Source of the DNA: Scytalidium lignicola
Taxonomy: Eukaryota > Ascomycota > Leotiomycetes
Direction of reading: 5' to 3'
NCBI GenBank assembly: GCA_002812745.2
Contig: NCSJ02000288.1
Coordinates: 1-55,001 of the forward strand
DNA length: 55,001 nucleotides
Each line of letters begins with the position of its first letter. Position 1 is the stretch's first letter. The position numbers and the translations under genes were made by a program. The notes beneath the pieces were generated by a model. The model searched no databases, had not been told where the DNA came from, and saw nothing but the letters and a program-made list of their open reading frames with translations. This document shows positions 1 through 55,001 of the stretch, one piece after another.

Positions 1-2548
1 GTTTGAACATTGATTACTCTCTTTATAACTTGTTTATTAATGAAGTTTCTTTTAGCTTCTGAATTAATCAAGGCCTTTACTAGCTTTTTGTATAGTTTTA
101 TGTTTATATATAATAAACTTTTACTGTTTATAATATAAAGATTAATGTTTTTAGCATTGCTAACTGATATATTATCTTTGATTTTCAGTATTCTCTTAAA
201 GTTCTTCAAATAATATTATTTGTCTTTTTACAAGATCTTATAATTTTAGTCTATCTAAACTTTTATTATTTATAAATATATATATATCTTGTACTTATTT
301 TATTATTTCATTTCTTAAGTGTTCTTTTATTTTAGTGATAAAGACATTACTTTCCTTGGAAATTCCTTTTTTAACATTTAAAGGGTAAGTTATTACTTCT
401 TAGTTGAATTGTTAATTAATTCTCTGTATTTATTTGTCCTTACTTAGTAATATTATAAGTAGTTTTAAAGATAATGAATTTTCTTCTAGTTAATTAACTA
501 AGAGTAAAGTTTCTACCTCTTAATTAGTCTGTTTAACAATGATTTCCATAAGTTTCTTTTATTCTTGTTCAGTATAATACTATTCAGCTTTAAGCAATTG
601 TTCTACTGATTTTCTTAAGCCTTAGATTTCTCTGTATTATGTTTTTACCTTAGCTTAATCTTGTTAGAAAGTCAGTATTAAAAGTCTTTCTTGTTATAAG
701 TTGTATTAACCTTATATAACATAACTTAATCCTTTTTTTTATCATTATTTAAGCATCTTTGGGCATTTAGTCAAAGTCATCTTGGATTTAAGTCCTTTTT
801 ATTGATAAGAAGGACTTGTATATTCTTTTCTTTATAATAATACTCTGGATGTTAATCTTGTAGACTAAAACAAGATTTTCAAGATCAAACTCTTATTCTT
901 TAACAATTACTTTCTCTTATTATATAGTTTTATAAAGTTAGCTTTTATTTAAGATTTTTTATCCTCTTAGTCCTTTTATGCTAATTGTTAGATAATATTT
1001 CAGGATTAATGCTTTTTTNAAAAACAAGATATTATTCTGTTAGTATAACCTTGAAGTTTACTAGTATAATTATCTAGATTCTACTGATCTTTAAAATTGA
1101 TTTTCATCTGTTTAGGTTTTTAATTTCCTCCTCATCTTAAGAGTATCTTATATACTAAGTTCTTCTCATTATTACAAATGTTGTCTTATTAGCTTCCTTA
1201 CTGAATATCTCTTTTAAGTTTAAGCTTTTTTNCTTCAGATGATTTTGATAAGATATTCATAATTCTTAAGACTTTCATAACTTTAACCTTGACTAATGTA
1301 CTTGACTTATTGTCCTTCTTATGAGTATTTATTATATATTTAAGAAGTTTACATTTAAAACATAACTTGTTTTTTCTTCTTTTGTCAAGTTTTTTTAAAG
1401 GAAATTCTAAAGGAATTCCTTTTCTTATTTCTTCCTTCAAAGTACTTTTTTTCTTTTNTCTTTAAAAGTNTTTCNTTTCTTTATAATGTCTAATTCTATA
1501 AAGTCTTCTTGATTCTTCTTATTGTTAGTCTTTCTTTAGTTAAAGTAAAATCTACCNTTTTTTGTTTAAGCTCATTTTATATTACTTGTTCTTGATCTTA
1601 ATAAACAAGTTAACAAGAGTATTAAATGTAATAATTATAAGTTATTAATATAGTTCCTCTTTGATAAAGTCCTTTAAGTTGATCTTATACTAATGTATAT
1701 ATACTTCTTCTTCTTAGTTAACTGATATTATATACTAATAATAAAGTATTATATATTCATTAAAACTCTTAGTTTGTCTAAGGTAAATTAGTTGTCTCTT
1801 AGTATTTCNTTTTTTCATTAATATCCTTATATAAGTGTTTAAGTTCTTTAGTATAGTTGACTTAGTTTATAATGATGTTGATTACTTCTTACTTCTTTAT
1901 TTCTTTGTTCATTATGAACTATTTATCCTTAAAAGGTTAAAACCAAGTTTTAACTACTCTTCTCAAGTATATTAATGTTTATAAAACCTTATACATGTTT
2001 TCTAATAATAGTTGGTTATTCAGCATTAAATAAGTTCTTATTTGTATAAGATATACTTTTAACTTCTTTTTATCCTTATAAAACAAGTTTAATCTAGTAA
2101 TCTTAACTTCTTTAAGTATTATTATTAAGATTTGTTTAATATTATTCTTTAGTTCAGAGTTTAGATCTAAGTCTAGACTTAAAGTTCTTAGTATTAAAAC
2201 TAGNTTTAGATTAGATTTAAGTAATAAAAGTGTTAGTTTCTTTCTTATAATTCTTGATGATTTTTCAACAGTTAATCCTTTTATTAACTTAATAAGTTGT
2301 TTTAATAGTATAACAACTTTCTTTAACACTTCTTCTTAGATATTAGTTTTCTTGATAATTTAGTTCTTACCTTAGTCTTTTTCAGAATTATCTTCTGAAC
2401 TTTCCTCAGATCCTTCTTCAGATTCCTCTTCAGATTCTTCTTTAAAGCCTTCTTCAGAATTTTCTTTAAGTTGTTATTCATTATTATTATTATTTATTAA
2501 TATATTTGTTTTTAAATCCTAATTCATCAAGATAAACAATGTTCAAAA
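1..2548 (-). mobile_element. RIP-decayed Ty3/gypsy retrotransposon, gag part
   Basis: Minus-strand relic reading away from the LTR at 2549-2887. The reading frame at 1979-2329 ends in a decayed Retrotrans_gag-like stretch (pattern F-Y-x-D-x-x-K-L-K-x-Y-L-x-Q-I-R). The frame at 1198-1440 holds a damaged zinc knuckle, with C-F-K-C kept near 1345-1360. Stops and Ns break every frame. Bases 1-380 are the reverse complement, by eye, of 23,500-23,880, so the same family continues there into protease and polymerase. Gag-like segments also match the copy at about 14,700-16,540. No functional product is expected. Confidence 0.7.
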
Positions 2549-2887
2549 TGTTATAAAATTATATTATCCAGGTTATTAGATAACAAGAGTAAGGTAAATG
2601 TTTAAGGATAATAGAAACAGGAGATACTTAAGTAAATGATTAAGTTAAAGGCAAGATTTAGTAATATATTTAAGTTGAACATAAGAAGTTTACTCTTATG
2701 TTCTTATAATGTATTTATATAAATAATAAAATCCAACTAGACCTCTTAAACTTCTTAGACTTCTTAGACTTCTTAAGTCTCTTAGGTCCTAATCATGTTA
2801 TATGATTGTTAAGTTCTTTATATACACTTTGCTGTGTATCAAGCCTTAAGCTTATACTAATCAACTTGTTAAGTTAAATCCATAACA
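2549..2887 (-). repeat. RIP-decayed LTR, family 1
   Basis: The 339-bp block begins TGTTATAAAA and ends CCATAACA, the TG..CA ends of an LTR. It aligns along its length with the undecayed LTR at 18,597-18,953, and the differences are almost all C-to-T or G-to-A. It lies at the 5' side of the minus-strand gag relic, as expected for a 5' LTR. No target duplication was recognised. Confidence 0.75.
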
Positions 2888-3890
2888 TCTAAGCATTTTT
2901 ATTTATACTTCTATTGATGATTTTCTAATTATTAATCTTAAAAGCTCTTAATTTGATAAAGTCAAGTTAATTCTCTATGATTTATTCAAAATGATTAATA
3001 TAAGACTTATATCTTAGTTTCTAAGAGTATATATTATACAAGATTAGGAAAAACATACTATTTCTCTTATTTAAGATGAGTATATCAAGAAGATTCTTGA
3101 TTAATTTGAGTATAATAACATTAAACCTTATTCTACTCCTTTTTAAGGTAAATATAACTGAGTTCATAGTTAAATATAATAATATAGCTACTCCTTAAAA
3201 TGTTTAGCTTTATTCTGAAAAAATTAGTTTTATTATGTATTTCATGATGTAAATATACCTTGATTTGTCCTTCTTAGTCTTCAAACTCTTATAATTCCTT
3301 TAAAATCCATCTTCACAGCACTTGAAACTGGCTAAACAAGTCTTTTAGTATTTACAAGGTACTTAAGATATTAGAATTACTTTTAAAGGTGATGGAAACC
3401 TTGATTTCTATGGTTTTAATGACTTTGATTATAATAATTGTTTGGAAATGTATTGTTTTATTATAAGTTACCTCTTCTTTTTAAGTAATAGACTTATTTC
3501 ATAATGTTATTAATGATTACCTTGTATTACTTTGTCTATTACAAAAGCTAAGTACTGTACTCTCTCTAAGGCATTATATAAAGCTATATAGCTAGCTAGA
3601 TTATTGTCAAAACTCTAAATCAATGTTATAAACTCTAAGATCACCTTAAATGATGACAATTAAGGCTTCCTTTTTATAGCTAAGATAACTGAGTAATCAA
3701 AAAGAGCTAAACACATTAATATTAAATATTACTTTATACATGAAAAGGTGTAATCAAGAGAGATTGTTTTAAATTATGTCCTTATTGTAAATATAATGGT
3801 TGACAACCTTACAAAAGCTTTGAATTCAGTTAAACATACAAAGTTTATAAATTTGTTAAGCTTAAAATCGATTACTTTGAATTGATTACT
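2888..3890 (+). mobile_element. RIP-decayed Ty1/copia element, RNase H end
   Basis: Plus-strand relic. Near 3,715-3,860 the translation follows the end of a copia polyprotein: a K-H-I-N-I-K-Y-Y-F-I-H-E-K-V stretch, then D-N-L-T-K-A-L, the usual RNase H tail (consensus D-I-L-T-K-A-L). Stop codons from CAA and TGG interrupt the frame. The part from about 3,500 is repeated in inverted orientation at 6,061-6,436. The rest back to 2,888 is A+T-rich and no domain could be assigned by eye. Confidence 0.65.
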
Positions 3891-4130
3891 TTGAAATCAA
3901 TTACTTTAAATTAATAAATTTCCTATTTTAAGCTTTGGTATTATACTTAAAACATTTTATTTTATAGCTCAAGTGTCTTTGTACTTGTTTTTATATAAGA
4001 TTTAAGGTACTTTTACATTAATTTTCAGTACTTCAGTAATATAAGGGTATGTTATAATATCCTATGTACTACTTTAAGCATTACTTTCTTATTACACATA
4101 ACTTTCATTTTAAGTAATCTTATTAGTTAG
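3891..4130 (+). repeat. Decayed copia 3' flank, probable LTR, inverted partner of 5850-6060
   Basis: This follows the copia RNase H stop codon. Its reverse complement recurs at about 5,850-6,060 with mostly transition differences. Position after the coding end suggests the LTR, but terminal TG..CA could not be fixed because of RIP. Confidence 0.45.
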
Positions 4131-4960
4131 CTCTCTTTACTTGTGTATATACATAATTATTATAATAACATAATATATTTAAGTAACCCTGATTATATAA
4201 CCCCTTGTTATGCTTAATTCAACAAAAATAACCTTTAAAATNAAAAAAAGATTTGTTAATCTTCTTAAAAGAAGTAATACAAAAAAGTATAATTATATTA
4301 TAACAGTTAAAACATATCATATAAGTTAGATTATTATAAAGATTATTATAAAGACAATTAAACATAAATATAATACTAATACTACTTTATAGTATATATG
4401 TGAAATTAAATTCTCTACTTAGCAAAAAAAATTGAAAACACACTTGTACTTCACTTTCTAAGAAATCAACAAAGCTTCGAAAAGGAAATTAAGTATATTT
4501 AAAATCTAAAAGATTATATATTAACAGATTAACCAAATAAGTATTATAATAATTATTATAATAATTTATTAACTTTTTATAATTAATATTATAATATTAT
4601 TCCTTTATATATTTTCTTTACAACTAAAGAACAAATAATTTAAAGTAATCAAATAATATAAGCTTTTCTTGAAAATTTTAAGTAAATTAAACTTCTTAGT
4701 TTTATTAAACAGTATAATATATACAAAAATAATGAAAATTTATTCTTTGTTTTATTAGAAGATAATAAACATATAAAAGCAACTTTAATACTAAGCAAAA
4801 TTAAAAAGTTACTTTATTATAAGCTTATCTTTTCAAGTTATGATAAACTTTATATAATAAAGGATTTTCCAGAAGTAATATTTATTACTTAATCATTTAA
4901 AATAACATTAGTTTAACACTTAAAAACTTTATAATACTAAACTATTTTATTAATTTTCAT
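4131..4960. other. A+T-rich sequence without recognisable content
   Basis: Very A+T-rich DNA lying between the inverted copia ends. No open frame, repeat boundary or RNA gene could be recognised. Confidence 0.6.
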
Positions 4961-5160
4961 ATATGTCAGTTCACCTGTAGCACGAAGTACAGTACGCAAT
5001 TATACGTAATATACTCGTTGTGCTATTCCATGGTTGTTCTACGATTAGGGGTAGGAGAGCGAAGCTGTAGGAGCTTCGCTCGTTCCCACTACCTAATCAG
5101 GACTAGCCTACAGGGGCACGTGAATATCACGTGTACGTAACCACTATTCTACCAACAATA
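4961..5160. repeat. G+C-rich undecayed island with two hairpins
   Basis: Normal-composition DNA of about 200 bp with sharp A+T-rich edges. It holds an inverted repeat GAGCGAAGCT / AGCTTCGCTC (5,057-5,066 and 5,072-5,081) and a second one, CACGTGA / TCACGTG (5,117-5,123 and 5,127-5,133). Length and structure fit a small late-inserted element or an LTR fragment. No coding frame was seen. Confidence 0.5.
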
Positions 5161-5849
5161 TATATACATATAAATTATACTAATCTTTATATTAATTCTT
5201 ATGTAAATTATTCTTTTTAAATATTTTTATTAATATTATTATTTATTTTTGTATAAATCCNTTTTTTTATTATTAAACTTTGATTAATTATATTTTCTTT
5301 TATCAATTTTCTACAAGATTAATTATTTAATTATAATGATAAAATTAGTAATCAACTACTTTCTTTATTTTCTAATAATTATTCTATTATTAAAATGAAT
5401 TTTATACGAAGTAGCAAAGATTGTGAATATTATCGTTAATCTTTAAATATTTATAACAAATTCTTATCATAATAAACTTTTACATTTTAGTATAAATCTA
5501 ATCGAATNAAAAAGCAATAAAAGTATAATTGTTAAGGCTATGGCTTAAGGCTACGCTTAGTCATTTCGTAATCATCGCACATCCTCGGTTAGCTTAGTCA
5601 TCATAGATCATAGCTTTTAGTCGCTTTGTAGAGCCTTAAAATAGAACTATGCTTATTTCTCCTACTTCTTTTAACTTATAGTATAACAATAATAATTTAA
5701 TAAAATACATTAAATTGATTATGTTAAATTAAAGCATATAAAGTATAATATACAATATAAAATTACTCAGAATATATTATAGCATTATACAATAATAACT
5801 ATGTACAAGTAAAAGAATTAATTAATAAAACTATTTAAAGTAAAAATCA
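5161..5849. other. A+T-rich sequence with a less decayed patch at 5,525-5,650
   Basis: No gene seen. The patch at 5,525-5,650 has more G and C than its surroundings and repeats short words (GGCTATGGCTTAAGGCTACG-like, and CTTAGTCAT twice). Its origin is unknown. Confidence 0.5.
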
Positions 5850-6436
5850 TGTATAATAAGTAATGTAATGTTTAAAGTAGTACATAAGATATTACAACAT
5901 ACTTTTATATCATCAAAACATTGGAAATTAATGTAAAAGTATTTTAAATCTTATATAAAAACAAGTGTAAAAACACTTAAACTATAAAACAAAATATTAT
6001 AAGTATAATACTAAAGCTTAAAATAGGAAATTTATCAATTCAAAGTAATTAATTCAAAGTAATCGATTTTAAGCTTAACAAATCTATAAACTTTACACAT
6101 TTAACTAAATTCAAAGCTTTTGTAAAGCTGTTAACTACTATATCTACAATAAAAATGTAATTCAAAATAATCTTTTCTAATTACACTTTCTCATATACAA
6201 AGTAATATCTGATATCAATGTGTTTAGCCTTTTTCAATTGTTTAATAGTCTTAACCATAAAAAGGAAACTTTAATTATTATTATTCAAGGTAATTTTAAA
6301 GCTTATAACATTAACTTAAAATTCTAACAACAATTTAGTTAATTATATAACTTTATATAATACTTTAGAAAAAGTATAATACTCAGTTTTTATAATAAAC
6401 AAAGTAATATAAAGTAATTGTTAATAATGTTAAAAG
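5850..6436 (-). mobile_element. RIP-decayed copia 3' end, inverted copy
   Basis: Reverse complement of about 3,500-4,110. It reads as copia RNase H on the minus strand (K-H-I-D-I-R-Y-Y-F then S-F-T-K-A-L) followed at lower coordinates by the same 3' flank. It is cut at 6,436/6,437 by an LTR of another family. It faces the plus-strand copy tail to tail. Confidence 0.65.
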
Positions 6437-6763
6437 TGTTATAAAACCCTTAATTACTAATATATGATATAAGCTTAATTACTTTATAAGTTTATCTATA
6501 AGAACAAGCTGATTAAAGTTTTATGAATAGTAAAGTATATTATAAAGTTATAACTTAAGTTGAATATAAGGTTCTTAACTAAAACTTAGAAAGTATATTC
6601 TTATATAAATATATAATAACCTTAGGTTTAATTAGTCTAACTTAGTATAACCTTATACCCTTTATACTAGTATATACCTTTTGCATAAGTTACATGACTT
6701 AATACTCCTTGTTAATCATTGATGCCTTATAAGTTATTTTCTAATGCTTATCAGATTATAATA
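6437..6763 (-). repeat. RIP-decayed LTR, family 2 (copy 1)
   Basis: Starts TGTTATAAAACCC and ends near TTATAATA. It aligns with the blocks at 10,801-11,103 and 16,544-16,861 in the same orientation, sharing for example the words AACTTAAGTTGAATATAA and GAGTATATTCTTATATAA. It sits at the 3' side of the minus-strand gypsy relic. Confidence 0.65.
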
Positions 6764-9700
6764 ATAAGATTCATAATATTATTCCCTTTTTGCCTTAGTG
6801 TTATCCTAACACTTAATTAATAATGTTAAATAATCTTCATTGTTTGTTAACTATACTCTTTATTCATTATGTCTTTTAAATAATCTTACTATTAACAATG
6901 TATAAAACAAGTTAATAATATTAAAACATTTAGATTTATCATGACTATTTAATATCATTTTTACAAGTTTAACAACAAGGATTGTATACAATCTTATAAA
7001 TCCTAGAAATGTTCAAAGTACACTTATAAAGGTTACTATTGTAAAAACCCTAGGCTTAATACTAATAAGATAAACTATTATCTTCAAGAAGAAGAATAAT
7101 TATCCATTAAAAAGAAAGTTACTTTAGTTAAATTCTTAAGATTAGAAAAGTAACAAAAGTAGTTAAAATTCTGTGCTTATAAAATGCTTAAACATAATAC
7201 CTTCATCTTAGATAAACTAGAGAAGATTAAAAAAAAAGGAAAGATTAAAGAAGGAAAAACTAGACTCTTTAGTCTTTATTAAAAGCTTATTATATCTTCT
7301 TGATAAAGGCAAACAATATTCCTCAACTAACCTCTTTATACTAAGTACTAACGTTGTTAATCCTTCATTTATCTTGTTAACTCAATTAATTCCCTTTCCT
7401 GAAAATCTCTTTTAACTAAAGTTTAATAATAACTCTTTATTATCTTTTTAGTATTTTTCAGATGTTTAATAAGTTCTTATAAATTGTCTAATTCTAGAAA
7501 TCCTTCTTATTTGACTAAATACTGAATTTTCTTATATTAGTATTTATAATCCAAAATTTTCTTAATAACTTATTCTTTATCTAGTTTTAACTTAACTTTT
7601 ATACTTAATGTTAATAGTATATTCATAAGTATTAGTTTTAATAATATTATATAAAATACAAGATGTATTCTTATAGTTTTTAATAACTTCAACTTAATTA
7701 TTATTAATTTATAAACTTCTTCAACCTTGAATAGTCTTAATTTTTTAAATTCAAGCTTGTTATTTAATTGTTTAATTTATATGTTTTTTCTTTAAAGGTA
7801 AACTTTATCCTTCTTTTTATATATAAGTTCTATATTATGTTTTTCATTATAATATACTTTTATTTTTTCTTTTACAAATTATATTATATCTATTACTTCA
7901 GTATATATCTTATACAGCTTCTCTGTTAATTTATCTACTAAATCAAATAATAATCATAATTTTACATTTATCTAAAACCTATTAAGTTCCTTTCTATAAT
8001 TCATATAGAATAATGTAAATCTTGTTATCTTATACTTTAAACTATTATAAGCTAATTATACTAATAATAACAGTTTATACTAATCATCTTGCTTATAATC
8101 TATATAACATTATAAGTACACTTTTAATGTCTGATTTAATCTTTTTGTCTAACTATCAGTTTATAAGTAAAATATTATTAATATTCTTCTATCAATATTT
8201 ATACATTTAATTAATATTTCCTAAAACTTTAAGGTAAAGTATATATCTTAATCTGATATAATGTCCTTTAATACTTTAAACAATGTCATTATATATTATA
8301 AGAATACTTTTATTACTTCTTCTACATCTTATATCTTATTTTATAATACAAAGATTGTATATTTTGTAAAGATATTTATTATTATTAAAATACTATCATA
8401 GTCTTTTCTTGTTACTAAGTCCTTTGACTTTAGTAATTTAGTAATGAAGTCTTAAGTAATTGTTTATTATAGTTATACTAGTATTTCAGTAAGTTAAAGT
8501 ATCTTATAAGGCTTAAGCCTTAAGTCTCTTGTCTTATTGTAAATATTATACTCCTTTATAACCTCCTTAACTGTTTACTTCATTTAATATGAATAATAAT
8601 CCCTTTGAATCTTATAATAAGTCCTTTTAACCTTAAAATGTTTATTTTATAACAAAGTATACTATTCTATCAAGAATTCCCTTAATAACTTTTCAAGAAT
8701 ATATAACTTCTTGTCTTAATACTATAACTTATCAATTTACTCTTATTATTCATTACTCTTCAAGAACTCCTTATCTTTTATATTATCCTTATTTAGTTTC
8801 TTATAGATTTTCTTAATCTAAGTCTTATTAACCACCGTTAATATAAACATTAATTATCCTTAATTATAAGTAACTCTTTCTTTATTATCTATTAAGACTA
8901 TTCTTTATAAGCTTAACTCCTTGTCCATGTATTCTAACTTTTAATTTAAGGTATTTGCTTATCTGTTGTTTATTCTTTTAATATATTGAATTCTGAAATT
9001 ATATTTTGACAAAGTTTCCACTTATCTAACTTGTCTTACATTTAGTTCTTTAGATAATATAAAATATTTCAAGTTCTGATAATCTATTAATATTTCGATT
9101 TGTTCTCTTGTCCTTATAATATATATCTTTCATTTCTTCAACATATTTATAATTGTTAATAATTCCTTATTATAAATAAGATAATTCTATTCTACTAAGC
9201 TGAACTTTCTTGAATAGAATACAAGTAGTTTTTACCTCCTTTGCTTGTCTTATTAACTTAAGACTATGTTTAAAATATAGTTTGATGTATTTATCTTAAT
9301 CTGAACAAGTTTGTTTAAGTTAAAAATCCTAAGGCTTTGATCTTCCTTAAATACCTCCTTAACTTTATTAAAGATATCTTGTTATTCTTTTTTNCCATTT
9401 ATAAAGTATATTCTTTTTAGTCAACTTAGTTAATAGTAATATTATTCTTGAATAATTTCTTATGAATTTCTAATAATAATTTGCAAATCTTAAAAANGCT
9501 TTATAACTCTTTTATTATTCTAAGTATTACTTATTCTCTGATAGTCTTGGTTTTTTCCTTAGTTGTCTTAATTTCATTTTCTATAATAATATATCCTAAA
9601 AATTATACTTTTATTTTATAGAATTTACATTTCCTTAGTTTATATTTAAACTTTGCTTTTTATAATACTTTGAGTATTACTTTCATATATACCTTATAAA

Positions 9701-10800
9701 CCTTTAATGTCTTTAAGTATATCAAAATGTTATCTAAGTATACTATAACAAATTTCTCTAAGTATTCTCTAATACTTCTGTTTATAATCCTTTATATCAT
9801 AACTAGTATGTTTGTTAATTTAAACAGCATAACTAATAACTTATATAGTCTATATTTAATTCTAATAACAACTTTCCATTTATCCTCTTCTTTGATTTTG
9901 ATAAAGTTAAATGTTAATTATAAATTTAATTTTGTAAAGTACTTAATACCCTTAAGCTTGTCTTTAATGATTTTTATCAACAATAATAAATAATAATCCT
10001 TGATCATTCTTTTGTTCAGACTTTTATAATCTTTACAAGGCTTGCCTTTTGGATTATCTAGTTTCTTTACAAATAACAATGATATTCTTAATGAAGAGTT
10101 CAACTTCTAGTATAGTCTTCTCTTAATTATTCTATTTAATTATTCTTTTATCACTTTATCTTCTGTTATTATCATTAAATACACTAGTCTAAATAATAGT
10201 TAAAATCCTTCTTTTAAGTTGATTTCATAGTCTTATAACTAATGTTTTAATAATATTAAGTCTTCTAGTCTTTCNTTTAAATAATTTTATTTATTCTTAG
10301 TATTCTTTAAGAATATACTTAAGACTCTTATTTTATCTTGATTAACTTGAAATCAAACTGATTTCTACATCCTTAATTATAAGTTAACTAAGTTTAATCA
10401 CTTAAATAACTTTAAGTTCTTTGTCCTTTATAACTCTTATTAATACTTTTAATAGTTCTTTCTGTGGAAATTTTATAATTTCTTCTTGTTAATCTATCCT
10501 TGGATTACTCTTTTACATCTAAGGTATACTTAGTATTATCTTAAAGTTTTTAATATAAGTTATATTAAACATTACTTACTTTTAATAACTTGTCTTAACA
10601 ATTATTATCATTAGCTTAATCTTTACTTTAACATTTTGTTTAACAATAAAGCTATTTACAAGTTTAACTAGATATTTATAATCTTTAACTTAAGTATTTA
10701 TATTTAATTTCATTATAACTTTTAACATTATAAAATTTCTTATAACTCCAAAATCTAATAATACTTTTACTTTTTGTCTAATTATAATAACCTTTAAAAA
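6764..10800 (-). mobile_element. RIP-decayed Ty3/gypsy pol, copy A
   Basis: Minus-strand pol. Reverse transcriptase lies at 9,918-10,103 (D-Y-K-S-L-N-K then K-Y-F-T-K-L-N-L, compare D-Y-R-x-L-N-K..F-T-K-L-D-L). The catalytic box reads Y-L-D-N instead of Y-x-D-D at 9,729-9,740. RNase H is near 9,000-9,070 (R-Q-V-R-x-V-E-T-L-S-K-Y-N-F). Integrase should lie at about 7,800-8,900, but I assign that by position only. The copy stops in the protease region at 10,800, where a family 2 LTR begins, so gag is missing. Stops and Ns throughout; it is dead. Confidence 0.75.
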
Positions 10801-11103
10801 TGTTATAAAACCTTTAATCACTAATACATAATATAAGCTTGGTCACTTTGTAATTTATCTATAAGAACAAGCTGATTAAAGTTTTATAGATAGTAAAGTA
10901 TATTGTAAAGTTATAACTTAAGTTGAATATAAAGTTCTTAATTAAAGCTTAAAGAGTATATTCTTATATAAACAAAATATAGTTAGTATAACCTTAATAC
11001 CCTTCTATATACCTTATACTACTTGTATAAGTCATATAACCTAACATCTTGTTGATTATGAACATTTTATAAACTGTTACCTAGTGTTTATTAAGTTATA
11101 ACA
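10801..11103 (-). repeat. RIP-decayed LTR, family 2 (copy 2)
   Basis: TGTTATAAAA..TTATAACA, 303 bp, same orientation as 6,437-6,763 and 16,544-16,861. It lies between gypsy pol copies A and B and would be the 3' LTR of copy B. Confidence 0.7.
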
Positions 11104-14100
11104 ATAAGAATTATAACATTATCCCCTTTTTATCCTAATGTTGTCCTAATACTTAACTAATGACATTGAACAATCTTCATTATTCTGTTAACTATACTTT
11201 TTATCCATAATACCTTCTTACTCTTGAACATATAAGACTTATATTAAACAAGTAGAAAATATAAAATCTTTTGGTTTTCTTATGACTTCTAAATGTAAAT
11301 TCTGTATAAATAACAATTATATTTCTTATCAAGCTAAAAACTCTAACAAATGTTCAGAGTATACTTAAAGAAGTACTTGTTATAATATCTTTAATCCTAG
11401 TATTAACAAGTTAGAATAAGTTTCTTATAAGAAAGATCATCTTAACTTTGAAGAAGAATTTCTCAAAACTTAAATATAATAAATACTTACTAAATGATTA
11501 TACTTTTACAAGCTTTAAAAGCAATTAAAACTCAAGGTTATAAACATAATTCAAAAGAGTACCTTTACTATCAAAGAATTAAAAGAAATAAAAGAAGGAG
11601 AAAGGTTAAAAATGGAAAAACTTAACTCCTTAATCTTTATTAAAAGCTTATCATATCCTCTTAATGAAGGTAAATAACATTCCTTGATTAACCTTTCTAC
11701 ATTAAGTATTAATACTGTTAATCCTTTACTTATCTTGTTAACTTAATTAATTTCTTCTCTTAAGAATCCTTTTTAACTAAAGTTTGATAATAATTCTTTA
11801 CTATCTCTTTAATATTCTTTAAATGTTTAATAAGTTCTTATGAATTATCTAATTCTAGAAATCCTTTTCATTTAATCAAATACTAAATCTTCTTATACTA
11901 GTATTTATAATTTAAGATTTTCTTAACTATTTATTCTTTATTAAGTTATAACTTAACTTTTATACTTAATATTAACAATGTATTCTTAAGTGTTAATTCT
12001 AATAATACTGTATAAAATACAAGATGTATTTTTATAACTTTTGATAACTTTAATTTAATTATTATTAGTTTATAGACTTTTTCAACCTTAAATAGTCTTA
12101 ACTTTACAAAGTTAAGTATATTATTTAATCTTTTTTGTTTATAGATTTTTTTGTCAAAGATAAACTTTATCCNTCCTTTTTATACANTAAGTTTTATACT
12201 ACATTTCTTATTATAACATACTTTTTATTTTTTCNTTTTACAAATTATATTATATCTATTAACTCTATGTATATTTCATATAGTTTCTTTGTTAACTTAT
12301 TAGTTAAGTCAGATAATAATCATAATTCAATACTTATCCAAAACTTATCAAGTTCCTTTTTATAATTCACATAAAATAATATGAATCTTGTAACTTTATA
12401 CTTTGAACTATTATGAGTTAATTATGTTAATATGTTATAACTCTTATTGTTATAACCTGATAAGTACTAGAATAACAGTTTATAAAGGGTCGAGGACTAA
12501 GCAAGAGGTTAAGTCATATAATTAATATAAGTTTACAAGGTTTACTAGTCTAAGTGTTAAACTCATTAGACTAAGTAAAATACTTATATGTTAAGTAATA
12601 ATAATTGTCTATATAAGAACATATTCTTTAAGCTTTAGTTAAAAACCTTATATTCAACTTAAGTTATAACTTTACTATATATATACTTGTTTATTATAAT
12701 TATAAACACCTTACTTTTATATAAACCTAGTAAGAGTGACTAAACTTACTTTATGTGACTATGCTGTAAAACGTCTTGTAACAATATACTCTAGTTTCTG
12801 ACTAAGAGTATCTACTTGTTTATTATTAATTCCTTTAATATATTGAATTTTAAAATTGTATTCTAACAAGATTTCTACTTACTTAACTTGTCTTGTGTTT
12901 AACTCCTTGAATATTATAAAGTACTTTAGATTTATATAATCTGTTAATATCTTTATTTATTCTCTTGCCCTTGTTATATATATCTTCCATTTTCTTAACA
13001 TATCTACTATTATTAACAATTTTTTATTATAGATAAGATAGTTTTACTTAATTAGGTTAAACTTTCTTGAATAGAAGGCAAGTAGCTTTTAACNTTTTTT
13101 ATTTATCTTGTTAACTTAAAATTATACTTAAAGTATAGTTTAATACATTTATTTCAATTTAAACAAGTCTTTTTAAGTTGAAAATTCTAAGACTTTAATC
13201 TTCTTTGAAGGTCTTCTTGATTATGTCAAATACTTCTTATTATTCCTTTCCTTATTTATATAATACATCTTTTTTAGTTAACTTAGTCAATAATAATATT
13301 ATCCTTAAATAGTTTTTTATAAATTTTCAATAATAATTTATAAAGCTTNAAAAAGCTTTATAATTCTTTGATTGTTTTAAGTTTTATTTATTCTTTAATA
13401 ACTTTGGTTTTTTCCTTAATTGTCCTGACTTTATTATATATTATAATATGTTCTAAAAACTATACTTTTGTTTTGTAAAACTCACATTTCTTTAGCTTAT
13501 ATTTAAAGCTTGCTTTTTATAATACTTTGAAAATAATCTTCATATAAATTCTATACTCTTTTAATATCTTTGAATATATTAAGATATTGTCTAGATATAC
13601 TATTATAAACTTCTTTAAGTATTCTTTAATAATCTTATCCACAATCCTTTACATTGTAATAAGTGTGTTTGTCAATTTAAATAGTATGACTAATAACTTA
13701 TATAACTTATACTTAGTCTTGATAATAACNTTTTTATTTATCTTCTTCCTTTATTCTGATAAGGTTAAATACTAACTATAAATCTAGTTTTATGAAGAAC
13801 TTAACACCTTTAAGCTTGTTTTTAGTAATCTTTATTAATAGTAATAAATAATAGTCCTTGATTGTTCCTTTGTTCAAACCTTTATAATTCTTATAAAGCT
13901 TGTCTTTTAGATTATCCAGTTTCTTTATAAATAATAATAATACTCTTACTAAAGAGTTCAACTTCTAGTATAATCCTCTCTTAATTATTCTATTTAACTA
14001 TTCTTTTGTTACTTTGTCTTTTACTGTTGTAATTAAGTATATTAGCCTAAATAATAGTTGAAATCCTTCTTTGAGGTTGATCTTATAATCTTATAATTAA

Positions 14101-16543
14101 CATTTTAACAATGTTAAGTCTTCTAATCTTTCTTTAAACAACTTTATTTATTCTTTATATTCTTCAAGAATATACTTAAGATCTTTATCTTAACTTGACT
14201 GATTTAAAATCAAATTAATTTTTATGTCCTTAATTATAAGTTAACTAGATTTAATCATATAAATAATTTGTAATTTTTCAACCTTTATTACTTTTATTAA
14301 TACCTCTTATAATAAATCTTATAAAAACTTTATAATCTTCTCTTATTAGTTAATCCTTAGATTACTTCCTTATATTTAAGGTATCTTTAAGATTATCTCG
14401 AAGTTCTTAATATAAGTTATATTAAATACTATTTTTTCTTAGTGATTAACCTTAACCTTTATGATTACTAACTTAGTTTTTACTTTAATACTTTTTATTA
14501 TAAAAGAATTATCCACAAGTTTAATTGGATAATTATAATTCTTAACTTAAGTATTTATATTTAATTTTACTATTATATCTAATGTTATAAAATTTCTTGT
14601 AGTTTTAAAATCTATTAATGCTTTAACTTTTTGTCTAATTATTTTAACTTTTAAAAATAATATGTTTTCATTAAGAACTTTAAGTCTTAATCCTCTGGTT
14701 ACTCTTTCTTCTACATCATTAGTAGTTTATCCTTAATTATCTGTTAAGTCTAATAATTATAATCAATTTCTTTATTACTCTTCTTTTACTTCATTTTTTG
14801 TAGTTCTTAAGGTTAATTTTTGGATTTCTCCAACATTTACCTTATTAATACTTAAAATTGTTACTTCTGTCTTAAAATCTGAAAACTCATCTAGTTCTTC
14901 TTGTACTTTTACTTAATAGTTTATAATAAATCTTAGTATTTATTTAATACTTCTTATTAGTAGATTTTTTTTTACNTTAGGATATTATCATTTATCTTAT
15001 GCTCAAATACTTGAATTCTTATTAATAGGCTATATTTCTTTTAAACAAATAAATTAAAAGTTTTCTTATCTAATATTTATTAGTTGAATTTTAATAAATG
15101 TTCTTATTTACTATTCTTAAGTAATCTTAACATTACTTTTTATAATTATAATTTACTTTAAATAAGTATAATAATTTTATAATCTCTTTTAATGATTAAT
15201 ACTAAGTTATTCTAATTATAATATAATTCGTTGGTTATCTTAGTCTTTTATCAAAAGATCTTATTATCATTTCCTCTTAAAAGGTATATAATCTTCTAAT
15301 ATCTTAAATACTAGATTCTAATCTGATAATATGCTTTTAACTAGAGTTATTCCTTAACATTAAGTGTTTTTTCAGTAATATCCTTTTTTAAGTATATTCT
15401 AAGGTTCTTNAAAAATCCTTATACTAAGTATATTGGTTTAAGCTTCTTCATAGCTTAATAATGATAATTCTTGTTTAAGAATACTTATAATACTTATGCT
15501 TATAATTGTTATTTGTTTTCCTTTATCCTTGTGATTACTAGTAAAATACTTTAGAAGTTTACATTTAAAACACAACTTCTTTTTCTTTTGGTTTTTTAAC
15601 TTTTCAAGGTTTTCCTTTTCTAATTACATTAAGGTTTATAAGATCTCCTTATAATTATGATTTCTTTACTTAATTATTATTTTTACTTATAAAGTAAGAT
15701 AATCCTTTCTTGTTTAGTCTCTTTTTATATAATTGATTTCTGATTTTAATATATTGATTAATCAAAGTCTTTAAGTTCAAGACTAATACTCCTTTATATA
15801 GTTTATTATGTATCTTGTCCTTCAGTTCTCTCTTATATTATATAATAAAAGCCTTTTCATTTTAGTTTATCTTAATTGAATATTATCTGAACAAGGTAAT
15901 ATAATTATTAACAATTCTTGTTTGCTTAAGATAATAAAGATGTTATTTTGCATTTTTCTCTTTATCAATGTCTTTAAACAACTTGTTAAGTTCTTTTATA
16001 TATTTATCGTAATTATTAAAGAGTTTTTAAGTTTTCTTGTTAGTTGAATCTCTTGTATAACTAAAGTAATTATTTAAGAATAGTTAAAATTAATTTATTA
16101 TAATTCTTTTAAAGTATAATGTTGTTTATAATATCCTTTGTATGTTGTTTATAAATGCTTGTTTATTCAACATCAGATATATTCTTGTTTGTACTAAGTA
16201 TGCTTTGAGTTTATTCTTATCTTCATAAAAGAAGTCTAGTTTAATTACCTTTACTTCTTCTTTTAACAATTTTTTAACATTACTTATAATAACTGTTAAT
16301 AGTAGTCTAAGTAGTAAAGTTAATAACCTTAATAAGGGTCCTCTTGAAGGTCCTTTAATTATTAATCTTATTAGTAATTTAACTTATACTAAGTTTATAA
16401 CTTTGTCTTCTAAGTTAACTTCTTCACTTAAGCTTTTACTTATTAAACTTTCTTCAGAGTTTTCTTCTAAGCTAATCATTATATCTTTGTTTAATACTTG
16501 TTCAGGTTTAATATAACTTGCTTTTATGTAATAATATTCAAAA
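11104..16543 (-). mobile_element. RIP-decayed Ty3/gypsy gag-pol, copy B (interrupted)
   Basis: Minus-strand element between family 2 LTRs at 16,544-16,861 and 10,801-11,103. Gag-like sequence with a decayed zinc knuckle is near 15,550-15,600. Reverse transcriptase is at 13,776-13,961 (N-Y-K-G-L-N-K), with the catalytic box Y-L-D-N near 13,600. RNase H is near 12,850-12,920. It runs parallel to copy A, but at 12,433-12,783 an oppositely oriented LTR replaces about 880 nt that copy A keeps (about 8,060-8,940). Confidence 0.75.
12433..12783 (+). repeat. Decayed family 2 LTR in reverse orientation, inside gypsy copy B
   Basis: TGTTATAACT..TTGTAACA. The interior is the reverse complement of 16,544-16,861. 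AATAT stands at both edges if the outermost base is shared (12,429-12,433 and 12,783-12,787), which would fit a 5-bp target duplication. The 880-nt loss relative to copy A argues that more than a simple insertion happened. Confidence 0.6.
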
Positions 16544-16861
16544 TGTTATAAGACTTCTTATAACATGATTATATAAGGTAGGCTAAGTTATTCTTATAAG
16601 GTTTATATAAAAGTAAAGTGTTTGTAATTATAATAAACAAGTATATATAGTAGAATTATAACTTAAGTTGAATATAAGGTTTTTAACTAAAGCTTAAAGA
16701 GTATATTCTTATATAAATAAATAAGTATAACCTTGTATAATTAGTATAAACTTAATACCTCTTTATACACTTTATACTACTTGTATAAGTCATGTGACTT
16801 AACATTCTGTTGATTATAAACATTCTATAAGTTGTTATCTAACTCTTATCAAGTTATGACA
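16544..16861 (-). repeat. RIP-decayed LTR, family 2 (copy 3), 5' LTR of copy B
   Basis: Begins TGTTATAAGACTTC and ends AAGTTATGACA. The less decayed relative at 23,113-23,240 shows what its first part looked like before RIP. The gag relic starts just below it on the minus strand. Confidence 0.7.
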
Positions 16862-18596
16862 ATAAGAATCATAATAAATATTATTAATATATAAGTTAAT
16901 AATCTTAAATCTAAAAGTATTAATGTATAATAAGTAAAAATTATATATTAATTAACTTATTTGAAGTTGTTTAATATAATAATAATGATAAATATTAAAT
17001 TAGTAATTTTTTACNTTTAAGGATTTTATATAAAGGTTTAATAACCTTTAAAATAATATTTTCNTTTTATACTTAACTTTATAAGAGAATAAATATAAAA
17101 GTTATAATTTAAGTTTGTATTCGATTAAACATAAGCTTATAATATATTTTATAAATAAATTTTCTTCTTTAACATTATAATTATAATAATTAAAATCAAA
17201 TATTAGTTAATCTTTTAAATTATAAGTAATTAAGTTAGAATAAAGTCCTTTTTAACATTATTATAAGCTTAAACAATTAAACATGATTTTTCAAAAGTTA
17301 AGCTTATTCTAACATTCTTAATTTTATTAACAAACTTGAAATTAAAGATTTCAATGCCTTTTAAAACGAGTAATATAAGTATAACTTCGAATATATTCGT
17401 TTTAAGTAGTTTATTAATTTCCTTACATTAAGATTTCTTAAATTGTTTTGTTAAAAGTATAGTTTAAGGTTTTTATTGTATATAAATTATAATATTAACT
17501 ATTAAAGCTTAAATAATACTCTTTTAAAGTTTATTATAATGTTGTTTAATTAGTTTTTCAAGTATAATTAATGTTAATTAAAGTTAAAGTTTAACTTAAA
17601 TTGTATTCTCATTATATTAAAATTCTTGAACATTTTAAAATTCTTAAACATTATCTTCTTTTAAGTATAATTTTACTATAATACTCTTGAACTCTGTAAA
17701 ACTGTTTAGTAATTATAATTTATAAGTTTTGTTATTCATCTTTAATAGCTTGAATAAGCTTTTTTAGCTTTTAACATGCTTTTCATTGCTTTTATACTAT
17801 ATAAGTACATTTGAATTAAATAATAAGTTATGAATAACCATTGTTAAAAGTTTATTTTGTTAATTTAAAACATCTTATACTTATTTCTAAGTATAATAAG
17901 TTTTAATCTCGTTTATAACCTTCTTAGTTATTATAGTCTATTAAGTTACTGAAAAAGTTAAAGTATTAAATTTTAACATGTAAAAGAATACTTTAAAATA
18001 AGTAAGATTAGTATAAGACTATTAAAGCTTATTATATCATTTATAATTTTAATAGTTATTTATAAGGCTATATTCTTGTTAAGATTAAAAAATTCTTTAA
18101 AAACGATTTAATATGCTTAACATAAAATAACATAATAACATTTAACCTTTTTAATCGACTAATATACTTGTACAAGTATATACTTAATAAAAATACTTAT
18201 TATAATAGTAAAATGCTTGAAATCTTTGTTGATAAAGCTCTTGTTAGTATTATAATTAATTAATTCAAGAAGTTTAAGATAAATATTAATTTAACAAATT
18301 TGTAAAATGTTTTAAACATGTTTTACAAAGATATTCTGTAATTATCAAACAGCTTAAAAGCTTATAACTTTATTAACAATATGTAAAATAAGCTTATTAT
18401 TAATATATATAATGTTAATTAAAATTATATAGTTGAATTTAATATTATCTCAAAAAGTAAACTTGAATCTACTAAGCAATTTATTATGTTTTTAATAATA
18501 ATTATAAAATTAAGTAAAATATTAAAGTACTTTACTATTAACCTTATACTTTAAATGTTCTAAGATTTTCTGTAACCTTTTAACTGATAAGTAATT
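16862..18596 (-). mobile_element. Heavily decayed partial copy of the copia element
   Basis: A+T-rich. Segments align in order with 19,990-21,650, for example the word around 16,925-16,960 (TAATAAGTAAAAATTATATA) with 20,010-20,035. It is more decayed than that copy. No domain is readable on its own; the assignment rests on the alignment. Confidence 0.5.
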
Positions 18597-18953
18597 TGTT
18601 ACAAAACTACGCCATCCAGGTCACTGGATAGCCAAGGGTAAGGTAGATGTTCAGGGACAACGGAAACGTGTGACACGCAAGCAGGCGACTAAGTCAAGGG
18701 TAGGATCTAGTAATGTATTTAGGTTGAACACGAGGAGTCCACTCTCATGTTCCNANAGCNTGCTTATATAGATAATGAAATCCAACTGGACCTCTTGGAC
18801 CCCTCAGGTCCCCTAGGTCCATGGACCCCTTGGACCCCTCAGGTCCCCTGGGTCCTAATCATGTCACGTGATCGTTAGGTTCTCTATATACACTCTGCCG
18901 TGCATCGAGCCTCAGGCCTACACCAATCATCGTGTTACGGTAAACCCGTAACA
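18597..18953 (-). repeat. Intact, undecayed LTR, family 1
   Basis: A 357-bp block with G+C near normal. It starts TGTTAC and ends GTAACA (6-bp inverted ends). Internally a short module of the type GGACCCCTTGGACCCCTCAG is repeated around 18,785-18,860, and there is a CACGTG-type word at about 18,875. It is homologous along its length to 2549-2887. It abuts the 3' end of the copia relic on the minus strand, so it may be that element's 3' LTR. The flanking 5-mers do not match. Confidence 0.8.
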
Positions 18954-21900
18954 GAATAACTTCAAATCCTTCCTTTGTATGATTTTCTATTCTGCTATTT
19001 ACATTGTTATGTTTTACCTATTCTACTACTTCTAATTGTACTTTATTTATATTCAACAATTATTTCAGAATATTAGATGGTTTTCCTTTGATTATAGAAT
19101 TAACTGGATTTGTAATTCCTTTAATCTATTATACTTTAGCAATTTAATATCATTTGTATACTTAGTAAAGGTATATTATGTTAATCATAAACTACTTTTC
19201 TTATGTAGTTCTTAACTTAACAAGGTAATTGTACAATAACCTTGAATTTGTACATATAATTAGTAAGAGGTTGATTTCAAGGATTCCTTTGATAATTAAC
19301 TTGATTATAACTCTTATATTAAATCCATAAGCTATTCTATATAATTCTAAGGCTAAAATACTTTGTATAACCCTTTTATACTTGATCAATGTCTAGTATA
19401 ATGTATTTATGTTTCCTTTCCAGTTTGTAAGTATTATAATATAACTTATTTGTGATAATAAGTCTTTGTTATTTGCAAATAAAGTATTTGTAAAGATTAA
19501 TAATTATAATGTTTTCTTTTTGAGCTTGACAAATTGTATTTCCTTAATAATGTTCTAAATCTGTTATTATAAACGTTTATTCAGTAATTTCATGTCTTCT
19601 TAACTAAGATCAATAGCCTAAGCAACTATTGATAAGTTATATAATGCTTCTGATTAACAAACTGAAGTTATATATACTTCTTGAGTGTATTATACAATAT
19701 ATTACTTCTTAATAATAAGGTTCTAGTATACAATTCCTTATAAGCTTGTTATAATAACTAGTTTCCTGGTTACAAACTGTAAATTAGTATATTAATACTC
19801 TTGAGTAAGTGAAATTCTAGTATTATTCAGTTGTATAATACTCTTATTAAACTTGATTCCTTTGTTAATAATCAATGTTCCATATTCTTTTATTAGAAAA
19901 TTAGCCTTTTTCAATTGTTTTTGCTTGAGTTTAGTAAATTAAGCATTTCTGATGAACAAGGTATTATTAGTTTAAAGCCTTATAACATTAAAAGGTTTAA
20001 TGTTGTATAATAAGTAAGAGTTATATATTAATGGTTTTATAATAAGTGCTTTGACATAATAAGAATAATAAGTCTAGAATTAATGGTTTCCAACTTCAAA
20101 GACTTTGTAAAGTAACTTTATAACTTGTAAGATCAAGCTTTTACAAAGACTAAGTTACTTTATAAGCTTTAAAGGTAATTATACATAGAAATCCTGATTT
20201 AACAAGGTAATAAACTATATATACACTTATGAAATGTCTTATAAGTATAAGCTTATATCTTTGTGCTTTATAATAGTAATACAAAGAATAATATATTAGT
20301 TAACATATTAAATAATAAGTAATTAAGTCAAAACAAGCTTCTTCTTATTGTCCTTATAAGCTTATATTATAAAGTATGACTTTTCAAAAGCTTTTTCAGT
20401 TCTTTTGTTTTTAATTTTGTTTACAAACTTAATGTTGAATATATATATATTATTAAGTATATCTTGAGGGTTTACAGTTTTAAAAACGCCTTTTTCAAGT
20501 AATCTTGATATTTCAACTTAATATAAGGTTATAAATTAAAGTTTTAATTCTTTATCTTATAAGAAAACAATGATTTCAGAGTATTTACAAGGTTTTCCAT
20601 GTTTATGTTTTATAAGTAGTATTGATAGTAAAGTAATAGTTATAATCAACTTATTAAACTCTTCTTAATACTCTTCAGTAATTATAATTTCTAGTTTTAA
20701 CTTTAGTAACTTAATTTTATTAATTCCTTTTATAAGTATAAAGTATAATTTTATAATTATTAACCTAAATAGTATATTCTCATGTAATAGTACTAATACA
20801 TACATTTCTTTGTTTATACTTATAAGCTTATATAACCTTTCTTAACTTCTATTCTAACTTATATTTCTTATTCTTTACATAAGAATATTTGAATTTAGTA
20901 ATAAGTTATGAATAATACTTATATCAAGGTTGTTGTATATATTGATTATGTCTTGTACTTATTGTTTTGCTTTAATTTTGCTGATTTCCTTTATAACCTT
21001 CTTGATTATTATAACTCTTTAGCTAATAGTTAAGGTTAAGGTGTTAAGTTTTGATATGCATAAGTAAGTATTATAAACTAGTAGTATAAAGACAAGTCTA
21101 TTAAGTTCTACTGAATTATTAACAGTTTTAAATGCTATTTGTAAAGTTATATCTTTGTTAAGATTATAGATTTTAACTGTAATTATCTAGTAAATATATT
21201 ATATAAATACATAATATTATTTAACATAACCAATTAAGTTATGAACTTCTACTAAGACTACTTTCAAAGTTGTTCTTATAGTTATAATACTTTGTTAGAA
21301 CTCCTTATTAACAAAGTTCTTTCTAATATTAGTTATAATCTAGTCTGAAGATCTTAAGTAAATGTTGATCTAACAAGCTTATAAAGTGTCTTAAATATAC
21401 TTTATACTTATATTCTAAAGCTATTTACTAGCCTGATAACATGTTCTTTTGTTAATAATATAAAGTATAAGTTTACTATTAATATAAAAGACATTAATAA
21501 TAATAAAGTAGTTAAAGTTAATGTTGTTTTATAAATTGAATTTGAATCTTCTTAACAACTTCTTATAACATTAGTAATAAGTATAGAACTTAGTAAGGTA
21601 TTCTAATATATCCTTGTTAATATTATAACCTGTATAATCTAATATACATTATAATCTAACTATTAATAAATAGTTAAAATGTTTGTGTAAATATTATAAT
21701 TCTATATTAGTCAAAAAACAAAGGTTTTCCTTCAATAAGTCAAAAACAAAAGTATGTAAAGATATATCTTAAAGTAAAAAGTTATAATTAAATTATTATA
21801 TAACTAGAATCCTTCTTTATAAGATAATGAGTAAGTTTGTAAAGTTATTGAAATATATGCTTAATTGGTTTATATCCATTAAGTATAACAAAAAGGGTAT

Positions 21901-23112
21901 AATCAACTTGGTTGTGTAGAATTCAATTTGTTCAATTAGTATATTTACTAGTATGAAACTTATTAAAATTATACTTTTAATTCTGAATTGTATTGTTATT
22001 ATGCCCTTGGTTACAGTATTAAGTGTTATAGTTTAATCTGTTTATTATAAAACTTCAAATTGATTGTAACTAGCTGTAGAATACTTTACAATTCTTGTAT
22101 TGATCAAAATTCTATGAAATTACCTTGAATTATACCTTATTAAGCTCTTTACACTATACACTTCTGTTATAATTGTTATAAAGGTTTTTAAGTCAAGTTC
22201 TCAAGGGTAATTCTTAATTGTTAACACCTTAATTGTTAATTAGTATAAGAAAGTGTTATTAGTTAGTTCTAGAGTAATTAGTATAGTTAATTTTACTAGA
22301 AAACTTTTACATAAGGTAAAGAACATAGTTATAATAAAGAATATAGTTTTAGGTTAGTCAAGTTCTTTAAGATCTGTTTCTAAGTTGTTATAAGCAAATA
22401 AAGTCTTAAAAGTAAGGCTTAACTTGTTTTCCTCAGAGTTATTTCCTTTGTAATTAATAATATATTGTTTAAATCATTTGTTAAAATGTTGTTTAGAATT
22501 ATAAACATTAAAGCTAAATTTACTTATATTTCTAGCTTTAAAATGTACTTTCTCTACATCTTATTCTTCTTGTAAATGTTTTTATAATTAGTATCCTTTT
22601 CTTTTACATACAAAGTATCTTTTTTATATCTAGGAATATAAAGTAATATACTTGAGGCCTTGTGAATTAAATTGTTAACTTATTCTATGATTAGTATAAT
22701 AATAATAGTTTGTAAAGTAGGTTTTATTATTATGTTCTTGTTCNTTTTTCCNTTTTTATATAACATAATAAACAAGTAGAGTTTGTTGATAAGTTATCTT
22801 AAATCCTTTAATAAGTTTGAAATAGTATATTTATATGCTGGAGATCCTTAACAAGTGGTAATCAACTTCTTATAAAGAATATTAATTATCTTATAAGCTG
22901 GTTAAAGGCTATATTAAAGTTCTTAAAGCTTGTTAATAAGCAATTGTACATTCTCAAGCATTATTTTCTTAAGGTTTATAACTGTGATTAAGGCTAACAT
23001 TATGCTTTTCTATTCAGTATAGATTTAACAATAATATAGAAGTCCTTTGTAAAAGTTGTATAAATAAGTATATATCTCTTTGAATGTACGTTTGACAAGG
23101 TTATTAATGTTA
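18954..23112 (-). mobile_element. RIP-decayed Ty1/copia retrotransposon
   Basis: Minus strand. Near 22,480-22,620 there is a decayed gag zinc knuckle of the fungal copia type (C-x-R-K-G..K-H-x-Q-E-E). At 19,201-19,389 is the RNase H region (A-L-E-L-Y-R-I-A-Y-G-F then I-C-T-N-S-R-L-L-Y, compare A-E-L-Y-x-x-x-x-G-F..C-T-D-S-x-S-L-Y). A N-P-V-N-S-I-I-K-G-K tail follows near 19,100 (consensus N-P-A-D-A-M-T-K-S-K). About 4.1 kb, the usual internal length. The frame is broken throughout. Confidence 0.7.
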
Positions 23113-23240
23113 CAGGACTACCTACGGCACGGTCATGTAGGGTAGGTCTAGTCACTCTCGTAGGGTTTATGTAGAAGTAAGACGTTTATAGTTATAGTAA
23201 ACAAGTATATATAGTAGAGTTGTAACTTAGGTTGAACATA
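23113..23240 (-). repeat. Undecayed fragment of a family 2 LTR
   Basis: Starts TGTTACAGGACTACC and keeps G and C. It aligns with 16,544-16,670: AAACAAGTATATATAGTAGA is identical in both, and the remaining differences are largely transitions. It is cut after the word GTTGAACATA by the G+C-rich island at 23,241. Confidence 0.65.
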
Positions 23241-23496
23241 GACTGGCCGGACCGTTGCATTGGACCGTGGTCCCGTCCGGACGAGACCGTAAGCCACACG
23301 GTTCGGTCTCAAGGTTTTGAGANCAAACCGTGAAACGGTCCCCACTTTTGTTGTCAGACCAAACCGTAGTCTCACGGTCTGGTCTCAAAATTTGNNTCAG
23401 ACCATGGTCTGTACNGTCNGGACTGTACAGACCACGGTCTCGAAACGGTCCCCACAAAACCCACGGTCTGGTCCGGTCTGGACTGATCGGCTAGTC
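23241..23496. mobile_element. G+C-rich palindromic element (MITE-like)
   Basis: A 256-bp G+C-rich block inside A+T-rich DNA. Its ends are weak inverted repeats (GACTGGCCGGACC and, reversed, GACTAGCCGATCA), each flanked by TA (23,239-23,240 and 23,497-23,498). Inside is a 20-bp inverted repeat at 23,399-23,418 and 23,421-23,440 with one mismatch and one N. AAACGGTCCCCAC occurs twice, and variants of GACCGTGGTC or GGTCTGGTC recur throughout. Overlapping open frames are by-products of the repeats. TA flanks would fit a Tc1/mariner-type MITE, but no transposase is present. Confidence 0.55.
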
Positions 23497-23498
23497 TA

Positions 23499-26190
23499 GT
23501 AATAACATACCCTTTGAATTTTGCAAAAAGAATTCTTAAGGAAAGTAATATCTTTATCATTGAGATAAAAGAATACCTTGGAAATAAAATAATAAAATAA
23601 GTATAAGATGTATATATATTTATAAATGATAAAAGCTTAGATAGACTAAGGTTAAAAGACCTTATAAAAAGATGAACAATATTGTTTAAAGAAATTTAAG
23701 AAAATGCTGAAGATTTGGAAATCAAAGATAATATATCAGTTAACAATGTTAGAAATGTTAATCTTTACTCTATAAACAGTAAAAGNTTTATTATATATAA
23801 ACATAAAACTGTATNAAAAAGCTAATAAGGGCCTTAATCAATTCAAGAGTTNAAAAAGAACTTTATTAATGAACAAGTTGTAAAATAATTTAAACTTAGT
23901 ATAAGAGTTAAAAAAGACAATTATTTAATATTATTAACAAATAGTAATATAATTAAAAGAGTAATCAATATCCAAACTTATGAATTGAATATGAGGATTA
24001 ATAATAATCATTAAGAAAGAATATCTTTTGATATTATATAGTTAAGAACATATTAAGTAATATTAAGAATCAAATGGATAAAGAAGTATAATCTAATAAT
24101 TGATTGAAGAATAAGTATAATTACCTTCTCAGAAGAAGAAGAGGATTTAATGTCCTTAAGAGTTATCCATGTTGATAAGACTTTAAAACATATTCTTAAG
24201 GAATATTATAAATGACTAAAGTTATTTATAAAAAGACTTAATGATTTAGCCTTACTTAAGCACAAACTATAAGATTATAAGATAAAGTTCAAAGAGGAGT
24301 TCAAATTAGCTTATAAACTAATTTATCAAACAACTCTTACTGAGGATAAGATAATAAAGAAATAGTTACTTAAAAAGATAATTCTTAAAGGTTTGTACAA
24401 AGAAGGTTATAATAAAGTTAGAATATTATTGCATTATACAAAAAAGGAAGACAATTTGTTAGGATAACTTTATAATGATTATAAACACTTGAATAGTAGA
24501 ATTAAGAAAGACTAATACCCTTTACTATTAATAGATTCAATAATAGACAAGTTAAAGGAAGTTGTTATATTCATTAAGCTAAACTTGTAATTAACATTTA
24601 ATTTAATTAGGATTAAACAAGGTAATAAGTAAAAAGTTATTATTTGAACAAAATACAAATTATTTAAATTATTAGTCATGACATTTAATATGATCAATAC
24701 TCTAACAATATAACAAAGAATAATAGACTATATATTAGAAAAATATTTAAAGAAATTCNATAATAATATATTTGATAATATAATCATTTACTTAAAGAGT
24801 ATTGAAGAATATAAGGAGTATGTTAAACTCATTCTACAAGTATTATNAAAAAGTAAGATTATATTATAAACTGATAAAATGCAAATTCTATAAAGAATAA
24901 GTTTAATTCTTAGAACATTATATTTCTAGAGAAAGGATAAAAACCCTTGATGATAAGATTCAGTTAATTAAGGAGTAAGAACTACTTAAAACAGTTAAAT
25001 AATTATAAAGTTTCTTAGAGTTGACTAACTATTATTAAAGATTTGTGAAAAATTATTCTAAGATCTTTATACTATTAACTGAACTTATAAGGAAGGATTA
25101 AGCTTATGAATAGAATAATATTATAAAGAAAACATTTTAAAACATTAAAGATACTTTTGTAAAAGGAGGTTTTTTAAGAATCTTCAATTTAAAAAAAGGA
25201 ATAAGAATTAAAACTAATGCCTTTAATATAATATTAAGAGTTGTGTTATCATAATCATAACAGATTAGTAAATGACATTACTAAGTACTATTAGTATTTT
25301 GGTCAAGAAAGTTAAATATTATAAAAAGAAATTATTAAATGTTGGATAAAGAAATATTAACCATTATAAAAGCTTTAAAGTATTAAAGAGTATATGTTGT
25401 TGGATTTAGTAAAATAGTAAATATACTTTCAGATTATTATAACCTTTAATACTTTATAATAACTAAGTAATTGAATACAAGACAAGTATAATAAGTAAAG
25501 AAATTATCTAAGTATAATTTCAAGATTACTCATGTTAAGAGTAAAAATAATGAAAGAGTAAATGCTCTAAACTAGAAACTTAAGTACTTAATTAAGGAAA
25601 AAAAAAAAGTAAATTAATATTAAAGAAAGACAAGGACAGATTCTTAGTATATAATAAAGGATAACTTATAATTATTATAATAATAACAGACAAGCATTAA
25701 ATTAATTGAATTAAAGAAGTGACTGAAAAGGAAAAAGAAAAGAATACTTTACTAGATATAACTAAGAGCAAATAAAAAGAAAATCAAAAACATTTAGTAT
25801 AAGAACNAAAAAGTTATATATACTAATAAAACTAGCAGAAGAGTTTGTCAAGGAGTAATACAGTTTGTTATACAATAAACACATAGGAATAGCTTAATGC
25901 TATTACCAAATCAATAAGGATTATTTTATTATGAAATTATAATTAATAATTAAGAAAATAATCATAGAATACAAAATCTATAAAAAGGTTAAAAATCCAA
26001 AAAGAAAGTCTTAAAGATAATTATACCTTATACAGATATTTAACAATTTATAAGAATTAATTAAATAAGATTTTATCATGAAATTATTAGTTTCTACAGA
26101 TTATATAACAAAGGTCAAGTATAACTTATCTTTATAATAATTGAACATTATACTAAGTTTACAATCTTTAAACTATTCAAGAAGACTTGA
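23499..26190 (+). mobile_element. RIP-decayed Ty3/gypsy pol, plus strand
   Basis: The start matches the reverse complement of 1-380. Reverse transcriptase lies near 24,680-25,090: a damaged catalytic box reading F-D-N, I-I-I-Y-L-K-S-I-E-E-Y-K-E-Y-V, then F-L-R-V-D-Q-L-L compared with the family F-L-G-L-x-N-Y-Y. RNase H and integrase should follow to about 26,190 by position. Stop codons are frequent and come from CAA, CAG or TGG. No LTR was recognised at its right end. Confidence 0.7.
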
Positions 26191-29100
26191 AGAGCAAAAG
26201 AGGTAGTTGATATATTCTTAACAACTTCTTAGTATTTCTCTTTAAGTCTTTTGTTGTATAAACTCTTGTTTTTAAGGCTTTTTCTTATTTATTTTAAGTT
26301 TAAACAGTCAATGATTAAATAATAAGTTATTTCTTCTATAAGTTCACAATTGTATAATAGTATGTTTATGTTAAGTATATAACATTTAAACAAATACACT
26401 TATAATCTAATTTTGCTAATATGAATTTATATAATTAATAAGCTAATTACTTTGTCTAACTTACTATATAAAAGTAATACTTTTTTGTTGAAAGTAAGAA
26501 AGTTTACAACTTTTATATAATTATATAGTCTAGTTAGCTTAATAACTTCGAAGCTTTAAGTCCATCTTGCCTTCTAATCTCTTGTTATGATTATATTAAT
26601 TACCTTTAATATTACTTAATAACCTCTTCATTGTTATAATTACATTGCTTTGTATTCACTGCTTTTTTTTAAGTAACTACTTTTTNCGTTTATTGCTTAT
26701 GTCTTCTTCTTTTNCTTTAAGAGTCTTATTGCTTTGTTGTTTATTCAATGAATTACTTGTTTCAAACTTGTATGATTAAGGCAATCCTCAAATATTATTA
26801 CTCTTTTATTTAAGTATAAGTTTAGTAATAAGTAAAATGTCTTTGTCTTTAAGCTTTAAATTAGAATGTCTTTGTAAACTCTTGTTATTATATGAAGATA
26901 TTATGATTATACTATAAATAAGCAATAGCTAATTCCCTTTAAATTACTATTGGATTTTGTAAGTTGATAATATATAATAATGTTATATAAAATTACACTT
27001 TGTATAATTATTGTATAAATCTGTTTTGCTCTTATAAAGTTATATCCTTATATCTTCGTTGTTAATCTTGTTAATGCAAATGTTTGTATAATTAGCTTTT
27101 TCTTAATTACCTTTGCATAAGCTTTGAAGTTAAACTACTGGTTAAGTTAAATCCTTAGAAAACAAGCTAATTCTTTAAGCTTTAATTCTTTGTTATTAAA
27201 GCATATCAACTCTTTCCTTGTTATACAAGTATGTATAAAATATATTAACTTACTTTTGCTTACTTTAAATTATATACCTTTATATACTACTTACTTTTTG
27301 TATATTTTCTAACTTGCTTTTAATGTCTTATAACAACTCTTTGTAATGTATATACAGTTAAGAAGGTTTGTATTATCTGTAAAGTCAATTATAATTAAAC
27401 CTTTTATCTTTCTTAATTCATTATATAAAGTAAAGATATATAATATAAACAGTATTAATAAGAGTAAAGAACCTTGTAGGATTTTTGTCTTTATTAAGAT
27501 TAACTAGGTTATTTCACTATCAAAGGATAAACAAACAATCTTGTTTATTAAGTAATTATTAATCCAGCTTATTAACCATTATAAGAAGCCTTTCTCCTAA
27601 AGTATATGTTATAACCACTTATAGTCTATTATATTAAATGCCTCTTTAAGATCAAGTTGTAATAATAATATAATAACACTTTAACTTTATATTGTATAAA
27701 CAATGTCTATTACCATCCTTATTGTTAATTCTATAGATTTACTATGTCTATTTCTTATCTATCCTTCTAGGAGTAGTCTTTACTTCTTTGTTACTTCTGT
27801 AATACAAGTAATTATTATAACTTCAAATACTTTTATTATACAATTAAGTAATATGATTAACTATTATCCTCTAGTTTATTATAATTGTTTTATTATTTTG
27901 TTTAGTTTCTACAGTATTATCACATTCATTATATAGTAGTTATAAGGAAAGTATTCTAGTCTAAAGTTTATTTTGACTAAGACTGTTAGAATTCATTATA
28001 ATAGTTAATCATAAGCTTGTAAAAACTTATTAATTAATCAGTTTAACCTTAACACCTTTTATACTCTAACCTTGTAAAATGCTTATGTAATAATTACTTT
28101 GTCATAACCTTTGTTTATCTCAATTACTCTTGTTTAATTTGTATCTTGTAATCTAATATAATCTACTTGTACTTCTAGGAAAAACTTAGTTATAANNACT
28201 ATTACTTTCTTATTATATGTATGTATTAATAGTCTTTTTAAGTTATTATTATATAATTTTAAGATCTTTAACAGGTTAATAAGTATATAACTATGTGTTT
28301 ATGCTTATTGTTTGAATATTTACAACTTATAAGTATCTTTTGTCATTGTTATTATTACTTGTTGTTAACTTTTTGTTTGAACTTGGATAATTCTTTCCTT
28401 TTGTTCCTTNAAAAGCTTGATTTAAGTTTTAATGATTTTATAAAGACTTATTTGTGTATTATTAGTATTCTGCTTTTTGAGTAACCTTAATTGTTTTCTT
28501 AGTTATGTAATTCTATTATAATGTTGAGTAGTTAATTAATAACTTCTTTTTAAGTATTATTTTATTTATAATATCAATTAATTGTTTTGTTAGTATATTA
28601 ATTACCTTGTCTAGTTACTTCTTAGTAGATATATAGCTTAAGAAGAGTAATAAGCTGGTTGTTATTACTTTAATTTTTTTNATAGTTTATTAGTTTTTAA
28701 TTATAATTTAATTCTTTGTTATATGTTTATTGTTTACTTACTTCAAGTTTGATTTTGATAAGTTATAAGGTATAGTCTAAGCTAGTCTAGTCTTTAACTC
28801 TTATGTACTGAATTTAAAGGTTTGTTATATGTTAAGCATAGTTAATAGTTAAGTCCTTGTTATTATTTTGTCTTTATATAAGTTCTCCTCAGGGTATAAC
28901 AAACTTAAGCCTTTATTATTATACTAATATTAACAATTTATTGACTTTATTACTTATTCTTTTTTTCTTTATCTTATATTAGGTGATATTAATTAAAATT
29001 GCTTATTAGTATTATGTGATTTTCTAGTTCTATTATAATAAGATTATAGATAAGTGTATATTAATTTGAAGTTGTGTATTTAACTGAGTATATTAAGTAA

Positions 29101-31080
29101 ACTGTTATATTTTCAATTATAAACATTACTTTTACTTAGTCTTCTTCTGCTTTATACGATTATACAGTTAATTTATAGTATTTGTATATGTATATAGTTA
29201 TTCTCTTGTTATTTTATATTCTTTGATAATTTCTGTTATTTGGACAGTATATATCTTTGGTTTATTTGTTTATCTATGGTTTTTAAATTGTTAACATGTT
29301 ATACTTATTATTGTCCTCTAGTGCTTTTATTATATATTTATGTTTTTTATTTTGGTTTTAGTATAAGATTATAATCATAGTTATATTATAATTATATTTA
29401 TTATTATATTACTTTGTTGGTTAGTTTGTTGTTGTTAATTTGCTGGATTTTCATTGCTTTGGTTAATTATAAAGCTTGATAATAAGTTGAGTAGTAATCA
29501 GTTAAATATAAAGTTATTATGTTAACTTAAAAATTTGTTTAAGATATTTTTATTTGTTCNTTTTTATAATATTTAAACTTATAAGTTTACTTTGTAAGTT
29601 TGCTTAAGTTTTGAGTTTTTTTCTTTTTAAATGTTATTTGTTATTCTTCTTCTTTGTTACTTTTTATTAGTTTAATTATGTTAAGTTAAGTTATAGTATA
29701 AATTATGTTATTTAGTTTAATTAGTTTTATTACTTTGTTTTTATATACCTCTTTTACTTGATTTTAATATTCTTTTGTTATTAAACAGTTTTGATTAAAC
29801 ATTATATGTTCCTTGTTATAGTTATAACATTTAAGTATAATTTCTCTTAGGTTTGTTAGACATTCTTCTTCTTCCCCTTTATATGTTGCTCTTGTGTAAT
29901 AAGTACATTACTTCTTTGCTTTATAGTATTGTATATAATGTTCTTAAGCTTAGTATTTAAAATATTGCTTTAACTATAACTTGTTCTTAAATAGCTTATA
30001 GTAGAATACTTAACCCTTCTAGTATAAACCTTAGTTTATAAGTTTGTATACATTTTCTATAGTTATTAGTTTGATATATAAGTAGTTTTTTTTATTGTTA
30101 ACCTTCTTTGTAAGCTTAGTAAGCTTTAACTTGAAGTATTATTATTTTATTCTTTTTTTTCTAGTACTTCTTTGATTAAGGCTTTGTTATATTTAATTAG
30201 TAAGTAATTGAATATATTTTTAGTGTATACAATAATTTTGTTATTGATAATTTGTACTTCTTCTTCAAATACCTTTTGAACTTATTATATGTTAAGTAAA
30301 TACTATTCNTTTTTGGCTATCTTTGAAGATTATTGTTATATTATTGTTGAGTAATTGTTTTATTATATGTATGTTATTTTATAAGAATGTAATTGTATTA
30401 ATTGTTGTTATTATATCTTATAGGTTATGGTTCTTAAGCTTTGATAGTATACTTAAAGTGTATATGATGATTTTGTAATCTTTTTTTTGTTAATAGTTTA
30501 TAAGTCTTTTGTTATATGTTCTTTGTGTACTTGTTGTTGGATTATATTATTGTTGTTAAGAAGGTTGTTATCTAGGCTTATATATACTCTTAAGGTTAAA
30601 TGACTTTTGTAAGTACTTCTTTTAAGTCTTTGTAAGTAATTAATATATTGTTATTATTGTTAAATTACTTTGTAATTGTTTTATATTTGAATTTGAGGTA
30701 TAAAATTTTTTTTTGCTAGTTAGAGCACTTTATATGTGTTTTTCTCTTCAACTAATTAGTTGAATTATAGTAAATCCTTATGTTTGTTATTGTTTAACTC
30801 TTACTTTGTTATTTTTTTTTTAGTTGTATTCTTTATCTTTATAGCTTTAGCATTGTTAATTCTTTTGTTGATAGTTGAAGCTTGTGATATTATTATTGTG
30901 TCTTATAACTGTGTTATACTTACATCTTACTTATGACATTATAATTAAGTATATTTAACATGTTAAGTATAATTCTACTATTAGTATTGAATTAGGCTTT
31001 AGTATTAGTGTAATGTTGGAGAAATTCAATATTAATCTATATACTTTGTTTTTGACTTTATTGACTTTGGTAATTTTAAA
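26191..31080 (-). mobile_element. RIP-decayed LINE (non-LTR) retrotransposon
   Basis: Minus strand. Reverse transcriptase lies at about 27,400-27,690: L-D-L-K-E-A-F-N-I-V-D then I-L-Q-G-S-L-L-L-L-I-L-F, compare D-V-x-G-A-F-D-x-V and G-x-P-Q-G-S-P-L-S-P-I-L-F. About 2 kb upstream, near 29,800-29,930, is an ORF1-like zinc-knuckle tract ending K-C-Y-N-Y-N-K-E-H-I (consensus K-C-x-N-C-x-x-x-H). Order and spacing fit ORF1 followed by ORF2. Plus-strand open frames at 27,703 and 28,293 are shadows. Ends are uncertain. Confidence 0.65.
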
Positions 31081-32030
31081 GTAATATTAATCTTATAATT
31101 GTAAATAGTTAATATATATAGTATTTGAAGAATAAATATACTTATATAGAAGTATTGATTATAAATAAGTTAATAATAGTATTTAGTAAGTTTAATATAA
31201 TAAGTATATAAATAATATATGCTTGAAATAAGTGTATTTACTATTATTATCTTGAATAATGATAAAAAGAGTTATATCTTGTTAGTATATATTTAATCTA
31301 TAACTAATTTAAAGTAAAGTTATACTCTTCTCTTTAATATTAATAATAGCTTGTTAACTTATTTATTATCTTTAGTATATGTTATTTATATTTATCAGAT
31401 ATACTTATGAGTAAGAACTTATCTAAGATTATAATTTAGAATAAGATTTAAAATATTATTAATATATATAATGTGATTGTTAGAGTATATACTTATTATA
31501 ATGGTAATTATAACTATTAATATTCATAACTCTAGCAATTGTTAGATTATCAAAATTAGCATGTGTAAAAGACATGTTAAGTATATGCTAAATGAATATT
31601 AATATCAACAATTATCTTATACAACAAAACTGATGAAATGCATTAATTGTAAAATATATATAAATAGTTTACAATATGTTGAAGTTGTTGTTTGTGATAA
31701 GAATCAACCTTTATAATAAAAGCTTTTTTTAAGAGTCTTGTGTATGCTTAGCATATGCCTTGCAAATGCTTGGTAAGCAAATATAATAAACAAAGTAATA
31801 TGTATATACATTAATCGTTAGCAAACATAATAAATGCATATACAAGTTATATATATACATAAATTCAACTTTTAGATTGTAATACTTAAAGTACAAAGCC
31901 TATTAATATAAATAAGATATTGTTTAGTTTGCTATTATTGGATATATATAATCTAAGCTTATAACTAATGTTTATAACTTATTAAAATAATAGATATCTT
32001 ACTTATATGTCTTGCATATGCACTGTATAC
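31081..32030. other. A+T-rich sequence without recognisable content
   Basis: Last part of the A+T-rich block. No domain, repeat end or RNA gene was recognised. Composition changes within a few tens of bases at about 32,030. Confidence 0.6.
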
Positions 32031-34352
32031 CGGATTAATTATTCTCTACCCCTGCTGACCTTGGTTTTTCCTACCCCCGTTGAGGTCGTGTTGCGCCACA
32101 CACTCTACCTGTGTTGAGAACTTTTGTACCCGTGTTGAACTGTCACCCTGTTACATGTTTATATTCATCGCCGATACCAGGCCAATCGCTGTGACAGGAT
32201 TCATTAAGTCGAGGCACACTATATACACAGAGTGTACTTCACTTTAAGGCCTAAATAGAACACAGGGGAGTATTTTTAATTTGGAACGAAAAGACTTAAG
32301 TTGAGAAAATTGAAAGGGGTAATACAGATTAAAAGTTAATAGGCCTACAAAGCGAGGCAAATGAATTAAAAGGGAACCAAGTGTCTTGAAAGCTAAAATA
32401 GTAAGACCATGCCAAGGCTCTCAGCATAATATGCCTCAAAGGACGCCTGGCTCTCTGCCTAGGATTTCTGCAATCTGCGGCCTTGCCATCAGCGAATGAG
32501 AGAATGTTATAGCCAATGAACAGCGCCTACTTGTTTGTGCTGCAAACAAGCGAGGGAAAACTTGAACAGCCCGCAGTTAATACAACTGGAGAAAGCCTGC
32601 TTACAGCAGGTCAGCGAAAGTTTAAAAAAAATCAACACATGATAGCAACAATAAATATGCTAAAAGTTACAACTTACTTACTACCATACACACTCTTAAG
32701 CCGCATGAGAAAGTTGAATTGATATTGCCATGTCAGCACGATATTGCTGCTAGTTGAATACCTTCAACGTCATTTCAGGTCCACCGGTCCCTGAGATTTA
32801 CCGCAAAATGAATTATTATATCTCTTCACTAAGCTCTTTTCCGGAATGTTAATATTAAATGGTATATTTAGCCAATCACTGTACAGCTATTAAATTCCGT
32901 TCGCTAAATCATTGCCTACCCGATTCAAATGCCATATTGTTGCAATCATGAATCAAAACTTTAGCTTGAATTCTGGATTATTTGGAACTGTTGGATCGGG
33001 TTATTAAGTTGTGAAATATAAAGCGCTGATGTATAATATCTTTTCTGCCTACTTGTGCCAGTCAGTTACAGTGGTTTTTCGAATTACCAAAGGCCACAAT
33101 CTCCTGCATCTAATATACGAGAATGTGAGTCCTTTGCCTTCTTCAACAAATCCACAATTTTGTCATCCTTGAAAAATGACATATGTATAGACTGTCAAAG
33201 TTAACGTGTGCTATAGTATTTCGTAAGTTGTAGATGTTGGAAAGGCGTTATTAGGCGATTAAAAAATGAATTCGGGGATATTATTAAGATAGCGGGAAAA
33301 TCATAGATTGAGACTTTAAAATATAAGAAAGAATAAGCGATTTGCAGCAACTCAATTAGTCAAAACGAAAATCTTTGATGGTCTAACGGTCATTTAGACA
33401 GCTTGTCACAAAATACGAGGTTGCCGAAAATTGTTTTACAGGATTTTGAAAGATAATATTTGTGTAAATCTAGCCTGATTTTCAATTCATCAAAAATAGA
33501 TGCCTGAAGATAATACTAGAACCCATGCTTTCTGAAACTAACCAACAATCCTAGCAACTCTGCTGGCAGGGATCCAATTGTTATCAATTGGATATTCTTA
33601 ATTTAGTATAAGCGTAAGCGCCTAGTCAACCAACGAATTGCACTTTTCAAATAACCAAGACCCACACCACCTCTAGTTGGTGACCCTTCTAGAGTTTGCT
33701 TTGTCTATACCCTGTCGCTTGGAAACCTGTTACAGCCTTTTCAGGAGTATGTCGGAAAGCAGACGTTTTAGGGGCGCTTGGTGCGTCTGGCTGGGTCATC
33801 TGATCTGGCGTTAAGGAATACTTTCTCGAGCTATCCCAGCTCTTCAGGAACTAGTCTACAGGATTTCCCAGGAAATAGAAAAGGCCATTCCCCTGCACCC
33901 GTCTCCTCACTTGTGATTCACTGTCAGGACACGCCCTAACAAAACCTGTTTATCTGCCTCAGAGATTTAGTTCAGAATCGCTGATAAAGATTAGCATTGT
34001 TGTAACGTCAGCCAAACTCGGCATTGACAATTAGACTGGCTGGACCGTAGTCTTTTACCGGTGACGTAGCATGACCGATCTGAGAGTCTAGCAGAATAAT
34101 TTGATTTGAACGATTACAGCACTGAGCAAAGGAATTTATCTGGAATTTTATTTGTTCCTAAAATTCTGTTGCTAATCAGCTACGTGCTGTGATTTTTGAA
34201 TGTCACATGTCGCGATCCTCGTCTGATACTCGTATCTGGTGCAGAAGTTAATTATAACAGTACTAGTAAGTTCCATAGAGCCACAACTAGGAAGCATCCG
34301 CACCACTGAACAAAACAATCATGCTTCCAATACATTTGTCTAATGGAGAAAC
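32031..34352. other. Intergenic DNA, no supported gene
   Basis: Composition is close to that of the genic DNA. A 68-codon frame at 32,516-32,722 has no recognisable feature and no intron context. Near 32,041-32,150 the words CTACCC(C)TG and GTGTTGA recur, perhaps a small repeat. No tRNA was found by eye. Confidence 0.5.
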
Positions 34353-35678
34353 TCAAACGGGAGGGGGCCCGGACCACCAATTCTTGATTCTCTCCCAAGC
34401 AGATGATACCACTGCAAATGAACTAGCTAGTTCCTCTTTGTGTAATTGCAGAAATAGAAGGCTCATCTGTTTTGCGATATTGAGCCATTCAAGTATCTTG
34501 TCAGAAAGGCTGGGCTCTAAGTTTTGAGGCGCACCGACGACTGGCTCTTCCTCTGGAAGAGGATCGTTCTTCCCAAGAAGTAGAGTTCTGTTTCTATATA
34601 TCTCTAGCCTTGTGTCTTCCGTGACAGAATTGAGGACTTTTGCCGCCTCGGTCTCACGCCAATCAGTGCCTTTAATCATCTCCTCTTGAATTTGTAGTCC
34701 CGTAGCGTTGATGGAACTGTATCTGCGATGGATAAACTCCCTCGCCTTAGATATCCTCTGCAATTTACCCTGCTCCGTGCTCTCGCGTAATTGCCTGTTC
34801 GATTTTCCACATATCTCAATACCGTGATTATACACACACCCTCCAATGTACTTTGAAGGGGGTTCTAAAACCGGCATAAGATAGTCTTCCTTCAATTTCT
34901 TTAGCGTCTCTCGTGAACGTGTAACATCATCGGGATGCAAGGCATCCCATTTCGTTATAACAAATGAGATATTCTGATAGAAAAGTGGACCGCAAAAGCA
35001 TTAAGCATTGCAACCAGCGAAGAGTCTTGAGTTGAGATTCAGTCATGCGGTCCTGCTTTATGTCGTGCATGAACAGAATGCCACTGACGGTAACGAATGG
35101 CCCGAGTGCAGCTATGCAGCCTACAATATCTTCGAATACAAACATGTCCTTTAAGTCATGTGCACCAAATCCTGGAGTATCTACAAAGAGGTACTTCTCG
35201 CCGCTGACAATAGCAGGCCAAATCTCGTATTTCATGGTACCTGGAGAATTGAGGAGGTGGTTCATTGGATTCTATTGGGGAAGATCGTACCTGATTTCAA
35301 GGTTTTCCCAACCTTCAGTACTCCGCCAGTAAGTTCTTGGAGGAAAGTTGTCTTTCCAGTACCAGTTTAACCAGCGACAAAGATAAGCTTTGTCCCCCGA
35401 AGACTAGGTACAAGTCAGTCAATTATAATCGCATATTGCAATGTCAGAGTCGTATACTGCTTCTGGATGAATCGCATTACTGCATAAGTAGCCACACCTT
35501 GAGTAGCATCTAGCAGCTTTGCTAGCTCCTTAATACGCCAAGGAGAGCTCTTGTTCAATTCCACTTCCGCATCATCTTCACTATCATCTATTTCCTCAAA
35601 ATAATGTGCCTCCTCAATGGGATCTCCTTCTGGCTTGTTGATGACATCTTTCCCTCCGAGTTCGACAATAGCAGCCAT
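34353..35678 (-). pseudogene. Broken P-loop GTPase-like gene
   Basis: Four-part minus-strand gene: exon 1 35,678-35,458, intron 35,457-35,404, exon 2 35,403-35,291, intron 35,290-35,241, exon 3 35,240-34,353. Exon 1 is acidic and of unknown function. Exon 2 has the Walker A/G1 motif, but TAA at 35,367-35,369 interrupts it (F-V-A-G-stop-T-G-T-G-K-T-T). Exon 3 has G3, V-D-T-P-G-F-G. The frame shifts by one base near 34,997-35,006 after L-R-W-L-Q-C; the next frame continues F-C-G-P-L-F then V-I-T-K-W-D, the G4 region. This resembles fungal AIG1/septin-like single-domain GTPases. With two lesions it is probably a pseudogene; the stop is what RIP would make from CAA, and the frameshift could be a sequencing error. 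Function unknown. Confidence 0.65.
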
Positions 35679-37944
35679 TGTGATTGTCTACCAGTTGATA
35701 AGAAATGGTTGAATATTCAGAAAGCCTCCGAAAGTATATAATATATTCCAGTTAGCTCAAACGTGACGTCTAAAGGAATAGCTTAAAAATATCCAAAAGC
35801 AATGATTTGAAGTAGTAAAAGAAAGGTATCACTTACAGCAGTCCGTAGAAGGCGTGGCTATAAGTACACATTACCCTGGCAAATGCCATCCGCTTAAAAT
35901 ATTTTTGGTACAATTTATTGGTCCTGGATTTCTCTAGTTTGAAAGTTACCGTAACCTAGATGAACAACTGGAGGAAGATCAACCGGCTGTGAAACCCTCC
36001 CCTCTGTATGAAGTCCTGACAGCTCAGCCTCGCAGTCTCACCCTGCTAAAATTAGTTCATTTTCTCGAACTGGACTACTGTTTAACCCCTTTCACTCCAA
36101 CCAACTTCCCAACATATATTTGACCGTCTGAAATTATTTTTTGATTAGCCAGGGAAAGATGATAAGGCTCCCTTAGCAGGCATACAAAGTATTTTTAATA
36201 AATTAAGCGCCTGGTTCGTGTAACCGCACGCAGACCAACAATCAACAACCAACAGACCAACGCAAGGCAAGATATGGTCTAATATTGTATTCAACATGGG
36301 ATAACGCTGATTCTCAAGTGTTTGAGTGTGCTAGCCTGCATAGGAGCACAACCCACAAGTTTTGTCTCTAAGAGGTATGGTCTTTATACCCCCATAAGCC
36401 TTATAGTGACGCTCTCATAAATATGGTTGCCTGAGGCGCTGAACAGCGCCTCAAAATGCTAAGCGCCGAGAATTATATATGTTGAACAGGCTACGGCTAC
36501 TGTTATCATTGGTACGTACGCGAACAGTATGAATTTCAACTATCAAAAACAACTAGCTAATAACAGCTACAGCTGGGGAAATACACCCATATCATATACG
36601 CACCTGTAAACGTACGTTTCATGTGAAAATGTCTCACAGGTATGATAATTGCCCCGACTCCGACTCTATGACTTCATATGGCTTTTGCCATGGCTTGTCA
36701 CGTGAGTGTATCAAATACCTGAGGCTACAACACCTTTAAATGATCGAAAGTAGAACTAGTACGATAGGACTCTGAAGAGAAGGGATTAATCCCTTTTTAA
36801 TCACAGCAATATATCGTAATACTTTTACGAAATGATCGGCTGTAGAGTCATCACTGAACAGCATTACCGGGTTTAACTTGTGCTACATATATTTAGCGAG
36901 GAAGTTGCTCCTTCAAAAAAAAANGGGACGGCTGAATGAGCCTATCACTAGTCCGTATAACGGTTAAATTATGAGTTTGGTTGAGCTCGAAGTCGTGCCA
37001 AGCAACAAGGTCATAAGGCTAAAATTTTAGATATATCGAAGAGAGACAGCTTAAAGGAGATTGCTCAGTCTGTTGAACTGAAATCGAAAAGGTTAACTAA
37101 TAATCTGTACGGGATTTTGATTTGACTCTTATCTTTATCAAGCCCCTTACGGTTAAAGTAGGACTGATCTTTCGACACAGCGGCACTTAAGTGGGAGGAG
37201 ATGAGCGAGCTTAGTGCTTTCATAAGCAGAATCAAGACAGCAAGAGGTTAGGAATCGGAAAGGATTGTGAGTGTTGCTGGTAGAGAATGGAGAAATCATG
37301 GATTACCGTTTTAAGCCTCTTATACATATGTTCTGGCATATACTTGAATTTGCACATTTGAAGATTGTCATGGCTAAGCTTTCTTCAGGACAATTCTCTG
37401 TTGTTAAACCTAAAGACTAATTAAACCAATTAAATACCTATTTTCTTCAACATTACAACTCATTATAAGTGTTAGTTCCTAATTTTAGTACTTCGATACA
37501 CGATAACTTGAGTGGCCTTTGAAATTCAGCTAGAGTGAGGGTATCAAAACAAACGCCGAATTTCTATTACGCAATCTTATGCAAGTGCAGGGTCTCCAGT
37601 TTCAAACGAGTATTGTGACTTGTTATATTGACAAACTCAATATCATAGAAATATGCGTTTATTAATAAACGCTTATTAAAGCTATTTGTAAATTGGTTTA
37701 AAATTAAAGGGTATAACTTTAATATAATTCAATGATCATATTTTCTGCATGCTACAAAGACAAATCTTAATACCTAAACAGGGTGTATGTACTTTCCAGC
37801 CAAATATCTTATTCTATTACCAAACGCAAACCAACAATCTGTACCATATAGCTGCTATATTAAGTATATCATTACAGTCTATAGGCAAGTAAGTGGTGTT
37901 CTATGTATAAAGTCTAGTATACCTCGATTTTCATTGTTAAAGAA
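35679..37944. other. Intergenic DNA, no supported gene
   Basis: 2.3 kb with no credible frame. Contains a hairpin at 36,433-36,452 and an N beside an A run at 36,924. A+T-rich patches near 37,660-37,760 may be short decayed repeats. Confidence 0.5.
36433..36452. repeat. Perfect 9-bp inverted repeat
   Basis: GAGGCGCTG, spacer AA, CAGCGCCTC. A further GCGCC word follows at about 36,463. No following T run and no adjacent gene end, so not an evident terminator. Confidence 0.6.
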
Positions 37945-39420
37945 TTAAGAACGCTCTTTTGCCTGTCTCTGCTTCCGCCACTCCAATCCTTTTCTCATTT
38001 GCAAAATAATAAACCCCAAGCTGAGTATCATAATTCCAGCAATCAAAGTGAAAGTCCAACCTGCCCCTATTGCATGCACAACTGGCAGTACCCCAGCTGT
38101 TCCTCCAGCTCCCATTAAACACCTTGCCAAATTCAGTGCCGCTGTTGCAGATGCACTCTTCTTCGGGAATAGGTCTACTAGGAACGTATTTACAACCCCG
38201 ATAATTGAGGTCGCCGACCAACCTATGACGAATGTACAGATAATGGGGACTGAGATGTGGACATGATACCTCACAGTCCAGCCAAACACCAATGAAGCGA
38301 TTGTCTCAAGGGCACTCCACAGCCATATTGTTCTAAGTCGAGCGTGCTCTAGAGGAAAATCATCTGGATTACCATCAAAATCGTTCTTGAACTTCCGGTA
38401 TTCATAGTCAAGAAACTTTCCAGTGGTAAGAGTTCCAACAATACATCCAACCCCATTTCCTATGAAAGTCAAACCGATCTGGAGTTCGCCAAGACCATAC
38501 GTCTCCTTAAAAAGTGTTGAGATCATCGCAACAACCATCTGCCAGACTGTATAATAGATAGAGAGAAAGATGATCGAAAATGTAACCTCGATGCTGAGGA
38601 TTATATTGATTGGTCCAAGGAAATCAACGGGAAGTTTTTTGCCAAACGAGGAAGAAGTTTCGGTTCTTGTAAGAGCTGCCGAATCAGTTCTATGATGACG
38701 GTGATACATATAAGCCCACAAAGAGTTTGATAGGCCCTTAGCCGGGCGCGACCCATTGCCCACGATGGAGCGCAAGGTCTCAGGTAGGACCACGGTCAGG
38801 AAAACTAGAAAGGCTACACCATAAATGGTCAGAAACCAAAAAATCGCCCGCCATCCCAGCGTCTGCGAAAATATACCACCAAGGATCGGGCCAATGGCGA
38901 CAGGTCCAAGCAGTCCGGCTTGGTAGATACCCATATATCCTCCTCTTTCCTCCCTACTCGTAATATCGCCCACGACGCCGGCACCGATAGCGATTGTACT
39001 TGCACTACCTACGCTCTGGAGACACCTCAATATTACCAACTGATAATAGTGCTTCGTCTCAGCGAGTCCAATACAGGCGCCGATAAACACAACGAAAGTG
39101 CACATATACGTAACTCTCCGGCCATGAACATCTGCGACAGCACCCCAAATTGTAGGCGAGAGGCCTTGCAAAACCATATAAGAGGTCACAGTGAGGTTGA
39201 TCAATTCAGCTGAGACCGCAAGATCTTTGGCCAGAGTTGGGATGGCGGGAAAGTAGATATTAGAAGCGAATGCCGAGAATGTGGCGGCGACGGAGACGAT
39301 GGTTATGATCACCGCCTTTTGTCGGGAGGTGTAGATGCTATATGGAACTGGAACAGCAGGTTCGGGAGCAACATCTTCCGACGATTTGTCGCCGACGACG
39401 CCCGCTTCAATGTCTGTCAT
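37945..39420 (-). CDS. MFS transporter, DHA1 family, citrate-exporter-like
   Basis: Intronless, 491 aa, start ATG at 39,420. A hydrophilic N-terminus of about 35 residues is followed by hydrophobic segments typical of a 12-helix MFS carrier. Motif A is at residues 93-105 (G-A-V-A-D-V-H-G-R-R-V) and motif C at about 169-182 (A-G-L-L-G-P-V-A-I-G-P-I-L-G-G). The N-I-Y-F-P-A-I segment and G-V-V-G-D-I-T-S-R-E-E-R-G are characteristic of the DHA1 branch that holds the Aspergillus citrate exporter CexA and Qdr-type pumps, and from memory the resemblance to CexA is close. Expected at the plasma membrane as a proton antiporter. As first gene of the group it could export or import a tricarboxylate; a multidrug role is the alternative. 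Confidence 0.85.
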   Translation of the reverse strand: MTDIEAGVVGDKSSEDVAPEPAVPVPYSIYTSRQKAVIITIVSVAATFSAFASNIYFPAIPTLAKDLAVSAELINLTVTSYMVLQGLSPTIWGAVADVHGRRVTYMCTFVVFIGACIGLAETKHYYQLVILRCLQSVGSASTIAIGAGVVGDITSREERGGYMGIYQAGLLGPVAIGPILGGIFSQTLGWRAIFWFLTIYGVAFLVFLTVVLPETLRSIVGNGSRPAKGLSNSLWAYMYHRHHRTDSAALTRTETSSSFGKKLPVDFLGPINIILSIEVTFSIIFLSIYYTVWQMVVAMISTLFKETYGLGELQIGLTFIGNGVGCIVGTLTTGKFLDYEYRKFKNDFDGNPDDFPLEHARLRTIWLWSALETIASLVFGWTVRYHVHISVPIICTFVIGWSATSIIGVVNTFLVDLFPKKSASATAALNLARCLMGAGGTAGVLPVVHAIGAGWTFTLIAGIMILSLGFIILQMRKGLEWRKQRQAKERS

Positions 39421-40891
39421 TTTCTGTAATTAGATCCTGAGAGATAAATCAAATGCATTTTAAAGGATATCAGAGAGAGGATGTTTGGAAATCGCGACAC
39501 AAGACTGGTGAGAGTGGGGCAGATTCCAACGTCTTGCCGATGATCGGACATAGATAACTGGGCCTCTGCTAAACGGTGTTGATAACACAAGTTAGGAAAT
39601 AACCAAGCATATACCAGGTTTCGGAATCTTGCCTCAGTCTTGAAAACGAGATTATAATTTCTGTTACGTGTTATGAAGTATGCGGGTTATATTGTATTCA
39701 TCTAAAGTTACACTCCATCATATTTTTTTGTTGTAGTTGACAAAAAGGAATGGTGTAATTGGCTATGATACGAAGATATCCACTTTTTATACGAGGTACG
39801 ACATCATTTTGTATCAACAATGCGCACTTACACGATGTTTTCAGATTTCGGGATATTCAGTTGGCCTTCCTCCATTGCAACGAATCCGTGACAAAATCGG
39901 GAAAGGCTGTTAGGATGTGATGGAAGTGAGATTCACAAGTCCGTCAAATACAATACGATACCACAAGCAAAGCTTGCTGCTCGCTCCGCTCGTAGGTGGG
40001 TGCTTCGCACCTTTTAGTGCACGTGATATATCATTACATAATTAGCCTCCTTTTCTTTCAACCACCTTCTTTATATGAACTTAAAATAGTAATATAACAA
40101 TGGATTTGGCTATAACAAATTATAAAGAAGTTATTTTAGTTTCAGTATGATAAAAGGAATAATAACTTCAGTTCTCTTTCAACAATATAACTATAACCAT
40201 TCTTAGTACTATTATGATATAGAATTTTCAGATGATGAAGCAACCCTGATTAACTTTGTGTAATCTTACAACTATGGTATGGCGTTGCCTCCTATCCAAC
40301 CAGATGATCTGATATGCATTTTCCTGGTGACAGACACCCTTCGCTATTCGACGAGTAGAGGGTGAGGAATGCTACTTATTATGTCATATGCGCTTTTTAA
40401 GTATAGGGCGACGTTCGGCGATGCTGTGAGGAAATGGATAGATCTAGTACCTCCGTACAGGAAGCGGGTATTGCCCTAGCCTAATGAGCGTCTGTTGGTG
40501 GATTATTAAAAGGTATTCTCAGAGCAATCTGCTCTTATTTAGCTTTTCTTTGAGGAATGGAAAACGCTATTTTTGGTTTATTGTTCCTGTCAGCGGAATA
40601 TATAAGTGTGGGCTGGAATTTTTATAGGATAGATTGGTTCCAGGATGCAGTTCATAATGTATACTCTCATATTATTTAACCTCGGTATGTTAATGTCCGC
40701 ACATACATTATGACGGAAATTTTGGGCCCGCTTCTAATTTAGCCGAATAGAACAAGCTGTATGTATAATGCACTTGCAGTAACGGTAACACAACATAATA
40801 AAAATCAACAAATGGAGAGCTGTTATAAGAATTTCCTTTCATATAATCAAAGCCGAATTACACAGAATTATTAAAGGTCATACGAGGCTCT
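39421..40891. other. Divergent intergenic region with an A+T-rich wedge
   Basis: Separates the MFS gene from the carrier gene. 39,963-40,015 holds short inverted words, including the hairpin GGTGC-TTC-GCACC at about 40,000-40,012, and 40,020-40,260 is A+T-rich like decayed repeat DNA. CCG-ATGAT-CGG lies at about 39,537-39,547 and CGG-N11-CCG at 40,714-40,730, both possible Zn2Cys6 sites. Confidence 0.5.
40340..40670 (+). pseudogene. Possible protein-coding remnant, unidentified
   Basis: A frame from about 40,375 reads protein-like for some 40 residues (A-L-F-K-Y-R-A-T-F-G-D-A-V-R-K-W, then P-N-E-R-L-L-V-D-Y) before and after stops. It may be a fragment of a transposase or of a lost gene. I do not recognise it. 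Confidence 0.2.
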
Positions 40892-42006
40892 ATGAGCGAA
40901 CCAAATGTCTCGACCACTTCCATCTCAAATGCTCCAAAACGAAAGTTAGCGGAAGCTAGAAAAGTATGCTTCTTATTCTTAGTATACAAGACTTATGCTC
41001 ATTCAATATCTCCAAGGCTCCTGTAACTCCAATCCAGTCTTTAGTTGCAGGAGGCACAGCTGGAGGGATAGAAGCAGCGATAACAGTATAACAACCTAAG
41101 TTCCTCATAATCAGATTTCTCTATATGCATAAGATATTAAATCGATCTCAGTATCCGTTTGAGCTCGCCAAGACACGCCTCCAGCTCCGTAGCGATGCAA
41201 GAGGTACCAGGAACCCATTAGTCCTGATTCGACAAATCGTGGTATCCGAAGGGATTGGGAGTTTATATACAGGATGCTCAGTGCTAGTGTTGGGAACCAT
41301 TTGTAAAGCATCAGTGAGATTTCTTACGTTTGATTATATCAAGAATGCTCTCGCGGACGACAAAGGGCGGCTTTCAACTTCAAAGGGAATACTGGCTGGG
41401 ATGGCTGCCGGCTGTGTCGAAAGCGTAGTAGCAGTGACGCCGACGGAAAGGATCAAGACAACATTGTTAGTCGCCTAGAGTGGAAACCTGCGTTGAATCA
41501 AATGTTGACCATTATCATAATCCATTAGAATTGACGATGCAAGAGGTCCAAACCGTCTCGGAGGTAATTTTCTACGCGCCTCACGGATGATCGTTGCAGA
41601 GCAAGGTTTCCTCGGGCTCTATCGTGGCCTTGTGCCCACGACTATGAAGCAATCTGCTACAGTTGCCGTGCGAATGGGATCATATAATGGAATTAAAGAA
41701 GGATGTAAACATCGTAATATCCCGATCAACGGAACAACAGCATTCCTCATGGGTGCCACGGCAGGGACAATTACGGTCTACGCCACGCAGCCATTTGATA
41801 CTATCAAGACACGAGCTCAAAGTACTGGAGGGGAAAGACTAGGTCAAGCTGTTGTAGAATTGTTTCGCGAGGAGGGGATCAGGACTTTCTGGAAGGGCAG
41901 CACGATGCAATTGGGGAGGTTGATGTTGAGCGGAGGGATTGTATTTTCGGTGTATGAGAAGGTTATAGACCTTATGTCTTCACCAGGAGCTAGCCTACGC
42001 TCTTAA
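40892..42006 (+). CDS. Mitochondrial tricarboxylate (citrate) carrier, SLC25 family
   Basis: Four exons: 40,892-40,963; 41,017-41,085; 41,152-41,465; 41,529-42,006. All introns are GT..AG, 53, 66 and 63 nt, and the joined frame gives 310 aa, the family length. Three carrier repeats each have the signature P-x-D/E-x-x-K/R: Y-P-F-E-L-A-K-T-R (residue 48), T-P-T-E-R-I-K-T-T (about 142) and Q-P-F-D-T-I-K-T-R (about 239). The wording of these motifs matches the citrate carrier CTP1/SLC25A1, which exchanges citrate, isocitrate or cis-aconitate across the inner mitochondrial membrane. MttA and Fum11-type carriers of fungal clusters belong to the same branch. It precedes the aconitase gene by about 500 bp on the same strand. 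Exact substrate cannot be read from sequence. Confidence 0.88.
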
Positions 42007-42179
42007 TTTACTTTCGGGATAGAATATTTCCGTCTTATTTAGAGGTACAGAGTTTTACAATATATATAAATTGAAATTGCCAGTCTTTTATGTGTCAGCA
42101 TTCAGGGTTAGGGATAATTTCATCAAGCATTGATTCCCCGCCATCTTACATTCATATGGCGGGATTAAGTTGTCCGCCT

Positions 42180-42195
42180 CGGGTTGTGCCTACCG
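42180..42195. promoter_or_regulatory. CGG-N10-CCG, candidate Zn2Cys6 site in aconitase promoter
   Basis: CGGGTTGTGCCTACCG, inverted CGG triplets with a 10-bp spacer, about 320 bp upstream of the aconitase ATG. CGGCCG follows at 42,293-42,298. The same spacing occurs upstream of the regulator gene. Binding is inferred. Confidence 0.35.
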
Positions 42196-42513
42196 CGTTT
42201 GCGAATGAGTGATTATTGAGGAGCAACATGGCATCTTCAATGTGATGATCAAAGTTCATCTGATCGAACTATAATTAAAATCGCATAATCATCGGCCGGT
42301 TATCGAGGGAGTAGAAAAAAGAGAACCGAGTAACCGAACTAAGCCGATGATTACATCTTATTGGGCGATAAGTGGTGTTCAAACAGCCGTAGAAAATATC
42401 TACGAGATTCCCCAAGGCCTAGAGACGACGCTCAGGAACGCGCCGAACTGGTACAAGTTATCTCTCACAACTTGGTCGGTAGAAGAGGTATTTTCTTGAC
42501 CACGGCTAGGAAT

Positions 42514-45043
42514 ATGCCCCTCAAGTCTCTTCCTCTTCGCCTTCGGAGGCAATGGCGACATTTTCCAGGTGTTGTAAATAGCTATGGTCAAAGGTTAAGC
42601 CTAGCTACCGTGCAATCACCGAACCTAGACACCCCAGCCATGAGTCGATTTGAACCAGATCGCTATATAGATTATGAGAAACTGGACAGGAACATCCAGA
42701 TTGCGCGAGACCATCTTCGCCGGCCTTTGACCTATGCCGAAAAGGTCATATATGGCCATCTCGACAAACCCGAGACAGCAAGAGATATTGTCAGAGGCCA
42801 GTCGTATGTTAAGGTCCGACCAAGTCGGGTAGCACTACAGGATATATCTGGCCAGATGGCCCTTCTCCAGTTCATGACGGCAAACCTAGACACAGTCACA
42901 ATCCCAACTACGCTTCATTGTGACCACCTTATTATTGGCAATAAAGGACATTCAGTTGATCTACCGAAATCTGTCAAAGAGAGTAAAGAGGTGTTTGATT
43001 TTTTGCGTAATGCTTGCTCTAAGTACAGCATCGGGTTCTGGAAGCCTGGTTCAGGAATCATTCATCAGGTCGTGCTCGAGAACTACGCTTACCCTGGTGG
43101 TCTTATGTTGGGAACAGATTCACATACACCAAATGCAGGTGGCCTAGGAATGGGAGCAATTGGTGTGGGTGGCGCAGATGCTGTTGATGTTATGGCTGGA
43201 TTGGCATGGGAGTTGAAGCTCCAAAAATCATAGGAGTCCGTCTCAGTGGAAAGTTGTCTAACTGGGCATCACCAAAAGGTGCGAGTAAAAGCTTTCTTGT
43301 GGCTGATATCAACTTCTATTTCGGCTGACTACAATCCAATATAGATGTGATTTTAAAACTCCTTGGAGAGCTTACAGTGAGAGGCGGAACTGGGGCCATT
43401 CTAGAATACTTTGGACCAGGAGTAAACAGCATATCATGTACTGGACAGGCTACCATCTGCAATATGGGTACAGAAACTGGAGCCACAACATCAATTTTCC
43501 CATACACCGAGTCTATGGGTAAGTATCTTGAGATAACTCGTCGGGGATACCTCCGGAATAGTGCAGAACGACGAGCACATAACCTTCGCGCAGATGACGG
43601 TGCTGAGTATGACTCTGTATTTGAGTTAGACCTCTCTACACTAGAACCATATATCAATGGCCCGTGGACACCAGATCTCTCTACTACCAACTCGAACTTC
43701 GCTCAAGTAGCAGCCGAAGCAAGTTGGCCGTCTCAACTCTCTGCAGGGCTGATTGGCTCCTGCACCAATTCTTCCTATGAAGACATGACACGAGCTGCAA
43801 GCCTTGCCAAACAGGCCCTAGAAGCCGGGATCAAGCCAAAGATTCCACTCTACATATCTGTTGGGAGTCAACAGACGCAACAAACCCTAGAGGAAGAGGG
43901 AGTGCTCGAAGTTTTTGAGAAATTAGGAGGGACATTGCTAGCAAGTGCGTGCGGTCCATGTTCGGGTTCATGGGTCCGTGAAGATATCCAGAAGGTATGA
44001 TATCTTCTTTCCACTGGTATTGATATTAATCAATTTTTTGAATCTAGGGAACACCTAATTCTATCATCACATCGTATAATCGAAACTTCACTGCTCGCCA
44101 GGATGGAAATCCTGCCACTAGTACCTTCGTTGCATCCCCTGAGATGGTTGTAGCAAAGACCATTGCGGGTGACCTGCAATTTAACCCTATCAGTGACTCT
44201 ATAATGAGACCAGACGGTAAAAAATTCTTCTTCGTCCCCCCATCTGGAGACTCGGCCCCAGAAAGATACGAAAATGCAGATTCTGCATACACTCCACCGC
44301 CTCCAGAGAATGAGCGAAGCTCTCGGACGGTAGTCCTTCCCGAATATTCAGACAGGCTCCAGCGTCTCGTGCCATTTAAACCCTGGAATGGTCAAGATTA
44401 TGTGGATCTTCCAATCCTTATTAAGGTGAAAGGAAAATGCACCACTGATCACATATCACCTGGTGGGCCTTGGTTCCGCTATCGTGGCCATTTGGAGAAT
44501 ATCTCCAACGGCACACTAATTGGTGCCGTCAATGCAGAGAACAACGAAGTAAACCTAGTGCAGAATGTCTTCACAAGCGAATATGAAAGCGTCCCAGATT
44601 TAGCCAAAGACTACAAGCATCGAGGAGTGCAGTGGGTGGTGATTGCCGACCACAATTATGGTGAAGGCTCATCACGGGAACACGCTGCACTACAGCCGCG
44701 GTTTCTCAACGGTGTGGCAGTTATTGCTAAGAGTTTTCCTAGGCTGCATGAGTCCAACTTAAAGAAACAGGGGATGCTCCCTCTCACATTCGTGGACGAA
44801 GCTGACTATGATCGGATCAACTCCCGTGACCGAATCAGCCTTATTGGCCTCCAAGGACTTGGTCCAGGGACGAAAGTTAAGATGGTTGTGAAAGCAGAGC
44901 ATGGAAACACATGGGAATGCGACTTGGATCACTCATTTAATGAAGAGCAAGTGGAATTCTTCAAGGCTGGAAGTGCACTGAACTTCATGGGGTTGAAGGC
45001 AACTAGCCCTCCCAAATTACAGGAAGCATCGCCGTCATTATGA
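42514..45043 (+). CDS. Mitochondrial aconitase paralogue (one apparent frameshift)
   Basis: Exons 42,514-43,278, 43,345-43,994 and 44,048-45,043 (introns 66 and 53 nt, branch CTGAC at 43,325). About 803 aa if the shift is corrected. The first ~36 residues are Arg-rich without acids, a mitochondrial presequence; upstream in-frame codons have no ATG. Active-site markers: H-C-D-H-L-I (135-140), D-S-H-T-P-N (202-207), cluster cysteines 395, 458, 461 (the 63/3 spacing of mitochondrial aconitase), C-T-T-D-H-I-S and G-S-S-R-E-H-A-A-L. It isomerises citrate, cis-aconitate and isocitrate. Odd points: C-G-P-C-S-G-S-W replaces the usual C-G-P-C-I-G-Q-W, and N-F-T-A-R-Q-D replaces N-F-T-G-R-N-D. One base seems missing at 43,218/43,219 (W-E-L-K then, in the next frame, A-P-K-I-I-G-V). 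A cluster-specific paralogue is likely. Confidence 0.85.
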
Positions 45044-45459
45044 AACTAAATGGTCATGGAAAGAATTGATACTTCTGTCTTTCTTTGCAAGAGTAAATTC
45101 TGTGTTGTAACCTTTGCTATAAATGTTTTCCTGGTGGAATTTGGTGGGACCTTCAAAGGCACTCCCTTCTACTCTCGACATAAAGCTTTTGCTAAAAATA
45201 GAACGTATTATCTCACATATCTACTAGATCTCAATTATTATAAAAGAGTCACAAGCTGATTGAAATTTATTCCATTTCGTTACTATGTATCAGCAATCTT
45301 TAACCATGCTAGATGCCCTATGCAGTGTTTGGGTAGAGAACTGTTTTATAGGAGCCAGCACTTAATTGCGCGGCACCTGTGTGATTCTTCTACCTTTAGA
45401 TTATCCTTCTGCATTAACCCACTGTGGCCGAAAAATCCACAATACAGTACAGCAAATCC
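45044..45459. other. Convergent 3' region between aconitase and MFS permease
   Basis: 416 bp between two stop codons on opposite strands. It should hold both 3' UTRs. Short frames here have no support. Confidence 0.6.
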
Positions 45460-47308
45460 TCAGAGGATATATCTAAACATGATGTGATCATCATATACCT
45501 CTTCAAGAGACAGATGCGTATGTGGATGCACTTCCCCTCTTACCTCATACTCTAGAATGATCCAGTCCTTTCTCTTATTCGATCTATCCATCATGATATA
45601 AACCATGAACACCATGATCAAGCTAAGAGCGCTCATGGCTAGTAACACTGAGTGCCCCTTGATGAACCGCGGCGGTGTGGTGTAGATCTGCGTGCCAAAG
45701 ATCGAATAGCCTTGTGCAAATATTTCAGCAATGGCCCAAACAGTTGATCGTTTGGTATAACCGCCAGTGTTGTTGCTAATCCAAACCACAAAAAGGGTGA
45801 CTGATGGATAAGCCCCTACAGCAATCAAACAGGTCCCGAAAATTCGGACTTTGTTGTTGGTCACGGCAATCAGGATGACATATCCTATAATGGCGGCGGT
45901 GAGTGTGCCCATGAGGAAGACGCCTTTCTTATTGAGCCGATCAGACCACATATTAAGGACAACCATGGTGACTGCGGCACAAGCATAAGGAATGATGGTG
46001 AATAGTTGAGTGCGTACTGCGACGGGTTCATGTCAGCATCACGTAACACTACATATCCAGTCATCCAGCTAAGGCTTACAGGTAGAGTACCCAAATTCAT
46101 TGATGAAGGTAGGAAGGAAAGAGCCAACAGATCCAACGCTGAGACCTATACCCCCATTCATGATGGCAAACATCCATGTCTTGGGATCTTTCATTGCAAC
46201 CAGAACCTGCTTTGGATGGACCTTGAACCCGGGCGTATTGTAGGCTAAAGAAAATCAGCACGTGGCATATAAGCTATGATAGCGGAAGACACAAGAGAAG
46301 ACCGACTGACGGCCAATTGAATTTCTTCCTCAGTAAAAAGCCAGTGTTTTCCCTTGATCTGATCGGGGAAGGGTGGTAAGAAAACCCAAACCAGAATGCC
46401 GACAAATATTCCGACTACACCTTCAATAATATAGATCCATTGCCAGGCCGAATGGTGCGATTTCCCATCTAGGTCCTTCTGAACCCCATAGGAAATCAAA
46501 CCCGTTAAACCACCTGCCATCGTAGCAAAGAAATAATAGATGGCTATAGTTAATAGTGAGGTTAGAGATTAGGTACGTCGATACAACTACAAGCATGTTT
46601 CGTAGCTGAACTTACATGCACGAGTAGCTGCTTCATCACGCTTGTACCAGACACTACTATACATCCAAAGACCCGAGATCAAAGCATCCGTGAGACCAAT
46701 CAAGACACGGATAGCCGCCACAGTCTGCCAGTTGGGTGCGGCAGCAAGACAGCAGACACACACACCAAAGGAAACACAAGCTGCTCCAATTTGGTTGTTA
46801 CAGCCAACAATGCGAATGAGAAGATTGGATGGAAGCATAAGAGCACAATATCCGACGACTAGGTGGAATCAGAAGAGAGGTTCATAAGAATTCTTGCACA
46901 AATCAAACGGAGTTTACTCACAGAACATGGTCAAGCAGATAAAGTACTGGTGGTCAGTCATGTTTAATGCCTTCTGCATACCGGCAACACGTGCATTTCC
47001 AATATTGCTTCGGTCCTTTAGAAATGAATATGTTAGCTTTGTGATGGATAGGAATTTATGCTATTCTGCGACTTAATTATTACCATGTAGGCGATGAGGA
47101 AAACCATCGCGGCCAAGGGCAGGATCAGAAGATCCGCCTTCCAAGCAAGGCGACGCTCGGCATGTTTCTTGTGATGAGAGCCGCCAATCTCCAGACGGGG
47201 ATCGAATGCGACGAGGTCCTTATCTTTATGATGGAGAACCTGTTCGATATACTCGGTTTGGACAGCGATCGGCTTATTAGGCTCACGGAGTTCAGTTGCG
47301 GCAGTCAT
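45460..47308 (-). CDS. MFS permease, anion:cation symporter (Dal5/Tna1) family
   Basis: Six exons on the minus strand: 47,308-47,084; 47,015-46,922; 46,858-46,616; 46,543-46,307; 46,244-46,080; 46,016-45,460. Joined length 506 aa, the family size. The first helix ends in F-L-I-A-Y-M-D-R-S-N-I-G-N-A-R, the family signature, followed by S-N-L-L-I-R and W-Y-K-R-D-E. The C-terminus ends F-R-Y-I-L, also typical. Family members import allantoate, nicotinate, pantothenate, tartrate and other organic anions with protons. Intron 4 needs donor GTCGGT at 46,306 to keep frame; the better-looking GTCAGT four bases upstream would break it. Its start faces the TcuA-like gene across 491 bp, so the two probably share a promoter. 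Best candidate for uptake of the cluster substrate. Confidence 0.85.
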
Positions 47309-47799
47309 GGCTACTGCGTTGAACTTGCGCAGATTTCCTCGGGAGAGATGACACAGCCAGATGATTATGAGACGAACCTGAACCTGTCACAACTCTAGAT
47401 TTTCTATCTACGTGTTCCTTTCACCAGGGTGTGATCATGTCGGGTATTTACATGGACTAAGGTCTCGCAGGTCTCGCAGGTTGAAGTCCGACATCACGGC
47501 AACTCCCACTCCGCTATGGAGTTCCATCCTACATAGCATTCATTGTTCCCCCCATTCATCTCCCTTATGGGCATTATCGGCATAGAGACAGAGGATAGCG
47601 GTGTCGATTGAGGGATTGTGGAAATGCTGCCATGTCAATGCGTGACCTATTGGCTGATATATAAGATATTAATATATGCTTGCTTTTGTTGCGGACCCTT
47701 AATGATCTTGTGTAGCTCTCCTCGAGTCTTTCATTCAAGTGCTTCAATAGCACTACTACATGATAAACTTGATCTATTCCCGTGATTATATAACTATCC
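47309..47799. promoter_or_regulatory. Divergent promoter between MFS permease and TcuA-like gene
   Basis: 491 bp between opposed start codons. It contains a tandem GGTCTCGCA repeat at 47,461-47,479, CCG-N6-CGG at 47,488-47,499 and CGG-N11-CCG at 47,497-47,513 (overlapping), a CCAAT-type word (ATTGG) near 47,650 and a TATATAAGATAT element near 47,657 on the TcuA side. The overlapping triplets are candidate binding sites for the linked Zn2Cys6 regulator; this is inference. Confidence 0.45.
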
Positions 47800-49371
47800 A
47801 TGATGCAGGAGATCCGTGACTTTGACGTTATAGTCGTTGGCGGTGGCAATGCCGCCCTGGTGGCAGCTCTCACTGCCTACGATGCTGGGGCCCGTGTAGC
47901 TGTTCTAGAAGCTGCAAACAAGTCAGAACGAGGAGGAAACAGTCGCTTTGCTGGTGCGATCTTCCGAATCCCTCACAACGGACTCGACGATATCAAACCG
48001 CTTCTGTGCGAAGAAGCGCTGCCCAAGGCAAAGCGATGCACCGTTCAACCGTACACACATGAGGACTATGCTGCAGACATCATGCACACATCTAAAGGCA
48101 AGGCAGACCCGGGTCTGGTTAAGACTCTACTCGATAACAGCCGCGAGACTGTCAAGTGGATGCAGGAGAAGGGCGTTCACTGGCAGCTCACTCTGAGCAA
48201 GTTCTTCGAAGAGGACCAGATCGATAAAGGTGTGCTCGATATTCCAGCCGGTGTCGCCATGATGGCTGTAGGTGAAGGTGTCGGTCTCACTGATGACCTC
48301 TGGGCGGCAGTCGAGCGGACGTCTATCACCGTCTTCTACAGCACACCTGCCTCTGATCTGCTGACACTGGGCGACCATATCCTCGGCGTCAAGACGAGGC
48401 TTGCAGATGTTAACGCGGCATTCTACGGTCAAGTCATCCTAGCATGTGGAGGATTTGAGGCCAACCCAAGACTCAGACGTCAATTCCTGGGAGATGGATG
48501 GGACCTGGTTGTTGTACGAGGAACGCGCTTTAACACTGGATTAATGCTGGAGAAGGCGATTGCAGCCGGTGCTCAATCATTCGGCCACTGGGGAGGAGCA
48601 CACGCTACCCCCCAGGATTTAGATGCTCCAAGAATTGGAGATTTAAGAATGACAGATAAGAAGTCGCGCTACTCCTATCCCTTCGGCATCAGTGTCAACA
48701 TCCACGGGCTGCGCTTCATGGACGAGGGCGAAGAGCATTTTGGTCTCACATATGCGAAGACTGGTGCCGCAGTTGGCCGTCAACCAGAAACCAAAGCATT
48801 CCAGATCTTCGATCAGAAATGCTTGAATCTGCTTGAGCCACGCTACTCCACGGGTACGCCTGTTGTTGCAGACACCATGGTTGAATTGGCGACAAAGCTC
48901 GGAATCAATGTCACAAACTTTGTCAACACGGTCGATGAGTACAATGCTGCCTGCAACCCCATCCATCCATTCGATGCCCTTCATCTCGATGGTAACTCGA
49001 CCGGCAACAGCCTCGTGATTCTTAAGTCGAACTGGGCACTGCCACTTGACAAGGGACCATTTGTCGCATATGCAGTGACCGTTGGCATTACATTCACGTA
49101 CGGTGGTCTCAGGACAGATCCCAACGCCCAAGTTCTCAACAACGAGGGCAACCATATGTCTGGGCTCTGGGCCGTGGGAGAGATGCAAGGAGGGCTCTTC
49201 TACTTCAATTACCCTGGTGGAGCAGGGCTGACAAAGGGTGCAGTGTTTGGGCGGATTGCAGGGAGGCTTGCTGCTGAGAGGGCGAGGAAAATTGGGAAAA
49301 AATCAGAAGATTGCAAGACTATAGATGAGATCTTAAGTGTCACTAATATAAATTCAAATCCACATCCATGA
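47800..49371 (+). CDS. FAD-dependent tricarballylate dehydrogenase-like flavoprotein
   Basis: Intronless, 523 aa. The N-terminal FAD fold is at residues 8-36 (V-V-G-G-G-N-A-A-L at 12-20, E-A-A after the second strand, then R-G-G-N-S), and the C-terminal FAD contact is G-L-W-A-V-G-E-M-Q-G-G. It belongs to the fumarate reductase/succinate dehydrogenase flavoprotein superfamily. Its closest remembered relative is bacterial TcuA: shared landmarks are V-R-G-T-R-F-N-T-G, F-V-N-T-V-D-E-Y-N-A-A-C and V-G-I-T-F-T-Y-G-G-L. TcuA oxidises tricarballylate to cis-aconitate. No signal or mitochondrial peptide is evident, so a cytosolic location is likely. Bacterial TcuA passes electrons to TcuB; no TcuB-like gene is in the window. 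A related tricarboxylate substrate, or a ketosteroid-dehydrogenase-like role, cannot be excluded. ATG at 47,803 is an equal alternative start. Confidence 0.82.
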   Translation: MMQEIRDFDVIVVGGGNAALVAALTAYDAGARVAVLEAANKSERGGNSRFAGAIFRIPHNGLDDIKPLLCEEALPKAKRCTVQPYTHEDYAADIMHTSKGKADPGLVKTLLDNSRETVKWMQEKGVHWQLTLSKFFEEDQIDKGVLDIPAGVAMMAVGEGVGLTDDLWAAVERTSITVFYSTPASDLLTLGDHILGVKTRLADVNAAFYGQVILACGGFEANPRLRRQFLGDGWDLVVVRGTRFNTGLMLEKAIAAGAQSFGHWGGAHATPQDLDAPRIGDLRMTDKKSRYSYPFGISVNIHGLRFMDEGEEHFGLTYAKTGAAVGRQPETKAFQIFDQKCLNLLEPRYSTGTPVVADTMVELATKLGINVTNFVNTVDEYNAACNPIHPFDALHLDGNSTGNSLVILKSNWALPLDKGPFVAYAVTVGITFTYGGLRTDPNAQVLNNEGNHMSGLWAVGEMQGGLFYFNYPGGAGLTKGAVFGRIAGRLAAERARKIGKKSEDCKTIDEILSVTNINSNPHP

Positions 49372-49671
49372 ATTTGATATCAGTACCAAGGACCAAATTC
49401 TATAAACAGTTATTTCAACAATGTTTAACGCCTGATTTACTTAATATACTGTATGAAGTTAGCCACAACTAAGTTACTGCTATGTTTCAATTCACTTTAT
49501 TTATCAAAAATAAAACTATAGATTAACATAATGAAACTGAATTAACTTACCCTCTTTTAATAGCTAAAACATGTATGTATATGATTTAGGTAGATTTTAG
49601 GTCGCCTCTCTATTGGTGATCCATTCTATTCAGTAGAGCTCTGCGCTAAGTTAGCGTGCTGCTATAGGATA
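49372..49671. other. 3' flank of the TcuA-like gene
   Basis: A+T-rich 300 bp, presumably 3' UTR and spacer. No gene seen. Confidence 0.5.
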
Positions 49672-49889
49672 CTGTCGTATTCTAAACTTGCCTGTTTTTC
49701 GGTTAACCTCTGTGTAAACGTGTTTTAAGCAAATTTTCACATACAACATTAAATAAAATTTAATAAATTTTAAGTATAGAATTTTAAGTGTTATTATTTT
49801 AATTTATTGTTAATTAAGAAGTTGCAAAAAAACATGTTGCACAAAGACAATTTAGCGGGAAAAAAACAGGCAAGTTTAGAATACGTCAG
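49672..49889. mobile_element. 218-bp MITE with 28-bp terminal inverted repeats
   Basis: Left arm 49,672-49,699 begins CTGTCGTATTCTAAACTTGC; right arm 49,862-49,889 is its reverse complement with one mismatch in 28. TA flanks each end (49,670-49,671 and 49,890-49,891), the target duplication of Tc1/mariner-type elements. The interior is A+T-rich and non-coding. It ends about 115 bp before the first candidate ATG of the regulator gene, so it lies in that promoter. A full-length parent is not in this window. Confidence 0.85.
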
Positions 49890-49951
49890 TAGGACACGAC
49901 ATGTCATTCCAACAATCCATCGGGTTGTAATGTCCGATTAGGGGTGGACTG

Positions 49952-49967
49952 CGGGACGTCTTCTCCG
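49952..49967. promoter_or_regulatory. CGG-N10-CCG, candidate Zn2Cys6 site before the regulator gene
   Basis: CGGGACGTCTTCTCCG, 39 bp upstream of ATG 50,006, squeezed between the MITE and the gene. Same spacing as the site upstream of aconitase. Could mediate autoregulation; inferred only. Confidence 0.35.
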
Positions 49968-50005
49968 CAAACTTACGCATCTTTATTTTCCCTAAGACAT
50001 GATCT

Positions 50006-52539
50006 ATGTGGAGTGGAGACACCTCTTTCAATCAAGAGAGGTATCAATATCGGACTCGAACCTGCAGCAGCATTCGCACAGCAATGGACCGACAGCCCGT
50101 AGGAAGCCGGACCTCAGCTATGGAGGGTCGTGGTGGTCGCGAACCCCGTGAAGACCGTGAAGACCGTGCATGCAAGTATTGTCGGACCAGAAAGGTGCGC
50201 TCTTCACGTCCGACTGCGTACTAGATCTTATCGCGTATGGTTTGCTAATACAGTAGTGTAAAGATCAAATGTGACAGGGCGAAGCCTGCGTGTACGTCGT
50301 GTAAGAGCCACAGACGACCCTGCGTATATTCACACGAAACTGCAAGACCGAGGTAAGCTCGAGGATATCTGGCCCTTCTATATATTTTGCTCTGACTCTA
50401 TTTATTAGACCGTCATCTGCCCTAATAAAGGCTATAGAAAGCGATAAAAAGAAGATTGAGCAACTCTTGATACTTGTAAAGAACGCAGATCCGGAAAGGA
50501 GAGAGGCTCTCTTGGAAGAGATAGCTATCAACCAAGGCTCCGTCCAGATCCCAAATGATCAACTGTTATTCCTGAAATATTCAGACATTAGTTATAGGGG
50601 GAGCAACAACGAAGATCGTAATGCGACGTCCAGCACCTCTCAGCTATCCAAGGTGTCCAATAATATACGCAAAGATGAAGCAGAAGAGTTTGATCAAGAC
50701 TTATCGGCGGACATGTTAGACACATCTCCGTTTGTGTCAGTAGATGAGCAAGGCCATATAGGAATATTTGGACCCTCGTCTGGCTTCCATAACAACACAA
50801 ATACCTCGCAGAAGCTCGGGTCTTCCCCACAGGGGGTGCGGAGTGAGCTCATCGCCAATGCTGTAATTCAGCGCCAGAAAGAATACGAATTAATGAGACA
50901 TGGGGATTTTGATGGAGTTCCTGCAGAATTAGCAATCCATTTGCTGGACATTCACTGGAATCGGCAACATCACAGCTTCCTCCTTACCTACCGTCCTGCA
51001 TTTACAAAAGACTTGATGAATGGCGGTCCTTATTATTCCAGATTTCTCCTCAATGCAATCTTTGCAGCCGCTGCCAAGTACTCAGATCGCGTTGAACTTC
51101 GGGATGATCCAGCTGATCCCCGAACAGCTGGAGATAGTTATCTTCGGAGGTGTAAGCAATTATTGACCGAAGATCTCATCTTCGAGCAATCAACCATTCC
51201 AACTATCGTCGGTTTACTTCTCCTTGGATCAGCTTGCGTCTCGCGAGGAGAAATCTCAAAAGGTTGGATTTACACAGGTCTGGCTACACGAATGGCATAT
51301 GATCTTGGATTACATTTAGACGTCCAAAAACCAAGTCTAAGGCCAGAAGATATGGAAATTCGACGGAGAGTATTCTGGGGAACCTTCATTTCAGACAAGC
51401 TGCAAAGTTTATACATGGGTCGACCTGTTTCCATTCAGCTACGTGACAGCCAGGTCTCGATTGAACTGCTCGATACCATGGAAGAGTTGGAGCTGTGGAG
51501 CCCGTACGTCGATACGAAACTCCCTACAGCTACTCAGGGCTCTTTCGAACCGATTCCAATATACTCAATCTCAACATTCCAGCAACTCTGCCTCCTATCT
51601 AAACTTATGACTCGCATAATCAACCGCTTCTATTTCATTGGTGCTCAAGCTTCAGATGCACAAGCCAGTCTTCAGGTCCTAGACCGAGCTCTTGTCTCGT
51701 GGTACAAGAATCTACCATCATCACTTACCTTCCAGCCATGGTCGTCCGACTGGTCCATTGCAAGCAAGGCGGTCACCCCAAATATCATGATCTTGCATAG
51801 TACGTACCACTCACTAGTGATCCTGCTCCATCGACCATTTATTTCAGACGGCCACTTACGATCCAAGTCACCACCCGCAGATTCATGGAAGACGTGTTCA
51901 ATGGCTGCGAGCAACATTACCAGCGTTATCAGCCGCTGGAAAGAAATCTACACGCTACGTAGAGCCCCATACCTCATAGGCTACACGGCGTATGTAGCAT
52001 GTACGATCCACGTGAGAAATGCAGCGCTGCAAGCTGGAGAAAAGAGTCATATCATGTTACTAACGACATTGGGTATGTTGAAGGAACTAACCACGACAAA
52101 TCCCGGGCTACAAGGCACAGAAAAACTCATCAGGAACCTGATGAGGGTCAATGGTGTAGGAGAAATCCCAGGTAAATTCTCTATTCAATATTTGTGTGTA
52201 AAAATTTCCCATCTAGACTAACAGATTCAAATCACCCTGTTAGCTCCATCTCCAAGTCGATCCGTTGACACATTATTTACACTTGATGTGGGCGCTATCG
52301 TGCGCATGTTTCCGGATCCGTTGGCCCAGTCTCAGTCTCAGGATCAGTACATCGATCCACAGCTCCAGAGTCGTCATGATGCAGGAGGGTCAAGTGCACA
52401 TGGCTACAATGCCAATAATCCCGCTCTTTTTGAGCAAATGGCTAATGAGTCCGGGTGGAATGATTTCTTGACGGGGTTTTGGACTGCGACAACAGATGCA
52501 GATATGCATTTGCAGCCATATCCTGAGGCTGTAGAGTGA
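50006..52539 (+). CDS. Zn2Cys6 transcription factor with fungal-specific regulatory domain
   Basis: Exons 50,006-50,194, 50,264-50,352, 50,409-52,171 and 52,244-52,539; 778 aa from ATG 50,006, or 752 aa from ATG 50,084. The Zn2Cys6 cluster is C56-x2-C59-x6-C66-x6-C73-x2-C76-x6-C83, split by intron 1 just after R-T-R-K. A basic stretch and a short coiled-coil-like helix follow (about 97-113), a common arrangement for a dimer binding spaced CGG triplets. The Fungal_trans domain covers about residues 260-520 (marker R-V-F-W-G-T-F-I-S-D-K, then M-G-R-P). Intron 3 uses acceptor TTAG at 52,243, because the nearer CAG at 52,229 leads to a stop. Nuclear activator, probably of the neighbouring genes. 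A MITE lies in its promoter. Confidence 0.88.
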
Positions 52540-53205
52540 ATTTTTCATATCACCTTTGCAAAACTAAAGAATAAATTAATAACTTTAACAAACACTCCGA
52601 AAATACCAATGTTACCAATATTTTATAAGATAAAAGAAAGGAAAAGGAATGTCCCTTACGTACGGAAGAAGGGTGGAGTAGCTCTTCTTATGCCCGTAAG
52701 GCTAAATGAAAGCTAAAAAGAAAGTAAAAATATGTTCTGGCCCGTACGCCAACCTGGCCCATTGACCAACCGGCCGGCCTATTTGCCAACTGACTATTAA
52801 TTTTACTGCCAATTCTACTACCATTCCTAATATAAGGACCTCATATGGGGACCCCGTAACCCCGTAACCCTACACTTTGCTTTTCCATTAATTGACTGTA
52901 TTCCCTATAGTATCGGCCTTTGCTCTCTTTCTCTTCGAGTTTTTCAGTTGTTCAATTAAAGCTATTTCAGTTCAAATAGACAACATTAGCAACCTTCCAC
53001 AATTATAGTTATCTTTATGACAATGTACAATATAATATTTTCCTTCTTTAAAACAACGTCACTTTCTAGTATTATATAACCTCTTACACTAACAAGAAAT
53101 CCCAATTTTTTTACTTGTAGAAGCTTTTCTAGCAACTAAAGCTAATGTGACTTCTTTAGTTATTTCTAGAATTGTAATATCTAGTTATAAAGTTTTGTTA
53201 ACAAC
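52540..53205. repeat. Repeat-like intergenic DNA, possible LTR at 52,647-52,985
   Basis: A block starting TGTCCCTTACG and ending CAAATAGACA (TGTC..GACA) has an LTR-like look with a C/T-rich tract near 52,920, but no target duplication or partner. 53,030-53,200 is A+T-rich decayed DNA interrupted by the solo LTR at 53,206. Confidence 0.3.
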
Positions 53206-53464
53206 TGTTGACTGGAAACGCAGGAATACAGAACCACTATTGTATTGATTGCTTAAGGAGTCTACAACTACAGCAGATTCTATATATACAGAGAGTTACG
53301 GCCGTAAAACCGTTATGGTCAACAGTTACGGTCGTACAGGCACCCTACGGGTGCCTATAGTTGCCTACAGTGGTAGCCTACCGTAAACCCTATCCGTAAG
53401 CCCTAGCATAGGCAACCGTAAGAACACTGTGAAGTGGCATCCGTAAACTCCAAATATTGCAACA
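53206..53464. repeat. Solo LTR with perfect 5-bp target duplication
   Basis: The 259-bp block begins TGTTGACTGG and ends ATTGCAACA (TGTTG..CAACA) and is flanked by ACAAC on both sides (53,201-53,205 and 53,465-53,469). Inside are several CCGTAA words and the hairpin AGGCACCC-TAC-GGGTGCCT. It is not decayed, so it was inserted after or escaped RIP. Family (copia or gypsy) cannot be told without an internal region. Confidence 0.85.
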
Positions 53465-54180
53465 ACAACTTCTAATTCTTTAGTTGGAATCAAGTGTTAG
53501 AAGACTCCTAATAAAGTAATAACCTTATATCTGTAAGGATGTAGTTTCTTTAATATACGTCCAAAAAGTCTCTTATTATCAGTAACTATTCTATTTTCTC
53601 TAAGAACTTTTAATATGACAATATTATGATTCTTAGAATACTTTTGAATTATTTTAATTTTAGCTTTTTGAGTTGATTGTCGAACTTTCTGAATTATTGG
53701 ATCAGAAANTTGATTGGATAACTGAAGAAGATGTAATTTGAGGTTCAGCGTCAAACTATTCTTGAGAGTCTATAACTGAAATATCTGAATAAGACTCGGA
53801 ACTTGAATCAAGTAAGATATGACTTTCAAGAATAATTTTTGAATTAATTCCAGTAAGAAATTGAGAGCGAATTGGTAAATTGCTCTCAGATGGTAGGTTG
53901 TTCTCAAGGAGTAGGTCGCTCTCTGTTATGGCTTCTAGACGTTATATATAGTAGAATAGCTATTAGCGATACGATCGTTAATAATCTGCCTTTTTTAACA
54001 GAGTAGTAAAGTTATTCTCCATGAGTCCTAACACTCTCAGAAGTTAAGTTGCTCTCACAAAAGAGTTGTAAGTCGATTAGTGTATTATTCTCAATAGTAA
54101 TTGTTAAATCAGATTCAAAATTAGATTCAAATATGTTATTTTCAGTTTATGATAAAAGATATAAAGAAAATAATAGTTTT
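53465..54180 (-). mobile_element. Decayed transposon fragment, integrase C-terminus-like
   Basis: The minus-strand frame 53,497-53,754 reads Q-K-A-K-I-K-I-I-Q-K-Y-S then T-D-N-K-R-L-F-G-R and Y-R-Y-K-V, similar in style to the C-terminal part of integrases that end in a chromatin- or DNA-binding barrel. It contains one N. The A+T content and the flanking solo LTR point to repeat DNA. Identification is tentative. Confidence 0.35.
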
Positions 54181-55001
54181 TAAATGAAAATTAATGAAAA
54201 TGAATTCATTGGCGAGCGATCGACCAACAATAACACTATCATAACCTTTGGTCGCTTGAAAAATAATTACGCCGAGTTCTCTGGAGACATTTATGGGCTA
54301 GAGACTATGAATGTGGTGGAGGTTGGTGGCGAACCACAGACCAAATCGCATCAAGAAAACGATCAGGACTCAACTGGAGATGGCAACAGTCAAAAGGGGA
54401 TTTTGCAAATACGAACTGCCGTGATCTCGTATGCACAGCGACAAGATAAGCAGATGGAGTAGAGCAGGGCATAGGCCCTCAAAGTGCGACTCAGATTAGA
54501 AACGGCGTCGTCAATTGCGACAAGGATGTACTGGGCAGCAGACTCGCAGGAATTGAATCCATGTAATGATATCATCATATAGACTATGTACTAAAAGCTT
54601 TCTGTTCGTCACATTATAATCTCTCGTGTCGTGCCCCCATAGTGATTCTCACGTTATTTAACTCTTTTAGATTCTTTGGACCGTCTGTTGCATCTCTTAC
54701 GGGATGTACGCAGGGTTATAGCTAGCTTACTCTTCTATAATAAACTCAGTCTACCCCAACATTGACTCTCTTGCGCTCTCATTGGCTCTTGTCATGGCAC
54801 AGATCTCTATCTCCCTCGGGCCCGGACTCGCTTAAGCCCTTCAGGCACAACTTTTTNATGGCAAGGATATTAGCCAATCATATCCGCTTATTTCTCCTCC
54901 CATACAATTGTATGGAGGTTATTAACAATTTATATTATTTCTACTATGGTATTGCTCAAAACAAGGTCCTTGTTGGCAAATATGAACCTGGCATACTGTA
55001 C
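54181..55001. other. Window end, no confirmed gene
   Basis: A 92-codon frame at 54,184-54,462 (hydrophilic, Asn/Gln/Asp-rich) has no recognisable domain and could be an exon or chance. There is a 16-bp palindrome CCATACAATTGTATGG at 54,900-54,915. CCAAT-type words occur near 54,780 and 54,875. Confidence 0.35.

Follow-up and report, generated by a model that had tools for sequence, protein, structure and literature searches.

A candidate organic-acid gene cluster with a TcuA-like flavoprotein in Scytalidium lignicola and its sister loci

Several described systems resemble the gene cluster found in the window, the 55,001-nucleotide stretch of Scytalidium lignicola DNA analysed here (contig C208). 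In Salmonella, the adjacent tcuR and tcuABC genes bring together an FAD dehydrogenase, a transporter and a regulator, as does C208, whose flavoprotein belongs to the same superfamily (NF006130) and would likewise yield a substrate of aconitase. The differences are that the C208 enzyme lies outside the clade of TcuA proteins encoded next to TcuB, that TcuB (TIGR02484) has 0 matches in the fungal genome in six frames with introns ignored, and that the C208 cluster has a Zn2Cys6 regulator plus a mitochondrial carrier and an aconitase. The itaconate clusters of Aspergillus terreus and Ustilago maydis code for a mitochondrial tricarboxylate carrier, an MFS transporter and a regulator around an aconitate-handling enzyme, a layout that C208 shares; they are biosynthetic and feature decarboxylases and an isomerase, whereas C208 has a TcuA-like flavoprotein and an aconitase instead. 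Bacterial loci coding TcuA-like proteins with PrpF, PrpD, TctC and aconitase- or lyase-family proteins hold the closest relatives of the flavoprotein in similar tricarboxylate-type gene company, but their transport and regulation depend on unrelated bacterial families and the C208 cluster is without PrpF. No report on the function of these bacterial loci was found. The tar system (TarA, TarB, TarR) of Bacillus velezensis (PMC11495376) deals with trans-aconitate by means of an inducible regulator, an importer of the MFS type and a reaction that leads to cis-aconitate, as would C208; its enzyme is a PrpF-superfamily isomerase instead of a flavoprotein dehydrogenase, and its pathway is without mitochondrial steps.

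The sequence-only reading had proposed six adjacent genes in the window. Profile searches and gene models place all of them between 37945 and 52539 with the expected domains (PF07690, PF00153, PF00330/PF00694, PF00890, PF04082):

37945..39420, reverse strand: MFS1, DHA1-like, 491 residues, single exon (PF07690, 165 bits)
40892..42006, forward strand: CTP1-type mitochondrial carrier, 310 residues; exons 40892-40963, 41017-41085, 41152-41465 and 41529-42006 (clean GT-AG model, PF00153)
42514..45043, forward strand: mitochondrial-type aconitase, apparently an accessory paralogue; GT-AG introns 43279-43344 and 43995-44047 (PF00330, PF00694, pieces of TIGR01340, tree)
45460..47308, reverse strand: MFS2, weakly TIGR00893-like, 5-6 introns with approximate junctions (profile matches of exons)
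47803..49371, forward strand: TcuA-like FAD flavoprotein, 522 residues, single exon (NF006130, PF00890, trees, structure model)
50084..52539, forward strand: Zn2Cys6 regulator, 752 residues; exons 50084-50194, 50264-50352, 50409-52171 and 52244-52539 (clean model with zinc cluster; PF04082, 120 bits)

The best NCBIfam match of MFS1 is TIGR00710 (Bcr/CflA), at 104 bits and under the cut-off of 200.9. For MFS2, the two exons compared with PF07690 give weak scores of 20 and 23 bits (cut-off 33.4), and TIGR00893 finds one of them, likewise at 20 bits; we take MFS2 to be Dal5-like. In the carrier, PF00153 matches once in one of the scanned exons and twice in the other, and there are three PX(D/E)XX(K/R) motifs, presumably the mitochondrial carrier signature. 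Its CTP1-type assignment follows from the three Mito_carr repeats and from the names of its close kin, since relatives at 60, 62 and 64% among the matches listed are called tricarboxylate transport protein. The aconitase carries normal-looking GSCTNSS and ACGPC motifs, which we take to hold the iron-sulphur cluster cysteines. Apart from the two introns, its reading frame has one apparent break near 43,216, and its pieces, scanned apart owing to the broken frame, score 314.9 and 424 bits against TIGR01340, whose whole-protein cut-off is 825.35. The public models covering carrier and aconitase (B7463_g10284 and g10285) are both called 'partial', and one of them joins domains of the two proteins. 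The usual errors of Ion Torrent sequencing are indels. The frame break may thus be a technical error, because the assembly was made from Ion Torrent PGM data (PMC6256649); for this reason, and because a Xylogone relative of 798 residues covering 99% of the query (P0122) is among the matches listed, the view that the gene is clearly dead was not adopted. In the tree, the C208 aconitase branches apart from a short-branched, housekeeping-like copy on C427.

The flavoprotein had been read as TcuA acting on tricarballylate, an identification that the comparisons do not support. The protein scores 126 bits with PF00890 and 464.5 bits with NF006130 (cut-off 369), and stays under the TIGR02485 cut-off (246.4 versus 372.55 bits). 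Membership of NF006130 does not by itself reveal the substrate, because only 5 of the 16 proteins that pass it in five bacterial genomes adjoin TcuB. TcuB adjacency in five genomes other than that of Salmonella stood in for Salmonella TcuA in the comparison. TcuA proteins so defined form a separate clade in two trees, with 33-37% identity to the fungal flavoprotein, and in the second tree their branch has a length of 2.0 and 100/100 support. Twenty-four diagnostic columns of the alignment differ between them and the fungal protein, and their K-R pair at columns 315-316 is missing from the fungal clade. The first tree, of 78 rows, took in every third of the 80 loci along with 30 of the 120 proteins listed, and the second had 57 rows, the long-branched L152, L153 and L156 being excluded; fungal and actinobacterial TcuA-like proteins are joined at 100/99. 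In the search that gave 0 matches in the fungus, TIGR02484 exceeds its cut-off in 5 of 18 bacterial genomes and has any match in 9. Because the clade, TIGR02485 and TcuB tests all failed, the protein is not filed as TcuA. It has no obvious N-terminal leader. Its structure model (pLDDT 79.3, pTM 0.82) shares its fold with urocanate reductase, flavocytochrome c fumarate reductase and 3-ketosteroid dehydrogenase at about 17-24% identity, and has other residues, as aligned, at the columns that we take to be the fumarate-reductase substrate positions. The nearest solved folds are reductases (urocanate reductase 6t86 and flavocytochrome c3), so that the reaction may run in either direction.

The genes flanking the bacterial relatives (up to 7 kb) code for TctC at 28, PrpD-family proteins at 24, PrpF at 10 and aconitase-family proteins at 10 of 79 loci (80 less L106, which was lost), as raw counts without a random-locus baseline and with some weak aconitase-family matches; 30 of the 79 have none of the counted families. 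PEP-mutase/isocitrate-lyase-family genes are also found around them. TctC is very common in Betaproteobacteria, and sets of PrpF, aconitase- and lyase-family genes also serve branched dicarboxylates. At the three loci nearest to the fungal protein among those examined (L059, L060, L065), PrpF directly adjoins on the same strand in 3/3; such proteins are described as isomerases of aconitates or methylaconitates (PMC5690661). The S. lignicola PrpF genes are on C555 and C645, none within the C208 cluster. The tricarboxylate-type company of the bacterial genes suggests, independently of the fungal locus, a tricarboxylate-type role for the flavoprotein, and the tree points to a C208 gene that is probably of soil-bacterial origin.

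The regulator combines a CX2CX6CX6CX2CX6C zinc cluster with PF04082 (Fungal_trans), which places it among Zn2Cys6 proteins. Searching with 583 residues of one exon defines a family of four, namely the C208 protein and paralogues at C355, C84 and C25, after which scores fall from 523 to 205 bits. Three TcuA-like genes in the genome are over the family cut-off and each is at most about 6 kb from a member of this family. Two of the three other regulators are less than 10 kb from the two other TcuA-like genes, for which random placement gives about 2.5e-6, with the 10-kb limit set after the distances were seen. The nearest paralogue of the carrier in its own genome, found with its last 158 residues, is at the C84 TcuA-like locus (55%), whose MFS gene has 24% similarity to MFS2 (one exon). 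Genes for an Amidohydro_2 protein, a class II aldolase and a DUF1932 protein are near the TcuA-like gene of C355, and C25 has a carboxymuconolactone-decarboxylase-family gene. The amidohydrolase and aldolase, assigned at superfamily level only, are of catabolic type, as are the decarboxylase-family protein and an Ldh_2 protein of the sister loci. The upstream regions in C208 contain the following sites, identified by a site scan and given without strand:

40683..40699: CGGN11CCG in the MFS1-carrier gap, about 0.2 kb from the carrier start and 1.3 kb from the MFS1 start
40714..40730: second CGGN11CCG in the MFS1-carrier gap
42160..42176: CGGN11CCG 5' of the aconitase gene
42180-42195: CGGN10CCG 5' of the aconitase gene
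47497..47513: CGGN11CCG in the MFS2-flavoprotein gap
49921..49936: CGGN10CCG 5' of the regulator gene
49952..49967: second CGGN10CCG 5' of the regulator gene

Of 13 upstream regions taken from the four loci, 10 contain the Gal4-spaced CGGN11CCG, against a mean of 0.575 after shuffling. The set is made of a first scan of seven regions, five of them with the site, and of seven more with hand-set ends added after the pattern was seen, again five with it, less the convergent aconitase/MFS2 gap, which has no CGGN11CCG and was then dropped because no 5' end lies there. None of 400 shuffles reaches ten regions, for this site or for any of 63 site types. The three regions without CGGN11CCG all belong to regulator genes (C208, C84, C355). 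The C208 regions carrying it serve five of the six genes, the regulator having two CGGN10CCG instead, and the four C208 regions hold 4 CGGN11CCG sites against 0.42 expected at the rate of 38 control loci, some of which overlap one another. Note that 10-mers common to promoters were also considered as a shared signal and set aside, those displayed being mostly A+T-rich.

Taken from the sequences, the C208 genes form a real and apparently co-regulated cluster, which may be one of four related organic-acid catabolic loci under common control (C208, C84, C355, C25). The claim of a tricarboxylate utilisation cluster stands as to apparent co-regulation, seen in the sister loci and common sites, and as to parts that fit uptake, oxidation, import and hydration; its tricarballylate substrate is unproven. 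The cluster probably serves a tricarboxylate or a branched dicarboxylate, a tricarballylate-like tricarboxylate being the most likely substrate and a branched dicarboxylate a possible one. Building on the genes, the paralogous loci, the common sites and the phylogeny, all directly observed, we propose that a plasma-membrane MFS protein would take up a polycarboxylic acid, from which the flavoprotein, presumably cytosolic and derived from an actinobacterium-like donor, would strip two hydrogens beside a carboxylate. The resulting aconitate-type unsaturated acid would be brought into mitochondria by the CTP1-type carrier and hydrated by the dedicated accessory aconitase to enter the TCA cycle. 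The Zn2Cys6 regulator would read the CGGN11CCG/CGGN10CCG sites and induce the set. We give this scheme, taken whole and with C208 as one of four co-regulated loci, an even chance of being correct. A broader version is more tentative and, in our judgement, somewhat more apt to fail than to hold. It sees a four-cluster fungal regulon, each cluster with its own copy of the Zn2Cys6 regulator reading CGGN11CCG/CGGN10CCG, around bacterial-type TcuA-like dehydrogenases. Three of the loci would have such an enzyme, and the C208 one at least would have been gained horizontally. With a mitochondrial carrier and a private aconitase in place of TcuB, the system would be a new route burning saturated or trans-type tricarboxylates, perhaps from tannin-rich litter. 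If the proposed function is true, no earlier fungal pathway for a substrate of TcuA type has been described within the open-access literature searched, nor was any paper found there on AN2608, the Aspergillus nidulans FGSC A4 homologue, 58% identical to the flavoprotein. The results suggest as well that the label 'tricarballylate dehydrogenase TcuA' covers a large subfamily, bacterial as well as fungal, that branches apart from the TcuB-coupled enzyme, and that many database substrate annotations are therefore unsupported.

The same parts could run in reverse, with the carrier exporting mitochondrial cis-aconitate, the flavoprotein reducing it in the cytosol and the DHA1-type MFS secreting a saturated tricarboxylate. 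The reductase folds, the resemblance of MFS1 to efflux families and the itaconate-like set of carrier, MFS and regulator agree with such a course, which is nonetheless improbable: export has less need of a second, weakly importer-like MFS and of an accessory aconitase, the sister loci carry catabolic-type enzymes, and no reductant partner was identified. The amidohydrolase, aldolase and DUF1932 protein of C355 and the carboxymuconolactone-decarboxylase-family protein of C25 would suit branches of aromatic catabolism (tannin, gallate, lignin-derived), C208 taking a tricarboxylic ring-fission fragment of oxalomesaconate or aconitate type. Oak leaf litter is the source of the strain (PMC6256649), and Aspergillus niger is reported to convert gallic acid to both the cis and the trans form of aconitic acid (Watanabe 1965, cited by PMC10512348). 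Yet none of the six C208 genes codes for a ring-cleaving enzyme, the amidohydrolase and aldolase are placed no further than their superfamilies, and the MFS, carrier and aconitase need no aromatic source, so that we rate an aromatic origin as rather unlikely. A similar, low probability is given to a flavoprotein acting on a branched dicarboxylate, for example alkylsuccinate to alkylmaleate, with hydration of the product by the aconitase. The dimethylmaleate branch of nicotinate degradation uses PrpF, aconitase-family and PEP-mutase/isocitrate-lyase-family genes, which the neighbours of the bacterial relatives also fit, and the fungal clade is without the two positive residues of TcuB-adjacent TcuA; against this, a mitochondrial-family aconitase with normal-looking cluster motifs and a CTP1-type carrier are both suited to tricarboxylates.

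That the six genes are chance neighbours without common function is very improbable, given the upstream sites common to the cluster and its three sister loci and the way in which regulator, flavoprotein and carrier recur as a group. In favour of chance, the flavoprotein and the aconitase have their Xylogone orthologues on different contigs (sizes 5,548,043 and 3,954,366). The expected co-location is thus found in part: related loci recur within S. lignicola, but these two Xylogone genes are apart. Among the 120 carrier matches listed none is from Xylogone, and by eye no contig of equal size is common to the flavoprotein matches and the aconitase or carrier matches listed (120 each). The sole contig seen by eye to be common to the aconitase and carrier matches listed is that of 55,001, the window's own, while a flavoprotein 90% identical to that of C208 (P0001) is encoded on a contig of 54,745 bp.

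The six genes that the sequence-only reading placed at 37,945-52,539 of contig C208, coding for, in this order, MFS1, a CTP1-type carrier, an aconitase, MFS2, a TcuA-like flavoprotein and a Zn2Cys6 regulator, are all present there. C208 is an entire contig (55,001 bp) of the 46.85-Mb genome, with a G+C content of ~20% from position 1 to ~31 kb, a stretch which we take to resemble the repeat-induced-mutation deserts of filamentous ascomycetes, and of 40-50% in the gene-bearing part that holds the cluster. The draft genome comes from an oak leaf litter strain and was obtained by Ion Torrent sequencing (PMC6256649). In four of the six the gene model is clean or the coding region is a single open frame; for MFS2 the exon junctions are approximate. 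The aconitase has two good introns and a frame broken once, near 43,216. The public models B7463_g10284 and B7463_g10285 (40892-45043) are both named 'partial', and in one of them the carrier is fused to a piece of the aconitase. The aconitase relative in Xylogone has 798 aa and is 88% identical. Minus-strand reading frames at 34353-35271, two of which gave no Pfam match when tested, feature a VDTPGFG motif and are GTPase-like by eye.

The identification of the dehydrogenase as TcuA is not supported. Its product is over the cut-off of the NCBIfam TcuA profile NF006130 (464.5 bits, cut-off 369), is missed by the second TcuA profile, TIGR02485 (246.4 bits, cut-off 372.55), and a profile search found no TcuB, the electron-transfer partner of bacterial TcuA, in the S. 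lignicola genome. Bona fide TcuA was sought through a TcuB search of 18 bacterial genomes, with any match in nine and a match over the cut-off in five. These five code for 16 proteins over the NF006130 cut-off, namely five adjoining TcuB (689-732 bits) and 11 that do not (449-599 bits). The name TcuA thus looks over-applied, since the profile passes 11 proteins away from TcuB and five beside it. The TcuB-adjacent five form a clade of their own in the tree of 78 rows and in its cleaned version of 57 rows. The C208 flavoprotein is 33-37% identical to these five, 51-57% to an actinobacterial set and 40-41% to its own paralogues on contigs C355 and C84, which form a separate second branch (64% identical to each other). 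It lies inside a clade (100/99) whose named members are all fungi. This clade and the actinobacterial proteins are joined at 100/99, followed by an Armatimonadetes protein at 100/96 (57-row tree only); we are unsure that the actinobacterial set is one clade (support 67/52 in that tree). At 24 columns, two of which are gaps in TcuA, at least 17 of the 18 members of the fungal and actinobacterial groups differ from every one of the five TcuB-adjacent proteins. The simplest reading of these sequences is that the fungal clade is of bacterial origin, the drawn root being no proof of it. The structural model of the flavoprotein (pLDDT 79.3, below 50 in five stretches; pTM 0.82) is similar to urocanate reductase, flavocytochrome c3 and ketosteroid dehydrogenase. 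The TcuA reaction itself was reportedly described by Lewis and Escalante-Semerena in 2006, and it figures in PMC10468695.

The gene company of the bacterial relatives was counted in 80 loci kept of 565 encoding a relative, 79 of them usable. The neighbours, given as raw counts, are TctC (28 loci, 14 within 600 bp), PrpD family (24, 10), PrpF (10, 5), aconitase family (10, 3), CoA-transferase III (10, 3), 2-hydroxyacid dehydrogenase (8, 1) and Ldh_2 (6, 4), one representative of each family being confirmed by Pfam and the others resting on phmmer matches, some weak. None of the seven families is found in 30 of the 79 loci, some of which are on short contigs. In the three bacterial loci nearest in sequence to the C208 flavoprotein (L059, L060, L065), PrpF is encoded on the strand of the TcuA-like gene and either overlaps it or lies just behind it (gaps of -39, -3 and 41 bp); the next gene in L059 is of the PEP-mutase/isocitrate-lyase family. 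PrpF enzymes isomerise aconitates, according to two reports (PMC5690661; PMC11495376). The S. lignicola PrpF matches are outside the cluster, on C555 and C645.

Co-location elsewhere in this genome is seen for a part of the set. The pairing of regulator and TcuA-like gene recurs within the genome, where three TcuA-like genes (C355, C84, C208) are over the NF006130 cut-off. A search with most of the C208 regulator found paralogues on C355 (54%), C84 (49%) and C25 (45%), after which scores drop from 523 to 205 bits. The gene content of these sister loci is as follows.

C355, ~76-92 kb: TcuA-like, regulator, MFS, Amidohydro_2, DUF1932, class II aldolase
C84: TcuA-like, regulator, SDR, carrier, alpha/beta hydrolase, MFS
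C25, 1-16000: regulator, SDR, Ldh_2 dehydrogenase, 3-hydroxyisobutyrate-dehydrogenase type, CMD protein, MFS, weak metallo-beta-lactamase match

The two TcuA-like genes outside C208 stand 5.4 and 5.8 kb away from the regulator of their locus; at C84 a 599-aa unrelated-looking reading frame separates the two genes. Were the genes placed at random, the chance that two of the remaining three regulators fall within 10 kb of these two TcuA-like genes would be ~2.5e-6, for a limit set after the distances were seen. Duplication is an alternative to repeated assembly of these pairs, and the pairing is kept either way. The best paralogue of the C208 carrier is also at C84 (55%; next C367, 45%). C25, whose SDR is 62-75% identical to that of C84 and which has no NF006130 match among those listed, is a putative fourth locus of the regulon. 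A further TcuA-like relative on C305, under the cut-off, is found as fragments with several stops (32931-34399; pieces 51-64% identical to the C208 flavoprotein), in a 10-kb region (27000-36999) with just three reading frames of at least 110 aa. Outside this genome, the Xylogone sp. PMI_703 orthologues of the flavoprotein (77% identical) and of the aconitase are on different contigs (5,548,043 and 3,954,366 bp), which counts against the cluster reading; no Xylogone carrier is among the 120 matches listed. A 90% identical flavoprotein relative (P0001) is on a contig of 54,745 bp. No fungal tricarballylate/aconitate utilisation cluster was found among the listed titles and abstract openings from the open-access literature.

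The loci also share CGG pairs. CGGN11CCG was present in five of the seven intergenic stretches scanned first; one convergent gap was then dropped, and the set was extended by seven upstream regions of the C84, C355 and C25 loci, five of which carry it. The resulting 10 of 13 upstream regions compare with a shuffled mean of 0.575; in 400 dinucleotide shuffles a count of 10 was never reached, either for this site or for any of 63 spacing/orientation types. The six cluster loci and the window's end hold 26 copies (2 to 14 for other spacings), and 38 control loci (152,861 bp, some overlapping) hold 20, not above other spacings (range 4 to 32). C208 has four copies (0.42 expected): two between MFS1 and the carrier, one before the aconitase and one between MFS2 and the flavoprotein. 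Among the 13 regions the motif was not found upstream of the C208, C84 and C355 regulators; CGGN10CCG, the next commonest type (6/13), is upstream of those of C208 (two copies) and C84. Both motifs are candidate regulator sites at C208 and its sister loci, as judged from sequence. The more restrictive CGGN4TCAN4CCG occurs at 155 places genome-wide, with no excess over its reversed control (168); among the matches listed, C25 has three inside 8 kb (2,810-10,376) and C84 has two (24,615-27,249).

The C208 set best fits a pathway in which the substrate would be imported into the cell and dehydrogenated by the flavoprotein in the cytosol, its product then being imported into mitochondria and hydrated, with one regulator governing the whole set. 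From the bacterial gene company, the carrier and the aconitase it follows that the substrate class would be a tricarboxylate or branched dicarboxylate; naming tricarballylate as that substrate is a guess, which derives from the name of a family spanning more than one subfamily. The same enzymes may possibly run in the reverse, biosynthetic direction. An aromatic-catabolism setting is likewise possible: the C355 gene set resembles bacterial aromatic meta-cleavage enzymes, and a gallate-to-aconitate conversion is reported in PMC10512348. Eight aconitase-family genes were placed in a tree (further, shorter matches being left out), four of mitochondrial type (C208, C427, C270, C83) and four distant. 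The C427 protein sits on a short branch close to housekeeping-like proteins from other fungi, in a weakly settled part of the tree, and the C208 aconitase groups with that of Xylogone (100/100). The best relatives of the C208 carrier among the matches listed are 60-64% identical.
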